Positions 1 to 64,000 of a stretch of 64,000 nt of DNA are shown here, piece by piece. Each line of letters opens with the position of its first letter. Position 1 is the stretch's first letter. A program made the translations under genes and the position numbers. Source of the stretch: Pseudooceanicola algae (GTDB taxonomy: Bacteria > Pseudomonadota > Alphaproteobacteria > Rhodobacterales > Rhodobacteraceae); contig NZ_CP060436.1 in the NCBI RefSeq assembly GCF_003590145.2, positions 1,770,001 through 1,834,000 of the forward strand, written 5' to 3'. The notes beneath the pieces are model-generated. The model worked only from the letters and a program-made list of their open reading frames with translations, was not told the DNA's origin and searched no databases.

Positions 1-50
1 GAAGCCCATCCATGGCGGCCTGCCCCTTCGTTCAGTCTGTCTCGTGATGC

Positions 51-166
51 CGAACGCCCCTGTCGGGGCAGTGCACCGTCGAACGCCCCGACAGGGGCGA
101 TGCATCGTCCAACGCCCCCCTGGGGGCGATGCACCGTCGGGACGCCCTTTGGGGGCGATGCAACCG
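51..166. repeat. Four tandem 29-bp imperfect repeats, each a hairpin
   Basis: Four consecutive 29-bp units lie at 51-79, 80-108, 109-137 and 138-166. Each has the pattern CGAACGCCCC, a short loop, GGGGC, then GATGCACCGT, so each unit can form a CGCCCC/GGGGCG stem. The array starts 33 bp after the tauA stop codon, on the transcript side of tauA. No unique spacers separate the units, so it is not a CRISPR array. A role as transcript 3'-end stabiliser, terminator cluster or REP-like element is inference; positions 1-50 hold nothing else I recognise. Confidence 0.85.
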
Positions 167-198
167 GCACCGCCCCGCCCTGTCGTCGCGGCCGGGCC

Positions 199-1197
199 TT
201 AGCCCTGCACATCATCCGCGATGGCCGCGAGCGGGCCGGTGTTGACCGAACCTTCGTAGCTGTCGAGCGCGGCGTCGATGCTGCCGGAGGTGGCAAAGAC
301 ATCCGCCACGCCCTTCATGAACGTCGCCGCGTTGGCGCCCAGCCACTTGTCGGACAGTTGTTCTTCGACCGTGGGGAAGGTGAAGGTCTCGATGGCCGCT
401 GTGGTGGCCGCCAGATCCATGCCCGATTCCCTGGCGATGGCCGCCAGCATCTCGTCTCCGCCCTCACCCGAGGCCCATTTGGCATTGGCATCCGCCGTGA
501 CCTTCAGGAAGGCCGACACCAGGTCCTCGTTCTCGGCGATGAAATCGGTCGGGGCCGAGGTCACGTCGAAGACCAGGATACCGAGATCTTCCTTCTCGGC
601 GCCGGTCAGCAGAACGTTGCCGTGCTCCTTCATCCGGCTCAGACCGCCGCCATAGCCGCAGGCGAAATCGACCGCGCCCTGGGCCAGGGCCGCCGCGCCA
701 TCGACCGGCGCCATGTCGACGATCTTGAGACTGTTGAGCGGCACGCCGAAGTGATCCATCTGGCGCAGGAAGCCGTAATGCGCCGAGGTGCCGATGGGCA
801 CGGCGACGGTCTTGCCTTCCAGGTCGGCGGCGGTGGTCTTGTCGATCTCGAGCGCGGTGGCGACGACGCAATTGTCGTTCTCGGAATAGCTGACAGCCAC
901 GTCGATCACCTGCAGCGCCTGCCCGGCAGAGGCGGCGACGACGAAGGGCGGGACACCCTGGCTGACGGACATCTGCACATCGCCCGAAGCCATGGCCGCC
1001 GACATCGCCGTGCCGGTTTCAAAGCTGACCCAGGTGACGGTTTCGCCAAGCGCCTCGTCGTAGAGACCGTCGGCCTTGGCCGCGAGGAAGGGCATCGGCC
1101 ATTCCAGGAAGTAGCCGACGGTGATATCGGCCTGCGCGCCCTGGGCACCAAGCAGCATCGCGGTCCCGGCCAGCAGCGGGGTAAGGGATCTTTTCAT
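199..1197 (-). CDS. tauA: Taurine ABC transporter, periplasmic binding protein TauA
   Basis: 332 aa, close to the usual TauA length. It starts with a Sec signal peptide (Lys/Arg, hydrophobic core, cleavage after AQA around residue 23), followed by the TauA/SsuA-type binding fold opening ITVGYFLEWPMPF. It should capture taurine or a related alkanesulfonate in the periplasm for a TauBC importer. An AGGAG ribosome site sits 6 nt before the ATG at 1197. The gene is divergent from a TauR-like regulator with TauR-like boxes between them, which supports taurine over other sulfonates. The ATPase and permease genes are not visible and probably lie past the left edge. Confidence 0.85.
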   Translation of the reverse strand: MKRSLTPLLAGTAMLLGAQGAQADITVGYFLEWPMPFLAAKADGLYDEALGETVTWVSFETGTAMSAAMASGDVQMSVSQGVPPFVVAASAGQALQVIDVAVSYSENDNCVVATALEIDKTTAADLEGKTVAVPIGTSAHYGFLRQMDHFGVPLNSLKIVDMAPVDGAAALAQGAVDFACGYGGGLSRMKEHGNVLLTGAEKEDLGILVFDVTSAPTDFIAENEDLVSAFLKVTADANAKWASGEGGDEMLAAIARESGMDLAATTAAIETFTFPTVEEQLSDKWLGANAATFMKGVADVFATSGSIDAALDSYEGSVNTGPLAAIADDVQG

Positions 1198-1391
1198 GTC
1201 ACTCTCCTAGTTGGATCTTGTTGGAACGGCCCCGGCTCTTGCGGCCGGGATCTGGTCTCTTCGTCTTGTTTCCGGGCAATTTCCTGGCTGTCGCCGCCTG
1301 TGGGGCACGCGACCGGGCTGAAGCAGGCAAACTGCCGTCTCTATGGAAAAGCTAAGATCAGCCAAACGATCCTGACAACTCACCCGGTATT

Positions 1392-1424
1392 CTGGACCTA
1401 TCCGTCGTGATCTTCTGGCCCTAA
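1392..1424. promoter_or_regulatory. Candidate TauR direct-repeat operator in the tauA-tauR intergenic region
   Basis: Two direct repeats, CTGGACCTAT (1392-1401) and CTGGCCCTAA (1415-1424), begin 23 bp apart. From memory, the TauR element of Rhodobacter capsulatus is a pair of CTGGACYTAA direct repeats; each copy here matches 9 of 10 positions. They lie in the 380-bp gap between the divergent tauA (start 1197) and tauR (start 1578), about 195 bp from the tauA start codon. I see no other gene in this gap. It does contain a three-codon frame at 1530-1538 after a GAGG sequence, which I do not interpret. Confidence 0.7.
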
Positions 1425-1577
1425 ACCTGCCGCGCCTTTAGGCAGAGCGGCTCCGCCCGGCCGTTTGCCCGCCCGCCCAAGGGCGCAGGCCGGCTTCCAC
1501 GCCTGCACCCGGTCGCCCCGGAGGCGACGATGGGATAAGACCAGTCCTGACGACGCATGGAGCCACAGGACCCCGAA

Positions 1578-3068
1578 ATGGCGATACCGGCCGAAACCTT
1601 CTTCCTGTCCGGTGAACAGGAAACCACCCTGCAACAGCAGATCCAGCAGATCGTATCGGAGGCGATCCTGTCGGGGCGGTGTCTGGCGGGGGAAAAGATG
1701 CCCTCCACCCGGCATCTGGCCGAACATCTGGGCGTGGCGCGGATCACGGTGACCAACGCCTATACGGAGCTGGTGGCCAGCGAATACCTGACCTCGCGGG
1801 GGCGATCGGGCTTCTTCGTGGCCGAGACCGCGCCGCAAAGGCCGATCCTGGCGATCACCGAACGTCGCAGCAGCGCCCAGATCGACTGGGCCCGCAAGAT
1901 CAGCCAGAAGGTGTCGGATGCGCTGCCCATCGTGCGGCCCGCGAACTGGCGTGACTACAAGTTTCCCTTCATCTACGGGCAAAGCGATGCGCGGCTCTTT
2001 GATCACCGAAACTGGCGGGCCTGCGCGCTGAAAGCGGTGGGGCGCAAGGATTTCGACACGCTGGCCACCGATCACTATGAACGCGACGACCCGATGCTGT
2101 TGGAATTCATCCTGCGCCAGATCCTGCCCCGGCGCGGCATCACTGCGCGACCCGAAGAGATACTGATCACAATGGGCGCGCAGAATGCCCTGTGGATGAC
2201 TGCCCAGCTGCTGCTGACCCAGCGCCGCAAAGCGGTGATGGAGAACCCCTGCTACCCCGGCCTGCGCCATATCCTGCGCCAGTCGCGCTGCACGCTGGAC
2301 CTGGTCGATGTCGATCAGGACGGCCTGCCCCCCGAAAGAATCCCGCAGGATGCCGACGTGGTCTATACCACCCCGTCGCACCATTGCCCGTCCAATGCCA
2401 CCATGCCGCTGGCCCGCCGCCGCGCCCTGCTTGACCGGGCCGAGCGGGACGATTTCATCATCGTCGAGGACGACTACGAATTCGAGATGTCCTTCCTGAA
2501 ATCCCCGTCCCCGGCACTGAAGTCGCTGGATCGCTCGGGGTCGGTCGTCTACATGGGCTCGTTTTCCAAATCGATCTTTCCCGGTCTGCGCCTTGGCTTC
2601 ATCGTCGCACCGGAACCTTTCATATCAGAGGCCCGCGCCCTGCGGTCCATGGTGCTGCGCCACCCGCCCAGCCATATGCAGCGCACCACGGCCTATTTCC
2701 TGTCGCTGGGGCATTTCGATGCGCAGATCACCCGGATGGCGCGCAGCTATCGCGCCCGGCGCGCACTGATGGAACAAAGCCTGCGTCAGCACGGGCTGAC
2801 CCCGGCCGCGCCTGAAACCTTTGGCGGGTCGTCCTTCTGGATGAAGGCGCCCGATCTGGTGGATACCTCGAAACTGGCGATGGACCTGCGCCAGCACAGC
2901 GTGCTGATCGAACCGGGCGAGGCGTTCTTCGCCGCCGGCGACGAAAGCCGCAGCTACTACCGGCTGGCCTATTCCTCCATCGCCTCGGCGCGGATCGAGG
3001 AAGGCGTGGCGCTGATCGCCCGCGTCATGGAAGACCACCTTGGCGCCCCCCTGCCCGACCGCGAATGA
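1578..3068 (+). CDS. tauR: MocR/GntR-type regulator with aminotransferase domain, TauR
   Basis: 496 aa from the chosen start. Residues about 12-75 form a GntR winged helix (STRHLAEHLGVARITVT as the recognition part), followed by a class I aminotransferase-like domain with the PLP lysine in SFSKSIFPGLRLGF. This MocR architecture, next to tauA and near CTGGACYTAA-type repeats, identifies it as TauR, the activator of taurine utilisation. I chose the ATG at 1578 because AGGA lies 7 nt upstream. The in-frame ATG at 1557 adds seven residues and has no visible ribosome site. PLP probably acts as part of the effector sensor, not in catalysis; that is family knowledge. Other MocR roles (PdxR) are less likely given the context. 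Confidence 0.82.
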   Translation: MAIPAETFFLSGEQETTLQQQIQQIVSEAILSGRCLAGEKMPSTRHLAEHLGVARITVTNAYTELVASEYLTSRGRSGFFVAETAPQRPILAITERRSSAQIDWARKISQKVSDALPIVRPANWRDYKFPFIYGQSDARLFDHRNWRACALKAVGRKDFDTLATDHYERDDPMLLEFILRQILPRRGITARPEEILITMGAQNALWMTAQLLLTQRRKAVMENPCYPGLRHILRQSRCTLDLVDVDQDGLPPERIPQDADVVYTTPSHHCPSNATMPLARRRALLDRAERDDFIIVEDDYEFEMSFLKSPSPALKSLDRSGSVVYMGSFSKSIFPGLRLGFIVAPEPFISEARALRSMVLRHPPSHMQRTTAYFLSLGHFDAQITRMARSYRARRALMEQSLRQHGLTPAAPETFGGSSFWMKAPDLVDTSKLAMDLRQHSVLIEPGEAFFAAGDESRSYYRLAYSSIASARIEEGVALIARVMEDHLGAPLPDRE

Positions 3069-3126
3069 CCGGCCTGCCATTTTCGCCATTGACCCCGGAC
3101 CGCACCGCCGCCACACTTGGCCCACG

Positions 3127-6086
<2,960 letters not shown>

Positions 6087-6097
<11 letters not shown>

Positions 6098-6284
6098 CCT
6101 CAACGGCGCCCCGGTCCTGACCGAGGCCGCCACGCTTGCCGCCCTTATCGACGAGAAGGGGCTGGAGGCCGCCGCCGTGGCCACCGCCCTCGACGGGGCC
6201 TTCGTACCGCGTGACCTGCGCGACAGCACGGCGCTGACGCCCGGCGCTCGGGTGGAAATCCTGTCTCCGATGCAGGGGGGCTAG
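6087..6284 (+). CDS. thiS: Sulfur carrier protein ThiS
   Basis: 65 aa, ubiquitin-like beta-grasp protein. It ends in Gly-Gly (MQGG), the tail that is adenylated by ThiF and converted to a thiocarboxylate, the sulfur donor for thiazole synthesis. It starts inside the last codons of thiO and ends 3 bp before thiG, consistent with translational coupling and joint function with ThiG. Confidence 0.95.
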
Positions 6285-6287
6285 GCG

Positions 6288-7046
6288 ATGTTCTATGGTA
6301 CGGAACTGCAAAACCGTCTGATGCTGGGCACGGCGCAATATCCGTCGCCCCGCATCCTGCGCGACGCCATCGCCGCCTCGGGGGCAGAGGTGATCACCGT
6401 CTCGCTGCGCCGCGAAGGTACGGAGGGCGCGGCTTTTCGTGACATCCTGCGCGACAGCGGCTGCCGCCTGCTGCCCAATACCGCCGGCTGCCATTCGGTG
6501 CGCGATGCGGTGACCACGGCGCAGATGGCGCGCGAGGTGTTCGACACCCCCTGGATCAAGCTGGAGGTGATCGGGCATGCCGACAGCCTGCAACCCGATC
6601 CCTTCGCGCTGGTCGAGGCCGCGCGCATCCTTTGCGCCGAGGGGTTCGAGGTCTTTCCCTATACGACCGAGGACCTGATCGTCGGGGAAAAACTGATCGA
6701 GGCCGGCTGCCGTGTGCTGATGCCCTGGGGCGCGCCCATCGGATCGGGACAGGGGCTGCGCAACCTCGACGGGCTGCGGGCCATGCGGGCCCATTTCGCA
6801 GACGTGCCCCTGGTCATCGACGCCGGAATCGGTGCCCCCTCGCAGGCCATGGCGGCGATGGAGGCGGGCTTTGACGCGGTGCTGCTGAACACCGCCGTTG
6901 CCCAGGCCACTGACCCCGTCGCCATGGCCCGCGCCTTTGGCCAGGCGGTCGGCGCAGGACGGGCGGCCCATGACGCGGGGCTGATGCCGAGGCGGGACAT
7001 GGCCCGTGCCTCCACGCCGATCTTCGGCATGGCGGAGCTGATGTGA
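6288..7046 (+). CDS. thiG: Thiazole synthase ThiG
   Basis: 252 aa, normal length. TIM-barrel enzyme joining deoxyxylulose-5-phosphate, dehydroglycine and ThiS-thiocarboxylate into the thiazole phosphate. The Schiff-base lysine is in [10 protein letters not shown] (residue about 89), with [17 protein letters not shown] near the end as expected. A GGGGG stretch precedes the ATG. It is followed by thiE with a 4-bp overlap. Confidence 0.95.
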
Positions 7047-7648
7047 TGCTTGATCCCTTCTACCTCATCACCGGCCATGTCGGGCGTCTGGAACTGCTGG
7101 TGCCCCATGGCGTCCGCCTTGTACAATTGCGCCTCAAGGATCAGCCGGATCGTGAAATCCGCCGCCAGATCGCCCGCGCCCGCGACATCTGTGCCGTGCA
7201 TCGCACACAACTGGTGGTCAATGACCATTGGCAGGCTGCACTGGATCTGCGCTGCAATTTCGTCCACCTCGGGCAGGAGGACATGCAGACCGCCGATTTC
7301 ACCGCCCTCGCCCGCGCCGGTATCCGCATCGGCCTGTCGACCCATGACGAGGCAGAGCTGGACCGCGCCCTGTCCCATGATCCGGCCTATGTCGCCCTTG
7401 GCCCGATCTACGAAACCCGGCTGAAAAAGATGAAATGGGCGCCTCAGGGACTGGACAAGCTGCGCCGCTGGAAGGGGCTTGCCGGAAAGACCCCGCTGGT
7501 GGGGATCGGCGGGCTGACCCCCGACCGGCTGCCCGCGCTGTTCGAGGCCGGGGCCGACAGTGCCGCCGTGGTGACGGACATCCAGATGGCGACGGACCCC
7601 GAGGCGCGCTGCCGCGAATGGATCGCCGCGACGCGAGTGATGGCATGA
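7043..7648 (+). CDS. thiE: Thiamin-phosphate synthase ThiE
   Basis: 201 aa. It couples HMP-pyrophosphate with the thiazole phosphate to give thiamin phosphate. TIM-barrel signatures seen are [40 protein letters not shown] and VGIGGL. The first codon is either GTG at 7043, overlapping the thiG stop as GTGA, or ATG at 7046. It overlaps thiF by 4 bp. Confidence 0.93.
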
Positions 7649-8616
7649 CGCGATACGACCGCCAGATGCGTCTGCCGGAAATCGGCGCAGCAGGGCAGGC
7701 CCGGCTGGCGCGGGCGCGGGTCTGCGTCATCGGGGCCGGTGGGCTGGCGGCGACGCTGCTGCCGCTGCTGGCCGGCGCCGGGGTCGGGCAGATCCGGGTC
7801 ATCGACCCCGACCGGGTCGAGGCGCATAACCTGCACCGCCAGACCCTGTTTCGCATGGCCGACATCGGCCGCCCCAAGGCGCTTGTCGCGGTCACGACGC
7901 TGGCCGACCTCAACCCCGATTGCCGGTTGACCCCGGTGGTCGCGGCGCTTGGGGCGCGCGCCGCACGGGACGAAGCCGCTTGGGCCGACGTGGTGCTGGA
8001 CGCGGCTGACAATTTCGCCGTGACCTATGCGCTGTCGGACGCCTGCCTTGCCGGGAATACCCCGCTGATCGCCGCTTCGGTGCAGGGGCGCGCGGGTCAT
8101 GTGGGCGGCTTTTGCGGCCCCGCGCCCAGCTATAGGGCGCTGTTCCCCGACCTGCCCGAGCGGCTGCAAAGCTGTGCCTCGGGCGGCGTGATGGGCCCGG
8201 CGGTGGCAAGCCTTGCCGCCTTGCAGGCGCAGATGTGCCTGTCGGTCCTGCTGGGTCATGCGCCATCGCCGCTCGGTCAGTTGCTGACGCTGGATCTGGC
8301 CGAATGGCGCCCGGGCGGCTTTCGCTTTGACGGCGCGCCCGAACCCGCGCCCATGCCCGCGATCCTGGACGCAGAGGACATCCGCCCCGAGGATCGCATC
8401 ATCGAGTTGCGCAGCGCGCAGGAAAGCCCGGACCTGCCGCATCCCCGCGCCGAAAGACTGGACACGGCGGCGATTGGCACCCTTGCAGCGGCCCCCGGTG
8501 GGCGGCTGGTCTTTGCCTGTGCCACGGGGGTGCGGGCCTGGCGGGCGGCCCGGTCAGCGGCGGCGGATGGCGCGCAAACCGCGATCCTTCTGACCCCGCC
8601 AAAGGGCGTGTCATGA
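7645..8616 (+). CDS. thiF: ThiS adenylyltransferase ThiF with C-terminal rhodanese-like domain
   Basis: 323 aa. The E1-like domain (residues 1 to about 240) opens [13 protein letters not shown] and carries the nucleotide motif GAGGLA and DAADNF; it adenylates the ThiS C terminus. Residues about 250-323 resemble a small rhodanese domain with Cys292 in CATGVR, which may deliver the sulfur. I reject the longer frame from 7435 because those codons read thiE out of frame; the ATG at 7645 overlaps the thiE stop. A MoeB/HesA role is possible in principle, but the operon decides for ThiF. Confidence 0.9.
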   Translation: MTRYDRQMRLPEIGAAGQARLARARVCVIGAGGLAATLLPLLAGAGVGQIRVIDPDRVEAHNLHRQTLFRMADIGRPKALVAVTTLADLNPDCRLTPVVAALGARAARDEAAWADVVLDAADNFAVTYALSDACLAGNTPLIAASVQGRAGHVGGFCGPAPSYRALFPDLPERLQSCASGGVMGPAVASLAALQAQMCLSVLLGHAPSPLGQLLTLDLAEWRPGGFRFDGAPEPAPMPAILDAEDIRPEDRIIELRSAQESPDLPHPRAERLDTAAIGTLAAAPGGRLVFACATGVRAWRAARSAAADGAQTAILLTPPKGVS

Positions 8617-9446
8617 GCCCCGCCGTCCTGTTCATCGGCGGTATGGATTCCAGCGGAGGGGCCGGGCTGATGCGCGATTGCGCCACCGCGCAGGCCCTTG
8701 GCGCGACGGCCCGCAGCGCGGTGACGGCGGTGACGGCCCAAAGCGACCGGGCGGTCAGCGCCCTGCATCCGGTGCCGGAGGACATCGTCGCGGCCCAGAT
8801 CGCCGCCGCCGCCGATACGGGCGCAGACCCCGTGGCAGCCATCAAGGTCGGCATGCTGGGCAGCGCCGGGATCACCCGCGCCGTGGCCAGGACCCTGGCC
8901 CGGCATCTGCCCGATGTCCCGCTGGTGCTGGACCCGGTGCTTTGCGCCTCGTCCGGGCGGGCGCTGATCGACGCCGAAGGGATCGCAGCCATGCTGCCTC
9001 TGCTGGTGCCCCGCGCGACCCTGCTGACCCCGAACCTGCCGGAACTGCGCGCCCTCTGCGCACCGCTTGGCCTGCCAGGCGAGACGGGCGAGGCCGAGAT
9101 CTGCGCCGCGCTTCTGGACCTTGGCTGCGGCGCTGTCCTGGTGAAGGGCGGGCATGCCCCGCAGGGCCCGACAAGCGAGGACCGGCTTTATCAACGCGGA
9201 TACGACCTGCATCGGCTCTCCTCGGCGCGGTACCCAGTGGCCTTGCGCGGCACGGGTTGCCAGCTTGCCAGCGCGGTGGCGGTGCACCTGGCCGGCGGAC
9301 GGGCCCTGCCCGCAGCTGTCGCCAAGGCAAAGGAGATGCTGGACCAGCGGTTCAGGGCCGCCGCCACACGGGGGGACGGCGACCCCTGCGCGCCTCAGGT
9401 GGCAGTGCCTTCGAGGGCCGCAACCGCATCTTCGCCGGCCGGCTGA
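8613..9446 (+). CDS. thiD: HMP/HMP-phosphate kinase ThiD
   Basis: 277 aa ribokinase-fold enzyme that phosphorylates HMP-P to HMP-PP for ThiE. Motifs: GGMDSSGGAGLMRD at the start, AIKVGMLGS, LVLDPVL and the late GTGCQLASAVA anion-hole motif. The substrate loop has GGMDSSGG where GSDPSGGAG is common, a mild divergence. It overlaps thiF by 4 bp and ends the operon. Its last 52 bp overlap the 3' end of the convergent SDR gene. Confidence 0.92.
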   Translation: MSPAVLFIGGMDSSGGAGLMRDCATAQALGATARSAVTAVTAQSDRAVSALHPVPEDIVAAQIAAAADTGADPVAAIKVGMLGSAGITRAVARTLARHLPDVPLVLDPVLCASSGRALIDAEGIAAMLPLLVPRATLLTPNLPELRALCAPLGLPGETGEAEICAALLDLGCGAVLVKGGHAPQGPTSEDRLYQRGYDLHRLSSARYPVALRGTGCQLASAVAVHLAGGRALPAAVAKAKEMLDQRFRAAATRGDGDPCAPQVAVPSRAATASSPAG

Positions 9447-10141
9447 TGCGCCGGGCAATCCGGATCCGTCACGGCGCGCCAGATGGCGCTGACGACATCC
9501 TCGGGGCGGGTCGGACTGACGGCGCCGGCCATGGCCCCAAAGGTCCTTTGCGCGAAGTCGGCATAGCTGTCGGGCACCAACCCCTGCATGAGCGGCCGCG
9601 CGTTTTCCGCGAACCGGGTCGACGAGCGCCCGGGCAGCACCAGCCTTACCGAGACCCCGAACTGGGCCATCTCGAGCGCCAGGCAATCGCTGTAGGCCGC
9701 GACAGCCGCCTTGCTGGCGGTATAGATTGCCAGCAAGGGCAGCGGTGTGATCGTCACGCTGGACGTCACGTTGACGATGGTGCCTGCCCCGGCCTCGCGG
9801 AACTGCGGCAGCAGGGCGCGGGTCAGAGCCATGGTGCCGAACGTATTGGTCTCGAAGATCTGGCGCATGGTCTCGGGCGGCGTTGCCTCGACCGCGCCCA
9901 TCAGGCCGATGCCGGCGTTGTTCACCAGCGCGTCCACCTGCCCGACCCCATCGACAAGGCGGGCGATGCTGTCGGGATCGGTCACGTCCAGCGGCGGCAC
10001 GGTCAGCCGGTCGGAGGCGGGCAGCAGATCCGCGCGCGGGCTGCGCATCGTGGCGATGACCCGCCAGTCCCGTTCAAGGAAATGTCGGGCAGTTTCAAGG
10101 CCGAACCCCGAGGAGCAGCCGGTAATCAAAACGGTCTTCAT
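9395..10141 (-). CDS. Short-chain dehydrogenase/reductase (SDR)
   Basis: 248 aa classical SDR. The NAD(P)-binding TGCSSGFG motif lies at residues 7-14, NNAG near residue 75 and the catalytic YTASK near 145, with an upstream Ser in VTSSV. Basic residues after the first strand (ATMRSPR) suggest NADPH; the substrate is unknown. I moved the start from 10192 to the ATG at 10141, which has AGGAAAGG upstream and begins directly at the Rossmann strand. It is divergent from an AraC regulator. The 3' end overlaps thiD head to head by 52 bp. Confidence 0.85.
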   Translation of the reverse strand: MKTVLITGCSSGFGLETARHFLERDWRVIATMRSPRADLLPASDRLTVPPLDVTDPDSIARLVDGVGQVDALVNNAGIGLMGAVEATPPETMRQIFETNTFGTMALTRALLPQFREAGAGTIVNVTSSVTITPLPLLAIYTASKAAVAAYSDCLALEMAQFGVSVRLVLPGRSSTRFAENARPLMQGLVPDSYADFAQRTFGAMAGAVSPTRPEDVVSAIWRAVTDPDCPAHQPAGEDAVAALEGTAT

Positions 10142-10160
10142 GGCAGTACCTTTCCTGTCC

Positions 10161-10211
10161 GCCCCGCGTCCGGCGCGGGGCTGCTGTTGCACTTGTCCGG
10201 ATATGGACAGG
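10161..10211. promoter_or_regulatory. SDR-AraC intergenic inverted repeats
   Basis: Two symmetric elements lie between the divergent SDR and AraC genes. GCCCCGCG-TCCGG-CGCGGGGC (10161-10181) is a perfect 8-bp stem in the SDR leader. TTGTCCGGATATGGACAGG (10193-10211) contains TGTCC-N6-GGACA. The second is a plausible regulator-binding site; AraC proteins usually bind direct repeats, so the assignment is tentative. Confidence 0.4.
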
Positions 10212-10266
10212 ACGGCGCGGACTTTCTATCATCAGAAATCCCGATAACATTACCAAAGGTCCAGAC

Positions 10267-11211
10267 ATGACCGATCCCCTGGCCGAGGTCGTCACCCTGC
10301 TGCAACCCCGCGCGCCCAGGGCCAAGGTCATGTCCGCCGCCGGGCCCTGGCGGGTGGAGCGTGACACCGGGGGAACGGTGTTCCATGCGCTGGTACTGGC
10401 CGGAAGCGCGCGCCTGGCCGTGGATGCACGCCCCCCGGTCATCCTGCGGGACGGAGATTTCGTCCTGGTACCCGCCGCCCGGCGGTTCATCATGGAAAGC
10501 CTCGATCCCGTCGCGCCACCGGGGGTCTTTACCCGGCCCGTGCTTCAGCCTGATGGCGGCATCCGCAGCGGCGATCAGGAGGGCCCGGCCAATGTGCAGA
10601 TGCTGATCGGCCATTGCACCTTTGGCGCACCGGATGCCGCCTTGCTGGTTTCATTGCTGCCAGAGCTGATCCGGATCTCCGGTCAAGAGCGGCTGACCGC
10701 GCTGGTCAGGCTGGTCTCGGACGAATGCCGGGCAAGGCGTCCCGCCCGCGAGGTGATCCTCGAACGGCTGCTGGAAGTGTTGTTCATCGAGGCCCTGCGC
10801 AGTTCCGGCGGCACCCAGGCCTCGCCGGGGTTGTTGCGCGGGCTGGCTGATGACCGGATCGCCCCGGCTTTGCGCGCCCTGCATGAAGACCCCGCCCATG
10901 GCTGGACCGTGATCGACCTGGCCCGCAAGGCCGCACTGTCGCGGTCGGCCTTTTTTGCGCGCTTCACCGAGGGCGTCGGCATGCCGCCCATGGAATACCT
11001 GCTGTCCTGGCGGATGAGCCTGGCGCGCGACATGCTGCGCCGGGGCGCGGGCCCTATGGAAACGGTGGCAAGGCGCATCGGCTATGGGTCGGCCAGCGCC
11101 TTCAGCACCGCCTTCACCCGCCATGTCGGGACCCCGCCGGCCCGCTTTGCCCGCGTTGCCGGAGCGGCCGGGTCTGGCGGGGCGGACGGCGACGCCGACA
11201 CGACCGGATGA
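10267..11211 (+). CDS. AraC-family transcriptional regulator (cupin_6 type)
   Basis: 314 aa. The N-terminal half (about 1-190) is an AraC cupin_6-like sensor region, and residues about 200-295 hold two helix-turn-helix units (DLARKAALSRSAFFARF and ARRIGYGSASAFSTAFTRH). AAAGG precedes the ATG. Members of this subfamily often sit divergent from a small oxidoreductase gene and activate it, which fits the SDR next door. It is convergent with the next gene with a 26-bp gap. The inducer is not predictable. Confidence 0.85.
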   Translation: MTDPLAEVVTLLQPRAPRAKVMSAAGPWRVERDTGGTVFHALVLAGSARLAVDARPPVILRDGDFVLVPAARRFIMESLDPVAPPGVFTRPVLQPDGGIRSGDQEGPANVQMLIGHCTFGAPDAALLVSLLPELIRISGQERLTALVRLVSDECRARRPAREVILERLLEVLFIEALRSSGGTQASPGLLRGLADDRIAPALRALHEDPAHGWTVIDLARKAALSRSAFFARFTEGVGMPPMEYLLSWRMSLARDMLRRGAGPMETVARRIGYGSASAFSTAFTRHVGTPPARFARVAGAAGSGGADGDADTTG

Positions 11212-11237
11212 CCGCGGCGCCCCTGCCCCGCCTTTCG

Positions 11238-13274
11238 TCAAAGGTCGCGGGTCAGGCGCAGGGCGTCATAAATCGCCGCATGGGTATTGCGTGCCGCCAC
11301 CGCATCCCCCAACCGAAACAGCCGGAACCGGCCTTCGGGGTTGGGGGCCAGTGCCTGATCGCCGCCGGTTGCCAGCGCCTCGTAATCCACAGCGCCAAGG
11401 TTGCGCGACAGGGGCTTCAGCGTGAAATACAGATCCTCTAGCGGCAAGGTCCCGTGGTTCACCACCACCTGATCGACCAGCCGTTCGCGGCTGAAATCGC
11501 CGTAATCCGAACCGAGCGTACAGCTAAGCTGATTGCCCTGCCGCCGCACCGATTTCAGCCGCCAGCTGACGGTGAACCGCGTGTCTCGGGCCTGCAGGCT
11601 GCGCATGTAGGGGACAAGGTTCATGGCCATGACCTCGGGGGCGAAGGACCGGTCGGGGGTGACGATCTCCACCCGCGCCCCACTGGCCGAGATCACATCG
11701 GCGGCCTGCAAACCGGCATTATCGCCCGCATCGTCATAGACCAGAACCTCGCGCCCCGGTCGCACATCCCCCGACAGGATGTCCCAGGTCGAGACGACAA
11801 GATCGTTGCCCGCGTCCAGCACCTCGGTATCGGGCAGGCCGCCGGTGGCGATCAGCACCTCGTCGGGGTCCGTGTCCAGCACATCCGCCGCCTCGGCATA
11901 GGTGTTGAAACGGAAGGTGACGCCGCGCTTTTCGCATTGCTCCATCCGCCAGGCGATGATCGAAGCCATTTCGCGGCGCCGTTCCTGCAGCGCGGTCAGG
12001 CGGATCTGGCCGCCGGGCTGGTCCGCGGCCTCGAAGACGGTAACCACATGGCCGCGCTCGGCGGCGACGCGGGCGGCCTCCATCCCGGCGGGGCCGGCGC
12101 CGATCACGGTGATGCGCTTGGGCTTCGGGGCCGGGGCGATCAGATGCGGCTGTTCCAGCTCGCGCCCGGTCGAGGGGTTGTGCAGGCAGAGCGCCATGCC
12201 CCCCTGATAGATCCGGTCGAGGCAGTAGTTGGCACCAACGCAGGGGCGGATGTCGTCTTCGCGCCCCTCGATCACCTTGCGCACCAGATGGGGGTCCGCG
12301 ATATGGGCGCGGGTCATGCCCACCATGTCCAGCTTGCCGCTGGCGATGGCATGGCGCGCGGTCGCCACGTCCGGGATCTTGGCGGCGTGGAAGGTGGGGA
12401 ATTGCGTCGCCGCGCGGATCTCTCCGGCGAAATCAAGGTGCGGCGCATTGCGCATTCCCTGGATCGGGATCACGTCGGTCAGCCCGGCATCGGTGTCGAT
12501 ATGCCCCTTCACCACGTTCAGGAAGTCGACCAGCCCGCTGTCCTTCAGCGCGTGCGAAATCGCCATCCCGTCGGCACGAGTCAGCCCGCCCGGAAGGTCC
12601 TCGTCCCCGGTATAGCGCACCCCGAGGATGAACTTTTCGCCACAGCGTTCGCGGATCGCGCCCAGCACGTCGAAGGTAAAGCGCAGACGGTTGGCGAGGT
12701 CGCCGCCATAGGGCCCGTCGAGGCTGTTGGTCAGGGGTGACCAGAACTGATCCATCAGGTGGCCATAGGCCTGGATCTCGACCCCATCCAGACCGGCGGC
12801 CTGCATGCGTTCGGCGGCCTGGGCGTAATCTTCAATGATCCGGGCGATGTCCCAGTCTTCCATCCGCTTGGGAAAGGCGCGGTGTGATGCCTCGCGTTCG
12901 TGGCTGGGCGAAACCACCGGCAGCCAGTCCGCCTTGTCCCAGCGGGTGCGGCGGCCAAGGTGGGTCAGCTGGATCATCACCGCGCAGCCTTCGTCGTGGC
13001 AGGCGTCGGTCAGCTTGCGCATATGACCAACGACCTCGTCCTTCCAGGCGAGGATGTTGTTGAACACCGGCGGGCTGTCCCGCGCGACCGATGCCGACCC
13101 TGCCGTCATCGTCAGCGCCACCCCGGCGCGGGCCCGTTCCACGTGATAGGCGCGATACCGGTCCTTGGGCATCCCGTCTTCGGGATAGGCCGGCTCGTGA
13201 CTGGTGATCATGATGCGGTTTCTCAGCGTCAGGTGTTTCAGCTGATAGGGTTGCAGAAGCGGATCGTTGGACAT
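11238..13274 (-). CDS. Flavin/FeS oxidoreductase of the trimethylamine-dehydrogenase / dienoyl-CoA-reductase family, N-methylproline-demethylase-like
   Basis: 678 aa. Residues about 1-350 form the old-yellow-enzyme FMN barrel. The next segment holds cysteines of a 4Fe-4S site (CVGANYC, LCLHNPSTG). Residues about 380-670 are an FAD/NAD(P) module starting ITVIGAGPAGMEAARVAAERG. The family includes dimethylglycine, stachydrine/N-methylproline and trimethylamine dehydrogenases; a demethylase in osmolyte catabolism is my best guess, and dienoyl-CoA reductase is the alternative. The start is the ATG at 13274, after AGGGAAGGG; the frame to 13328 lacks a ribosome site. A TetR gene is divergent. Confidence 0.78.
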   Translation of the reverse strand: MSNDPLLQPYQLKHLTLRNRIMITSHEPAYPEDGMPKDRYRAYHVERARAGVALTMTAGSASVARDSPPVFNNILAWKDEVVGHMRKLTDACHDEGCAVMIQLTHLGRRTRWDKADWLPVVSPSHEREASHRAFPKRMEDWDIARIIEDYAQAAERMQAAGLDGVEIQAYGHLMDQFWSPLTNSLDGPYGGDLANRLRFTFDVLGAIRERCGEKFILGVRYTGDEDLPGGLTRADGMAISHALKDSGLVDFLNVVKGHIDTDAGLTDVIPIQGMRNAPHLDFAGEIRAATQFPTFHAAKIPDVATARHAIASGKLDMVGMTRAHIADPHLVRKVIEGREDDIRPCVGANYCLDRIYQGGMALCLHNPSTGRELEQPHLIAPAPKPKRITVIGAGPAGMEAARVAAERGHVVTVFEAADQPGGQIRLTALQERRREMASIIAWRMEQCEKRGVTFRFNTYAEAADVLDTDPDEVLIATGGLPDTEVLDAGNDLVVSTWDILSGDVRPGREVLVYDDAGDNAGLQAADVISASGARVEIVTPDRSFAPEVMAMNLVPYMRSLQARDTRFTVSWRLKSVRRQGNQLSCTLGSDYGDFSRERLVDQVVVNHGTLPLEDLYFTLKPLSRNLGAVDYEALATGGDQALAPNPEGRFRLFRLGDAVAARNTHAAIYDALRLTRDL

Positions 13275-13318
13275 GGCGGTGGCCCTTCCCTGTGGCTGCC
13301 CGGCTGAGGTCTGACGGG

Positions 13319-13347
13319 AGGATTCCAAGACTGTACAGACATGTCAA
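13319..13347 (-). promoter_or_regulatory. Candidate promoter with palindromes for the demethylase-like gene
   Basis: On the minus strand TTGACA (13347-13342) is followed after 17 nt by AATCCT (13324-13319). The spacer contains CTGTACAG (13331-13338), next to GACATGTC (13338-13345), two 8-bp palindromes. That placement suits repression by the divergent TetR protein. Promoter and operator are both by inspection. Confidence 0.4.
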
Positions 13348-13536
13348 GAAAAAGGTCAGTGTCGTAACAGGCCGGGGCATATGCCTGAGGAACGTTGCAA
13401 GTCTATGGGAAGGTTTTGTTTTTCATGCCTTGCACCCAGGTTTCACGCCGCGACCATGCCTCCGCTTGGTGGGACCATTTCCGTCAAAACCGCCAAAACT
13501 GGACAGCGCTGCACATTTCATGGACAATCCACCCGA

Positions 13537-14199
13537 ATGACCACAGCGCCGAAAGACCAGATGACCGAGGACACCCTTCCCGAACGTGGCTGGCGCGGCT
13601 CGCCGGATCTGTGGCTGGATGCGGCCCATGACCTGCTGATCGAAAAGGGCGTCGATGCGGTCAAGATCATGCCGCTGGCCCAGGCGCTCGGCCTGTCGCG
13701 TACCAGTTTCTACTGGTTCTTCAAGGACCGCCGTGCGCTGCTCGCCGCGCTGCTGGACCGCTGGGAGGGCGCCACCACCCACCACCTGGTCGCCGCCACG
13801 CAGGATTACGCCGCCACCGAAACCGAGGCGATGCTGAACGTCATCAGCACCTTCCTGTCCGACAACAGTTTCGACACCCGGCTGGAGCTTGCCGTGCGAT
13901 CCTGGGCCCAACAGGACACTGTCGTTCTAGACCGGGTGCAGCAGGCCGATACCGCCCGGCTGACGGCGCTCGGCCAGCTTCTGACCCACTGGGGCCATGC
14001 CCCGGCGGATGCCGATATCCGCGCCCGCACGATCTATCTGGTGCAGATCGGCTATATCTCGATGCGGGTCGCCGAACCGATCGAGGACCGGCTTGCACGT
14101 TTTCCGAATTATGTCGAGATCTACACAGGCCAGCGTCCGCCGGAGGCCGAGATGCAGCGCTTCAAGGCGCGGATCGGCTATCGACCTTCGACGCCCTGA
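13537..14199 (+). CDS. TetR/AcrR-family transcriptional regulator
   Basis: 220 aa. The N-terminal helix-turn-helix covers AAHDLLIEKGVDAVKIMPLA and LGLSRTSFYWFFKDRRALL (residues about 26-70); the rest is an all-helical ligand domain. Upstream in-frame codons to 13381 are probably leader sequence; ATG 13537 or ATG 13561 are the likely starts. Its position divergent from the demethylase-like oxidoreductase suggests that it controls that gene. The ligand is unknown. Confidence 0.82.
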   Translation: MTTAPKDQMTEDTLPERGWRGSPDLWLDAAHDLLIEKGVDAVKIMPLAQALGLSRTSFYWFFKDRRALLAALLDRWEGATTHHLVAATQDYAATETEAMLNVISTFLSDNSFDTRLELAVRSWAQQDTVVLDRVQQADTARLTALGQLLTHWGHAPADADIRARTIYLVQIGYISMRVAEPIEDRLARFPNYVEIYTGQRPPEAEMQRFKARIGYRPSTP

Positions 14200-14202
14200 C
14201 GC

Positions 14203-14264
14203 CCGGGCCTTCGATTCCGGGCCTTCAATCCCGGGCCTTCAATTCCGGGCCTTCAATTCCGGGC
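14203..14264. repeat. 14-bp tandem repeat, 4.4 copies
   Basis: The unit CCGGGCCTTCAATT repeats at 14203-14216, 14217-14230, 14231-14244 and 14245-14258 (copies 1 and 2 each differ by one base), then continues as CCGGGC to 14264. It fills the gap between the convergent TetR and TDT genes, and the TDT stop codon at 14253-14255 lies inside it, so the last residues of that protein are repeat-encoded. Confidence 0.9.
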
Positions 14265-15401
14265 GATGCAGGGGGCAAAGAACAGGTCCCCCCGCCAGGC
14301 GCCCCGGATCGTGCGCAGGCAGACGACCCCCCAGACCACCGCCAGCAGACCGACCAGCAGGCTGCCCATCAGGTTGGCGGCCCCGCCGATCACGCTGACA
14401 TCAAAGACCGCCCCCAGCTTGTAGGTCGCGACCGCATAGACCCCGATCGGAAAGGTATATCCCCACCAGCCCAGGTTGAACGGCAGGCCCTCGCGCAGGT
14501 AGCGCTGCGTGATCAGCGCCGCCATCAGGAACCACCACAGGCCATAGCCCCACATCAACAGCCCGCCGATGGCACCGATCCCGGCCGCCGTCGCGCCCAG
14601 ATGGCCCAGGCCCTGCGCCTGCAGGATCGCCGGCGCGGCCTGTCCCAATGTCATCAGCCCAAGCGCCCCGGTCCCGATCGGCCCCAGCGCCAGCCAGCTT
14701 GTCGAGGCCATGGAGGCGTGGGGCAGCTTGTGGATGGCCAGCCGCAGCACCAGCACGACGATGACGCTCATCGCGATCGGCACCGACAGGGCCCAGAGCA
14801 CATAGGACAGGCTGAGCACGATCATCTGCATGTCCGCCGTCGCCATATGCGGGGCCAGCATTCCGCCCGAGACCGCCGCCACCTCGGCCGCGACCATGGG
14901 CAGAAGCCAGACCGCCGTCATCTGCTCGACGCTGTGGCTTTGCCGGGTGAACATCATGTAGGGGATCGCGATCCCGCAAGCTGCCGCCATTCCCGCATCG
15001 ATCCACCAAAGCGTCTGGGCGATGGTCACCGCCGTCTGGCCCAGATGCGCGGTGCCATAGATCAGAAAGCCGTTCAGGATCGTGGCCAGCCCCATGGGGA
15101 TGCAGCCAAGAAACATCGAGACGACGGAATGGTCGAAGATCCGCCGCGCCTCGTCGAAGTAGACCAGCCAGCGCGCCGCATAGAGCAGGGCGAACAGCGT
15201 GAAAAGACAGATGTTGGCCATCCACAGCGCCGCGCCCAGGGCGTGAAAGGGCGTCGCCGAAAGGGCAATGGACAGGATGCCCGTTCCCATGGTGGCAGCG
15301 AACCAATTGGGGGTGAACTGGCGCACGACCTCTCTGGGGTGCTGCAACTGGTGGAAAGGGCGGCGCGGATGGGCGCTGGCTCGCATGTCCTGAAATGTCA
15401 T
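14253..15401 (-). CDS. TDT-family (TehA/SLAC1-type) membrane transporter
   Basis: 382 aa with about ten hydrophobic segments and the TDT opening FTPNWFAATMGTGILSIAL. The family includes TehA-type channels, Mae1 malate carriers and sulfite exporters; the substrate here cannot be read. A strong AAGGAGAT site precedes the ATG at 15401. It is divergent from a LysR regulator by 87 bp. Given the sulfonate genes nearby, sulfite export is an attractive but untested idea. The 3' end runs into a tandem repeat. Confidence 0.85.
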   Translation of the reverse strand: MTFQDMRASAHPRRPFHQLQHPREVVRQFTPNWFAATMGTGILSIALSATPFHALGAALWMANICLFTLFALLYAARWLVYFDEARRIFDHSVVSMFLGCIPMGLATILNGFLIYGTAHLGQTAVTIAQTLWWIDAGMAAACGIAIPYMMFTRQSHSVEQMTAVWLLPMVAAEVAAVSGGMLAPHMATADMQMIVLSLSYVLWALSVPIAMSVIVVLVLRLAIHKLPHASMASTSWLALGPIGTGALGLMTLGQAAPAILQAQGLGHLGATAAGIGAIGGLLMWGYGLWWFLMAALITQRYLREGLPFNLGWWGYTFPIGVYAVATYKLGAVFDVSVIGGAANLMGSLLVGLLAVVWGVVCLRTIRGAWRGDLFFAPCIARN

Positions 15402-15488
15402 GATCTATCTCCTTGCCGCAGGGATAGCTGGGCTTGATCAAACGCTCAAACGGATTAAAATGATCATATCAATCGGAATAGGCGAACA

Positions 15489-16328
15489 ATGACTCTGGAA
15501 CAGTTGCGCATCTTCATCGCCGTCGCCGAACGGGAACATGTGACCGAAGCCGCGCGCGCCCTGAACCTGACCCAGTCGGCCACCAGCGCGGCCATTGCGG
15601 CGCTGGAGGAACGCCACGACATCCGCCTGTTCGACCGGGTCGGACGCGGCATCGCCCTGACCGCCCTCGGGCGTGATTTCCTGCCCGAAGCGCGGGCGGT
15701 CCTGGCCCGCGCCGAGGACGCCGCCGCCTTCCTTGCGACCTCGACCGGGTTGCAGCGCGGGGCCTTGCGGCTGGTCGCCAGCCAGACGGTCGCGAACTAT
15801 TGGCTGCCCCCGGTCATGCAGGGCTTTCACGCCGCCTACCCCGGCATTGACCTCAATCTGCGCATCCTCAACACCCATGACGCCGGAGAGGCCGTCGCCA
15901 TGGGTGCCGCCGACCTTGGCTTTGTCGAGGACGAGGTCACCTCGCCCGCCTTCACCCTGCTGCCTGCGGCGGACGATCAGCTTGTCGTGGTTTCGGCCGC
16001 CCCGGTCGCGGATCTGGCGGCGGCCAACTGGGTGCTGCGCGAACCCGGCTCCGGCACGCGGGCGATCCTTGCGCAGGCGCTGAAGGCCGCCGGGATCACG
16101 CCACGGGTCTATATGGAGCTGCCCTCGAACGAAGCAGTCCGCGCGGCGGTCGAAGCGGGCAGCGGGGTTTCGGCCCTGTCGCGGGTTGTCGTGGAAACCT
16201 CGCTCGCGGCGGGGCGATTGGTGGAGATCGCCTTTCCCATCCCGCCACGGCGGTTTCACGCCCTGCGTCCTGCACAGCGCCATGTCAGCCGCGCGACACA
16301 GGCCTTTCTGGATCACGCGCTTGGGTAA
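15489..16328 (+). CDS. LysR-family transcriptional regulator
   Basis: 279 aa. The N-terminal winged helix (MTLEQLRIFIAVAEREHVTE, then LNLTQSATSAAIAALE) is followed by a periplasmic-binding-like effector domain of the CysB/CbbR kind. The 87-bp gap to the divergent TDT gene contains TTAAAATGATCATATCAAT, an AT-rich stretch with TGATCA symmetry that could be the LysR site. It most likely controls the transporter. The ribosome site is weak (AGGCGA). Confidence 0.85.
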   Translation: MTLEQLRIFIAVAEREHVTEAARALNLTQSATSAAIAALEERHDIRLFDRVGRGIALTALGRDFLPEARAVLARAEDAAAFLATSTGLQRGALRLVASQTVANYWLPPVMQGFHAAYPGIDLNLRILNTHDAGEAVAMGAADLGFVEDEVTSPAFTLLPAADDQLVVVSAAPVADLAAANWVLREPGSGTRAILAQALKAAGITPRVYMELPSNEAVRAAVEAGSGVSALSRVVVETSLAAGRLVEIAFPIPPRRFHALRPAQRHVSRATQAFLDHALG

Positions 16329-16505
16329 TCCGGGTGCGGCCCGAGGACATTTGGACGACGCAATCCCCTGCCAACCAGAGGTGCCGCCGCGCTGAAAGAC
16401 CCGGCCCGAACAGGAATGACAAGAAAGGCCAGCAAACCGGGGCTTCCACATGACGTAACGTCCGATTAAAATCCCTGCAAGTTTGCACACAAGAGAGGCT
16501 TTCCC

Positions 16506-17675
16506 ATGTCCCGACGTCTTGAACTGGTCGGAGGAGCCGCGCTTGCCGTGACCCTGGCCCTGCCCGCATTCGCCCAGGAGGCCCACGACGGCCCGCCCCC
16601 GATGTCCGAAGAAGACCAGGCCATCAGTGCCGCCCTTCAGACCCGCATGGGCGACACCAGTACCTTGATGGAAACCGTACCCATCCCCGAAAGCGCAGCC
16701 GAGTGCGGCGATACGCCGGGCTACGAGCGGATGCTCTGCCTGATCGACCTGCTGAAGGCCGATGTGTCTGACGAGAACCTGGAACGCCTGCAGCTTGGAT
16801 ATTCCCGCACCGAAGCGGAATACTGGAGCAACCTGCCCGCCGGGGCCTTCCCCAAGCGGCCCGGCGTCCTGCTGGGCGAGTTGAACACCAAGCAGCGCGG
16901 TCTGGTCAAGGCGATCATGATGGAAGCCACCAGCCATGAGGTCGACGAAGGTTTCGACGAGATGGTGCAGACGCTGAACGCGGATGATTACATCAACACC
17001 GTCAGCACCGACTACAAGGCCGGCTATTCGTCGTTCAACACCAAGTTCGCCTTCCTCGGAACGCCCGGCGACTCCGGTGTCTGGGAGCTTTACTACGGCG
17101 GACACCACATGGGTTTTGCCAATACCTATGTCGATGGCGTGCTGGCCGGGGCCACGCCGTCCTTCCGGGGTGTCGAACCCTTCCCCTATTTCGAGATGAA
17201 TGGCCGGGTGAACCACCCACTGACCCAGGAACGCGATGCCTTCGCCACGCTGCTTAGCACGCTTTCGGACGATCAGCGCACCACCGCCACACTGGAAGGC
17301 ACCTATCGCGACATCCTGGCCGGACCGCAGGCCGATGATGCCGTGCCCGACAGCGTGGAGGGGCTGGCGGTTTCCGAACTGGACAAGGACCAGCAGGCGC
17401 TGCTGCTGACCGCGATCAGGACCTATGTCGGGGACATCACGGAACCCGAGGCCTCGGCCTACATGGCGAAATACACCGCCGAACTGCCCGAGACCTATCT
17501 GGGCTATAGCGGCACTGAGCAGATAAGCGCCGAGGACGACTACGTCCGGGTGCATGGTCCCTCGCTCTGGATCGAGTTCTCGCTGCAGTCGAACAAATCG
17601 ACCGAAAAGGTCGGCAACCATCCCCATTCGGTCTGGCGTGACCTGACCAACGATTACGGAGGTCAGACCGAATGA
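16506..17675 (+). CDS. Secreted DUF3500 protein
   Basis: 389 aa with a clear signal peptide ending AFAQ (residue about 24). The rest matches the DUF3500 pattern: a central GVWELYYGGHHMGFANTYVD segment and a C-terminal HPHSVWRDLTNDYG. The family has no established function; the conserved histidines hint at metal binding or a hydrolase-like site, which is inference. GAGAGG lies upstream of the ATG. It overlaps the next gene by 4 bp, so the two exported proteins are probably made together. Confidence 0.8.
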   Translation: MSRRLELVGGAALAVTLALPAFAQEAHDGPPPMSEEDQAISAALQTRMGDTSTLMETVPIPESAAECGDTPGYERMLCLIDLLKADVSDENLERLQLGYSRTEAEYWSNLPAGAFPKRPGVLLGELNTKQRGLVKAIMMEATSHEVDEGFDEMVQTLNADDYINTVSTDYKAGYSSFNTKFAFLGTPGDSGVWELYYGGHHMGFANTYVDGVLAGATPSFRGVEPFPYFEMNGRVNHPLTQERDAFATLLSTLSDDQRTTATLEGTYRDILAGPQADDAVPDSVEGLAVSELDKDQQALLLTAIRTYVGDITEPEASAYMAKYTAELPETYLGYSGTEQISAEDDYVRVHGPSLWIEFSLQSNKSTEKVGNHPHSVWRDLTNDYGGQTE

Positions 17676-18244
17676 CCTGGCGACTTTCGACACGCGCCGC
17701 CCTGCTCGCCCTGGCACTGCAGGTCGGTGCGGGCGGGGCCGCTTTGGCGCATCCCCTGCCCGGTAGCGAGCTTTTGTTGCAACAACAGACGGCGGACAGC
17801 CTGCACCTGACGATCCGCTTTCCGCTGGAAGACCTGCTTGTCGCCGCCCCCGACCTTGCGGCCCTTGAAAAGGTCGCGCCCGAAGCCCCCCTTTCGCAGG
17901 AAATGATCGATGGTTTGGCCGCATATCTTGGGCAGCACCTTTCGGTGACCGAAGGGGATGCCCCCCTGCCCCGGGCCCTGACCGGGGCGCATCTGCAAGC
18001 CACGCATCAGGATCACCTCGGGGATTTCACAGAGGTCGTCACCGAATGGGAATTTGCAAATGCCGGGACCGATCCGGCCTCGGTCGTCCTGCAATATGAC
18101 GCGGTGATGCACGAGGTGCGCAATCACCGTGCCAATGTGCAGTGGCTGGCCGAGGGCGCAACGCCGCGTGTGATAGAAAACTTCGGTTTTCGGCGCGCCC
18201 GGCGCGGTATCCGGCTGACCCTGCAAGAGACCGGGCAGGACTGA
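17672..18244 (+). CDS. Exported protein resembling the N-terminal periplasmic domain of HupE/UreJ-type proteins
   Basis: 190 aa with a signal peptide cleaved near ALA-HPLPGSE (residue about 26). The start of the mature protein (HPLPGSELLL, then LHLTIRFPLEDLL) resembles the periplasmic domain that precedes the HupE/UreJ membrane domain in larger proteins. No transmembrane segments follow here; the frame ends with a charged tail. Whether it is a stand-alone domain or a shortened HupE is open. It is coupled to the DUF3500 gene. Similarity is by eye, so confidence in the name is modest. Confidence 0.55.
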   Translation: MTWRLSTRAALLALALQVGAGGAALAHPLPGSELLLQQQTADSLHLTIRFPLEDLLVAAPDLAALEKVAPEAPLSQEMIDGLAAYLGQHLSVTEGDAPLPRALTGAHLQATHQDHLGDFTEVVTEWEFANAGTDPASVVLQYDAVMHEVRNHRANVQWLAEGATPRVIENFGFRRARRGIRLTLQETGQD

Positions 18245-18279
18245 GCGATACAAGCCGGGGTGCCCGACATGCCCCGCCT

Positions 18280-19302
18280 TTAGCCCGCCGGCGGGGCCGT
18301 CGAACGGCGCAGCCCCAACGCCACGCTGGTCGTGACGCGCTGCACCGGGACTGCCGGATCGGCCAGCCGCGCCGACAGCAGGTCGACCGCGATGCGCGCC
18401 AGCGCCGTGCGATCCGACAACATGCTGGACAGCGGCGGCGTGGAATAACTGCCGACCGCCAGCCCGTCGAAGCCCATGACCGACAGATCCTCTGGCACCG
18501 AAAGTCCCTGCGACTGCGCCGCCTGGATGACGCCGAGGGCCACCATGTCGTTCAGGCAGAAGACGGCCGTGGGGCGCGGCTTGCGGTCCTTCAGGACCTT
18601 GGCCACGATGGACCGGGCCGCGATCGAGATGTTTTCCGGCGCCCCGAGGTCGATCAGGTGGCGGTCGGGATGAAAGGCGATGCCTTCTTCTTCCAGCGCG
18701 TTGCGGAAGCCGTCGATCCGGCGCCGGATGGATTCGCGCCAGGGGTGGGTGACGTGGATGATTTCGCGGTGCCCCAGATCCAGCAGATGCCGGGTCGCCT
18801 GCCAGGCCCCGAAATGGTAATCCGGCGAGACGCTGCTCAGCCGCATGCTGCGGTCCATGCCGTTGACGATCACCGCCGGCACATTCCGCGCTACCACGGC
18901 GTCGATGATGTTGGGCTGGTCGACCCCGACCAGCAACGCCGGCCCGTCCAGCCCGTCCAGCGCGCCGGGGCGGGACATTTCCTCGACCCGGTGGAAGACC
19001 TGCAATTGCAGGTCCAGCCCGGCCCGCGCCGCCAGCAGGTTCATCCCCGACAGGATCTCGCCGTAAAAGGAATCGTGGGTGACATATTGTTCCAGCGTCA
19101 GAAGCGACACCGGCGCCAGCGCCCCGGCCCGCCCCGAACGACCGCGATAGCCGCTTTCCTCGATCACCTTCAGGACATGTTCCCGCGTGGCCGAACTGAC
19201 GCCGGGGCGATTGTTCAGAACCTTCGACACGGCCGCGACCGACACCTGCGCACGGCGGGCGATGTCCTTCAGGGTAGGCTCTGATTTCATCTCGGCTGTC
19301 AT
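18280..19302 (-). CDS. LacI-family transcriptional regulator of the GH88/TRAP locus
   Basis: 340 aa. The HTH TLKDIARRAQVSVAAVSKVL (residues 10-29) is followed by the hinge and a sugar-binding-type effector domain (DRHLIDLG, SVMGFDGL). GGAGG lies 7 nt before the ATG at 19302. Palindromic CGAAAGTTTCG-like sites occur upstream of this gene and around the GH88/dctP divergent promoters, so it most likely represses that locus and itself until a saccharide ligand binds. The ligand is probably an unsaturated uronide or its product. Confidence 0.87.
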   Translation of the reverse strand: MTAEMKSEPTLKDIARRAQVSVAAVSKVLNNRPGVSSATREHVLKVIEESGYRGRSGRAGALAPVSLLTLEQYVTHDSFYGEILSGMNLLAARAGLDLQLQVFHRVEEMSRPGALDGLDGPALLVGVDQPNIIDAVVARNVPAVIVNGMDRSMRLSSVSPDYHFGAWQATRHLLDLGHREIIHVTHPWRESIRRRIDGFRNALEEEGIAFHPDRHLIDLGAPENISIAARSIVAKVLKDRKPRPTAVFCLNDMVALGVIQAAQSQGLSVPEDLSVMGFDGLAVGSYSTPPLSSMLSDRTALARIAVDLLSARLADPAVPVQRVTTSVALGLRRSTAPPAG

Positions 19303-19348
19303 GGCTCGGCCTCCGCCCCTCAGACGCGGTCAGGATCGCGCGACGACA

Positions 19349-19379
19349 AGAAAGTTTCGGCCTGCATACGAAACTTTGC
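19349..19379. promoter_or_regulatory. Paired LacI-type operators upstream of the lacI-like gene
   Basis: AGAAAGTTTCG (19349-19359) and CGAAACTTTGC (19369-19379) are near-perfect copies of CGAAAGTTTCG in inverted arrangement, centres 20 bp apart. They lie 47-77 bp upstream of the regulator start codon, suggesting autoregulation. They are also just upstream of the GH88 3' end, which they probably do not affect. Confidence 0.7.
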
Positions 19380-19429
19380 CCGCCCTATCGAGAGGTATTC
19401 GCACACCCCGATGGCCGGACGCCGGGACG

Positions 19430-20635
19430 TCACCAGAAAAAGTCACGATGCCCCCGCGCGCGCATCAGGGCCTCCATGAAGTAGTAATCCCCATATGGCA
19501 GCATCGCATCCTCGCGCCCGGCCGGCACATGGGCCGCGCCATGGGCCAGCAGACCTTCGGCGCCCGGGGTTCGGGTCAGGTCGCAATGATCCAGAAGATC
19601 CTGCAACAACCGGTGCCCGAAGGCGCGCAGACGCGTGGCGTCTTCGCCCGTTGCGGCATCGGCCAGCAGCAGCACACCGGCGGCCGTCACGGCCACGGCG
19701 GAACTGTCGACCGGGTGGCCCGCATCGCGCGGCAAGGCGTAATCCCAGGGCGCCAGACCGGTCGGGCCGATCAGCGCCTCGGCCTTGCGCGCCAGGCGCA
19801 GGGCGGCGTCGAAGGCCGCAGGGTTGCCCGTCAGCCGGTGACAGTTTGCAAACCCGTGGATCAGCCACGCCTGCCCGCGCGCCCAGCAGGATGCATCGGC
19901 ATGGCCCTGATGGGTTTCGCCCCGAAGGGGTTCGCCGCTGGCCGGGTCGAACAGGAAGCAATGGAAGGTCGTGTCGTCCTCGCGCACCAGATACTTGCGC
20001 GATGTTTCCTCGTGCAGATCGGCGACCTCGCGGAAATCCTCGACGCCGGTTTCCCGGTGCGCCCAATGCAGCAGGGCAAGGTTCTGGATCGTGTCGGCGA
20101 TCATGCGGCCATTGGCGAAACGGGACCGCGTGCGATCCTCGGGGCCGGTCGGGTTCCAGGCCTGAATATAATGCCCCTCTTCGCGGAACCGCGCCACCAG
20201 GGCGCGCGCCGCCTCGATCCCCATGGCGCGTGCCGTGGGATCCCCGGTCAGCTTCCAGTCGGCGACGGAATGCAGCGAAAAGACAAAGCCCAGGTCGTGA
20301 TCCCGCGCCCGCCGATTGTCGAGCACCTCGCGGAATTGCGGCCGGCGCATCTGTGCCGCGCGGGCAAAGGTGGCATCGCCGCTGAGTTGATAGCACAGCC
20401 ACAATTGACCAGAGAAGAAGCCCATGACCCAATCGGGCCCATCGCAATAGGCCCAGCGGTTCCCGCCCAGGCCGATGCGCGGATTGCGCAGCCCTGCGGT
20501 CGACAGACCGGCGCGCACCCGATGCAGGCACCGGTCCAGCGCATCCTGGAAACCTTGCGTCGATGAAACCGCAGCCGACGGGTCGTCAAGCGCGTCGTCA
20601 CCTGCGAAATAGGATGTCTTCTGATTTTCGATCAT
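19430..20635 (-). CDS. GH88-family unsaturated glucuronyl hydrolase
   Basis: 401 aa, no signal peptide, so cytoplasmic. The alpha/alpha-barrel signatures of GH88 are visible: NRWAYCDGPDWVMGFFSGQL early, HQGHADASCWARGQAWLIHG in the centre, and PVDSSAVAVTAAGVLLLA late. GH88 enzymes hydrate the 4,5-unsaturated uronic acid at the end of oligosaccharides released by polysaccharide lyases and so release it. The start is the ATG at 20635, with AGGAGG 4 nt upstream; the ATG at 20653 is less likely. It is divergent from the TRAP operon and under the same operators. Confidence 0.87.
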   Translation of the reverse strand: MIENQKTSYFAGDDALDDPSAAVSSTQGFQDALDRCLHRVRAGLSTAGLRNPRIGLGGNRWAYCDGPDWVMGFFSGQLWLCYQLSGDATFARAAQMRRPQFREVLDNRRARDHDLGFVFSLHSVADWKLTGDPTARAMGIEAARALVARFREEGHYIQAWNPTGPEDRTRSRFANGRMIADTIQNLALLHWAHRETGVEDFREVADLHEETSRKYLVREDDTTFHCFLFDPASGEPLRGETHQGHADASCWARGQAWLIHGFANCHRLTGNPAAFDAALRLARKAEALIGPTGLAPWDYALPRDAGHPVDSSAVAVTAAGVLLLADAATGEDATRLRAFGHRLLQDLLDHCDLTRTPGAEGLLAHGAAHVPAGREDAMLPYGDYYFMEALMRARGHRDFFW

Positions 20636-20666
20636 GGTGCCTCCTGGCTTCATGTTTCGCGTATTG

Positions 20667-20724
20667 CGAAATTTTCGTCAACTACAAAAAGTTTCTTGAC
20701 CGCATTTGATCCGAAACGTACGGT
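20667..20724 (+). promoter_or_regulatory. Divergent GH88/dctP control region: operators and candidate promoter
   Basis: CGAAATTTTCG (20667-20677) and AAAAAGTTTCT (20686-20696) match the locus operator. They abut a candidate plus-strand promoter, TTGACC (20696-20701), 17-nt spacer, TACGGT (20719-20724). A repressor bound here could block RNA polymerase for dctP and for the GH88 gene starting at 20635. Confidence 0.6.
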
Positions 20725-20829
20725 CCCCTCGACTCGAACAGGGAATTGCCCGCTTAACTAGCTGCATTAAAGCTGGAATTGGGCAGCATGACTTACGGAC
20801 CGGGTCAGGAAACGCCACGAGCGAAACTG

Positions 20830-20840
20830 CGAAAGTTTCG
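20830..20840. promoter_or_regulatory. Perfect CGAAAGTTTCG operator in the dctP leader
   Basis: An 11-bp perfect palindrome with a single central base, 37 bp before the dctP start codon. It is the best copy in the locus. Its distance from the upstream operators (centres about 160 bp apart) would allow repressor looping, as known for LacI-type proteins. Confidence 0.7.
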
Positions 20841-20876
20841 TCTTGATGGCGTCGACACTGTCAGGAGGAGGACACC

Positions 20877-21890
20877 ATGACATATCACTTCACGTTCCGC
20901 GGGCTTGCCAGGCCTCTGGCCGGGGTCTGCGCTGCCGCGACCCTGCTGATCGGCGCGACCGGGGCCAGCGCGGCCACCTATCGGTTCGCCACCAATGTCT
21001 CGGATGACAGCACCGCAGGCCAGCTGATTCAGGAATTCGCGGATTCGGTCGCGGAAAAGACCGAAGGGCGCGTCACCTTCAAGCTGTTCAACAACGGCGT
21101 GCTTGGCGATCAGCCGCAGTATTTCCAGCAGATCCAGAAAGGCGTGATCGACGCCGGGCTGCTGAATTCGGGCACGTTGGAAAACGTCCTGCCGACCGTC
21201 GGGGTGCTGAACCTGCCCTATATCGTGCGCGACACAGCCGAATACGAAATGGTCATGACCTCGCCAGAGGTGCAGGAAGAACTGTTCAAGGACGCCGCGG
21301 AAAAGAACTTCGCCCCGCTCGGCTTCATCGCCTCGGGCTTCCGGTCGATCTACACGACCGAACCCGCCGAAAGCATGGCCGACCTGAAGGGCCGCAAGCT
21401 GCGCTCCATCGCCAGCCCGACCTATACCGAGATGCTGCGCCTATTCGGGGCCGTGCCCACCCCGCTGTCCTTCGGCGAACTTTATGCCGGTCTGCAGCAG
21501 GGCGTCGTTGACGGCGCCGAAGGTGGCCTTGGCGGTCTTTATGTCGCGAAGTTCGGCGAAGTGGCGAAGTACGCCCTGAAGACGAACCAGACCCGGCTGA
21601 GCGATTTCGTGGTCACCTCGACCAAGTTCCGCGAAAAGGTCGGCGCCGAGGATCTGGAGATCGTCGAAGCCGCGTTTGAGGAGGTCAGCCTGAAATCCAT
21701 CGCCTTCGCCGACAACGTCGAAGCCGAACAGCTGCAAAAAGCTGTCGACGAGATGGGCGTCACGGTGGTCGATGTCGACATCGCCCCCTTCATCGCGGCG
21801 GTCGAGCCGATGTATACGGAAGCCCAGAGCGATCCCGACAAGAAGTCGCTGATCGAGACCATCTTCGCAATCGAAGACCGGTCCTTCTGA
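20877..21890 (+). CDS. TRAP transporter solute-binding protein (DctP family), saccharide locus
   Basis: 337 aa with a signal peptide ending GASAAT (residue about 34). DctP signatures: FATNVSDDSTAGQLIQEFAD, LKGRKLRSIASPTYTEM with the substrate-binding arginine, and SFGELYAGLQQGVVDGAEGG. AGGAGGAGG precedes the ATG. Because it lies with GH88, DUF2264 and an epimerase, I infer an acidic mono- or disaccharide such as a uronate as substrate; TRAP binding proteins need a carboxylate. A stable hairpin separates it from the permease gene. Confidence 0.88.
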   Translation: MTYHFTFRGLARPLAGVCAAATLLIGATGASAATYRFATNVSDDSTAGQLIQEFADSVAEKTEGRVTFKLFNNGVLGDQPQYFQQIQKGVIDAGLLNSGTLENVLPTVGVLNLPYIVRDTAEYEMVMTSPEVQEELFKDAAEKNFAPLGFIASGFRSIYTTEPAESMADLKGRKLRSIASPTYTEMLRLFGAVPTPLSFGELYAGLQQGVVDGAEGGLGGLYVAKFGEVAKYALKTNQTRLSDFVVTSTKFREKVGAEDLEIVEAAFEEVSLKSIAFADNVEAEQLQKAVDEMGVTVVDVDIAPFIAAVEPMYTEAQSDPDKKSLIETIFAIEDRSF

Positions 21891-21907
21891 TCCCTGCGGT
21901 CCGGTAT

Positions 21908-21931
21908 GACGGCGCCCCGACGGGCGCCGTC
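21908..21931 (+). terminator. Intercistronic hairpin between dctP and dctQM
   Basis: GACGGCGCCC-CGAC-GGGCGCCGTC is a perfect 10-bp stem with a 4-nt loop and no T-tract. It begins 18 bp after the dctP stop. Such hairpins commonly protect the upstream mRNA or act as partial terminators, giving more binding protein than permease. Confidence 0.7.
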
Positions 21932-21964
21932 CCCACCTGACCCGATGTCGCCGGAGGAGCAGAC

Positions 21965-23878
21965 ATGACCGAGACCGTACTCAATCCGGCGCAGGCCGGA
22001 TATCTCGACCGTTTCAGCCGCGGCATCGGTAAGATCATCACGCTGGTGCTGGCCCTGCTGCTGGCCGCCATGGTGGTGGCGATCGCCTGGCAGGTCCTGG
22101 CCCGCTATGTCCTGAATGCCCCCAGCATGTATTCCGAGGAATTCCTGCGCTTCAGCCTGGTCTGGCTGGGGTTCATCGCGGCGGGCTACGCCTTTGCGAC
22201 CCGCAGCCACCTGAACCTGCCGTTGCTGATCGAAATGCTGCCGACGCGCGGCCAGACCTTCATGGCCTTCTTCAATGCGCTTCTGACCCTGACCTTCGGC
22301 GTCGTGCTGGTCTACGGGGGCTGGTCCAGCATGACATCGAGCGGCGGCATGATGACCCCGATGCTGCAGATCCCGACAGCAGTCCTGCAATCGGTGGTCG
22401 CCATCAGCGGCGTCATGATCGCGGCGACGCAAGCCTCCTACATCCTCTCCCGTCTGCGCGCCGCCCCCGCGATCTGGCCCATCCTCGTCACGGCAATTCT
22501 GGTCCTGGCCGTGATCGGCTCCGGCATCGCCCTGCTCTGGCAATCGGCATGGATGATGAACGCCGTCTCGGACAACCTCGAGGTCGTCTCGGCGCTGGTC
22601 CTCTTCATCACCTTCCTGATCTTCCTGCTGATGGGCAGCCCGATTGCCATCGGGCTGGCCTTTGCCGGCATCCTGACGCTAGGGCTGCAACTCGACCTTG
22701 CCTCGGCCTTCAGCACCGTGGGCGAGACGATGTTCAACGGGCTCGACAGCTTTGGCTTCCTGGCGTTGCCCTTCTTCATCCTGGCCGGGAACATCATGAA
22801 CGCCACCGGACTTGCGCGGCGCCTGATCGACTTTGCCATGCTGGTCGGTGGGCGTATTCCGGGCAGCCTCTGGCAGGCCAATGTGCTGGCCAACATGCTG
22901 TTCGGCACCCTGTCGGGTTCCGGTATCGCGGCGGCGACGGCCATCGGCGGCATCATCAACCCGGTGGCGCGTGAAAAGAACTACGACATGGCCATGACCA
23001 CGGCCGTCAACGCGGCCTCGGCCCCCACGGGCATGCTGATCCCGCCTTCGGGCGCGCTGATCGTCTATTCGCTGATCACCGGCGGCAGTGCCTCGATCAT
23101 CGCCCTGTTCATGGCCGGTTACATGCCCGGTCTGATCATGGGCGGCGCGGTGATGTTCGTCGCCTGGCGCTATGCCCGGCGCCACGGTTACAAGCCCGAG
23201 GTGACTTCGGTCGCCCTCGGCGACGCCATGCGGGTCTTCCTGCGGGCGGCGCCCAGCCTGCTGCTGGTGGTCATCGTCATCTCCGGCATTCTCGGCGGCG
23301 CCTTCACAGCCATCGAAGGCTCCGGCATTGCGGTGGTCTATTCGCTGGTGCTGGCGCTGGTCTATGGCGGGCTTAACCTGTCCAAGCTTTTCGACATCCT
23401 GGTGCAAACCGCCATCGTCTCCGGCATCATCCTGTTCCTGATCTCCTGCTCGACGATGATGAGCTGGTCGATGACCTTTGCCTCGATCCCCGACACGGTG
23501 GGGCAGCTGCTGACCTCGATCAGTGAAAACAAGTACGTCATCCTGCTGATGATCAATGTGGTGCTGCTGGTCGTCGGGGTTTTCATGGACATGTCGCCCG
23601 CGATGCTGATCTTCACGCCGATCTTCTATCCGGTGGTGACGGCGCTCGGGGTCGATCCGGTGCATTTCGGGGTGATCCTGGTCTACAACCTTTCGCTCGG
23701 GGTGGTGACGCCGCCGGTGGGCACGGTGCTGTTCGTTTCCTGCTCGATCAGCGGTGAAAAGATCGGTGACGTGCTGCGTCCCTTCCTGCCGATCTTCGCG
23801 CTGCAACTGGCCGGGCTGATTGTCGTGACCTTCATCCCCGCCGTGACCATGTTCATCCCGCGGCTGTTCGGCCTGTGA
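21965..23878 (+). CDS. Fused TRAP transporter permease (DctQ-DctM)
   Basis: 637 aa. Residues about 1-185 are the four-helix DctQ part (RYVLNAPSMYSEEFLRFSLV) and about 200-637 the DctM ion-coupling subunit (GSPIAIGLAFAGILTLGL, FGTLSGSGIAAATAIGGI, LGVVTPPVGTVLFV). This is a natural QM fusion, as in sialic acid SiaQM, unlike the separate Q and M genes of the two other TRAP systems in this window. GGAGGAG precedes the ATG. It uses the sodium gradient to import what DctP binds. It overlaps the DUF2264 gene by 4 bp. Confidence 0.9.
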   Translation: MTETVLNPAQAGYLDRFSRGIGKIITLVLALLLAAMVVAIAWQVLARYVLNAPSMYSEEFLRFSLVWLGFIAAGYAFATRSHLNLPLLIEMLPTRGQTFMAFFNALLTLTFGVVLVYGGWSSMTSSGGMMTPMLQIPTAVLQSVVAISGVMIAATQASYILSRLRAAPAIWPILVTAILVLAVIGSGIALLWQSAWMMNAVSDNLEVVSALVLFITFLIFLLMGSPIAIGLAFAGILTLGLQLDLASAFSTVGETMFNGLDSFGFLALPFFILAGNIMNATGLARRLIDFAMLVGGRIPGSLWQANVLANMLFGTLSGSGIAAATAIGGIINPVAREKNYDMAMTTAVNAASAPTGMLIPPSGALIVYSLITGGSASIIALFMAGYMPGLIMGGAVMFVAWRYARRHGYKPEVTSVALGDAMRVFLRAAPSLLLVVIVISGILGGAFTAIEGSGIAVVYSLVLALVYGGLNLSKLFDILVQTAIVSGIILFLISCSTMMSWSMTFASIPDTVGQLLTSISENKYVILLMINVVLLVVGVFMDMSPAMLIFTPIFYPVVTALGVDPVHFGVILVYNLSLGVVTPPVGTVLFVSCSISGEKIGDVLRPFLPIFALQLAGLIVVTFIPAVTMFIPRLFGL

Positions 23879-25743
23879 CAGGTCCAGCGACCGGCACGGC
23901 CGTGCTCTGGGACGAGGGCGGTGGCCTGCATGGCACCAACCCGCTGGCCGGTCAGCGGTTTGAAACCCGCGCCGATCTGGTTCAGGCCCTTGCCCGGCTG
24001 GTCGCGCCCCTTGCCCCCTACCGGTCTGCGGGCGGCGCACGTCTGCGCCTGTCGCCCGCCGCGGCTTGCTTCGACGGTGCGGCGGCGGACCTGGAAGGGT
24101 TCGCCCGCCCGCTCTGGGGGCTGGCGGCGGCGGCCGCCGGGGGGGACGCCCTGCCCGACTGGCCGGTTCTGCGCGCCGGTCTGAGCAACGGCACCGATCC
24201 CGCACATCCCGAATACTGGGGCGATCCCGGCGACCTTGATCAGCGGCTGGTGGATCTGGCGGCGGTCGGTTTTGCGCTGCTCACAGCGCGGGCCGATCTC
24301 TGGGATCCCCTGCCCCCGGTCGCGCGGGCAAATGTCACCCGGTATCTGCAACGCGCCACACAGGGCCGCGCCTCGGCCAACAACTGGATGTTCTTCCGGT
24401 TGCTGATCGACGCCGGTCTGCGCGCCGTGGGCACGCCGGTGCCTGCCAATGCCGGTCAGGCTGAACGCGACGGGTTGGAGGCCCTTTACCTTGGCGAGGG
24501 CTGGTATCGCGACGGGCCGGGCCGGCGGGTCGATCACTACACCGGCTTCGCCTTTCACACCTATGGGCTGCTGCTGCATCACCTGGCGCCGGAAACGGAC
24601 CGGGGCGCGCACCTGGACCGCGCCCGCCTTTTCGCGCCGCAATTTGCCGCCTGGTTCGATGCCTCCGGGCGTGGCCTCGCCTATGGGCGCTCGATGACCT
24701 ACCGCTTTGCCATGGCGGCTTTCCTTGGCGCCTATGCGCTGGCCGACCCGGACCCGGTGCTGCCCTGGGGCGTGCTGAAGGGGCTGGTGCTGCGACACCT
24801 GAGGTGGTGGTCCGGCCTTCCCATCGCGGACCGGGACGGTGTGCTGCCTGTCGGCTATGCCTATCCCAACCCCGCGATGGCTGAAGATTACAATTCACCC
24901 AATTCCTCTTACTGGGCGCTGAAGGCGTTTCTTGTTCTGGCGATGCCCGACGATCACCCCTTCTGGCGAGCCGAGGAATTGCCGCTGCCCGCGCCGGCGA
25001 CCACGGAAAAGCAAGCCGCGCCGGGCCTGCTGATCGCCAGCACCGGCGGCCAGAAGGTCGCGCTGGCGAGTGGACAGGAATCCACCAATTTCCGCCACGG
25101 GGCCGAGAAGTACGCGAAATTCGCCTATTCCACCCGCTTTGCCTTTGCAGTGGAAACCCGCGAGGCGGGGCTGAACACGGCCTCCCTTGACGGGATGCTG
25201 GGGGTGCAGGCCGAAGGGCGGCCCTGGCGGATACGCGATGGGGTGGTCGAGGCCCGTATCGGGGACCGGGCGATCGCCAGCCGCTGGCAGGCCTATGACG
25301 ATGTGACCGTCGAGACCTGGTTGCTGCATGACGGCGACGGGCATCTGCGCCTGCACCGGATCGACAGCGCGGTACCGATGGATACGGTCGAGGGCGGCTT
25401 TGCAGTGACGCGGCGCGATGGCACCCGCGACCTGCAACGGCACGAGGCGGGGTTCGCTGACGTCACCTCGACCGCGACCAGCCTGATCAGGGGGCTGGAC
25501 GGGGCGGGCCGCAGAGGCCGCGTCCATGGTCCCGCCGCCAATACCCATCTGCTGTTCCCCCGTGCCTGGGTGCCCCAGCTGGTCGGGCGAATCCCGGCCG
25601 GCCAGACCCTGCTGGTCAGCTATTGCGCCGCCGGCGATGCGCCCTGCGACAGGCCGGACGCGATCCCGGCACCCGACGACCTGTTCCCCCTCTGGGAGGA
25701 CATGCAGCCCATCGGCGCGCTGAGCGGCGCGCCCTTCCTCTGA
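23875..25743 (+). CDS. DUF2264 protein, probable cytoplasmic glycoside-active enzyme
   Basis: 622 aa, GTG start overlapping the permease stop. No signal peptide. The N-terminal two thirds look like an alpha/alpha barrel of the DUF2264 family (NPLAGQRFETRADLVQALAR, SANNWMFFRLLIDAGLR, YGRSMTYRFAMAAF, EDYNSPNSSYWALKAF); the rest is beta-rich. From memory, some DUF2264 proteins are placed in family GH154 with beta-glucuronidase activity. Its place between a uronide-type transporter and a sugar epimerase supports a hydrolase on acidic oligosaccharides. The exact linkage is unknown. Confidence 0.75.
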   Translation: MTGPATGTAVLWDEGGGLHGTNPLAGQRFETRADLVQALARLVAPLAPYRSAGGARLRLSPAAACFDGAAADLEGFARPLWGLAAAAAGGDALPDWPVLRAGLSNGTDPAHPEYWGDPGDLDQRLVDLAAVGFALLTARADLWDPLPPVARANVTRYLQRATQGRASANNWMFFRLLIDAGLRAVGTPVPANAGQAERDGLEALYLGEGWYRDGPGRRVDHYTGFAFHTYGLLLHHLAPETDRGAHLDRARLFAPQFAAWFDASGRGLAYGRSMTYRFAMAAFLGAYALADPDPVLPWGVLKGLVLRHLRWWSGLPIADRDGVLPVGYAYPNPAMAEDYNSPNSSYWALKAFLVLAMPDDHPFWRAEELPLPAPATTEKQAAPGLLIASTGGQKVALASGQESTNFRHGAEKYAKFAYSTRFAFAVETREAGLNTASLDGMLGVQAEGRPWRIRDGVVEARIGDRAIASRWQAYDDVTVETWLLHDGDGHLRLHRIDSAVPMDTVEGGFAVTRRDGTRDLQRHEAGFADVTSTATSLIRGLDGAGRRGRVHGPAANTHLLFPRAWVPQLVGRIPAGQTLLVSYCAAGDAPCDRPDAIPAPDDLFPLWEDMQPIGALSGAPFL

Positions 25744-25767
25744 CCTGCCCGCCGTTTCGGAGCTTTC

Positions 25768-27012
25768 ATGACCCTTTCCCTGCCCCCCCTCACCGGCACG
25801 ACCACCCCCTCGGGCTTCTGGCTGGACGATCCGCAGCACCGCAGCTGGCTGAAGCAGGACGCGCAGCGCCAGCTTGATTTCTTTCGCCCCAGCCTTGGCG
25901 CGGAGGGCTGGCTGGAACAGCTCGACACCGCCGGCCACCCCCGCCCCGGCGTCCCGCAGGAACTTCACGCGGTCTCGCGGCTGGTGCATTCCTATGCACT
26001 TGGCAAGCAGTTCGGCGACAGCGGGTCGGAGGCGATCATCGACGCCGGTATGCAGGCGCTCTGGACCCGGCATCGCGACCCGCTGCACGGCGGTTACCTT
26101 TGGGCGGTTGACCGCGGCGGTATCACCGATGACGTAAAGCTTGCCTATGGGCAGGTCTTCGTGCTGCTCGCCGCCGCCTCGGCAAAACAGGCCGGACACC
26201 CCGAGGCCGATCGCCTGCTGGCCGATGCCTGGGAGGTGCTCGACAGCCGCTACTGGGACGATCAGGCGGGGCTGTTCCGGGACGAATATGCCCGTGACTG
26301 GACGCCGTTTTCGACCTATCGCGGCATGAATGCCAACATGCATGCGATCGAGGCCATGCTGACCGCCTATGAGGCGACGGACCAGTCCTTCTTCCTTGAG
26401 CGAGCGGGCCGGATCCTCGAGTTCTTCAGCGCCCGCATCGCCCCGGCGCATGGCTGGCGCCTGCCGGAGCACTACACCGAAACCTGGGCGGTCGATTCGG
26501 AATATGCCGGCAACCCGATGTTCCGCCCCGCCGGGACGACACCCGGCCATTCGCTGGAGCTTGGCCGGCTGCTGATCCAGCACTGGGACCTTTCCGGCCG
26601 GCAGGACGACAGCGCCCCGGTCCGGGCGCGCCAGCTGATCGAACAGGCCCTTGCGGATGCCTGGCGGGACGACGGCGGGTTCGTCTACACCCTTGATGCC
26701 GCCGGCCGCCACGCGATCCGGGACCGCTACTGGTGGCCGGTCAGCGAAGGCATCGGCGCGATGGCCACCCTGATCAAGCTGGAGCGCAAACCCGGGGACG
26801 AGCTTTGGTATCGCCGCCTCTGGGACTACGCCGCGACGCGATTTGTCGATGCAGAGCGCGGTGGCTGGTACCCGGAAATCGACGAAAGCGACCAGCCCTG
26901 CGAAACCCAGTTTCAGGGCAAGCCCGACATCTATCATTCGCTTCAGGCCGCGTTGTTCCCGCTGGTGCCGCGCCTGTCGCGGATCGCCTCGGGCCTCGCG
27001 CCCCAGACCTGA
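25768..27012 (+). CDS. AGE-family (N-acylglucosamine 2-epimerase-like) sugar isomerase
   Basis: 414 aa, alpha/alpha-barrel family of N-acylglucosamine 2-epimerases and mannose/sulfoquinovose isomerases. Conserved stretches: SRLVHSYALG, RGMNANMHAIEAMLTAYEAT (histidine near residue 190), PGHSLELGRLLIQHW (histidine near 260) and WWPVSEGIGAM. These histidines are the acid-base pair in characterised members. It probably interconverts the neutral sugar freed by the hydrolases into a ketose. It follows DUF2264 by 24 bp. Confidence 0.87.
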   Translation: MTLSLPPLTGTTTPSGFWLDDPQHRSWLKQDAQRQLDFFRPSLGAEGWLEQLDTAGHPRPGVPQELHAVSRLVHSYALGKQFGDSGSEAIIDAGMQALWTRHRDPLHGGYLWAVDRGGITDDVKLAYGQVFVLLAAASAKQAGHPEADRLLADAWEVLDSRYWDDQAGLFRDEYARDWTPFSTYRGMNANMHAIEAMLTAYEATDQSFFLERAGRILEFFSARIAPAHGWRLPEHYTETWAVDSEYAGNPMFRPAGTTPGHSLELGRLLIQHWDLSGRQDDSAPVRARQLIEQALADAWRDDGGFVYTLDAAGRHAIRDRYWWPVSEGIGAMATLIKLERKPGDELWYRRLWDYAATRFVDAERGGWYPEIDESDQPCETQFQGKPDIYHSLQAALFPLVPRLSRIASGLAPQT

Positions 27013-27080
27013 CCTATCGCGGTGCGGCCGCGGACGCCCCGGCGCCCGGCCCCATCACCCTGCTGCTGAAAGGAACAGAC

Positions 27081-27863
27081 ATGCCCCTTACCCTGTCCAT
27101 CCTCGACAAGACCGGCGTCGAACGCGCCCGCGCCGAAGGCCCGAGCGAGGTCGTTCTTGTCGCCGACCTCGACTATGCGCCCGGTGACACCATCCTGCTG
27201 ACCGGCGCGCAGCCCGGCAGCCACCTGATGCTGGCCCTCGATCAGGGCATGGCGCCCGCGCTGGTCTATTTTGTCGGGCCAGAGCTGCGCTATCCGGTGC
27301 CCTTCGGGGATGATCGCATCCCCTACCCGCCCGGCCTGTTCAGGGATGCGCGCCACCGCCTCTGGGTGCGCGAAGCCCGCGCGGCCGAGGTCGGCCAGCG
27401 GCGAAACCTGGCACTGAACCCCTGGGATGCGGCCAGTGTCAGCGGTGTCTTCCCCCATGGCACCGCCAATGTGGAAACCCGCGGCGAAGCAGTCTTTGCG
27501 GCGCGCAATGCGCTGGACGGAGAGGCCGCCAATCACGACCATGGCGTCTGGCCCTTTACCAGCTGGGGCATCAATCAGGATCCGGAGGCCGCCCTGACAC
27601 TGGACTTCGGGCGTGAGGTGGTTCTGGACGAAATCGGCCTGCGCCTGCGTGCCGATTTCCCCCATGACGCCTGGTGGCAGGCCGCCAGCCTGGTGTTTTC
27701 CGACGGCAGCGAGGTCACGCTGGACCTGAAGAAGACCGCCGAGACACAGTATTTCGCCCTCCCGCCGCACAAGGTTACCTGGCTGCGGCTCGAACGGCTG
27801 ATAAAGGCCGATGATCCCTCGCCCTTCCCCGCCCTGACCCAGATCGAAGCCTGGGGCGTCTGA
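27081..27863 (+). CDS. Protein with C-terminal discoidin (F5/8 type C)-like carbohydrate-binding domain
   Basis: 260 aa from the ATG at 27081, which has AAAGGA upstream. Residues about 130-258 resemble a discoidin/galactose-binding sandwich: ARNALDGEAANHDHG, SWGINQDPEAALTLDFGREV, then LTQIEAWGV at the end. The N-terminal part (LSILDKTGVERARAEGP) is a small beta domain I cannot name. There is no signal peptide, so it acts in the cytoplasm, perhaps tied to the neighbouring hydrolases. A longer frame from 26733 overlaps the epimerase and is not real. Confidence 0.65.
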   Translation: MPLTLSILDKTGVERARAEGPSEVVLVADLDYAPGDTILLTGAQPGSHLMLALDQGMAPALVYFVGPELRYPVPFGDDRIPYPPGLFRDARHRLWVREARAAEVGQRRNLALNPWDAASVSGVFPHGTANVETRGEAVFAARNALDGEAANHDHGVWPFTSWGINQDPEAALTLDFGREVVLDEIGLRLRADFPHDAWWQAASLVFSDGSEVTLDLKKTAETQYFALPPHKVTWLRLERLIKADDPSPFPALTQIEAWGV

Positions 27864-28083
27864 CCCTCCCCGACGCCCCGCCAGAGCGATGCTGTGGTGG
27901 TCGCGACAGCAGCGGATGAATTCCCACGCGCTGGTGGAATCCACGGCCCGGAAGCCCTGACGACGGACACGCACTCGGTTCAGCGGATATGGCAATGCCC
28001 CGCGCCCTGATTGCAGCGGCGCGAGGCACATCGGTCAGATCAGCACACCCGCAATCGCGGATGCGGACAGCAGGTTGTCACGC
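27864..28083. other. Intergenic region between convergent genes, no recognised element
   Basis: These 220 bp separate the discoidin-like gene from the small exported protein gene. A short open frame runs on the plus strand to a stop near 27960 and includes RQQRMNSHALVESTARKP. I cannot assign it; it could be the end of a decayed gene. I see no good terminator hairpin. Confidence 0.4.
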
Positions 28084-28392
28084 TCAGTTCCGCGCAGGCG
28101 GCGCGGCGGCTTTCAGGGCACTGTCGAGATCCGCTTCGCTGACGGCATAGCCCGCGCCGCCGAGGCAGCTTGCGATCTTGGCCGCATCCGGGCGCGACGG
28201 CCGCTGACCGGCTTCGGAGGGGGCATCCATGCAATTGGTCAGCGCCTCTGTGGGCACGCCCACTTCTGACGCCAGGGCGCTGAAATCCGGTTGCGGCGGC
28301 TGGGGGCGTTGCTGCTGCGCGTTGGCGCCGCTCACGGAGACAAGGCAGGCCATGAGGGCGGCGGGAATGGCTTGGTAGATCTTCATCTTCAC
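28084..28392 (-). CDS. Small exported protein, unknown function
   Basis: 102 aa. A signal peptide (MKMKIYQAIPAALMACLVS, cleavage after ANA) is followed by a Pro/Gln-rich stretch and two helical segments, each with one cysteine (LTNCMDAPSE and KIASCLGGAG). The two cysteines could form a disulfide in the periplasm. The gene is divergent from the secreted YHYH protein, which has two similar features, a signal peptide and a Pro-rich tail, so a shared role is plausible. I know no function. Confidence 0.6.
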   Translation of the reverse strand: MKMKIYQAIPAALMACLVSVSGANAQQQRPQPPQPDFSALASEVGVPTEALTNCMDAPSEAGQRPSRPDAAKIASCLGGAGYAVSEADLDSALKAAAPPARN

Positions 28393-28683
28393 TAGTCCTG
28401 ACTAAGGTTAGGCAATCCACGCCCCGCATTTCCTGCAGAGCGTTCAAATGCCTAAACGGGGCCCGGCCAAAGTTCTGTCGCAGAAAAATCCGGCCGTCCT
28501 TTGCGGTTGCGTGCCACCCGGAACGTCTCGGCAATATGGGTGACGGACCTGCCCTCCCCGCCCCGACAGGGCGCGAGAGGCGCGATCAGATGCGCCCCGA
28601 AAAAAAGTTCGACGGAATCTCGCAAGCCATACGTAGTATGGAAAGCAGGACCCGAACCCATTCTGATCAAGGAGCGCCCGACC

Positions 28684-29712
28684 ATGGCCCTAGCCAGCCG
28701 AGCCGCCGTATCTATACTTGCCGGCCTCGCAGCCGTCCCCGCGACAGCCCACGACGATCCGATCCATGCAATCGAAGGCTTCTTTTCCGAGGCCAATATC
28801 GTCTCCGGCCCCGAGATCGTGGAGTGTACCCTGTCAGGGGGTACCGAGACGTCCTGTTTCTCGATCACGGTCAAACCCGAGCCCACGGGCTACACCCCCG
28901 GCCCCTGGTGCCCCACCAATATCGCGGACGGCGCGGACAAGGGCGGGATCTGGTTCGTGGATGGCGGCATCGCGGATGTGGACGGGGATTTCATCACCCG
29001 GCTGGCCGAGCTTTACGGCGATACCGAATGGAAGCTTTACGACGATGACACCGGCGAGGTCCGTTACACCGGCACGCTGGCCGCCTGCGAGGCTGCCGCA
29101 CGTCCCGACGTGGACCCCGATTACAACAATTACTGCGTCCAGTGCCTGCCGGAATACGTCGCCGAAGACACCGCGGTCACCTATGTGATCCCGATGACCC
29201 CGGCGCTGATGGACAGCCCCGCCCAGACCACCCGCGCGGGGTCCGGCCTGGCCTGGAACGGCATCCGGCTGGACGGCCCTGCGCCGGTGGATGCCATCCT
29301 TGGCGCCCATACCATCGCCCCCTTTGATGATTGCGGCGGCCATGTGAACACTCATGTCGGCTATCACTACCACGCGGTCACGACCTGCCTCGATGACGCC
29401 CCCGGCGCCACGACCGAAGTTGCCGCGAAGGACAGACAGATCGGCATCGCCATGGACGGGCTGCCGATCATGGCACATCGCGACGACCTGGTGGATCAGC
29501 TGGACCAGTGCAACGGCATGACCCCCGACGGCGGCAGCTATCGCTACTATGCGGGGGAGCCCGGCTCCAATGCGATCCTCGGCTGCCATGTGGCCGAGGT
29601 AGGCTGCACGCTTGAGGACGCCGGGGGAACCTGTGATGCGACCATGACCCATGCCGGCCCGCCCCCCGGAGCCGGTCAGGACGGTCCCCCTCCGCCGCCG
29701 ATGAACGACTGA
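28684..29712 (+). CDS. Secreted YHYH-domain protein
   Basis: 342 aa from the ATG at 28684 (AAGGAG upstream; the frame back to 28501 has no ribosome site). It has a signal peptide ending ATA-HDD and a YHYH domain with the eponymous motif in GYHYHAVT, followed by GIAMDGLPIM. There are several cysteines and a Pro/Gly-rich C terminus (PPPGAGQDGPPPPPMND). YHYH proteins are extracytoplasmic and uncharacterised; a histidine cluster suggests metal binding. The 291-bp divergent gap upstream carries no other feature I can support. Confidence 0.78.
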   Translation: MALASRAAVSILAGLAAVPATAHDDPIHAIEGFFSEANIVSGPEIVECTLSGGTETSCFSITVKPEPTGYTPGPWCPTNIADGADKGGIWFVDGGIADVDGDFITRLAELYGDTEWKLYDDDTGEVRYTGTLAACEAAARPDVDPDYNNYCVQCLPEYVAEDTAVTYVIPMTPALMDSPAQTTRAGSGLAWNGIRLDGPAPVDAILGAHTIAPFDDCGGHVNTHVGYHYHAVTTCLDDAPGATTEVAAKDRQIGIAMDGLPIMAHRDDLVDQLDQCNGMTPDGGSYRYYAGEPGSNAILGCHVAEVGCTLEDAGGTCDATMTHAGPPPGAGQDGPPPPPMND

Positions 29713-29724
29713 CCAACGCGCGCT

Positions 29725-29741
29725 GCCCCCGACCCGGGGGC
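29725..29741 (+). terminator. Hairpin after the YHYH gene
   Basis: GCCCCCG-ACC-CGGGGGC is a perfect 7-bp stem 13 bp after the stop codon, without a T-tract. The following 370 bp up to 30115 have no gene I can support. They include the stem CTGACC...GGGTCAG near 29880-29900 and an AT-rich stretch at 30049-30066 that may be the promoter of the next gene. Confidence 0.5.
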
Positions 29742-30115
29742 GGCCGCATCATCCTGACGGCCAGCGTCCGGGTGGTTCGCCGCCGGTAGGCAGGTCCCGG
29801 CCCTGACGGATGTTTCCCCATCCGCCGGGCCTTTTCGACACCGTTCCCCACACCGCCAAGATACGTATTTTTCATGTCCCTGACCTGCCGCCGGGTCAGC
29901 CCGGACCCGTCACCGCCGATGCCGCGCATCGACGGAAGGGCGCCGGGGTCGAACCAAAGCAGGCTTTCCCGCCTCCATGGCCCGGCCCCCCGCGTCATAC
30001 CCGGCAGGCGCTGCGGGCGCAGTATCGGGAAAACAGATGGCAGACTTCAGAAATTTTCAATTTTTCTGTTGGGCTCTCTCCTTCAAAGATTGCGGTACAC
30101 CCAAGGAGGAGCCCT

Positions 30116-31225
30116 ATGAAACTGTCATTCTTCACGATGCCGATCCATCCCGTGGGCAAGCCCTATGCCAAAAGTCTGGCAGAGGACCGGGAAGCCTTCC
30201 TGCTGGCCGACAAACTGGGATACGCCGAAGCCTATTGTGGAGAGCACACCACCGACCAGGCCGAGATCATCACGTCCTGCGTCGCCTTCCTGGCCAGCCT
30301 TGCCTATGAGACCAAGAACATCCGTCTTGGCACCGGCACCGTGAACATGCCCAATTCCCACCCGGCGCGGATCGCGGCCGAGGTGGCGATGCTCGACCAC
30401 ATGCTGGAAGGGCGGCTGAACTTCGGCATCTCTCCCGGTGGGTTGATGTCGGATGCCGAGGTCTTCGGCAGCATCGACAAGGACCGCAATGCGATGTTCG
30501 TCGAATCCATCAACATGGTTCTCGACATCTGGGCCGGCGAGGCCCCCTACAACCTCAAGGGCGAATTCTGGGAAGTCTCGACCGAGCGCACCATGATGCG
30601 TGACATCGGTCAGGGCGATATCATGAAGCCCTACCAGGACCCGCATCCCCCCATCATCGGCACCGCCGTCGCGCCCTTTTCCAAGGGGGTCACGGCCATG
30701 GCGGAACGTGGCTGGCAACCGATCTCGGCCAACTTCCTGCTGCCGAAATGGGCCGCGACCCATTGGCCGAAATTCGTCGAGGGCTGCGAGAACGCCGGGA
30801 TCACGCCGGATTACGCCGACTGGCGCGTGGCCAAGAACATCTGCGTTGCCGACGACATGGAAACCGCCCGCGCCTATGCCCGCGATCCTGGCAGCCCCTA
30901 TGTGCTTTATTACAGCCAGTTGCTGACGAAACTGCGCTCCGGTGGGCGTCTGAACCTCTTCAAGGAGGATCAGAACATGGCGGATGATGACGTCACACTG
31001 GATTACGTGCTGGATCGTCTGGTGATCCACGGCGATCCGCAATCGGTCGCCGACAAGATCCTTGCCCTGCGCGAAGAGACAGGGCCCTTCAAGCACCTCG
31101 TCTACGCCGGGCATGACTGGACCGACTATGATCTGGGCCGCAAGAGCATGATCCTGATGGGTGAAAAGGTCCTGCCGATCCTGACCGAAGCCACCAAGTC
31201 CGAACCCCTGCACGCCGCTGCGTGA
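30116..31225 (+). CDS. Luciferase-like flavin-dependent monooxygenase (limonene-monooxygenase type)
   Basis: 369 aa. TIM-barrel LLM family: MKLSFFTMPIHPVGKPY start, LADKLGYAEAYCGEHTTD with the active-site His region, RLGTGTVNMPNSHPARIAAE, and LEGRLNFGISPGGLMSD for phosphate/FMN binding. It should use FMNH2 and O2 to oxygenate or cleave an organic substrate; the opening resembles limonene 1,2-monooxygenase. A flavin reductase gene at 39621 could supply FMNH2. AAGGAGG lies 5 nt before the ATG at 30116; the frame to 29810 is leader. It ends at a strong terminator. Confidence 0.87.
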   Translation: MKLSFFTMPIHPVGKPYAKSLAEDREAFLLADKLGYAEAYCGEHTTDQAEIITSCVAFLASLAYETKNIRLGTGTVNMPNSHPARIAAEVAMLDHMLEGRLNFGISPGGLMSDAEVFGSIDKDRNAMFVESINMVLDIWAGEAPYNLKGEFWEVSTERTMMRDIGQGDIMKPYQDPHPPIIGTAVAPFSKGVTAMAERGWQPISANFLLPKWAATHWPKFVEGCENAGITPDYADWRVAKNICVADDMETARAYARDPGSPYVLYYSQLLTKLRSGGRLNLFKEDQNMADDDVTLDYVLDRLVIHGDPQSVADKILALREETGPFKHLVYAGHDWTDYDLGRKSMILMGEKVLPILTEATKSEPLHAAA

Positions 31226-31267
31226 CCTGGGGCCGCCGGGGGCACGCCCCCGGCCATGAAAACAGAA

Positions 31268-31300
31268 AAACGGGGCGCCATTCAGAATGGCGCCCCGTTT
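31268..31300 (+). terminator. Strong Rho-independent-type terminator
   Basis: AAACGGGGCGCCATTC and GAATGGCGCCCCGTTT are perfect inverted repeats (16 bp) around one base. The stem is GC-rich with an A-tract on the 5' side and a T-tract on the 3' side, so it can work in both directions: after the plus-strand monooxygenase and, about 170 bp on, after the minus-strand TRAP permease genes. Confidence 0.9.
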
Positions 31301-31469
31301 CCTATGTGCAGTGGCTGGCGTCTGGTACCCGGCTGCTGCCCCCGGGGAATTAATTCTTCCCGACATGGGCCGCTCAGGCCGCTGCCCCTCCCCGCCTCGG
31401 GCCCTTGGGCCTGAAACAGCCTATCCGCACCCCGGCACCCGTCGAAGGGCACCGGGGCGCGGGTTTCTT

Positions 31470-32786
31470 CTACATCAGGTTATAGGGCAACCAGGTGCTC
31501 AGCGCCGGGAAGACCAGCACCAGGATCGCCACCACGAGGATCAGGATCCAGAAGGGCACCGAGCCGCGGAAGATGTCGCCAAGCGTGATGTCGTCTCCCG
31601 GGGCCGCCGCCTTGACGGTAAAGACCAATATCCCGAAGGGCGGCGTCAATAGCCCCGCCTCGATGATCAGGATGCCGAAGATCGCGAAGGCCAGCGGATC
31701 GATCCCCAGGGTCGTCGCGATCGGAGAGAAGATCGGCACCGTCAGCAGGATGATCGAGGTCGAGTCGATGAACATCCCCAGCACGATCCAGACGGAAAAG
31801 ATGATCGCCACGATGACGGCCGGGTTTTCGCTGATCGACAGAAGCATGTCCCCGATCAGTTGGGTCGCGCCACCCATGGCCAGGAACCGCGAATACATCG
31901 AGGCGGTGATCAGCAGGATCATGATCGGGGCCGTGGTGCGCCCGGCGTTGTAGATCGCCTCGATCACGTCCTTGCGCGTCATGCCCTTGGCCAGCCCCAG
32001 AAGGAAGGCCCCCATGGTGCCGAACCCCGCAGCCTCGGTCGGGGTCAGGAACCCGCCCCAGATGCCGCCGATCACGACGGCGATCAGACCCAGAATCGCC
32101 AGACCACCATTCATCTGCCGCCGCAGGGCCTTTTGGTCCGCTTCGCCGTGGATGGGCGCCGGTTGCAGCGGGGCCTTGTCGGGGTTGCGGATCGCATAGA
32201 TCACGCAATAGCCGCAGAACCCGATGGCCAGCAGCAGGCCCGGCACCAGTCCGGCGACAAACAGCGCGCCGATGGATTGCTCTGTCAGCACGGCCCAGAC
32301 GATCATCAGGATCGACGGCGGGATCAGCATCCCCAGACAGGCGCTGCCTGCCACGGTCCCCAGCGAGAACCGCTTGGAATAGCCAAGCGCGACCATCTCG
32401 GGATAGGCGATGCGCGAAAAGGTCGCCGCCGCCGCGATGGAAACGCCGGTGATCGCCGCGAAGATCGCATTGCCCGCGACGGTCGCCACGCCAAGACAGC
32501 CGGGCAACCGGCGGAAGGCGCGGTTGCACAGCCCGTAAAGATCATTGGCCGAGCCTGAACGGCTGACGAAATCCCCCATGAGAACGAACAGCGGGATGAT
32601 GATGAAGACATCCTTGCGCAGGGCCTCATAGGCGGTGGTGCTGAGGATCGACAGGCCGATGTCGAAACTGCCCAGCATCCAGAAGACGCCAAAGAAGCTG
32701 ACCGCGCCAAGGGCCACGGCCAGATGCACCCCCAGGAAGACCAGCAGCATCAACAGGCCCAGAACGGCGAAAATGGTAAGTGTCAT
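31470..32786 (-). CDS. TRAP transporter large permease subunit (DctM), system 2
   Basis: 438 aa with about twelve hydrophobic segments and DctM signatures (ITGVSIAAAATFSRIAYPEM, GMLIPPSILMIVWAVLTEQS, GLLTPPFGILVFTVKA). It forms the ion-coupled channel with the DctQ protein encoded just upstream, with a 4-bp ATGA overlap. It is clearly related to the DctM at 58811-60196. The substrate is probably that of the adjacent luciferase-like oxygenase pathway. Confidence 0.9.
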   Translation of the reverse strand: MTLTIFAVLGLLMLLVFLGVHLAVALGAVSFFGVFWMLGSFDIGLSILSTTAYEALRKDVFIIIPLFVLMGDFVSRSGSANDLYGLCNRAFRRLPGCLGVATVAGNAIFAAITGVSIAAAATFSRIAYPEMVALGYSKRFSLGTVAGSACLGMLIPPSILMIVWAVLTEQSIGALFVAGLVPGLLLAIGFCGYCVIYAIRNPDKAPLQPAPIHGEADQKALRRQMNGGLAILGLIAVVIGGIWGGFLTPTEAAGFGTMGAFLLGLAKGMTRKDVIEAIYNAGRTTAPIMILLITASMYSRFLAMGGATQLIGDMLLSISENPAVIVAIIFSVWIVLGMFIDSTSIILLTVPIFSPIATTLGIDPLAFAIFGILIIEAGLLTPPFGILVFTVKAAAPGDDITLGDIFRGSVPFWILILVVAILVLVFPALSTWLPYNLM

Positions 32787-33307
32787 GTCAGGTCCGCACT
32801 GTTGAGAGGTTTCCGGGGCGCAGGATCAGACGACCCCGGCCCTCTGAGATCGGCGATCATCATCGACACATAAGCCAGCGCCGCGAAGGCGCTGCTGCCG
32901 ACAAGCAGGAAGCGGACAGGCCATGTGTAGATCCGCATGGCGCCTTCGCCTTCGTACTCTCCCAGCCGAATCGCGGTGAAGGCTGCCGGCAGCGACGCAT
33001 AGGCAATCGCGGCGAACAGCAGCGCGCCAAGCGCCCAGGCAAAGACCCGCATCACCAGCGCAGCCCGCGGCCCCAGCGCATCCAGAAGCAACGTCGTGCG
33101 CAGCATCGAGCCGGAATAGATCGCCAGCGGAAGTTGGAGGAACGTCACCGCAATGACGGAGTTCTGAAGAATTTCCTTAGTTCCGGCAATGGGATGCAGG
33201 AAAAGCGTCCGCCCCAGCACATCCGCTATGATCAACACGGCCAGAAGGAAAACCCACCCAGCCGAGAGTATATGCGCCCATCGCGCTAGTGTTACCTGAA
33301 TTTTCAT
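32783..33307 (-). CDS. TRAP transporter small permease subunit (DctQ), system 2
   Basis: 174 aa, four transmembrane helices, DctQ family (TLFLHPIAGTKEILQNSVIA). I choose the ATG at 33307, with AGGAGG 4 nt upstream, over the GTG at 33310. It sits divergent from its own dctP gene at 33498, an uncommon order, leaving a 190-bp control region with a TTATC-N4-GATAA palindrome. Confidence 0.88.
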   Translation of the reverse strand: MKIQVTLARWAHILSAGWVFLLAVLIIADVLGRTLFLHPIAGTKEILQNSVIAVTFLQLPLAIYSGSMLRTTLLLDALGPRAALVMRVFAWALGALLFAAIAYASLPAAFTAIRLGEYEGEGAMRIYTWPVRFLLVGSSAFAALAYVSMMIADLRGPGSSDPAPRKPLNSADLT

Positions 33308-33381
33308 CACCCCTCCTCGGTGCCCTATGGCTTTGGTTGGGCCAGCCTAGGTCCCGTGCAGCCCGCGCACAAGATTTCTGT

Positions 33382-33395
33382 TTATCGGTTGATAA
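33382..33395. promoter_or_regulatory. Candidate TetR operator TTATC-N4-GATAA at the TRAP divergent promoter
   Basis: TTATCGGTTGATAA lies between divergent dctQ (start 33307) and dctP (start 33498). The same TTATC-N4-GATAA core occurs in a longer palindrome before the tetR gene at 35648. This suggests that the TetR protein controls both the transporter and itself. Confidence 0.55.
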
Positions 33396-33497
33396 TTTAA
33401 TGCAACAGTCGGGAACAGCTCAGCGTTTCGGAGGACCTGCCTGCGTCGCCCGGAACAACCAGCCGGCACTATCTCATAAAGGGGAGGAGATATTGAG

Positions 33498-34577
33498 ATG
33501 ACCAGAAACACAGGCCTGACGGCAACGTTCACGGGGGTTGCACTTGGGGTCACATTGCTGGCCTCTGCGGCCCATGCGGACCGGTTCACGTTCCGCATCG
33601 GATCGGGCCACCCGAAGGGGCCAGCGCCCTATGTGACCACCATGTCGGATTTCTTCGTCGCCGAAGTGAAACGGCGCGCGGCAGAAGAGACCGATCATTC
33701 GGTCAACTTCATCGAATCCTACGGCGGCGGTATCGCCGGCGTGTCCGAAACACTGGAAGCGGTGCAGACCGGCCTGCTTGATTTCGGCGGCTATTGCGTC
33801 TGTTTCGAGCCGTCGAACCTTTATCTGCACAACTTCCCGTATTTCGAACCCTTCGGCCCGCAATCGTCCTCCGAAGCGATCGCGGCGGTGCGGGTCGTCT
33901 ACGACCAGAACCCCTGGCTGTCGGATGTCTTCGAAGAAGAATTCGACCAGCAATTGCTCGGCCTCGGCGCCTGGGACAATTATCACCTTGGCACCACCAA
34001 GGAATGGAAGACCATCGCGGACCTCAAGGGCGTGAAGATCGGTGGCGCAGGCCCGAACCTGCCCTGGCTGGAATATGCCGGCGCAGTGCCCGTGCAATCG
34101 AGCCTGCCCGAAGGCTACATGGCGATGAAGACCGGCGTCTATGACGGCTGGCTGATGACGCCCGCAGGCTACAACGGCTTCAAGTACTATGAACCCGCGC
34201 CCTACTATACGCTGATCGGGTATGGGGCGATGCCGGTCGTGGTCATGACCGCGAACAAGGCCAAGATGGCGGATCTGCCGGACGATCTGCGCACGATCAT
34301 CGAAGAGGTCGGGCGCGCATGGGAAGATCGCAACGGCGTGGCCATGGATGAAAGCCAGGCGGCCGGTCTTGCGGCGCTGAAGGAAAACGGCGCGATCATC
34401 ACCGAACTGCCCGCGGACGTGCGTGCTGAATGGGCCCAAAGCCTTGCCGAACTGCCCCGCAAGAGCGCCATGGAAGCGGACGAACGCGGCATGCCCGGCA
34501 CCAAGGTCATGCAGGACTTCATCGATGCGGCAAGCGCTGCCGGTTATGAATGGCCGGTGGAGTACGACCTCAACTGA
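33498..34577 (+). CDS. TRAP transporter solute-binding protein (DctP family), system 2
   Basis: 359 aa with a signal peptide ending AHA-DRF (residue about 27). The DctP fold is shown by FRIGSGHPKGPAPYVTTMSD, FGGYCVCFEPSNLYLHNFPY and LKGVKIGGAGPNLPWLEYAG. The RIGSGHP opening and FGGYC/CFE segment are shared with the DctP at 60784-61848, and mark these two as one subfamily distinct from the saccharide DctP. AGGAG precedes the ATG. A long hairpin follows. The ligand is unknown; a carboxylate is expected. Confidence 0.9.
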   Translation: MTRNTGLTATFTGVALGVTLLASAAHADRFTFRIGSGHPKGPAPYVTTMSDFFVAEVKRRAAEETDHSVNFIESYGGGIAGVSETLEAVQTGLLDFGGYCVCFEPSNLYLHNFPYFEPFGPQSSSEAIAAVRVVYDQNPWLSDVFEEEFDQQLLGLGAWDNYHLGTTKEWKTIADLKGVKIGGAGPNLPWLEYAGAVPVQSSLPEGYMAMKTGVYDGWLMTPAGYNGFKYYEPAPYYTLIGYGAMPVVVMTANKAKMADLPDDLRTIIEEVGRAWEDRNGVAMDESQAAGLAALKENGAIITELPADVRAEWAQSLAELPRKSAMEADERGMPGTKVMQDFIDAASAAGYEWPVEYDLN

Positions 34578-34613
34578 TCGGGCGGCGCTGATTTGGCTGA
34601 CACGATCGGGCGA

Positions 34614-34651
34614 AGCGCGGGGGGTATCGGGTTTCCTGATACCTCCCGCGC
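34614..34651 (+). terminator. Large hairpin after dctP system 2
   Basis: GCGCGGGGGGGTATC pairs with GATACCTCCCGCGC across a GGGTTTCCT-type loop, with one bulge. It lies 36 bp after the stop codon and 90 bp before the next gene. No T-tract follows, so it may stabilise the dctP mRNA as much as terminate it. Confidence 0.6.
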
Positions 34652-34741
34652 GTAGATGTAATTTCAAACTTCGACCCTCCTGCCCTTAGCCTTGGGGGCA
34701 GGAGGAAGTTCAGATGCCTCCGCCTTTGGGAGGAGGCCATC

Positions 34742-35533
34742 ATGAAACTGGGATACCTGTTCGTCCCGCCACGGGGATCGCGCACCCGCGGCCCCTTGAG
34801 CCAGGACACCGGGCGGGCCCTGGTGGCGCAATCGCTCGGGTTTGCGGAATTCTACGCGGCGCCCGCGCAGGCCGCCGGTGCAACGGGCGACCTGTCCGGC
34901 GCCGAAACGCTGCCCTTGTTGCAAATCCTGCCCACCCCGGTCTCTGCGCCGATCCCGAAACTTGCCCTGGTCGATTGCGCCCGCAGCGGCGAACTGGTGC
35001 GACCGACAGGCCCGCTGACGGCGCCGCAGGCGCGTGACGACGTGGTACTGGGCCAGTCGCTTGCCGGGCACCTGCCCTTTTCCGTCAGCTGGGTGGGGGC
35101 CGACATGCTGTCTCGCCACTGGTCGACCCATGTCACCGCCTGCACCTATGCCGCGCGCAAGGCCTGCCCGGCGGACTGGCGCGTCGCGCGCACGGTCCTG
35201 ATCGACAAAGACGCCGGATTGGCCGAGGCTATGGTAAAGGCCCCCGACAGCCCTTGCCGCGCCTATTATGCCGCCCTGCTTGGCCCAAAGGCCGACGATG
35301 CCACCATAGAGGCGCTGATCGACACCTGTGTCCTGTTCGGCGACCCGAACACTGTGACGCGCAAACTCGACCACCTCCGCCAACTTTCCGCAGATTTCGG
35401 CACGCTGGTGATGATCGACCACGGCTGGGCGGATGCGGCGCGGGCAAGGACCTCCATGGCGCTTCTTGCAGAGGCCGCACACAAGCACTTCGGCACGCCC
35501 ACCCAACCGGCAGTCCGGCTTGCTTCGGCCTGA
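34742..35533 (+). CDS. Shortened luciferase-like (LLM) paralogue, probably non-catalytic or subunit
   Basis: 263 aa, about 105 shorter than the LLM enzyme at 30116. The start (MKLGYLFVPPRGS) and the end align with that enzyme by eye: ADWRVAR versus ADWRVAK, DSPCRAYYAALL versus GSPYVLYYSQLL, FGDPNTVTRKL versus HGDPQSVADKI. The middle, which carries the FMN-binding RLGTGTVNMP and GRLNFGISPGG parts, is missing. The gene is intact, with GGGAGGAGG before its ATG, so it looks selected and not a pseudogene. It may be a partner subunit, as LuxB is to LuxA. Confidence 0.7.
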   Translation: MKLGYLFVPPRGSRTRGPLSQDTGRALVAQSLGFAEFYAAPAQAAGATGDLSGAETLPLLQILPTPVSAPIPKLALVDCARSGELVRPTGPLTAPQARDDVVLGQSLAGHLPFSVSWVGADMLSRHWSTHVTACTYAARKACPADWRVARTVLIDKDAGLAEAMVKAPDSPCRAYYAALLGPKADDATIEALIDTCVLFGDPNTVTRKLDHLRQLSADFGTLVMIDHGWADAARARTSMALLAEAAHKHFGTPTQPAVRLASA

Positions 35534-35564
35534 ACAGGACAATCGGCGCGGGTGGCGCCCTCGT

Positions 35565-35584
35565 AACTTATCAGGCGATAAGTT
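35565..35584. promoter_or_regulatory. TetR-type operator palindrome upstream of tetR
   Basis: AACTTATC-AGGC-GATAAGTT is a perfect 8-bp inverted repeat, 63 bp before the TetR start. It shares the TTATC-N4-GATAA core with the site at 33382-33395. It fits autoregulation by the downstream regulator. Confidence 0.7.
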
Positions 35585-35647
35585 GATGGACTGAGGCCGG
35601 GAAATACTGTCTGTTGGGGCGGGTACAACGCAACTGACGGATCTCTC

Positions 35648-36313
35648 GTGGCCACAATGAAGCAAAGCAAGCCCTCGGATGCCACGGCACCTGTGCGCAA
35701 GCGCTTGTCGCCCGAAGTGCGGCGCAGCGAAATCGTGCGGGCCGCGATCACGCTGTTCTCGGAAAGCGGCTTTGACGGCAGCACCCGCGACGTGGCGCGC
35801 CGCGCCGGTATCACGCAGCCGCTGCTGTATCGCTATTTCCCCAACAAGCAGAGCCTGATCGAAGCGGTCTACAGCGAGGTCTTTCTGGAAACATGGGACG
35901 CCCGCTGGGACGCGATGCTGCAGGATCGCACCCGCCCCGTCCGCGACCGGTTCCAGAGCTTTTACGAGGCCTATACCGAAACCGTGTTTCAACCGGTCTG
36001 GTTGCGCCTGTGGTATTTCGCCCTGCTGCGCGACGCCGAGGTCCATGATTGGTACCGCGAAGTCGTTCAGGAACAGATCCTGAAGCCGCTGGTGCGCGAA
36101 CGCCGCATGGAACTGGACCAGGGCCAGGATTTCGCCGTCACCGCGCAGGAGCTTGAGGTGCCCTGGCTGCTGCACGGCGGGTTGCTGAACTACGGATTGC
36201 GCCAGCAGGTTGCAGGCCGGCTGGACACCGAAAGCCGCACCCGCGTGATCGGCGAGGCGCTGGACATGTTCATGCTGCACTCCGCCGACCGGCCCCCCCG
36301 CCCGGCGGAGTGA
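35648..36313 (+). CDS. TetR/AcrR-family transcriptional regulator
   Basis: 221 aa with GTG start, or 218 aa from the ATG at 35657; neither has a strong ribosome site. N-terminal HTH: RRSEIVRAAITLFSESGFDG and DVARRAGITQPLLYRYFPNK (residues about 24-68). Palindromes before this gene and between dctQ and dctP suggest it represses the TRAP system and itself until a pathway ligand appears. It is convergent with the cupin gene, with a 15-bp gap. Confidence 0.87.
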   Translation: MATMKQSKPSDATAPVRKRLSPEVRRSEIVRAAITLFSESGFDGSTRDVARRAGITQPLLYRYFPNKQSLIEAVYSEVFLETWDARWDAMLQDRTRPVRDRFQSFYEAYTETVFQPVWLRLWYFALLRDAEVHDWYREVVQEQILKPLVRERRMELDQGQDFAVTAQELEVPWLLHGGLLNYGLRQQVAGRLDTESRTRVIGEALDMFMLHSADRPPRPAE

Positions 36314-36328
36314 CCGTCGGCGCGGCGC

Positions 36329-36757
36329 TTACGCCCGGGGCTGGGCCAGGTCGCTGTCGGACAGATGCGCCACGGTTTCGCCCGTCGCGGCAAAGGTGCG
36401 GGTGACCGCGCCAGAGGCATAGATGAACATCATCAGGACCGGTTCCGAGCCGACGTTATGGAAGCAATGCACCGTGCCCTCGGGGATGAAGGCGACCTCC
36501 ATCGGACCGACGGGATGGCGCGCGCCGTCGAATTCCGCTTCGGCCTGCCCTTCCAGTATGATGATCTGTTCGTCGCAATTGTGACTGTGCATCTGGACCG
36601 AGCGCCCGACAGGCAGCGTCGTGGTGCCGGTGGTGACATCCGCCTCACAGCGCCCTTTCGAGCAGAACAGCCGCGTGGTGACGCCATTGCCCCGGTCATG
36701 AGCGGGGATATCGGGCGTGTTGAAGATGCGGGCGGTCTTGGTGTTGGTCATGGTCAA
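36329..36757 (-). CDS. Small cupin-domain protein
   Basis: 142 aa single-domain cupin. Metal-ligand pattern: HSHNCDEQIIILEG (two His and a Glu) and PEGTVHCFHN (His). Many such proteins are metal-dependent dioxygenases, isomerases or ligand sensors; function is not readable. Its start overlaps the Ldh2 stop by 4 bp, so they are coupled and probably act on the same compound. Confidence 0.8.
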   Translation of the reverse strand: MTMTNTKTARIFNTPDIPAHDRGNGVTTRLFCSKGRCEADVTTGTTTLPVGRSVQMHSHNCDEQIIILEGQAEAEFDGARHPVGPMEVAFIPEGTVHCFHNVGSEPVLMMFIYASGAVTRTFAATGETVAHLSDSDLAQPRA

Positions 36758-37818
36758 AGCTCCAGCGTCGCAAGGCCGGCGTCCTGCGCGACCTGGTTCA
36801 GGGATTTCAGCAAGACGGGCGGACAGGGAATGCCATTGGCCCGCCGGTCACTGCGCAGCGCCAGCGCCCGGTCTCCGGGCAGGCGGATCGCGTCGAAGTC
36901 GGGCCGGGTGGCCGAGGTCGTCAGCTCGGTCCGGATCTGGTCGACTTGGCGCTTGAAAAGCTCCGGCGCGCCAAGGGCCTTGAGGTCGATTACAAGGATC
37001 GACTGGCCCGTGTTCGTCGGGGTCACGTCGTCGGCGTTGAAATCCACCAGATCCCGGCCAAGCGCCGCGCCGTTCAGCGTGCCCGCCAGCAGACCGATCA
37101 TCAACGCCAGCCCATAGCCTTTCGGCCCGCCGATGGGCAGCAGTGTCCCTGTCCCCGATTGCGCCGGATCGGTCAGCGGCTTGCCTTCCGCGTCGATCAT
37201 CCAGCCTTCGGGCAGGTCCTGCCCAAGGGCGGCGGCCATCTTGATCTTGCCATAGGCGGCGTTGGTCGTCGCCATGTCCAGCAGGACAGGCCCGCCTTCG
37301 CCGCCGGGCACGCCGATGGCGATGGGGTTTGTGGACAGCAGGGCCTCGGTTCCGCCCCAGGGGGCCATGTGATTGGCGCTGCCGACAGCCATGTAGATGC
37401 CGATCATGTCCTGCGGCACCGGGCGCATGGCCCAGACCCCGGCGGCCCCGGCATGGTTGGAATTGTGGCACCCGACCCAGGAAACCCCGTGATCAGAGGC
37501 GCGCGCGATGGCCTCGTCCACGCAGCGGCGCACCACCAGATGCCCCATGGCGGAATCGCCATCCACGCGGGCCAGCCCGCCCTTGCTGCGGTCGACCCGG
37601 ATGTCGGGCGTCCGGTTGAAACCACCGGCCTTCAGACGGTCGATATAGCGGGCAAGGCGAAACAATCCGTGGGCGTCGGCTCCGTGCAGATCGGCCTCGA
37701 TCATCATTTCAGCAACCACCTCGGCATCTGCCTGCGGCAAGCCATGACGCGCCAGAGCAGAAGCGACGAAGGGCTGAAGAACCGAAAGCGGCAGCCTTGG
37801 AACGTCGGGTGAGGTCAT
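36754..37818 (-). CDS. Ldh2-family (malate/L-lactate-type) NAD(P)-dependent dehydrogenase
   Basis: 354 aa, family of YlbC, ComC (sulfolactate) and 2,3-diketogulonate reductase, unrelated to classical LDH. Conserved regions: VAEMMIEADLHGADAHGLFR, SNHAGAAGVWAMR, ANHMAPWGGTEALLSTNPIA and GGPKGYGLALMIGLLAG. It oxidises or reduces a 2-hydroxy/2-keto acid. A GntR-type palindrome lies 30 bp upstream of its start. Sulfolactate is one possible substrate in a taurine-using organism, but nothing here decides it. Confidence 0.87.
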   Translation of the reverse strand: MTSPDVPRLPLSVLQPFVASALARHGLPQADAEVVAEMMIEADLHGADAHGLFRLARYIDRLKAGGFNRTPDIRVDRSKGGLARVDGDSAMGHLVVRRCVDEAIARASDHGVSWVGCHNSNHAGAAGVWAMRPVPQDMIGIYMAVGSANHMAPWGGTEALLSTNPIAIGVPGGEGGPVLLDMATTNAAYGKIKMAAALGQDLPEGWMIDAEGKPLTDPAQSGTGTLLPIGGPKGYGLALMIGLLAGTLNGAALGRDLVDFNADDVTPTNTGQSILVIDLKALGAPELFKRQVDQIRTELTTSATRPDFDAIRLPGDRALALRSDRRANGIPCPPVLLKSLNQVAQDAGLATLEL

Positions 37819-37848
37819 GCGAATTCCCTTCTCGCCGGAGATCTTCTA

Positions 37849-37864
37849 ACTCTTATATAAGAGT
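37849..37864. promoter_or_regulatory. Perfect 16-bp palindrome, candidate GntR operator
   Basis: ACTCTTATATAAGAGT lies between the GntR gene (ends 37904) and the Ldh2 gene (starts 37818), both on the minus strand. A perfect AT-rich palindrome in this GC-rich context, next to a HutC-type regulator, strongly suggests its binding site, controlling the Ldh2-cupin pair. Confidence 0.75.
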
Positions 37865-37903
37865 CGAAGGGCAGGCCCGTCAACGGGGGTCGGCAAAGGG
37901 TTT

Positions 37904-38641
37904 TCAGCGCCGGTCTACGAGGTAATCGTGGGCTGACGTGTTGCACAGGCTGCGGCGCCATTCGACCGGTGTGCGCTCTGCCTCGAAGGCCAGGCGGTCG
38001 ATTTCCAGCAACGGCGTGCCGGGGGCGATCTCCAACAGCTCTGCATCCCCGAAGCTGGCCGCCGCCGCCCGCAACCGTTCCTCGGCAGAGGTCACGGTCC
38101 GACCGTAGCTACGTTCGTAATGGCGGAACAGGTGGTCGGGCAATGCGCCGCCCTCGCCCAGACCGGGCAGGACGGCTTCGGCCACCACGATCCGTTCCAG
38201 AATCGTCGGGCGGTCCCGCAACAACCGGACCCGCAGCAGGCGCCGCACCGGACTTTGTGGCGGCAAGGCAAGGCGGTCAGCCTCTGCTTGCGTGGCCGCG
38301 CCGATTTCACAGGACTCCAGCCGGGCGGGGGGCAATTCGTGCTGCCCGTCATGGCCGATCATGTTGAAGAACAGGAACAGCGACCGGCGATCCTCGATCT
38401 CCGGGACGAAAGTGCCAAGACCCTGACGTCGGGTCAGCAGACCTTCGTCGACAAGGCCGTTCAGCGCGCGGCGCACGGTGCCCTGGCTTACGCCAAGCTC
38501 GGCGGCAAGCTTCATCTCGCTGGGGATCATGGCGCCGGGGGGATAGACCTTTTGCAACAGGCGCTGGCGCAATTCGCCATCGACCATTTCATAAAGCGGC
38601 ACCTGACCGATCCTGCGGGGCGCCCGCCCGCGCGGCGCCAT
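37904..38641 (-). CDS. GntR-family regulator, HutC/UTRA type
   Basis: 245 aa from the ATG at 38641, which has GAGGGGG upstream; an in-frame ATG at 38713 would add 24 residues without a good ribosome site. Winged helix at residues about 15-75 (SEMKLAAELGVSQGTVRRAL), then a UTRA ligand domain (VRRLLRVRLLRDRPTILERI, PLLEIDRLAFEAERTPVEWR). It precedes Ldh2-cupin and probably represses them through the 37849 palindrome. Confidence 0.87.
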   Translation of the reverse strand: MAPRGRAPRRIGQVPLYEMVDGELRQRLLQKVYPPGAMIPSEMKLAAELGVSQGTVRRALNGLVDEGLLTRRQGLGTFVPEIEDRRSLFLFFNMIGHDGQHELPPARLESCEIGAATQAEADRLALPPQSPVRRLLRVRLLRDRPTILERIVVAEAVLPGLGEGGALPDHLFRHYERSYGRTVTSAEERLRAAAASFGDAELLEIAPGTPLLEIDRLAFEAERTPVEWRRSLCNTSAHDYLVDRR

Positions 38642-38771
38642 CAGCGCCCCCTCGAGGCCGGGCAGGAAGGCAAGGCGCGACGCATGATCAGTTTCCCCTG
38701 CATGACGGAACATAGGCCGGACCTGTCTAGCGCGGCGCCCTGCCCCATGCAATTACGCAGCCGCATCACGC

Positions 38772-38815
38772 GAAAGGCCGCCCCAGGGGAGGGAGGGTCC
38801 CACGGGCGGCCTTTC
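38772..38815 (-). terminator. Terminator after the BKACE gene
   Basis: GAAAGGCCGCCC (38772-38783) and GGGCGGCCTTTC (38804-38815) are perfect 12-bp inverted repeats with a 20-nt loop, 21 bp after the BKACE stop. It separates the flavin reductase-BKACE pair from the downstream gntR gene. Confidence 0.75.
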
Positions 38816-38835
38816 TGCAGGTCGACGTCAGGCGT

Positions 38836-39624
38836 TCAGGAGGCCATGACCTGCAATTGCTTCAGGGCTGTATCAACCTCTCGGACACGCTCTGCGTTGT
38901 CCGTGGCGACCGACCCATCCGCGTTGTGGAACGAGTTCTCGAACCCCACACGGGCCTTGCCGCCAAGGCGGGCAGCCTCGACCAGGCTGGCGGTTTCATC
39001 CGCCCCGAAGGCGCAGACCATCCAGTCGAAGGTCTGCCCCTCTGCCCGCTTGAGCTCATCGAGGTATTCGGACAGGGCAAAGGCGTTGAGGCTGCCATCG
39101 GCATAGGTGCCGCGCACCAGCTGAATCAGGTGGTGCTTACCGGGAATGTGGCCGTTTTCCGTCGCGATGACGAAGCCCTGCACCTCTTGCGGGCTGTAGA
39201 GGATATGCTGGATCTCGACCCCCTCTTCGGCCGCCCAGTCGTAGAATGCATGGGCGGCGGGCCAGTCGGTGGGCTGGCGCACGATTTCGCGCAGGGCGAC
39301 AGAGACGTAGCGCGGCTTCAGCTTGCGCATCATGGCGCGCTGCGCCTCGGCCTCGTAGCGCCCGGCAGATTCCGACGTCACTTGCAGGTAGGTGTCGGGC
39401 AGATCCGATTCCAGCCGCTCGAGCAGGGCACGATAGCGGCCCGCGTCCAGCAGATGCACGCCCTGGGCGTCGCGCAGATGCAGGTGCAGGCCATCCGCCC
39501 CCGCCGCCACGCAGCGCTTTGACGTCTCGACCAACTCGTCGTCCGTCATCGGAAGCGCCGGGTGGTCGGCCTTGGTTCGCCGCGCCCCGTTGGGCGCAGA
39601 CATCAGCCGGGGGAGCGCCCTCAT
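38836..39624 (-). CDS. BKACE-family beta-keto acid cleavage enzyme (DUF849)
   Basis: 262 aa TIM-barrel enzyme related to Kce, which splits a beta-keto acid with acetyl-CoA in a retro-Claisen reaction. Seen: SAPNGARRTKADHPALPMT and the zinc-binding HLHLRD (residues about 47-52), plus ENSFHNADGSVATDNAERV near the end. It is shorter than Kce (about 275). The start overlaps the flavin reductase stop as ATGA. Pairing with a flavin reductase and a LysR suggests oxygenation followed by keto-acid cleavage. The substrate is unknown. Confidence 0.85.
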   Translation of the reverse strand: MRALPRLMSAPNGARRTKADHPALPMTDDELVETSKRCVAAGADGLHLHLRDAQGVHLLDAGRYRALLERLESDLPDTYLQVTSESAGRYEAEAQRAMMRKLKPRYVSVALREIVRQPTDWPAAHAFYDWAAEEGVEIQHILYSPQEVQGFVIATENGHIPGKHHLIQLVRGTYADGSLNAFALSEYLDELKRAEGQTFDWMVCAFGADETASLVEAARLGGKARVGFENSFHNADGSVATDNAERVREVDTALKQLQVMAS

Positions 39625-40124
39625 AGAGCCTCACCCATTTCCGCGAAGCGCCCGCGATGGAACAGCAGGGGCGCGACATCCTGATGGTCGACGCGCAGAA
39701 CCCGTCCGATGAATATCTCGTGGTCGCCGCTGATGATCCGCTTTTCGGTCCGGCATTCCAGCGTTGCCAGCGCGCTGCGCAGCACCGGCACCCCATAGTG
39801 GCCGGCCCACCAATCCACGCCGGAAAACTTGTCTTCGGCGGGATTGCAGAACCGCATTGTCTCGTCCTTGGCGCCCGCCCCCATGATGTTCACGGCAAAC
39901 CCGTCATGGGCGCAGAAGGCCTCGCGGGACGGGGAATTCAGCCCGATGCTCCACAGGATCTGCGGCGGATCGAGCGAGACGGACGAGAACGAATTGACCA
40001 CCAGGCCGACGGGTTTCCGGTTTTCGCCAAGCGATGTCACCACGGTCACGCCGGTTGCAAAGCAGCCGAAAACGTCCCGCAGGAGCCGGGCATCGATTTG
40101 ATCAAGTTCAGTTTCTTCAGACAT
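39621..40124 (-). CDS. Flavin reductase (FMN reductase of a two-component monooxygenase)
   Basis: 167 aa, HpaC/RutF-type flavin reductase domain: DVFGCFATGVTVVTSLGENR, VGLVVNSFSSVSLDPPQILW and FAVNIMG. It reduces FMN or FAD with NAD(P)H and passes it to an oxygenase. No oxygenase is beside it, so the LLM enzyme at 30116 is its likely client. GGAAGGAAAAAGC precedes the ATG. It is divergent from a LysR gene, 105 bp away. Confidence 0.88.
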   Translation of the reverse strand: MSEETELDQIDARLLRDVFGCFATGVTVVTSLGENRKPVGLVVNSFSSVSLDPPQILWSIGLNSPSREAFCAHDGFAVNIMGAGAKDETMRFCNPAEDKFSGVDWWAGHYGVPVLRSALATLECRTEKRIISGDHEIFIGRVLRVDHQDVAPLLFHRGRFAEMGEAL

Positions 40125-40229
40125 GCTTTTTCCTTCCTCTTCGTCGCTTGCCCCAGAATATGAGCGGTTGAAGCATCAGGACAATTAATATTAGACTGTG
40201 GCAGATAGAAGAAAAGTGGATAGCCGGTC

Positions 40230-41192
40230 ATGAAGCTTCAGCAATTGCGTTATTTCGTTGCGGTCTTCGAGCAGGGCTCGTTTTCGGCGGCCGCCGAGAA
40301 GGTCAATGCAACCCAGTCCGGTCTGTCCATGCATGTGGGCCAGATCGAAAAGCGCTATGGCGTGGTGCTGTTTTCGCGCAGTTCCTCCGGTGTCAGCCCG
40401 ACCGAAGCCGGGCGGTCCTTCTACCGCGAAGCCGTGAAGGTCCTTGCGGCGGCCTACCGCGCAGAGGATCGCATCCGGTCGCTTTCCAAATCCGTGACCG
40501 GGCATATCCGGGTCGGCCTGATGCCCACCTTTACCCGCGCGGTGCTGACCCCTGCCCTGCTGGAATTCGCAGAGGAATATCCCGAGGTTCGCCTGTCGAT
40601 CTCGGAAGCCTATTCCGGGGCGCTGGCCAATGACGTGACCGAAGGGCGTCTCGATTTCGCGGTTGTCCCGGCCTCCTTTGACTTAGGCGAAATGCTGGTG
40701 GCGACGCCGATGGGTCAGGATCGGGAATGCCTGGTCTGCGCTGCCGGGCGCGAATTCCCCACCACGCCGGATGGCGTGCGCCTGCGGGATCTGCCGCCGC
40801 AGAAATTCGTCCTTCCCGGCCAGGGCAATGCGCGGCGCCATCGGATCGACGCCTACCTTGGCCAGAACCAGATCGAGGTGCTGGAACGCCTGCAACTGGA
40901 CACGATGCACGGCACGCTCGGGCTGGTGGGGCAGTCGGACTGGGTGTCCATCCTGCCCGGTATCCTTTGCCTGCCCGATCTGGACGGCACGCGCCGCCGC
41001 GTCGTGCCGCTGGCCGATCCCGCCCTCACGGTGGATTATCTGCAGATCGAACACGCCTCGCGTCCGCTGAGCCAGGGCGCACAGGCCTTTGCCGACATCC
41101 TGCAGAAGGAACTGACCCGCGCGCTCGGGGTCGCGCCTGTCAGCCGGAACCCCGACCGGTCCGCCCTGCGCAGTATCGTCGCCACGGCCTGA
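40230..41192 (+). CDS. LysR-family transcriptional regulator
   Basis: 320 aa. HTH at residues 1-60 (MKLQQLRYFVAVFEQGSFSA, VNATQSGLSMHVGQIEKRYG) and an effector domain thereafter. The gap to the divergent flavin reductase contains the AT-rich ATTAATATTAG (near 40184-40194), a plausible LysR site. It likely activates the reductase-BKACE pair in response to a pathway intermediate. Confidence 0.87.
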   Translation: MKLQQLRYFVAVFEQGSFSAAAEKVNATQSGLSMHVGQIEKRYGVVLFSRSSSGVSPTEAGRSFYREAVKVLAAAYRAEDRIRSLSKSVTGHIRVGLMPTFTRAVLTPALLEFAEEYPEVRLSISEAYSGALANDVTEGRLDFAVVPASFDLGEMLVATPMGQDRECLVCAAGREFPTTPDGVRLRDLPPQKFVLPGQGNARRHRIDAYLGQNQIEVLERLQLDTMHGTLGLVGQSDWVSILPGILCLPDLDGTRRRVVPLADPALTVDYLQIEHASRPLSQGAQAFADILQKELTRALGVAPVSRNPDRSALRSIVATA

Positions 41193-41491
41193 GCCGAGCT
41201 GACCGCCCATGGGGGAGATGCCTTTGGCGCCGCCTCACCGGATCTGGATGGCAACGGGCGAAGGCCATCAGTAAATCTGATAGGCGCTGAAATTTTTAAT
41301 CATTTCTTTTATGCCCCGTCGGGCGTTAGCGTTTTCTTAGGGAACGCCGAAACCCTTGCTAAGCAATTGATCTGCAAAGACGTCACCGCGATGCGCGCGC
41401 CACGTCGTACCACAGCGGATCATGACCGCGGCCAGGGGCGTTGCACGGGTTCGGACCGCGGGCCCGGTTGCCATTGATTACGGGAATGCAC
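41193..41491 (+). other. Intergenic region with AT-rich segment and weak hairpin
   Basis: 299 bp between the LysR gene and the hydrolase gene. At 41287-41340 it is AT-rich (AAATTTTTAATCATTTC) and has GCCC-CGTC-GGGC (41313-41324) followed by a T-containing tail, either a weak terminator for lysR or a leader structure. No gene is supported. Confidence 0.4.
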
Positions 41492-42274
41492 ATGACTTCT
41501 ATCCAACTTCACTCCTCCGTTCATGGGGCGGCCGATGCGCCCGTCCTGCTGCTGCTCAACAGTCTCGGCGCGACGGAGGCCATGTGGGAGGCGCAGATCC
41601 CGCTGCTGAGCGGCCATTACCGGGTCATCACTTGCGACACGCGCGGCCACGGTCAAAGCCCGGCCCCCGAAGGCCCCTATGCCTTTTCCGATTTCGTCGA
41701 TGACGCGCTGGCGGTGCTGGATGCCCATGGGGTTGAAAAGGCCTCTGTCCTGGGTCTGTCGCTTGGCGGGATGACCGCCCTTGGTCTGGGCCTGAACCAC
41801 CCCGACCGGATCGAACGGATCGTCTGCTGTGCGGCGCGTTCCGACGCGCCAGAGCCTTTCGTGCAAAGCTGGCACACCCGGCTGGCCAAGCTGGACGAAG
41901 GCGGCGTCGAAGCGGTCTGGAACGGCACCGTCGGCTTCTGGCTGAGCGAAGAAACCCGCGCCGCCCACCCCGAGCGCGAAGCGGCGCTGCGCGACGGCTT
42001 CCTGCGCACCTCGCCCACCGGCTATCGCGGCTGCGCCCATGCGCTGATGGAACTCGATTACCTGCGCCACCTCGGCAAGATGACCGTGCCCGCGCTGTTC
42101 GTTTCCGGAGAGAACGACGGCGGCGCCTCCCCTGCAACGATGGAAGAAATGGCCGCCGCCTGCCCCGGATCGCAATATGCCTGCGTCAGCGGCGCCAAGC
42201 ACGTCATCAACGTTGACCGGCCGCAGGACTTCGCCCTCGCGATCGGTGGCTTCCTCGAACTGGATACCGAGTAA
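41492..42274 (+). CDS. Alpha/beta hydrolase, 3-oxoadipate enol-lactonase (PcaD)-like
   Basis: 260 aa from the ATG at 41492 (CGGGA upstream); the in-frame ATG at 41486 would add only two residues. The nucleophile is in GLSLGGM (residue about 93), the catalytic His in GAKHVINVDRP near the end, and the N-terminal LNSLGATEAMWEAQIPLL is typical of PcaD. It probably opens a lactone ring, as PcaD does in the protocatechuate branch. No other pca genes are present, so the real substrate may be a different lactone. Confidence 0.8.
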   Translation: MTSIQLHSSVHGAADAPVLLLLNSLGATEAMWEAQIPLLSGHYRVITCDTRGHGQSPAPEGPYAFSDFVDDALAVLDAHGVEKASVLGLSLGGMTALGLGLNHPDRIERIVCCAARSDAPEPFVQSWHTRLAKLDEGGVEAVWNGTVGFWLSEETRAAHPEREAALRDGFLRTSPTGYRGCAHALMELDYLRHLGKMTVPALFVSGENDGGASPATMEEMAAACPGSQYACVSGAKHVINVDRPQDFALAIGGFLELDTE

Positions 42275-42377
42275 TCCCGATGAGACCGACTGATCGCACC
42301 AATCCCGCTCCCGCTGCGCCCCGCGCTCAGAACGGCTCAGGCCGGGCCCTCGGCCCGGCGGCAGGTGGGCGTGTCGG

Positions 42378-43274
42378 TTGATCGGACATATGCTTCCGAT
42401 CCTGGGACCAATAGGAATATTGGTCCTGATCGGCTACGCGATGGGACGCGGCGCCACGGGGCTGGACACCCGGACGCTCAGCACGGTCGTCGTGATGGTG
42501 GCAGCGCCCGCGCTGATCTTCAGCAGCCTGACTTCGTTGGAGATCACACCGCAGGCGGTGGTGGCAATCTCGGGCGCGGCGGCGCTGTGTCTGGCAATCT
42601 CGGCCCTTCTGGCCGCTTTGGTCCTGAAACTGACGGGCGGGTCCCTGCGCAGCTTTCTTCCGGTGCTCATGATGCCCAATTCGGGCAACATGGGACTGCC
42701 CCTGGTCATGCTGGCTTTCGGGGACGCGGGACGGGAGCTTGCCGCGGCCTATTTCGTCGTCGTCGCCCTGGCCCAGCATTCCATCGGCATGTCGATCTAT
42801 GCGGGCAGTTTCAAGGTCGGCACCCTGCTGCGTCAGCCGCTGATCTATTCGGTCCTGCTGGTCGTGCTGGTGCTGACGACGGGGATAGACGTGCCCCCCG
42901 TCATTGCCACGACGGCCGAGATGACCGGCGGCATGATGGTCCCCGCCATGCTGCTGTTGCTTGGTACATCGCTGGCGCGGCTGCGGGTGGCGGATCTGAA
43001 ATCAGCCGTCGTCCTGGCCTTCGGGCGGCTGGCGATCGGGGTGATCTCGGCCATCTGCGTGATCTGGATTCTCGGGCTCGAGGGGATGCCCGCGGGCGTC
43101 GTTTTCCTGATGGCGACCATGCCGACGGCCATCGTAATCTACGTTTTCTCGGAACGGTACAACCGCGATCCCGAACGCGTGGTCGGTGTCGTCGTGGTTT
43201 CAACCCTGCTGACCTTTGCCTGCCTGCCCGGCCTGACCTGGATTGCGCTCAGGATGGCGGGCGTCGCCTCCTAG
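42378..43274 (+). CDS. AEC-family (auxin efflux carrier-like) transporter
   Basis: 298 aa with about ten transmembrane segments and the AEC pattern: GYAMGRGATGLDTRTLSTVV, LMMPNSGNMGLPLVMLAFGD, and ATMPTAIVIYVFSERYN. Members carry malate, malonate or other organic acids. It follows the hydrolase by 103 bp, perhaps in one transcript, and may exchange a pathway acid. No ribosome site stands out before the ATG. Confidence 0.85.
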   Translation: MIGHMLPILGPIGILVLIGYAMGRGATGLDTRTLSTVVVMVAAPALIFSSLTSLEITPQAVVAISGAAALCLAISALLAALVLKLTGGSLRSFLPVLMMPNSGNMGLPLVMLAFGDAGRELAAAYFVVVALAQHSIGMSIYAGSFKVGTLLRQPLIYSVLLVVLVLTTGIDVPPVIATTAEMTGGMMVPAMLLLLGTSLARLRVADLKSAVVLAFGRLAIGVISAICVIWILGLEGMPAGVVFLMATMPTAIVIYVFSERYNRDPERVVGVVVVSTLLTFACLPGLTWIALRMAGVAS

Positions 43275-43327
43275 GTCAGAATCGTTCCCCTGACGACGGA
43301 TCGGTGGCGAAACCGGAATTACGAAAA

Positions 43328-43450
43328 ATTGGGTGACCAATCATGAAAAAGAAGCCGAAATAATACCAGTCAATAACCTGATTTAAAACGAAAAAAAGAT
43401 GCGGTGGAAACGTAGAAGATTTATGTTGAATGGAAGGAATGGCTGACCAA
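43328..43450 (+). promoter_or_regulatory. AT-rich control region of the TTT operon with repeated GGNTGACCAA
   Basis: The 282-bp gap before the first TTT binding-protein gene is unusually AT-rich between about 43315 and 43440. ATTGG-GTGA-CCAAT (43328-43341) is a perfect 5-bp inverted repeat containing GGGTGACCAA, and GGCTGACCAA recurs at 43441-43450. The same GGTTGACCAA lies before the FCD-GntR gene (52188-52197). I infer that these are operator elements of that regulator. Confidence 0.5.
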
Positions 43451-43556
43451 AGTTGATCGAAGCTGCGCTCTGCCCGACCACCGGCACGCGCGGTTCAACG
43501 GATTGGAGGATCCGTCTGCGGGAAAGCCCCCGCATCACATCAAGGGAGGAGACATC

Positions 43557-44669
43557 ATGACAGACGACAGGAAACACCTGACCCGCCGTGCGATTCTGGC
43601 GCAGGGCGCAAGCGCGACCGGCCTGGCGGCCATGGCCATCACCATGCCCGGCATGGCACTTGCCCAGAACTTTCCCCGCCGGCCGGTGACACTTGTGGTG
43701 ATGTATGCCGCGGGTGGCGGCACCGATGCCATTATGCGCAAGCTGGCCGATGAAATGGCCCGCGCGCAAGGCTGGACGATCAACGTGGTCAACAAGCCCG
43801 GCGCGGTCGGCGGCGTGGCGACGCAATATGTCTCTGCAGCACGGCCCGATGGCTACACGCTGCTGGGGGCGGCCAATTACAACCGCTTCGTGCGAGTCCT
43901 GGGCCATGCCGATTTCGTGCCATGGCAGGACTGGCTGCCGATGAAGGCCGCCGATGCGCCCGCCAGCTGGTCGGTGCGCGCGGATTCCCCCTTCCAGACC
44001 ATGGAAGACGTGATCGAAGAGGCAAAGGCCAACCCCGGCAAACTGACGATCTCCACCTCCGGCACCGGTGGTGTCTGGCACGAAGTCTCGCTGATCATCG
44101 CCAACATGGCCGGGATCGAGATGAAATACGTCCCCTACAAGGGCGGCAAACCGGCCACGCTGGCCGGGCTTCAGGGCGAAACCGATGTCGCCGGCGGCGG
44201 TCTGCATGAACATATCGACCTGATCCGCAGCGGCGAATTGCGCAATCTCTGCCACGCCAGCACCAGCGACATCACCCTGGATGACGGCAAGGTCCTGCCC
44301 TCGATCGGCGGGATCATCCCCGAGGCGCAGAAGATCCTGCCCGTCGGTGCCACCTACAACTTCATGGTGCCGCGCAATCTGCCGCCCGAAGTCCTTCAGC
44401 AGCTTGCCGACGCCTTCCGCGCGGCCGCAACCTCTGACGGCTTCAAGGAGATGATGGAGCAGAACTTCTTCCAGCCCGGTCTGCTTGTCGGCGAAGAAGC
44501 CGACCGTCAGGGCGCGCTGATGGAGACCATCACGGCCGATATCTTCAACAAGAACCAGGACGCCATCGGCGCCGAGGTCCGGACCGCCGAGGAACTTGGC
44601 CTGCCCGCGCCCGAGGACTTCGATTCCTGGTGGCCGCCGCAGGGCTACACCCCGCCGCCGATCAGCTGA
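43557..44669 (+). CDS. Tripartite tricarboxylate transporter binding protein (TctC family), system A
   Basis: 370 aa, longer than the usual 320 or so. The leader contains TRRAILAQGAS and a hydrophobic stretch ending GMALAQ, so it looks like a twin-arginine (Tat) signal, unlike the Sec leader of the second TctC. The TctC/Bug fold is seen in RPVTLVVMYAAGGGTDAIMR, KPGAVGGVATQYVSAARPDG and VPYKGGKPATLAGLQGETDV. The start is the ATG at 43557 with GGGAGGAG. It probably binds an organic acid for the TctBA channel encoded downstream. Confidence 0.88.
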   Translation: MTDDRKHLTRRAILAQGASATGLAAMAITMPGMALAQNFPRRPVTLVVMYAAGGGTDAIMRKLADEMARAQGWTINVVNKPGAVGGVATQYVSAARPDGYTLLGAANYNRFVRVLGHADFVPWQDWLPMKAADAPASWSVRADSPFQTMEDVIEEAKANPGKLTISTSGTGGVWHEVSLIIANMAGIEMKYVPYKGGKPATLAGLQGETDVAGGGLHEHIDLIRSGELRNLCHASTSDITLDDGKVLPSIGGIIPEAQKILPVGATYNFMVPRNLPPEVLQQLADAFRAAATSDGFKEMMEQNFFQPGLLVGEEADRQGALMETITADIFNKNQDAIGAEVRTAEELGLPAPEDFDSWWPPQGYTPPPIS

Positions 44670-44724
44670 TTGCCCCCGGCCCGGGTTGCGATGGCCGCCC
44701 GGGCGCATTCCCTGCTTCAACTAA

Positions 44725-44739
44725 CCAGCCGAAGGCTGG
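44725..44739 (+). terminator. Intercistronic hairpin after tctC system A
   Basis: CCAGCC-GAA-GGCTGG, a perfect 6-bp stem with a GAA loop, lies between the TctC gene and TctB and ends 17 bp before the TctB start codon. It also lies just upstream of the TctB ribosome site CGGAGGTG. It probably tunes the ratio of binding protein to permease. Confidence 0.55.
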
Positions 44740-44756
44740 CACCGGAGGTGCCATTC

Positions 44757-45323
44757 ATGACTTCCCCTGTTTCGGACGACATCAAGTTCGAAGGCGAGGA
44801 CGCGAACGCGGGCGACGCCGCCCCGATCCTCGACATCATCGCGGCCGGAGCCCTGATCGCCACGGCCATCGTGGTCATGGTGGCCTCCCTGCGTCTTCCC
44901 GTACCGGGATCTGCGCTGACCGCGCCGGGGTTGCTGCCCTTCATGGCTGCGGCATCGCTGGCGGTCATGGCAATCGTGCTGGGGCATTCGGCAATCCAGC
45001 GCCGGCGCGTGACCGGCGCGTCTTCGGAACAGCTTTTCGGTGATCTCGAAGAACAGATGCGGATGCTGGTGCTGGCCGGGATGGTCGGGGCCTACATCCT
45101 TGCGCTGCAGCTTCTGGCCTTTCAGGTCTATTTCGACATCGCTGGTATCCCCTTCGTCTTTTCGGCCTTCCAGCCCGTCAGCTTCATCGCGCTTGCCGCC
45201 ATCATGCATGTCTTCTGGCGCGGCCCCCTGTGGACCAAGGCGGCGATTTCCGCCGGATGGACCCTGGCGCTGACACTGACCTTCCAGAAACTCTTCAACA
45301 TTCCACTGCCGGGCGGATTCTGA
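44757..45323 (+). CDS. TTT transporter small membrane subunit (TctB family), system A
   Basis: 188 aa, four predicted helices, TctB family (LPVPGSALTAPGLLPFMAAA, then LGHSAIQRRR). CGGAGGTG lies upstream of the ATG at 44757. It is needed for assembly and function of TctA but its exact role is unknown. It is followed by tctA after 3 bp. Confidence 0.85.
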   Translation: MTSPVSDDIKFEGEDANAGDAAPILDIIAAGALIATAIVVMVASLRLPVPGSALTAPGLLPFMAAASLAVMAIVLGHSAIQRRRVTGASSEQLFGDLEEQMRMLVLAGMVGAYILALQLLAFQVYFDIAGIPFVFSAFQPVSFIALAAIMHVFWRGPLWTKAAISAGWTLALTLTFQKLFNIPLPGGF

Positions 45324-45326
45324 GCC

Positions 45327-46826
45327 ATGATTGACGCATTCCTCCAACTCATGTCTCCGATGCTGCTGATCATGACGCTTGCCGGGGTGTCGCTCGGCAT
45401 CATCTGGGGCGCCCTGCCGGGGCTGTCGACGACCATGGCCATGGGCCTGCTGATCGGCCTCTCCGCGGGCATGTCGCAGGACCTGGCCATCTGCTTCATG
45501 ATCGGCGTCTATACCGGTTCGGTCTTCGGTGGCGCGATCTCGGCCATCCTGATCAACATCCCCGGCACCCCCGACGCGGTGCCCACGATGATCGAAGGCC
45601 ACCAGTTGGCGCAACGCGGCGAAGGCGGCCAGGCGCTTGGCATGTCGATCACCGCCTCCTTCATCGGCGGGACCCTGGGCATCCTGCTGCTGGTCCTGTT
45701 CATTCCGCTGATCCTCAGCTTCGCCCTGAACTTCCGCTCGTGGGAGATGTTCTGGCTGGCCGTCATCGGCATCATGGTCTCGGGCTCCATGGCCTCGGGC
45801 GAGATGCCCCTGAAGGGCTGGATCGCGGGCTGGATCGGTATCCTGATCGCCCTTGTCGGCCTGGACGAGATCCACGCGGTGCCGCGTTTCACCTTCGGCA
45901 GCTTCATGCTGTTCGACGGCATCAGCTATGTCGCCATCCTGATCGGCCTCTTCGGCTTTGCCGAGATCCTGCGCACCCTGCCCTCGCGCTCGGCCCCCAC
46001 CATCCCCAGCAAGGTCGGCCGGGTCTTTCCGCCGCTGCGCCAACTGCTGCGCTTCACCCCCGCCGCGACCCGGTCGGGCATCCTGGGCGCGCTTATCGGG
46101 GCCGTGCCGGGTGCGGGCGCCAACGTGGCCTCCTTTCTTGCCTATGACATCGGCCGCCGCCGTGCCTCGCCCGAGGAACAGGCGAAATGGGGCAAGGGCA
46201 GCTATCAGGCGCTGGTCTGCGCGGAAACATCGAACAATGCCAATATCGGCGGGTCGATGCTGCCCACGCTGGCGCTCGGCATTCCGGGCAACGCGGCTGC
46301 TGCCGCGCTGCTGGCTGCGCTGACGCTGAAGAATGTCAGCGTCGGGCCGACCATCCAGATCGACCACCCCGGCCTGATCTACTTCATCTACGGCGCGCTG
46401 CTGCTGGCCAACATGATGATGTTCGGCGCCGCCTTTGCCCTGATCAAGCCCTGCGTCAAGCTGTTCAGCCTGCCGCGCGGCGTGCTGATGCCGCTGATCA
46501 TCCCGGTCTGCATCATCGGCGCATGGTCGGTGAAGCTGTCGATGTTCGATGTCTGGATCATGTTCGGCGCCGGTATCTTCGGCGTGCTGCTCAGCATCTT
46601 CCGCTTCCCGGTCGCCCCGATCGTGCTGGGTGTCATCCTGGCCCCGCTTGCGGACGAGAACCTGCGCCGCGCGCTGCTGGTCTTCGAGGACAAGAGCCTG
46701 GGCTTCGTGATGTCGCAATGGATCGGGACGGTCCTGATGCTGGCAGTGCTGTTCGTGGTGGTGGAAGGGATCCTGCGGGGTCTGCGCAGCCGCCGGGAAA
46801 AAACCGCTGCCCTTGCGGCGGAATGA
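45327..46826 (+). CDS. TTT transporter large permease subunit (TctA family), system A
   Basis: 499 aa, the standard TctA length, about twelve helices. Signatures: GALPGLSTTMAMGLLIGLSA, INIPGTPDAVPTMIEGHQLA, GAVPGAGANVASFLAYDIGR and NANIGGSMLPTLALGIPGNA. It is a proton- or sodium-driven carrier for the TctC ligand. Its stop overlaps the Gfo/Idh start by 4 bp, so transport and catabolic genes are translated in series. Confidence 0.92.
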   Translation: MIDAFLQLMSPMLLIMTLAGVSLGIIWGALPGLSTTMAMGLLIGLSAGMSQDLAICFMIGVYTGSVFGGAISAILINIPGTPDAVPTMIEGHQLAQRGEGGQALGMSITASFIGGTLGILLLVLFIPLILSFALNFRSWEMFWLAVIGIMVSGSMASGEMPLKGWIAGWIGILIALVGLDEIHAVPRFTFGSFMLFDGISYVAILIGLFGFAEILRTLPSRSAPTIPSKVGRVFPPLRQLLRFTPAATRSGILGALIGAVPGAGANVASFLAYDIGRRRASPEEQAKWGKGSYQALVCAETSNNANIGGSMLPTLALGIPGNAAAAALLAALTLKNVSVGPTIQIDHPGLIYFIYGALLLANMMMFGAAFALIKPCVKLFSLPRGVLMPLIIPVCIIGAWSVKLSMFDVWIMFGAGIFGVLLSIFRFPVAPIVLGVILAPLADENLRRALLVFEDKSLGFVMSQWIGTVLMLAVLFVVVEGILRGLRSRREKTAALAAE

Positions 46827-47980
46827 CGATGAAAGAGGAAAAGAGCGAGATGACTAAGGACAAACAACAGGTCGGCCTGGCAATCGTGGGCTGCGGCACC
46901 ATCGGACGGATCCGTGCGGAACTGGCGCGCGCCTTCCCCGGTATCGGCTGGATCGGCCTTTGCGACATCAAGTCCGACATCGGCCACAAGCTGGCCGAGG
47001 ATGTGCAGGCCGATTTCTACACCGACGATTACCGCGAACTTCTGAACCGCCCCGAGGTCACCGCGACGATCATCGCCACGGACGAGAACTTTCACTTCGA
47101 TCCCACCATGCTGGCCATCGAGAACGGTCATGCGCTGTTCATCGAAAAGCCGCTGGCCACCGATGCGCGCCAGTCGGCCCAGATCCTTGCCGCGATCGAA
47201 GAAAACGGCATCGACGCGGTCGTTGGCTATACCCAGCGGTTCCGCCGCCGGTTCCTGGCGATCAAGGAACGTCTTGTCACCGGCCAGATCGGCGATGTGC
47301 ATTCCGTCGTCACCCGCGCCTTCATGAACCGCATGGTTCCCATCGCCACGACGCAGCGCACCCAGGAACGTGCCACGCTGACGCCGATGGTGGTTTCGGG
47401 GACCCACAGCCTCGACATGTCGATGTGGCTGATGGAGGGCAAGAAACCCGTCTCGGTCTTTGCGCAGTCCTGCGACAAGGTGCTCAGCGCCCATGGCACC
47501 AAGGACAGCACCTTCGGCGTCTTCACCATGGAAGACGGCACGATCTGGTCGATGAACATCAGCTGGGCCCTGCCCGAGGTCTGGCCCGGCGCCGTCTACG
47601 GCATCGAGATCGGGATTGTCGGCACCGAAGGCGTCATCGACATCGAGGACACGCACCGCGATCTGGTCATGGCGACCAATGTGGCGCAGGGCGGCGGCTA
47701 TGTGCCCGATGGCTATACGCCCCCGGCGCGGCACGTCGATTTCCTGACCTCCTACCCGCCGGGCGATCTGCATGACGGTCAGCTTTGGGGTCCGATGCGC
47801 GAGGAAACCAACAGCTGGTTCCAGCGCGTCTATGCCGGGATGCGCACGCCGCATGCCACCGCCGCCGACGGCCATCGCAACCTGATGATGACCATGGCGA
47901 TGGACCTTTCGGCCAAGCGCGGCGTGCCCGTTGCCCTGCCCGTCGACCCCGACGAGCTGATGCGCGAGCTGGTCGGATGA
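46823..47980 (+). CDS. Gfo/Idh/MocA-family NAD(P)-dependent oxidoreductase
   Basis: 385 aa from the ATG overlapping the tctA stop; ATGs at 46829 and 46850 are alternatives, the last giving 376 aa and a typical short N terminus. Rossmann motif VGLAIVGCGTIGRI, catalytic EKPLAT (Lys-Pro pair) and GTHSLDMSMWL are seen. It oxidises a hydroxyl on a sugar, cyclitol or hydroxylated ring acid; the family includes phthalate dihydrodiol and myo-inositol dehydrogenases. Located between TTT permease and a DctP-like gene, it is likely the first step on the imported compound. Confidence 0.87.
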   Translation: MTMKEEKSEMTKDKQQVGLAIVGCGTIGRIRAELARAFPGIGWIGLCDIKSDIGHKLAEDVQADFYTDDYRELLNRPEVTATIIATDENFHFDPTMLAIENGHALFIEKPLATDARQSAQILAAIEENGIDAVVGYTQRFRRRFLAIKERLVTGQIGDVHSVVTRAFMNRMVPIATTQRTQERATLTPMVVSGTHSLDMSMWLMEGKKPVSVFAQSCDKVLSAHGTKDSTFGVFTMEDGTIWSMNISWALPEVWPGAVYGIEIGIVGTEGVIDIEDTHRDLVMATNVAQGGGYVPDGYTPPARHVDFLTSYPPGDLHDGQLWGPMREETNSWFQRVYAGMRTPHATAADGHRNLMMTMAMDLSAKRGVPVALPVDPDELMRELVG

Positions 47981-48915
47981 GCGCGCTCCATCGCATCACC
48001 TTCGGCGGCTACCAGGGGCCGGCCTCCGTGCATACGCGCGGGGCCGAGGCCTTTGCCGCGGCCCTGTCGCGCCTGACCGATGGCCGCGCCGAGGTCGTGC
48101 TGCGCCCCAACATCACCACCGAGGGGCGCAAGGCCGCCGATCTTCTCGACATGGTCGAGCAGGGAGAGATCGACGGCTGCTACTTCTCGTCAAGCTACAT
48201 GGCGGGGCGCGTGGCCTCGCTGGCCTTGTTCGACATGCCCTTCGCCGCGCCGGAACGCGAGACGCTGTTTGCCAAGCTCGACGGCGCGCTCGGGGACCAA
48301 ATCGCCGAAGACGTGGCGCGCCAGACCGGCTTTGCCGTCCTGGGGTTCTGGGACAACGGCCTGCGCCATGTCTCGGGGCCGCGCGCGCTGAACGGGCCCG
48401 GGGACTGCGCGGGGCTGAGCCTGCGGACCCTCGCCAGCGAAGACCACCAGCGCGCCTTCCGCGCCCTCGGCTTTGATCCGCGCGTGATCGATGTCAAGGA
48501 CCTGGCCACCGCGGTCGAGGCCGGAGAGGTCGATGCCCAGGAAAACCCGCTGACCAATATCTACAATTTCGGCCTGCATCGCGCGCAGCCCGAGATCACG
48601 CTGACCGGCCACCTGCAGGGCGTCGCCCCGGTCTGGTTCCATCGCGCCACGGTCGAAAGCTGGCCCGAGGACCTGCACCGCGCCATCCGCGCCGCCATGG
48701 CCGAGGCCGGCCTTGCGCAACGCGGTTTCGCCAAGGCCGATGACAGCGGGTGCACCGACGCCCTGCTGGCCGACGGCTGCCGGTTGCACAGCCTGTCCGC
48801 CGATCAGCAAGCCGCCTTCCGGGACGCCGTCGCCGCCGAAAATGCCCGCACGCGGGACCGGATCGACCGCGCAGCCCTGGACCTTTTCGAACAGCCTCAG
48901 GAGATCACGGCATGA
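47977..48915 (+). CDS. DctP-fold TRAP-type binding protein without signal peptide
   Basis: 312 aa. The start ATG overlaps the preceding stop and the protein opens MSALHRITFGGYQGPASVHT, with no Sec or Tat leader; upstream in-frame codons are Arg-rich shadow of the Gfo/Idh gene, so no leader is hidden there. The DctP fold is clear (LGFWDNGLRHVSGPRAL, then CAGLSLRTLASEDHQRAFRA and DAQENPLTNIYNF). No TRAP permease is adjacent; it lies between two TTT permease sets. I infer a cytoplasmic ligand-binding or sensing role, or an enzyme chaperone. A misplaced secreted protein is less likely. Confidence 0.8.
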   Translation: MSALHRITFGGYQGPASVHTRGAEAFAAALSRLTDGRAEVVLRPNITTEGRKAADLLDMVEQGEIDGCYFSSSYMAGRVASLALFDMPFAAPERETLFAKLDGALGDQIAEDVARQTGFAVLGFWDNGLRHVSGPRALNGPGDCAGLSLRTLASEDHQRAFRALGFDPRVIDVKDLATAVEAGEVDAQENPLTNIYNFGLHRAQPEITLTGHLQGVAPVWFHRATVESWPEDLHRAIRAAMAEAGLAQRGFAKADDSGCTDALLADGCRLHSLSADQQAAFRDAVAAENARTRDRIDRAALDLFEQPQEITA

Positions 48916-49484
48916 CGCCCGACCAAACCGCTTCCAACGATCCGCATTCCGCGCATCGATCTCCCAACAACGGCAGGGGCAGGTTCCGCAGCCCCGAGAC
49001 GCTGACCATGGCCGCCCTGCTCATCGCCTCGGTACTCTCGATCCTGTTTCTGGGCGCGCTGGTGGCCGAACCCAAGGCGCTGTTCGGACGGTCGCTGTCG
49101 GCCATTGCGCCCAGCCTGTTCCCCACAATCGTCCTGACGGCGCTGGCCGTGCTCAGCGCGCTTGCGCTCTACGCGAACCTGCGCGGGATCGCCCCCGAAG
49201 AAGACGCGCCCATGACCCGGGACCAATGGATCCGGGCGGCGACCCTGTTCGGCATCATGCTGCTTTACGCGATGATCCTGACGCCCTTCGGGTTTCTGAT
49301 CTCGACGATCATCGCCGTGGCGCTGATTTCCATGCTGATGGGCGCGACCTCGGTGACGCAGATCACGCTGGTCTCGGTCATCGGGCCCGTGCTGCTTTAC
49401 CTTGCCGCGACCCGTTTGCTGGCCGTTTCCCTGCCGGAACTCGACCAGGTCGAGGCCCTTTATTCCCTGGTCCCCGGTCTCTGA
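48912..49484 (+). CDS. TTT transporter small membrane subunit (TctB family), system B
   Basis: 190 aa with four hydrophobic helices and a polar N terminus (residues 1-35). It overlaps the DctP-like gene by 4 bp. Sequence is clearly different from the TctB of system A, so it is a second transporter and not a recent duplicate. Its partner TctA follows 51 bp later. Confidence 0.8.
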   Translation: MTPDQTASNDPHSAHRSPNNGRGRFRSPETLTMAALLIASVLSILFLGALVAEPKALFGRSLSAIAPSLFPTIVLTALAVLSALALYANLRGIAPEEDAPMTRDQWIRAATLFGIMLLYAMILTPFGFLISTIIAVALISMLMGATSVTQITLVSVIGPVLLYLAATRLLAVSLPELDQVEALYSLVPGL

Positions 49485-49535
49485 CGTGCAGAGGCTTCCG
49501 GACCCCATGAACCGCCCTGTTTCCAAGAGGCTCGC

Positions 49536-51035
49536 ATGATCGAACAATTCACCCAAGGCTTCGCGATGGCGATGCGCCTTGACACCGTAACGATGATGAG
49601 CTTCGGCTTGTTTGCCGGCATGCTGGTCGGCGCGCTGCCCGGTTTCACCACGCTGATGGCGATGGCGATCCTGCTGCCGATCTCCTTCTTCCTTGATCCC
49701 ATCGTGGGCATCCCCTTCCTGCTGGGGATCTACAAGGGCGGGATCTTCGGCGGCAGCGTCCCGGCGATCCTGATCTCGATGCCCGGCACCGGGGCCTCGG
49801 TCGCGACCTCACGGGACGGCTACAAGCTGACCCAGAAGGGCCAGTCGCGAAAGGCGCTGGACATGGCGCTGGTCGCCTCCGTCATCGGCGATACGGCCAG
49901 CGACATCTTCACCATCGCGATGATCTTTCCCATCGCCTTCCTCGTCATGCAATTCGGCCCGCCCGAGCTGTTCGCCGTCCTTCTGATGAGCCTTGTGGTA
50001 ATCTCCGCCACCTCGGGTGCGAACCCGCTCAAGAGCCTCATGATGATCATGCTCGGTCTCTGGCTGTCCTTCATCGGCACCGATCCCCTGGGCGGCGTCG
50101 AGCGGTTCACCTTCGGCTCCTTCGATCTGAAATCGGGTATTCCACTGCTGCCGATGCTGATCGGTGTCTTTGCCCTGCCCGAAGTGGCCTCGGTCGTGAT
50201 CCGCAACGAGAAGGCGCGCAAGCTGACCTCGCTTGTCGGTGAACGGATGAACTGGCCGGACCTGCGCCGCTGCCTGCCCACCATCGGCCGGTCGACCGTG
50301 ATCGGGACCGCCGTCGGGATCGTGCCCGGCCTTGGTCAGATCGTGGCGGCCATGATGGGCTATTCCGCGGCCAAGAATGCCTCCAAGCATCCCGAAACCT
50401 TCGGTGAAGGCGAACTGGAAGGCGTCGCCGCCGCCGAGGCCGCCAACAACGCGGTCAACGGCCCGACCATGGTGCCCCTGCTGACCCTCGGCATCCCGGG
50501 TGACAACGTCACGGCGATCCTGCTGGGCGCCTTTGTCGCGCAGGGCCTGCGCCCCGGCCCGCAACTGTTCGAGGAACAGGGTGCCACGGTCTTTGCCATC
50601 CTCGTGGCCATGGTCATCGCCAACCTGCTGTTCCTGGTGATCGGCTACCTGTCGATCCCGTTCTTCTCGAAGCTGGTGACGATCAAGACCTCGGTCCTTA
50701 TTCCGCTGGTGATCATGTTCGCCTTCGCGGGGACCTACGTCTATCGCTCCGACCCCGTCGACCTGCTGATGCTGGTGGTCTTCGGTATCTTCGGGATCAT
50801 CGCCCGTGCCGCAAGGTTCGACGTGATGCCGATGGTGATGGGCTTCATCCTCGGGCCATCGATGGAATACGCCTTCGGCCAGACCATGGCGATGGCCGGT
50901 GGCGATGCCACAGGATTTTTCCTGACCGAACGTATCGGTGCACTCTGCATCCTGCTTGCGACACCGGTGATCGGCTTCCTGCTCTGGAAGCGGCTGAACG
51001 CCAAGTCTGCCTCGATCGGCGCCCCGGGACATTAG
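49536..51035 (+). CDS. TTT transporter large permease subunit (TctA family), system B
   Basis: 499 aa. GALPGFTTLMAMAILLPISF, ISMPGTGASVATSRDGYKLT, GIVPGLGQIVAAMMGYSAAK and GPTMVPLLTLGIPGDNVTAI are the TctA hallmarks. GAGGCTCGC precedes the ATG. The system B order is B-A-C, opposite to the C-B-A order of system A. Substrate unknown. Confidence 0.9.
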   Translation: MIEQFTQGFAMAMRLDTVTMMSFGLFAGMLVGALPGFTTLMAMAILLPISFFLDPIVGIPFLLGIYKGGIFGGSVPAILISMPGTGASVATSRDGYKLTQKGQSRKALDMALVASVIGDTASDIFTIAMIFPIAFLVMQFGPPELFAVLLMSLVVISATSGANPLKSLMMIMLGLWLSFIGTDPLGGVERFTFGSFDLKSGIPLLPMLIGVFALPEVASVVIRNEKARKLTSLVGERMNWPDLRRCLPTIGRSTVIGTAVGIVPGLGQIVAAMMGYSAAKNASKHPETFGEGELEGVAAAEAANNAVNGPTMVPLLTLGIPGDNVTAILLGAFVAQGLRPGPQLFEEQGATVFAILVAMVIANLLFLVIGYLSIPFFSKLVTIKTSVLIPLVIMFAFAGTYVYRSDPVDLLMLVVFGIFGIIARAARFDVMPMVMGFILGPSMEYAFGQTMAMAGGDATGFFLTERIGALCILLATPVIGFLLWKRLNAKSASIGAPGH

Positions 51036-51071
51036 GTCCTGGGCACGAAGACCCGGACACCAAGACCGGGA

Positions 51072-51095
51072 GGTTCGAGCCGGGAGACTCGAACC
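51072..51095 (+). terminator. Hairpin between tctA and tctC, system B
   Basis: GGTTCGAG-N8-CTCGAACC is a perfect 8-bp stem in the 102-bp gap. The gap also has short GA/CC-rich near-repeats (GACCCGGACACC, GACCGGGAGG). It may separate the expression levels of permease and binding protein. Confidence 0.6.
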
Positions 51096-51137
51096 AGGAC
51101 ACTAACGAACGACTTAAACCAAGGGAGGACCTTAACT

Positions 51138-52109
51138 ATGATGAAGAAAACCTTGAAGGCATCGCTGACAGCCTGCGCGCTGGCGGCGGCGGCCCTGACC
51201 GGGACCACCGGCAGCGCTCTGGCCGAATACCCCGAAAAGCCGGTGACCATGGTGATCCCGCTTGGCGCGGGCGGATCGCACGACCTGAATGCACGGGTCA
51301 TCACGTCGATCCTGCCGAACTACCTGGACCAGTCGGTGATCGTCCAGCTGACGCCGGGTGCCGGCGGCCAGAAGGGCACGCAGGAGGTCGCACGGGCCAA
51401 GCCCGACGGCTACAAGTTGCTGTTCACGCACAACTACATCGACATGCTGCAGCAATACGTCGAGAACCTGCCCTACGATCCGCTCGAAGACTTCGTGACG
51501 GTGGCACGGGTGAACTATGCGCCGACCTCGGTCATCGTGCCTGCCGACAGCCCCTACGAGACCTTCCAGGATCTCGTTGACGACGCGAAAGCCAATCCCG
51601 GCAAGATCCAGATGGCCCATTCGGGCAACTGGGGCGCCTTCTTCGTGCCGACCGCGCAAATGATGCAGAAGCTCGACATCTCGCTGAACCTCGTGCCCTA
51701 CCAAGGGGGCGGCCCGGCTCTGCAGGCGCTGCTGTCCGGGGATGCGGATGTGACCATGGCCTTCCCTTCGGCCCTTGGTGAAATGCTGCGTGCAGGCGAA
51801 ATCCGCGTTCTGGCCACAGCGGGTGACAAGCGGATCTATGACGACGTCCCGACCTTCGCCGAAGTGGGCGTTGATGGCGACATCGGCTTCATGCACCGCT
51901 TCGTGCTGGCACCGAAAGACACCCCGCAGGACGTGATCGACACCCTGGCCGCAGCCTTCGAAAAGACTTTCGAGGACCCGACCTTCAACACGCTGATGGG
52001 GCGTCTGGGCGAAAGCGTCGACCCGATGAGCGGTCCCGAGTACGAGAAACTGCGCGCAGGTCAGGCCGAGGCCTACGAGAACCTGGTCTCCGATCTGACC
52101 TCTCAATAA
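51138..52109 (+). CDS. TTT transporter binding protein (TctC family), system B
   Basis: 323 aa with a Sec signal ending SALA-EYP (residue about 29). The TctC/Bug fold is shown by KPVTMVIPLGAGGSHDLNAR, TPGAGGQKGTQEVARAKPDG and VPYQGGGPALQALLSGDADV. GGGAGGAC precedes the ATG. It is of normal length, about 47 residues shorter than the system A protein. Confidence 0.9.
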   Translation: MMKKTLKASLTACALAAAALTGTTGSALAEYPEKPVTMVIPLGAGGSHDLNARVITSILPNYLDQSVIVQLTPGAGGQKGTQEVARAKPDGYKLLFTHNYIDMLQQYVENLPYDPLEDFVTVARVNYAPTSVIVPADSPYETFQDLVDDAKANPGKIQMAHSGNWGAFFVPTAQMMQKLDISLNLVPYQGGGPALQALLSGDADVTMAFPSALGEMLRAGEIRVLATAGDKRIYDDVPTFAEVGVDGDIGFMHRFVLAPKDTPQDVIDTLAAAFEKTFEDPTFNTLMGRLGESVDPMSGPEYEKLRAGQAEAYENLVSDLTSQ

Positions 52110-52187
52110 GCCACGGCTTTCGAAACGACAAAGGCGGTGTGCCCCAAGGGGCGCGCCGCACAGCGTTTACAGCCCCACGGCGCAAAA

Positions 52188-52197
52188 GGTTGACCAA
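52188..52197. promoter_or_regulatory. GGTTGACCAA element upstream of the FCD regulator
   Basis: GGTTGACCAA lies 52 bp before the regulator start and matches the GGNTGACCAA elements before the system A operon. It is a candidate autoregulatory half-site. Nearby, GCCCC-AA-GGGGC (52142-52153) is a short stem that may terminate the TTT operon. Confidence 0.45.
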
Positions 52198-52248
52198 TAG
52201 CGCGCCCGTGCGACATCACGGGACCAGATGGAAGAGCCGGGAAAGCAG

Positions 52249-52926
52249 ATGAGCGACAAGATCTTGACGAGGGCCCGCAGCTGGATAGTGAATTCGGGTC
52301 TCGCCGAAGGCGACCGCCTGCCCCCGGAACGTTCGCTGTGCACCCAGTTGGGCATGACCCGGTCCGAACTGCGCAAATCGCTGCTGTTGCTGGAAGCCGA
52401 AGGGCTTCTGTCGCGTCACGTCGGGCGCGGCACCTACCTTGCCAAGCTCCCCAAGACCGCCGGAAATGCCGGGATCGAAACGGCGATCTCCGCCCTGTCG
52501 CAGACCACGGGCCCGGTCGATTCCATGTCGGCACGTCAGGCCCTTGAACCGGAGCTTGCCGCCCTTGCCGCGTTGCATGCCACGCCGGCGCAACTGCGCG
52601 AATTGCGCCGTCTGTGTCAGGCGATGCCCGTGGCCAGCAGTTGGGCGCGTTACGAACAACTGGACAGCCGGTTTCACGAAACCATCGCCGAAGCCTCGGG
52701 GAATACCCTCTTGCAGGCCATGCACCGCATCGTGAACGGGGTCCGCCTGGTGGTCGTCTGGCGACAGCTCGACACCCCCGACAGCGGACCGGAATCCCAT
52801 TACCATTCGTTTGACGAACATCAGGCCATCCTTGCCGGGATCGAGAGGCGCAAGCCCGACGAGGCCCGACAGGCAATGTACGCACATCTGAATTCGACGC
52901 TGCAGACGATGCTGGCCCGCCGCTGA
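52249..52926 (+). CDS. GntR-family regulator, FadR/FCD type
   Basis: 225 aa from the ATG at 52249 (GGGAAAG upstream; an ATG at 52228 adds seven residues). Winged helix at residues about 5-65 (GDRLPPERSLCTQLGMTRSE), FCD ligand domain at about 90-215 with metal-type residues in DSRFHETIAEASGN and FDEHQAILAGI. FCD regulators sense small carboxylates. It lies between the TTT block and the dehydrogenase block and probably controls both. Confidence 0.87.
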   Translation: MSDKILTRARSWIVNSGLAEGDRLPPERSLCTQLGMTRSELRKSLLLLEAEGLLSRHVGRGTYLAKLPKTAGNAGIETAISALSQTTGPVDSMSARQALEPELAALAALHATPAQLRELRRLCQAMPVASSWARYEQLDSRFHETIAEASGNTLLQAMHRIVNGVRLVVVWRQLDTPDSGPESHYHSFDEHQAILAGIERRKPDEARQAMYAHLNSTLQTMLARR

Positions 52927-53057
52927 ACCGCATGCGCAACAGGGGCGCCCGCCGTGGGATCGGGAATGTTCATGGCCGCCATCAGATTAACTTTATTCCC
53001 GCAAGGCTCTGTCGGCCTTATGTTTTTGGCAACAACTGGATTTGAGGAGAGAACAAT

Positions 53058-54131
53058 ATGCGACAGGTCGAAGTGGCTGTCATCGGAACAGGCTGGTGCG
53101 GCGGTATGCGCGCGGAATCGCTGGCGAAATCGGCGCTGGTCGACAAATTGCACATCTGCGAGATCAACCCCGAGCGCCTGGCAGAAGTCGCGGCGCTGAC
53201 CAAGCCCGCATCCACGACGGAAGATTACCAGGACATCGTGGCGAATGACGCGATCGAAGTGGTCTATATTTCGACCACGCCGGAACCGACCCACTACCCC
53301 ATCGCGCGCGATTGCCTGAAGGCAGGCAAGCATGTGCTGCTGGAAAAACCCATCGCCATGGACCTGGCCGAAGCCGACGATCTGATCAACATCGCCAAGT
53401 CGCAGGGCGTGAAGTTCACCATCGGCTATTCGCAGCGCTTCAACCCCAAGATCGCCTATGCCCGCAAGGCCATTGCCGAGGGCAAGCTGGGCAAGGTCGT
53501 CAGCGTCATGGTCTCGCGCCACCTGTCGCGCAGCCTCGGGACGCGGATCGCCAACCGGGTCAAGCTGTCTCCGGCGGCGATGGAAAGCACCCATGACCTC
53601 GATTTCGTCTTCTGGCTGCTGGCCCCGGCCAAGCCCGAAAAGATCTATTCGCAGGGCGCCTATGGTTTCATGAAGGAACTCAACGGCTCCTACGATTGCA
53701 TGTGGAACACCGTCAACATGAGCGACGGCAGCCTTGTGGTGATCGGGGGCGGATGGAACCTGCCGCCGAGCTACCCCAACTACTGCGCCACCTGGATCGA
53801 GATCACCGGCACCGAAGGGTCTCTGGTTCTGGACGACACCGCACGAGATCACTGGCTGAACACCGTCGAGGGTGGCACGCAGTTCCCCATGTCGACCATG
53901 CCGGGTGAACACCTGGATCACGTGTATGCCGGTCAGATGGGGCCGGAAACACTGCATTTCCTTGAATCCGTCCTGCTGGACCGCGCCCCGCTGGTGGCGC
54001 CGGAACATGCGCGGATGGTGATGGAAAGCTACCTTGGCGCCGATATCTCGGCCGCCACGGGCGAGGTCGTCGGGCTGCCGCTGTCCAACAGCTCCATGGC
54101 GACATTGGCCGACCTCAAAGCAGCCGAATGA
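53058..54131 (+). CDS. Gfo/Idh/MocA-family NAD(P)-dependent oxidoreductase
   Basis: 357 aa. EVAVIGTGWCGGMRAESLAK opens the Rossmann fold and the EKPIAMDLAEADDL motif carries the catalytic Lys-Pro; STHDLDFVFWLL is the conserved helix with the His. GAGGAGAG precedes the ATG. It overlaps the next dehydrogenase by 4 bp. It is a different member from the one at 46823, so two hydroxyl oxidations, or two substrates, are served. Confidence 0.87.
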   Translation: MRQVEVAVIGTGWCGGMRAESLAKSALVDKLHICEINPERLAEVAALTKPASTTEDYQDIVANDAIEVVYISTTPEPTHYPIARDCLKAGKHVLLEKPIAMDLAEADDLINIAKSQGVKFTIGYSQRFNPKIAYARKAIAEGKLGKVVSVMVSRHLSRSLGTRIANRVKLSPAAMESTHDLDFVFWLLAPAKPEKIYSQGAYGFMKELNGSYDCMWNTVNMSDGSLVVIGGGWNLPPSYPNYCATWIEITGTEGSLVLDDTARDHWLNTVEGGTQFPMSTMPGEHLDHVYAGQMGPETLHFLESVLLDRAPLVAPEHARMVMESYLGADISAATGEVVGLPLSNSSMATLADLKAAE

Positions 54132-54994
54132 TCACCTGTAGCGTCATTGGTCTGGGTCAGATGGGGCGGGGCATTGCGCGCCGCCTCGATCAGGCAGGGC
54201 TGCTTGTGGCCGCCTTCGACGCCAGCCCGCAGGCGATGGCCGGCGCCGGGCTTTCGCAGGCGGTTCACGAGGACGCGCTGGCCGCCGATGTGGTGCTTTT
54301 CGTCGTGCCGAGCACGGCACAGATCGCCGACAAGCTGGCCGATGCCCCGCTTCGGGATGGTCAGGTGATCGTCGATCTGACCACATCGCATCCCGATGAC
54401 AGTGCGGCCCTTGCGGCGCGCATCGCGTCGCAGGGCTGCGCCTATGTCGATGCGGCGATGACCGGCGGCGCGGCGGGGGCGGATGCGGGCAAGCTGACCC
54501 TGATGATGGGCGGCGAGGCACAGGTTATCGACAGGATCGCCCCGGCGCTGGACCAGATTGCGCAACAGCGGTTCCACATGGGGCCGGTGGGGGCGGGCCA
54601 TTCCATGAAGCTGGTCCACAACCTGATCCTGCACAGCGCGTTCATGGCGACCTGCGAGGGGCTGACCCTGGCGCAAAAGGCCGGGCTGGACGTGGACAGC
54701 GCGGTCGAGGTGCTGAACGCCGGCAACGCCCGCAGCTTCGTGACCGAGGTCCGCTTTCCCCGCGATATCCTGAGCGGCACGATGAACGCGCGTTCCCGGA
54801 TCGCCAACCTGGAAAAGGACCTGGCGCTGGCCAGCCGCTTTGCCGAGGCCATGAATGGTCCTGCGGGCTATACCGACCTGACCCATCGCCTGCTGGCGCT
54901 TGCCGTGGCGCGGGGTGAGGGCGAGACGGATTTCTCTCATCTCTTCGAAATGGCCGGTTCCCTGATGGCCGGGGTCGACAATGCCGACAGCTAG
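54128..54994 (+). CDS. Beta-hydroxyacid dehydrogenase (3-hydroxyisobutyrate dehydrogenase family), copy 1
   Basis: 288 aa. N-terminal VIGLGQMGRGIARRL and the catalytic lysine in GAGHSMKLVHNL (residue about 161) define the family; the TGGAAGADAGKLTLMMGG substrate loop is normal. It oxidises a 3-hydroxy acid to the aldehyde or keto acid, or reduces a 2-oxo-3-hydroxy compound such as tartronate semialdehyde. It overlaps its neighbours on both sides (4 and 14 bp). Confidence 0.87.
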   Translation: MITCSVIGLGQMGRGIARRLDQAGLLVAAFDASPQAMAGAGLSQAVHEDALAADVVLFVVPSTAQIADKLADAPLRDGQVIVDLTTSHPDDSAALAARIASQGCAYVDAAMTGGAAGADAGKLTLMMGGEAQVIDRIAPALDQIAQQRFHMGPVGAGHSMKLVHNLILHSAFMATCEGLTLAQKAGLDVDSAVEVLNAGNARSFVTEVRFPRDILSGTMNARSRIANLEKDLALASRFAEAMNGPAGYTDLTHRLLALAVARGEGETDFSHLFEMAGSLMAGVDNADS

Positions 54995-55862
54995 GCCAGA
55001 GATCGGCGTCTTCGGCCTTGGCCTGATCGGGTCGGCGCTGTCGGGGCGGTTGCTGAGCGGCGGTTATACCCTGCGCGGCTTTGACCCCGACGGGCAGCGC
55101 CGGGCGGATTTCGCCGCCCTTGGCGGCACGGCCTGCCCCCCCGAAGAGGTCTGGCAGGCCGAGGTCGTCTTTTCCTGCGTCTTCGACACCGACCAGCTTG
55201 CCGTGCTGATCGACGCGGCCCCGCCCGGGCCACGCATCCTGATTTCCGTCAGCACCTGTGATCCCGACCGCATGGCCGATCTGGCCCAAGCGGCTGCCGG
55301 AAAACACATCACGCTGATCGAATCCCCGCTGTCCGGCACCTCGCGTGCGCTGGCGAAAGGCGCCGTCCTGCTGCTGGTCAGCGGGGACACGGCCAGCGCC
55401 GCGCGCCTCGCCCCCGTCTTCGAACGCCTGTCACACCGGCATATCCACGTCGGCGCCATCGGCAACGGCAACCGGGCCAAGCTGGCGATCAACCTCGTGC
55501 TTGGCCTGAACCGCGCGGCCCTGGCCGAAGGCATGGTCTTTGCCAGCGCGCTCGGCCTTGCGCCGCAGGATTTCCTCGACATGGCGCGGGCCTCGGCGGC
55601 GCATTCGGACGTGATGGAGGCCAAGGGCGATCTGATGGTCGCGCAGGATTTCACGCCGCAGGGGCGCATCGCGCAATCCTTCAAGGATTTCTCCCTGATC
55701 GAGGACCGCGCCGCCGCCGAAGGCCAGGGCTTGCCATTCACCGCCACCTATCTTGAGATGATGCGCGACGCTCTGGACCGTGATGAGGGGGATCTGGACA
55801 ATGCCGCCGTCCTCTTGCCGATCAAACGCAGCCGCCCCCGCGACGCGGCGGGCAAACCCTAA
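54981..55862 (+). CDS. Beta-hydroxyacid dehydrogenase family, copy 2
   Basis: 293 aa. GVFGLGLIGSALSGRLL-like start (FGLGLIGSALSGRLLSGGYT), substrate loop ESPLSGTSRALAKGAVLLL and catalytic lysine in GNGNRAKLAINL. It overlaps copy 1 by 14 bp but the two proteins differ strongly, so they are not recent duplicates. Two such enzymes side by side may handle two stereoisomers or act in sequence. Confidence 0.85.
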   Translation: MPTARPEIGVFGLGLIGSALSGRLLSGGYTLRGFDPDGQRRADFAALGGTACPPEEVWQAEVVFSCVFDTDQLAVLIDAAPPGPRILISVSTCDPDRMADLAQAAAGKHITLIESPLSGTSRALAKGAVLLLVSGDTASAARLAPVFERLSHRHIHVGAIGNGNRAKLAINLVLGLNRAALAEGMVFASALGLAPQDFLDMARASAAHSDVMEAKGDLMVAQDFTPQGRIAQSFKDFSLIEDRAAAEGQGLPFTATYLEMMRDALDRDEGDLDNAAVLLPIKRSRPRDAAGKP

Positions 55863-55867
55863 CCGAT

Positions 55868-55891
55868 CCGGCCAAGGCTGCCTTTGGCCGG
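55868..55891 (+). terminator. Hairpin between dehydrogenase copy 2 and GST
   Basis: CCGGCCAAGG-CTG-CCTTTGGCCGG forms a 10-bp stem with one bulged base, 5 bp after the stop codon. No T-tract. It could be an RNA-processing or attenuation point before the GST gene. Confidence 0.5.
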
Positions 55892-55934
55892 GCTTCACCA
55901 AGCGCGCGTTGCGTGCATTCGACAGACAGGACGC

Positions 55935-56576
55935 ATGATGATCGACCTATATACCTGGACGACCCCCAACGGCCGCAAGGTTTCCATTCTGCTGGAAGAA
56001 CTGGGCGTGCCCTATACGATCAAGCCCATCGACATCTCGAAGGACGAGCAATTCGCGCCCGAGTTCCTGGCCATCGCGCCGAACAACCGCATCCCGGCCA
56101 TCGTGGACCATGAAACCGGTGTCCACCTGATGGAAACCGGGGCGATCATGATGTACCTGGCGCAGAAATATGACCGCTTTCAGGCCAGCGGCGACGAATA
56201 CTGGCGCATGGTGGAATGGCTGATGTGGCAGATGGGCGGCCTTGGCCCGATGCTGGGTCAGGTGCACCACTTCGTGAAGTACAACCAGGGCAAGTCGGAA
56301 TATTCCGAAGCCCGCTATTCGGCCGAGGCAAAGCGGCTTTACGGAGTGCTCGATCGCCGCCTTGAGGGGCGCGATTACGTCGCCGGTGAAGGGCGCGGCG
56401 AATACACCATCGCCGACATGTCCATGTGGCCCTGGATCTCGCGTCATGACTGGCAGGGGATCGACCTTGCGGATTACCCGAATGTGCGCAGCTGGTACCA
56501 GCGCCTGCGCGCCCGTCCGGCGGTGCAATCGGGCTATCACCTGCCCAAGAAGGTCAACGAGATCCCCGAGGGCTGA
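55935..56576 (+). CDS. Glutathione S-transferase, YfcG/YghU (Nu) type
   Basis: 213 aa from the first of two adjacent ATGs (55935, 55938). N-terminal thioredoxin fold with TTPNGRKVSILLEELGVPY, where Thr-Pro-Asn is the Nu-class glutathione-binding motif, NRIPAIVDHE and the ETGAIMMYLA helix; the C-terminal helical domain has EYTIADMSMWPWISRHDW. Such enzymes often act as disulfide-bond reductases or cleave ethers. It ends the plus-strand block at a strong terminator. Confidence 0.87.
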   Translation: MMIDLYTWTTPNGRKVSILLEELGVPYTIKPIDISKDEQFAPEFLAIAPNNRIPAIVDHETGVHLMETGAIMMYLAQKYDRFQASGDEYWRMVEWLMWQMGGLGPMLGQVHHFVKYNQGKSEYSEARYSAEAKRLYGVLDRRLEGRDYVAGEGRGEYTIADMSMWPWISRHDWQGIDLADYPNVRSWYQRLRARPAVQSGYHLPKKVNEIPEG

Positions 56577-56583
56577 ATGCAAT

Positions 56584-56612
56584 TGCGCCCGGCTGCGGAT
56601 CAGCCGGGCGCA
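56584..56612. terminator. Bidirectional terminator between convergent operons
   Basis: TGCGCCCGGCTG-CGGAT-CAGCCGGGCGCA is a perfect 12-bp stem with a 5-nt loop. It lies between the GST stop (56576) and the stop of the minus-strand dehydrogenase (56620), so it can end both transcripts. Confidence 0.85.
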
Positions 56613-56619
56613 CGAGGCC

Positions 56620-57486
56620 TTAGAGAACTTCGAAGACCGAAGCGGTGTCGTAATCCTCGGGCAGGTCGGCCAGCGCCTTGGTGTAGAGCCGGCGCGCCTG
56701 GGCAAACAGCGGCGCGTCCCGGCCCCGTTTGGCCAGATCCGTTTCGATGAGGTCGAGATCCTTTTCGAACATCCGCAGGGTGGCCGAGGCCGGGCGATAG
56801 GCCGCCGAGATCATCAGCGGCATCCGCAGGTCCGACATCCGCGACTGCCCTGCCCCGGAGCTGAGCAGGTTATAGACCGCGTCCCGGTCCAGCCCGAGGG
56901 CATCGGCATAGGCAAGGGTTTCCGCCGCCGCCGCGTTGTGGACCGCGACCGCGTGGTTCGCCATCAGCTTCATGCGGATGCCCGAGCCGAAATCCCCGAC
57001 CTTCTGGACCAGTCGCGTGAACCCTTCGAGCACCGGCATAGCCGCGTCGATCGCCGCATTCTCTCCCGAGGCCATCATCACCAGATCCCCGGCCTTCGCC
57101 TGGCTCCCGGTGCCGCTGACCGGGCAATCGAGCAGGGTGATCCCTGCGCCGGCAAGCGTGTCGCGCAGGGCGATCTTGTCCGCCAGCGCGAAGGTGCCGG
57201 TTTCCACCACGATCTGTTCGGGGGTCAGCAGTTGCGCCAACTGGCCACCGACCGCTTGCAGAACATCGGGGCGCGAAAGCGAGATGACCACAGTTCCGCA
57301 GTCGGCAAGCCATTCTCCGGGGCCGTCATGGGTGGTGACGCCCAGCCCCTGCACCGCCGCGCGGGCGGCCTCCGTGGGATCGGCGCCATGCACCTGGAAC
57401 CCGGCCTTCAGCAGGTTGGCGGCATAGGAAGCCCCCATGATCCCCAGCCCGATGACCCCCACGGTGCCCTTTTGCGTCGTGCTCAT
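56620..57486 (-). CDS. Beta-hydroxyacid dehydrogenase family, copy 3
   Basis: 288 aa. VGVIGLGIMGASYAANLLKA, substrate loop DCPVSGTGSQAKAGDLVMMA and catalytic lysine in GSGIRMKLMANH. It is the last gene of the minus-strand operon and overlaps the quinone oxidoreductase stop by 4 bp. It is a third, distinct member of the family within 3.4 kb, on the opposite strand to copies 1 and 2. Confidence 0.87.
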   Translation of the reverse strand: MSTTQKGTVGVIGLGIMGASYAANLLKAGFQVHGADPTEAARAAVQGLGVTTHDGPGEWLADCGTVVISLSRPDVLQAVGGQLAQLLTPEQIVVETGTFALADKIALRDTLAGAGITLLDCPVSGTGSQAKAGDLVMMASGENAAIDAAMPVLEGFTRLVQKVGDFGSGIRMKLMANHAVAVHNAAAAETLAYADALGLDRDAVYNLLSSGAGQSRMSDLRMPLMISAAYRPASATLRMFEKDLDLIETDLAKRGRDAPLFAQARRLYTKALADLPEDYDTASVFEVL

Positions 57487-58490
57487 GACGTGCCCACCGG
57501 CAGCAGCAGGCTGGAGCCCGTGGTGCGCCCCGCCTCAAGGTCGTGATGCGCCCTGACGACATCGGCCAGCGGATAGGTCTGGTCGATATTCACCGCAATC
57601 GCCCCGCTGGCCACCATGTCAAAGATCGCCTCGGCCGCCGCGACCAGATCGCTGCGTTCCGCGATGTAGTCCGCAAGGGTCGGCCGGGTGAAATAGAGCG
57701 AGCCATTGTACTGAAGCTGACCGGGGGTGACCGCCGGGGCCTCGCCCGTGGTGGCGCCGAAGGACACGAACATGCCGTAGCGCCCAAGGCTTTGCAGCGA
57801 GGCGTCGAAGCTGGCCTTGCCGACGCTGTCATAAACCACCTGCACGCCCTTGCCGCCGGTGATCTCGCGCACCCGCGCGGCCACGTCTTCGGTCTTGCGG
57901 TCAATGGCATGGGCATAGCCGAGGCGTAGCAGTCGGGCACAGCTTTCGGCCCCTGCCGTGACGCCGATCATCCGCGCGCCAAGGGCCTTGCCCCATTGGC
58001 CCGCGATCTGACCGACCCCGCCCGAGGCCGCCCAGAACAGCACATCGTCACCGGGCTGCACCTTGTAGGTGCGGGTCAGCAGGTAATGCACCGTCGTGCC
58101 CTTCATCAGCACGGCGGCGGCGGTGCGCGCGTCGATGCCCTCGGGCAGTTTCACGGTACGCGCGGCGGGCAGGTTGCGATGGCGGGCATAGGCCCCCAGC
58201 ACCGGCCCATAGGCCACCGCGTCCCCGACGGAAAAGTCGGAGACGCCCTCGCCGATGGCAATCACCCGCCCGGCCCCTTCTAGGCCGAGAGGGCTTGGCA
58301 GGGACATCGTGTAGGTGCCCGAGCGCTGGTAGACATCCATGAAGTTCAGGCCGATCGCGTCCTGCACGATCTGGACCTCCCCGGGTCCGGGGGCGTCCAG
58401 CGGCGCCGTTTCCAGCTGCATGACCTCGGCCGCGCCCTGTTCGTGCATCACGATCCGCTGCGTTTCGGTTACGGTGTCCGGGTCGGTCAT
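57483..58490 (-). CDS. NADPH:quinone oxidoreductase-like MDR enzyme
   Basis: 335 aa zinc-free MDR. Substrate-domain start QIVQDAIGLNFMDVYQRSGT, nucleotide motif AASGGVGQIAGQWGKALGAR, and YFTRPTLADYIAERSDLVAA are typical of quinone oxidoreductase (QorA). No zinc-binding cysteines are seen. It reduces quinones or enones and may detoxify or process an aromatic product. It is coupled to DUF1330 and dehydrogenase copy 3 by 4-bp overlaps. Confidence 0.87.
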   Translation of the reverse strand: MTDPDTVTETQRIVMHEQGAAEVMQLETAPLDAPGPGEVQIVQDAIGLNFMDVYQRSGTYTMSLPSPLGLEGAGRVIAIGEGVSDFSVGDAVAYGPVLGAYARHRNLPAARTVKLPEGIDARTAAAVLMKGTTVHYLLTRTYKVQPGDDVLFWAASGGVGQIAGQWGKALGARMIGVTAGAESCARLLRLGYAHAIDRKTEDVAARVREITGGKGVQVVYDSVGKASFDASLQSLGRYGMFVSFGATTGEAPAVTPGQLQYNGSLYFTRPTLADYIAERSDLVAAAEAIFDMVASGAIAVNIDQTYPLADVVRAHHDLEAGRTTGSSLLLPVGTS

Positions 58491-58792
58491 TTGGTGAATT
58501 CTCCAGCCTCGAGGATGACGGTCTCCACCTCGCCGGCGCCGTTTTCGCGGCGATGACGGGCGGCCTCGTTGTATTCATCCGACTGGAAACAGCGCACGCC
58601 GCTGTCGAAATCGGGGAATTCGATCACCACGAAGCGCTTGAACTTTTCCGGGCCTTCCATGACCTGGAATTTTCCACCGCGGGCCAGGACCTTGCCGCCA
58701 TATTGCGCGATGATCGCGGGGACCTGGTCGGTGTAACGCTTGTAGGCGACGGGATCGTTGATCAGGGATCGGGCAAGCCAGAATGCGGGCAT
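58487..58792 (-). CDS. DUF1330 protein
   Basis: 101 aa, full-length DUF1330 with the family pattern PAFWLARSLINDPVAYKRYT, GGKFQVMEG and VVIEFPDFDSGVRCFQS. It has a ferredoxin-like fold related to dimeric alpha-beta barrels; the function is not established. It lies between the TRAP permease and the quinone oxidoreductase, so a small role on an aromatic or enone intermediate is likely. Confidence 0.87.
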   Translation of the reverse strand: MPAFWLARSLINDPVAYKRYTDQVPAIIAQYGGKVLARGGKFQVMEGPEKFKRFVVIEFPDFDSGVRCFQSDEYNEAARHRRENGAGEVETVILEAGEFTK

Positions 58793-58810
58793 TTGAAGGC
58801 TCCTTCTTTT

Positions 58811-60196
58811 CTACATCATCAGATTGGGGAAGAAATTCGCGATCTGCGGGAAGCAGATCAGCATCAGCACGACCAGCAGCATCACCAGCCAATAGGGTGC
58901 AGCGGACAGGAAGATATGCTGCACGCCGACCTCGGGGTCGTTGATCGAGGCCTTGACCGTATAGACCAGTAACCCGAAGGGCGGTGTCAGCAGCCCGGCC
59001 TCGATGGCGATGATGCCGACGATGGCAAAGCTCAGCTGGTCGAAACCGAAGGCCATGGCGACCGGTTCGACGATCGGCACCGTCAGCAGCATGATCGAGA
59101 TCGAGTCGATGATCATGCCCAGCAGGAACCAGACGACGATGATCGCGGTCATCACCATGAAGGGCGACAGGCCCGAGTTCACGATGCCGTCGCGGATGGC
59201 CGAGGTGACGCCCGTCATTGCCAGGGTCCGCGAATATAGCGCGGCCGTCAGCAGCAGGATCAGGATCGGCGCGGCAATCCGGCCGACCGAGAAGATGGCC
59301 TGGACGAAACCGCTCCACCGCATGCCGCGCAGCACGGCCAGCCCGAGGGCGAGCGCCGCCCCGGCCCCTGCCCCTTCGGTCGGGGTAAAGAGACCCATCC
59401 AGATGCCGCCGAGGATCGAGGCGACGATCCCGAACAATCCGAGGGCAGCCCCGAGCAATTGCATCCGCGGCAGGGGCTTGGAGGCGGTGTCCTCGAACTC
59501 GGGCAGGGCTTCTGCGCCCCCGGCATCGACAGAGGCCACCTTGCGGGTCGGGGCCTTGGCGTCCGGCCCTTCGCCGACAAGCGAGGGGCGCAGCAACGCG
59601 GCGATCACGATATAGGCCACATAGAAGGTTGCCAGCAGGACCCCCGGCGCGACACCGGCCAGGAAAAGACGACCGATGCTCTGTTCGGTCAGGATGCCCC
59701 AGACGATCATCAGAACCGACGGCGGGATCAGCATGCCAAGGCAGCTTGACCCGGCGATGGCGCCAAGCGCGAAGGCGCGATTATAGCCATGGGCGCGCAT
59801 TTCCGGGTAGGCGATGCGCGAGAACGCTGCCGCCGAAGCGATGGAGACCCCCGTCACGAAGGAGAACACGGTATTGCCCAGCACGGTCGCGATGGCGAGG
59901 CGGGCGGGGACGCGCCGCAGCCCCTTGTTGATCCCGATGTAGATATCGGTGATGACGCCGGATCGTCCCATGAATTCGCCCATGAGCATGAACAGGGGAA
60001 TCACGGCAAAGGTAAAGCTGCGCAGGGCTTCGGCCGAGGTCGATGCAAGCACCGCTTCGGTGATGCGCAGGCTGCCCGTGGCCATGTAGATGCCGACGGC
60101 GCTGGTCACGGCCAGGGCGATCGCCACGTGGAACCCAAGCAACACGAGGCTGATCAGCAGCGTGATCACCAGGAACGCGGTGGTATAGTCAAACAT
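58811..60196 (-). CDS. TRAP transporter large permease subunit (DctM), system 3
   Basis: 461 aa, DctM signatures VTGVSIASAAAFSRIAYPEM, GMLIPPSVLMIVWGILTEQS and GLLTPPFGLLVYTVKA. These are almost the same as in system 2 (31470-32786), so the two are paralogues. A polar insert of about 35 residues in the middle (PDAKAPTRKVASVDAGGAEA region) is specific to this copy. It follows dctQ by 9 bp. Confidence 0.9.
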   Translation of the reverse strand: MFDYTTAFLVITLLISLVLLGFHVAIALAVTSAVGIYMATGSLRITEAVLASTSAEALRSFTFAVIPLFMLMGEFMGRSGVITDIYIGINKGLRRVPARLAIATVLGNTVFSFVTGVSIASAAAFSRIAYPEMRAHGYNRAFALGAIAGSSCLGMLIPPSVLMIVWGILTEQSIGRLFLAGVAPGVLLATFYVAYIVIAALLRPSLVGEGPDAKAPTRKVASVDAGGAEALPEFEDTASKPLPRMQLLGAALGLFGIVASILGGIWMGLFTPTEGAGAGAALALGLAVLRGMRWSGFVQAIFSVGRIAAPILILLLTAALYSRTLAMTGVTSAIRDGIVNSGLSPFMVMTAIIVVWFLLGMIIDSISIMLLTVPIVEPVAMAFGFDQLSFAIVGIIAIEAGLLTPPFGLLVYTVKASINDPEVGVQHIFLSAAPYWLVMLLVVLMLICFPQIANFFPNLMM

Positions 60197-60205
60197 TGAA
60201 AACCC

Positions 60206-60706
60206 CTAAAGTTCTAGGTTGGCGAGGCGGAAGCCCAGGATCTCGGCCAGCAACAAGATGAGGTAGTTCAGACCGGCAAGCCCGGCCCCGATGATGATGG
60301 CAAAGCGTGCGGGCCAGACCGGCACACGCAGGGCGCCTTCGCCGTCGAATTCTCCGTTGGCGAGGGACCGCAACGCCGGGGTGATGCCCGCGTGCAGCAG
60401 GAAGAAGAAGATCCCCGCCCCTGCAGCCAGACACAGGATGAACAGCAGGCGCTGCACGGCGGGCGGCAGCATGTCGACCACGAAGGTGGCCCGCAGCATG
60501 GAGCCGCTTCGGATCGCATAGCCAACCTGCATGAAAACGATGATGACGACGGAATTGGCGACCAGTTCCTTGGTGCCGGACAGCGGTGTCCCGATCGCGC
60601 GGCAAACGATGTCGGCCAGGATCAGGAAACACAAGGCAAAGGCCCAGACGGCCCCGAGCACCATGAGGCTGCGGGTAAGCCAGTCGGACAGGCGTATGAG
60701 TAGCAT
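60206..60706 (-). CDS. TRAP transporter small permease subunit (DctQ), system 3
   Basis: 166 aa, four helices, with AIGTPLSGTKELVANSVVII corresponding to the same segment of the system 2 DctQ. GGAGA precedes the ATG. It forms the permease with DctM. A perfect hairpin lies upstream, between it and dctP. Confidence 0.88.
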   Translation of the reverse strand: MLLIRLSDWLTRSLMVLGAVWAFALCFLILADIVCRAIGTPLSGTKELVANSVVIIVFMQVGYAIRSGSMLRATFVVDMLPPAVQRLLFILCLAAGAGIFFFLLHAGITPALRSLANGEFDGEGALRVPVWPARFAIIIGAGLAGLNYLILLLAEILGFRLANLEL

Positions 60707-60741
60707 GACATCTCCGGATGAACGAGCGTTGCAAGTGGCAA

Positions 60742-60765
60742 AGGGGCGGCGGCAATGCCGCCCCT
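60742..60765 (-). terminator. Intercistronic hairpin between dctP and dctQ, system 3
   Basis: AGGGGCGGC and GCCGCCCCT form a perfect 9-bp stem with a 6-nt loop. On the minus strand it is followed by TTTGCC, so it could act as a partial terminator, giving more DctP than permease. Confidence 0.75.
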
Positions 60766-60783
60766 CCGATCATCTTGAAAAGG

Positions 60784-61848
60784 TCACTCGATCTCGTAGC
60801 GCACCGGCCATGTGTAGCCATGGGCTTCGGCACGATCCATCGCGAGGTTCAGAACCTCGGCGCCGGGCAGACCTTGCGCATCAAGGGCGGCGGCCTGTTC
60901 CTGGGGCCAGGGCGCCAGGGCCGTTGCCCAGTCGAGACGGGCCTGCGGGTCGATTTCCTTGACGGTGATAATATCGCGCAGTTCTTCGACCAGACGGTCG
61001 TATTCGGCGCGGTTCTTGCGGCCGGTTTCCTGTTCGAACTCGGCAGCGACCTCAAGCAGGATCGGCTTGACGTCTTCGGGCAGCGCTTCGAAGCTGTCCT
61101 TGTTCATGGTCAGCGCGTGCCAGGTGATCGACCCGAAACCGGTCAGCGTGTAGTAGGGCCCCGGTTCATAAAGCTTCAGGTTGAGCCAGGCCGAGGGGAA
61201 CATGATCCAGCCTTCGTAGACATTGGTCATCATCTCGGAATAGGCATCGGCCAGCGAGGATTGCACCGGCAGCACGCCGGCGTAATCGAGCCAGTTCAGG
61301 TTCAGTCCCGCGCCGGCGATCTTTTCGCCCTGGAGGTCATCCAGCGTCTCCCAGTCGAAGGACGTCCCGAGGTTGTAGCCACCGTCGGCAATGCGGGCCA
61401 GCAGCACCTGGTTGAACTTGTCCTCGAAGACGTCGGTCATGTAGGGGACTTCTTCGTAGACTTCCTGCGCGATCTGCAGGGACACTTCGGGGTTCATCGG
61501 CCCGAAGGGCAGCATGGCCTGGAAGGCATGCAGCGGCAGGTTCGAGGATTCAAAGCACATGCAGTAGCCGCCGATATCCAGGATGCCGTCCTGAACGGCA
61601 TCCAGAACCTCGGTCACCTTGACGATGGAGCCAGAATAGCCTTCGACGAAGTTGATCGTGTGGTCGGTCTGTTCCTCGACACGGGATTTCAGTTCTGCCT
61701 GGAAAAAGTCGATCATGAGACCGGCGTAGACCACGCTGGGCGGGTGGCCCGAACCGATGCGCAGGTTGATGTTATCCGCGTTGGCGGCAGTCACGCCGAG
61801 CACGCTGGACGCGGCGAGTGCCGCGCCCATGAATAGATGTTTCGTCAT
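60784..61848 (-). CDS. TRAP transporter solute-binding protein (DctP family), system 3
   Basis: 354 aa with a signal peptide ending AANA-DNI (residue about 25). LRIGSGHPPSVVYAGLMIDF, DIGGYCMCFESSNLPLHAFQ and WYLNLKLYEPGPYYTLTG-type segments parallel the system 2 DctP, with the same RIGSGHP opening and Cys pair. GGGAGGAT precedes the ATG. Ligand unknown; similarity of the pocket segments suggests compounds related to those of system 2. Confidence 0.9.
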   Translation of the reverse strand: MTKHLFMGAALAASSVLGVTAANADNINLRIGSGHPPSVVYAGLMIDFFQAELKSRVEEQTDHTINFVEGYSGSIVKVTEVLDAVQDGILDIGGYCMCFESSNLPLHAFQAMLPFGPMNPEVSLQIAQEVYEEVPYMTDVFEDKFNQVLLARIADGGYNLGTSFDWETLDDLQGEKIAGAGLNLNWLDYAGVLPVQSSLADAYSEMMTNVYEGWIMFPSAWLNLKLYEPGPYYTLTGFGSITWHALTMNKDSFEALPEDVKPILLEVAAEFEQETGRKNRAEYDRLVEELRDIITVKEIDPQARLDWATALAPWPQEQAAALDAQGLPGAEVLNLAMDRAEAHGYTWPVRYEIE

Positions 61849-61954
61849 GGTATCCTCCCTTGGACGAAAGCCGCCTTAACGCGCCCTGGGTCCTCCTCCC
61901 CTGGCGTGACAGCGGGTCTGGTTCGCGGGAAAAACGTCACCTTCCCGCAGGCGT

Positions 61955-62479
61955 TCAGGTCTCGTAGGTTCCCCGCGCCGGATAGTCATTGGCCAGCGCA
62001 TAGGGGGCCTTCGAAAGCAGGAATTCCAGATCCGGGCGTGGCCACGGCATATTGGCGATATCCACGAGGTAGAGCCGCCCATCGGGCCGGACCCAGAACA
62101 TGCCCGGTTCGGCAAAGATGTCCTGTTCGGTGTCCTTGAAGGCCTTGGAGATCCAAAGACCCCAGTCCTTGGCCATCTCGGTGGTCAGACCATAGCCGAT
62201 CCGCAGCCCGCCTGTCTCCCATTCCTTCTGGGACAGGGTGGCAAGCTCTTCATCGTTCATCGAGACTGCCACGACGCTGAAACCGGCGTCTTCGAACTTG
62301 TCGAGCATACCGGCCAGTTGACTGATGTAGGATTTGCAGACCGGGCAGTGATGGCCGCGATAGACCACGATCATGGTGAAGGCGTCGGGCTTTTCCTCGG
62401 CCAGGTCAAAGCGTCCACCGCCGACAAGCGGCAGGGACAGGGACGGTGTTGGTTGGTCGGGTGCAAGTTTATGCGACAT
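61955..62479 (-). CDS. Peroxiredoxin-like (AhpC/TSA) protein
   Basis: 174 aa thioredoxin-fold redoxin with a CPVC motif in YRGHHCPVCKSYISQL (Cys near residues 48 and 51). It probably reduces peroxides or acts as a thiol oxidoreductase in the cytoplasm; there is no signal peptide. It is 3 bp after a GST gene in the same operon. It fits handling of peroxide or quinone stress from the pathway. The 106-bp gap to dctP shows no clear promoter. Confidence 0.85.
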   Translation of the reverse strand: MSHKLAPDQPTPSLSLPLVGGGRFDLAEEKPDAFTMIVVYRGHHCPVCKSYISQLAGMLDKFEDAGFSVVAVSMNDEELATLSQKEWETGGLRIGYGLTTEMAKDWGLWISKAFKDTEQDIFAEPGMFWVRPDGRLYLVDIANMPWPRPDLEFLLSKAPYALANDYPARGTYET

Positions 62480-62482
62480 TGT

Positions 62483-63121
62483 TCAGCTCTCCTTTGCCCG
62501 CAGGCTTTCGTAGGACACCATGATCCCGTCCCCATAGGCCGGGCGCTGTTGCAGCCGGTCATAGTAGGCCTCGAGGGCCGGTAGGGAGGGGCGTTCGAAT
62601 TCCATGGTGAAGTAACGATAGAGGCTAGCTCCGATTACGATATCGCCAAGGGTCAACTGATCGCCGACCAGGAAAGAGCGCCCTTGCAAATGACCATCGA
62701 GCATTTCCCAGGCCACATTCAGGCGTTGCACGGCCGCGTCGCGGACCGCCGGATCCCGTTCGGCGCGGGGCAGACGCACCGTCTGGTAGAAGATGGTGAT
62801 GATCTGCGGATAGGCCTGGCTCTGGAACCACTCCATCCACATGTCGGCCTGGGCGATTTCGGCCGCCGACCCACCTTCGAACCTGCCGCCGGCATAGTTC
62901 CGCGCCAGGTAACGCAGGATCGCATTGGATTCCCACAGCACCAGGTCCCCATCCTTCAGGACCGGCACCAGCCGGTTGGGATTCATCGCGCCGAATTCCG
63001 CCGTGTCGAGCCCACCGAAGGCTCCACCCATTTCCTCCAGGTCATGGGCCGCGCCGAGCTCTCCCAGGAGCCAGCGCACCTTCTGAACGTTGATGGATGT
63101 CTTTCTGCCATAGAGCTTCAT
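62483..63121 (-). CDS. Glutathione S-transferase
   Basis: 212 aa. N-terminal domain KLYGRKTSINVQKVRWLLGE with Ser as the likely thiol-activating residue, NRLVPVLKDGDLVLWESNAI (Val-Pro and Glu-Ser motifs for glutathione), and a C-terminal helical domain with LVGDQLTLGDIVIGASLY. It differs from the GST at 55935. It may conjugate or cleave an aromatic or unsaturated intermediate. Confidence 0.87.
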   Translation of the reverse strand: MKLYGRKTSINVQKVRWLLGELGAAHDLEEMGGAFGGLDTAEFGAMNPNRLVPVLKDGDLVLWESNAILRYLARNYAGGRFEGGSAAEIAQADMWMEWFQSQAYPQIITIFYQTVRLPRAERDPAVRDAAVQRLNVAWEMLDGHLQGRSFLVGDQLTLGDIVIGASLYRYFTMEFERPSLPALEAYYDRLQQRPAYGDGIMVSYESLRAKES

Positions 63122-63157
63122 TCGGTGGGTCCTTGATTGTCTTCGGTGGCGGACGGA

Positions 63158-64000
63158 TCAGATATCGCTCAGCGTCACGGCCTGGCCGGTTTCGGACGAT
63201 TGGGCGATGGCTTCCAGCACCTCGATGTTGTGCACCATCTCGCGCGAGGTGAAGGGATAGGGCGCCTCGCCCAGGGCCGCGAGGGCAAAGGCCTCGAGGT
63301 TGGCAGTCACGCTGTCTTCCCAGTCAAAGGTCTGCTGCTCCACGTCCTGCCCGCTGCGCGAGGTCAGGACCCGCACCTTGCCGTCTGGGGTATCGGGGTG
63401 GCTGTCGTTCAGCACCTCGGTCCACTGGTCGCTGCCGAAGACATGCATGCGGATGAAATGCGGTGTATGCAGCACGGCGCTGAAGGTCGCGGTCATGCCG
63501 GCCTCGAACTTCATCTGCACGGTGACCACATCGCCGGTCTCCCACCCCAGCGAGCGATCCGCCGTGAAGGCGTGCAGGGTCTCGACCGGCCCGAAGAACG
63601 AGATCATCAGATCCGACAGATGGATGCCCATCGCGGTCATGCCGGCGGCCGGGCAGACATCCTTGCGGGTGCGCCAGTCGTTGGCAGGAACGCCGATCAG
63701 CTTGTCGTGGCTGAAGGCCGCCTCGGCGTGCATGATCGTGCCAAGCGTGCCCTCTTCCAACTGCTTGCGCAGCAGCAGCATCGCCGGTTCAAAGCGGCGT
63801 TCATGGCCGATGCCCAGCTGCACGCCAGCCTCTTCGCAGGCCTTCACGGACCGGCGCGCACTTTGCGCCGTCAGGCCCAGGGGCTTTTCGCAGAACACGT
63901 GTTTGCCCGCGGCCGCCACCATGCAGATCTGTTCCTCGTGCAGGGTGTTGGGTGTGGTCAGGATAACCGCGTCGATGTCGTCACGGGCCAAGGCGGCGTC
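63158..64000 (-). CDS. Gfo/Idh/MocA-family oxidoreductase, 5' end beyond window
   Basis: At least 280 residues are visible; the frame stays open through position 64000 (first visible residues DAALARDDIDAVILTTPN), so the N-terminal Rossmann strand lies past the edge. EKPLGL is the catalytic motif, and GIHLSDLMISFFGP the conserved His-containing helix. It probably starts the minus-strand operon that ends at 56620. It is the third enzyme of this family in the window. Confidence 0.87.
   Translation of the reverse strand, partial: DAALARDDIDAVILTTPNTLHEEQICMVAAAGKHVFCEKPLGLTAQSARRSVKACEEAGVQLGIGHERRFEPAMLLLRKQLEEGTLGTIMHAEAAFSHDKLIGVPANDWRTRKDVCPAAGMTAMGIHLSDLMISFFGPVETLHAFTADRSLGWETGDVVTVQMKFEAGMTATFSAVLHTPHFIRMHVFGSDQWTEVLNDSHPDTPDGKVRVLTSRSGQDVEQQTFDWEDSVTANLEAFALAALGEAPYPFTSREMVHNIEVLEAIAQSSETGQAVTLSDI

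Follow-up and report, generated by a model that had tools for sequence, protein, structure and literature searches.

A leaderless DctP-fold protein of Pseudooceanicola algae belongs to a multi-phylum group of probably cytoplasmic relatives of TRAP binding proteins

Gene organization and domain content of the locus

The window analyzed here is a stretch of 64,000 nucleotides from Pseudooceanicola algae (contig NZ_CP060436.1, positions 1,770,001 to 1,834,000; coordinates below are those of the window). Its forward-strand ORF at 47977–48915 encodes a complete DctP fold in a protein of 312 amino acids without a leader. Genes at the locus run in the order LysR, alpha/beta hydrolase, Mem_trans, TctC-TctB-TctA, Gfo/Idh, leaderless DctP, TctB-TctA-TctC, GntR/FCD, Gfo/Idh, two beta-hydroxyacid dehydrogenases, and GST. 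The DctP ATG at 47977 overlaps the stop codon of the upstream Gfo/Idh gene as ATGA, and the DctP stop codon overlaps the TctB ATG at 48912, likewise as ATGA. The features of the window to which we refer are as follows:

36329–36757, minus strand: Cupin_2 protein, of the family of the cupin that adjoins or is fused to leaderless DctP elsewhere
36754–37818, minus strand: Ldh_2 dehydrogenase, partner of the cupin (PF02615)
40230–41192, plus strand: LysR regulator (Pfam)
41441–42274, plus strand: alpha/beta hydrolase (PF00561)
42378–43274, plus strand: Mem_trans-family membrane transporter (PF03547), upstream; by synteny, a homolog cluster occupies the same position in L021–L023
43503–44669, plus strand: TctC of the first TTT transporter (PF03401, 120.6 bits)
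44670–45323, plus strand: TctB of the first TTT transporter (PF07331, 33.7 bits)
45327–46826, plus strand: TctA of the first TTT transporter (PF01970, 418.4 bits)
46859–47980, plus strand: Gfo/Idh/MocA dehydrogenase, upstream and ATGA-coupled (PF01408, PF22725); start codon unsettled, with 46859 marking the stretch tested
47977–48915, plus strand: DctP-fold protein without a leader, 312 amino acids (Pfam PF03480, structure model)
48912–49484, plus strand: TctB of the second TTT transporter, downstream and ATGA-coupled (PF07331, 57.8 bits)
49536–51035, plus strand: TctA of the second TTT transporter (PF01970, 438.9 bits)
51138–52109, plus strand: TctC, binding protein of the second TTT transporter (PF03401, 169.3 bits)
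52228–52926, plus strand: GntR/FCD regulator (Pfam)
53058–54131, plus strand: second Gfo/Idh dehydrogenase (Pfam)
54128–54994, plus strand: beta-hydroxyacid dehydrogenase (3-hydroxyisobutyrate / L-threonate dehydrogenase superfamily), below every NCBIfam cut-off
54981–55862, plus strand: second beta-hydroxyacid dehydrogenase, below every NCBIfam cut-off

The Pfam DctP family (PF03480) matches the protein at 185.4 bits, against a gathering score of 23.4, and covers model positions 2–277 of 286; this match begins at residue 10, indicating that the protein starts where a mature binding protein would start. PF03480 is the sole Pfam match at E 0.001, and the TctC family (PF03401) does not match. 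Among NCBIfam models, the protein falls under the cut-off of the TIGR00787 dctP subfamily (137.7 bits; cut-off 175) and passes that of the broader NF037995 TRAP_S1 (118.8; cut-off 50). Its structure model (pLDDT 95.7) adopts the TRAP binding-protein fold, with TM of 0.89 to 4ovs and 0.91 to 7bbr; the nearest solved TRAP binding proteins (PF03480) are 4p9k/4pak (Veis_3954), 4xeq, 4p47, 4pdh, 4pdd, 4ovs, and 7bbr. The Pfam score, the model, and both ATGA overlaps thus bear out an earlier note on this DNA, which described a full DctP fold coupled to Gfo/Idh and TctB and proposed structure prediction as a check. That note also saw no adjacent TRAP permease, and this holds: no DctM lies within 6 kb of the locus, and the nearest one found downstream (58811–60196, minus strand) is ~10 kb off, with another DctP beside it.

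Distribution and phylogeny of the leaderless family

We counted 59 loci of a leaderless family to which this gene belongs: 31 from a scan of a genome collection, 15 and 12 from further genome searches, and the P. algae locus itself. The scan returned 35 related loci, consisting of the 31 members and 4 ordinary DctPs, while the further searches each used a separate cut-off and scored only the best candidates per genome. The bacterial family of P. algae (295 genomes) yielded seven matches, its own included, and its class (385 genomes) yielded 8 (its own, 4 more with members of the leaderless family, and 3 with outside relatives); among 398 genomes of the phylum, searched at E 1e-75, its own genome was the only match. 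Similarly, 9 of 247 genomes in the class of an Acidimicrobiaceae genome matched, that genome included, as did 2 of 50 genomes in its family, both already known. The small number of matches across these searches shows that the leaderless family is sparse. A plasmid collection returned no match at E 1e-40, and matches in a viral structure library were limited to one short phage fragment resembling DctP and distant ones resembling TTT binding proteins.

Family loci score 306–455 bits against the family profile. In 12 genomes chosen for holding members, 19 proteins score 332.7–454.3 bits and the next scores 181.6; the top outsider in any genome met reaches 241 bits and carries a leader. The tyrosine of an N-terminal GGY motif is present in 58/59 members, the exception being L051, which is broken there. 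The N-terminal stretch of this gene (L051:7893–8831) appears frame-shifted as compared with its relatives.

In a tree of the 59 members and 23 ordinary DctPs, the members all fall on one side of a single branch, with support of 100/99 and a long stem. The tree is unrooted, and its ordinary set comprises 23 rows on long branches, 19 of them from one genome; if, as we assume, the root lies outside the members, the 59 would constitute a clade. Members were named from Alpha- and Betaproteobacteria (Pseudomonadota), Nitrospinota, Tectomicrobia, and Actinomycetota, with those outside Pseudomonadota represented by MAGs. Two genomes (G395 and G500) each contain three leaderless paralogs, in differing neighborhoods.

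The P. algae genome contains 20 DctP matches, and all 20 neighborhoods (~10.9 kb each) were compared. The 19 other, ordinary DctPs served as controls, while the own-genome locus L100 was counted in the family and not among the controls. Two loci were dropped before counting (L078, which is locus L025, and L140 of G1259, which is cut at a contig end); short-flank loci L056–L062, L063–L067, L071–L076, and L113–L139 were superseded by, or identical to, longer stretches or loci counted, and L052–L055 and L068–L070 lie outside the family. Full 6-kb flanks are available for 40/59 loci and full 5-kb flanks for 42/59, with controls extending ~5.4 kb each way; absences reported below are lower bounds.

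Absence of a leader and cellular location

The in-frame sequence upstream of the P. algae ATG encodes no hydrophobic leader. The lack of a Sec or Tat leader, as first noted for this gene, is upheld and proves common to the 59-locus group across phyla: a crude leader scan was positive at 1/59 family loci (L039), as compared with 17/19 ordinary DctPs of the P. algae genome. We judge the L039 signal spurious; it depends on a TTG start located antisense to the beginning of a divergent tctC. The scan misses 2/19 controls, as well as 2/4 outside relatives (L053 and L054) with visible twin-arginine-like leaders, and leaders are visible by eye in the three top-scoring outsiders, L068–L070.

AGGAG-like sites precede some of the short starts (L035, L042, L044), and in the window locus and its close relatives the starts overlap upstream genes. 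A sequencing error hiding a leader was rejected, as the same short start is found in close and distant relatives. At 13/59 loci, the frame stays open upstream for at least 40 residues between the first possible start and the DctP domain; a leader or additional domain encoded there was considered and rejected. In the window and in L021–L023, the better-conserved gene is Gfo/Idh, in another frame; in L141, a gene on the opposite strand is 93–94% identical to L146/L147; and the opposite-strand tctC in L036 and L039, and a TAXI-TRAP permease gene in L089, are likewise better conserved than the candidate frame. This picture is weaker for L032, L042, and L043, and no homolog was found for the upstream extensions of L143 and L148. 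A conserved stretch in L036 and L039 lies in or around the spacer to the divergent tctC, just upstream of the DctP start; it may represent a regulator site or belong to the tctC start, and not to the DctP coding sequence.

Cysteine content also distinguishes the family, with a mean of 3.0 per domain and 0/59 members lacking cysteine, as compared with a mean of 0.63 in controls (domain start to stop), 11/19 of which have none (rank test p ~8e-9, with members treated as unrelated). The additional cysteines would fit a reducing compartment, without proving one. The two findings that the earlier note named as able to overturn its reading, leadered homologs in the same context and an upstream error whose correction restores a leader, were both looked for and failed to appear. 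From these sequences we infer a cytoplasmic location for the leaderless family, and the absence of leaders throughout a multi-phylum group supports the cytoplasmic reuse of the DctP fold that had been suggested for the single gene.

Association with transporter genes

DctM occurs within 6 kb of 3/59 family loci as compared with 19/19 controls, and the leaderless gene is the only DctP of its genome without one; together with the missing leader and extra cysteines, this sets the family apart from the DctP proteins of TRAP transporters. At the three exceptional loci, a TAXI gene (in L089 and L148) or a second DctP (in L151) likely provides the binding protein for the DctM there. By contrast, TctA and TctC occur within 6 kb of 16/59 and 22/59 family loci, respectively, and of 0/19 controls in each case, and all 16 TctA loci also hold TctC. 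The presence of TctC, TAXI, or a second DctP at these loci means that the nearby permeases each have another candidate binding protein. A role for the leaderless DctP as the TTT binding protein was rejected on these grounds, TctC being found at each TctA locus; the leaderless protein belongs to a different family from TctC (PF03401) and, with TctC present as a separate gene, is not its stand-in. A conserved double-TTT unit was also rejected, as two TctA genes occur within 6 kb at only 6/59 loci.

These counts bear on the proposal that the protein acts on the two TTT permeases of the window. Modulation of TTT (TctAB) permeases from the cytoplasm would accord with the translational coupling to tctB and with the frequency of TctA and TctC near family members as opposed to controls. 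However, TctA is missing within 6 kb at 43/59 loci, the nine Acidimicrobiia loci show none of TctA, TctB, TctC, DctM, and TAXI over the stretch examined, and three other members are instead near TRAP or TAXI-TRAP permeases. We consider such a modulator improbable, and a special role with the two TTT permeases finds no support in the form proposed.

It is also conceivable that a distant TRAP or TTT permease elsewhere in the genome is served by a protein that is still periplasmic and is exported by a route not visible in its sequence; the complete DctP fold and canonical carboxylate triad (described below) are as expected of such a binding protein. This scenario must be set against the lack of any convincing leader in 59 loci, the cysteine-rich domain, the overlap of starts with upstream genes in the window locus and close relatives, the TctC, TAXI, or second DctP already in place at every nearby TctA or DctM locus, and the DctM found beside all 19 other DctPs of the genome, and we regard it as very improbable. 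The leaderless DctP is very probably an acid-binding protein that resides in the cytoplasm and belongs to catabolic operons.

Association with dehydrogenase and cupin genes

Within 6 kb, Gfo/Idh genes are found at 26/59 family loci (1/19 controls), Ldh_2 and cupin genes at 17/59 each (1/19 each), beta-hydroxyacid dehydrogenases at 15/59 (2/19), SDR at 10/59 (3/19), and zinc ADH at 9/59 (1/19). One or more of five dehydrogenase families is encoded within 5 kb at 41/59 family loci and 6/19 controls; at 17/59 family loci, all five are absent within 6 kb. The co-occurrence that had been put forward as a check is thus conserved only in part, for TTT (TctA at 16/59) as for Gfo/Idh, and a special relationship with Gfo/Idh is unsupported in the form in which it was stated.

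Cupin and Ldh_2 genes occur together at 17/59 loci in two phyla, comprising 8 proteobacterial loci and 9/9 Acidimicrobiia, whose contexts may reflect shared ancestry and not independent cases. The recurrent cupin is ~135 amino acids long and carries a classic metal-type motif; its model (pLDDT 94.6) resembles small single-domain cupins, DddK and KdgF among them, and its nearest folds are auxin-binding protein, TM1459, DddK, and KdgF. In L049, a single ORF of 439 amino acids (L049:7986–9305) contains both DctP (residues 11–287) and Cupin_2 (348–416), with the Ldh_2 gene coming next and overlapping it by 4 bases; the cupin part shares 65–70% identity with the separate cupins of L142–L145. L049 alone of the 59 members (1 of 9 Acidimicrobiia) has at least 40 residues past the DctP domain. 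This fusion, observed in a single MAG, may reflect a stop codon lost in assembly; in the related L051, DctP and cupin are separate neighboring genes.

The P. algae genome has its own cupin-Ldh_2 pair (36329–37818, minus strand), located ~10 kb upstream of the leaderless gene and beside a leadered TRAP DctP (33498–34577, plus strand), which indicates that the pair does not need an adjoining leaderless protein. A UTRA regulator, a BKACE enzyme, and a flavin reductase are found further along near this pair. In yiaK-yiaL-yiaMNO operons, an Ldh_2 enzyme (YiaK) is likewise encoded near a DctP-type protein; there, unlike here, that protein (YiaO) is an exported binding protein of a TRAP transporter. 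The YiaK structure 1nxu emerged as a weak relative.

Two other groups of neighbors were observed. A family of ~250 amino acids (L033:7229–7972, L083:6486–7289; same cluster in L080, L085, L088, L090) is encoded directly upstream of leaderless DctP in L033, L085, L088, and L090 and one gene off in L083; two of its members had no Pfam match at E 0.001, and one had no PDB match. In L087 and L091, genes of a GMC oxidoreductase cluster (identified by Pfam in L091 only) lie between two Gfo/Idh genes on the opposite strand to the leaderless DctP, and another member of this cluster is nearby in L152.

Conserved residues of the binding pocket

Carboxylate in 4P47 is bound by Arg152, Arg173, and Asn213 (PMC11668362). 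When aligned to the family profile, these residues correspond to R130, R150, and N190 (pocket positions being placed by alignment and not from model coordinates), and all three are kept in 59/59 members. Of 6142 DctP proteins, 96.8% have an arginine at the R150 position, where it selects carboxylates (PMC4646407). Conservation of the triad weighs heavily against the idea that the gene is a decaying TRAP remnant, whose leader and permease were lost in this lineage: no permease adjoins it, in keeping with that idea, but the triad is invariant across 59 loci in several phyla that form one group in the tree, and we find the idea hardly credible.

Around this triad, the cleft differs from those of solved relatives. 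In the alignment, V173 takes the place of the 4P47 aromatic lid, Y196; position 173 is V, L, or A in 59/59 family members, as compared with F, W, or Y in 4p9k, 4xeq, 4p47, 4pdh, 4pdd, and 4ovs. Position 172 is D or E in 57/59 members as compared with A, G, or P in the same six structures, and Y69 is present in 59/59 members and 0/6 structures; these contrasts are with six solved relatives, the alignment of the 23 ordinary rows being loose (at least 7/23 aromatic at the lid column). Several other residues were rejected as new: N127 and H131 also occur in 4p9k, 4xeq, 4pdh, and 4pdd, Y12 in 4pdd, and N194 in 4p47 and 4ovs.

By its title, 7bbr is a sugar acid binder, and the solved relatives of the protein described in PMC11668362 (including 4P47, 4XEQ, and 7BBR) bind mostly pantoate or erythronate, with three sugar-acid binders among them. 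By analogy with these ligands, the ligand of the leaderless DctP is probably a hydroxy or sugar acid. Beyond PMC11668362, the literature searched for ligands, for precedents, and for the cupin/Ldh_2 pair offered no direct lead.

Possible functions of the leaderless DctP

The leaderless DctP retains the carboxylate-gripping triad (R130/R150/N190) in an altered cleft, in which V or L (173) replaces the aromatic lid and both the adjacent conserved acid (D/E172) and Y69 are new. Its gene is accompanied by genes for NAD(P)-dependent dehydrogenases and often by one for a metal-type cupin. The most likely step would be one in which the protein acts on the acid itself, by isomerization, epimerization, dehydration, or lysis, and this conversion would come before or after the step of the neighboring dehydrogenase. 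We tentatively favor this reading, at close to an even chance, in which a cytoplasmic enzyme evolved from a binding protein would act on the acid of the dehydrogenase pathway. The fuller version of it, that the group is an undescribed family of cytoplasmic enzymes on the DctP fold that works with a metal-type cupin and Ldh_2 or Gfo/Idh in a hydroxy- or sugar-acid pathway in at least four phyla, is possible but falls somewhat short of that.

MqnA, Thi5/NMT1, and 4,5-dihydroxyphthalate decarboxylase are cytoplasmic, leaderless enzymes derived from solute-binding proteins. To our knowledge, no enzyme evolved from a solute-binding protein is built on the DctP (TRAP) family. That binding proteins have become enzymes before, as in the evolution of cyclohexadienyl dehydratase from a solute-binding protein (PMC7683729), makes catalysis plausible; this enzyme and those named above resemble the leaderless DctP in reusing a binding-protein fold, though catalysis here is a proposal. 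Passages of a review of TRAP and TTT systems discuss orphan binding proteins and signaling roles and do not feature a cytoplasmic DctP (PMC5812351), nor was one found in open-licence literature among the matches listed.

The retained triad would also fit plain binding. Intact in 59/59 members within a TRAP binding-protein fold, and often encoded by a gene coupled to those of dehydrogenases, it is what might be expected of a cytoplasmic but non-catalytic protein, one that might buffer the ligand, pass the acid on to the dehydrogenase as a carrier, or report an intracellular acid as the partner of a sensor. However, the neighboring enzymes differ between loci, as do the regulators identified (LysR, GntR/FCD, GntR/UTRA, histidine kinase), such that no single conserved partner protein was found. 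Furthermore, at least 40 residues follow the DctP domain in only 1/59 members (as a cupin), and the longer upstream frames reveal no conserved added domain. A non-catalytic role is a serious alternative that we nonetheless hold to be somewhat doubtful. Of the sensor, carrier, or modulator roles initially proposed, the underlying cytoplasmic reuse of the fold is supported, while the TTT-modulator variant is not, given the 43/59 loci without TctA within 6 kb.

Catalysis is favored because the recurrent partners are enzymes, transporters vary or are unseen, no single conserved partner protein was found, and a new acid appears at the lid site. Counting against it are the variation in neighboring enzymes, the 17/59 loci at which all five dehydrogenase families are missing within 6 kb, and the P. 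algae cupin-Ldh_2 pair, which adjoins an ordinary DctP. We conclude that the leaderless group constitutes a branch of the TRAP binding-protein family that is probably cytoplasmic and would function in the catabolism of hydroxy acids or sugar acids.

By definition, a DctP protein is regarded as extracytoplasmic, and both PF03480 and NF037995 read the P. algae protein simply as a TRAP binding protein; the existence of a widespread leaderless group means that TRAP binding-protein names can mislead. The group offers a test case for a binding protein turning into something else, possibly an enzyme, and its recurrent cupin and Ldh_2 partners point to a concrete pathway.
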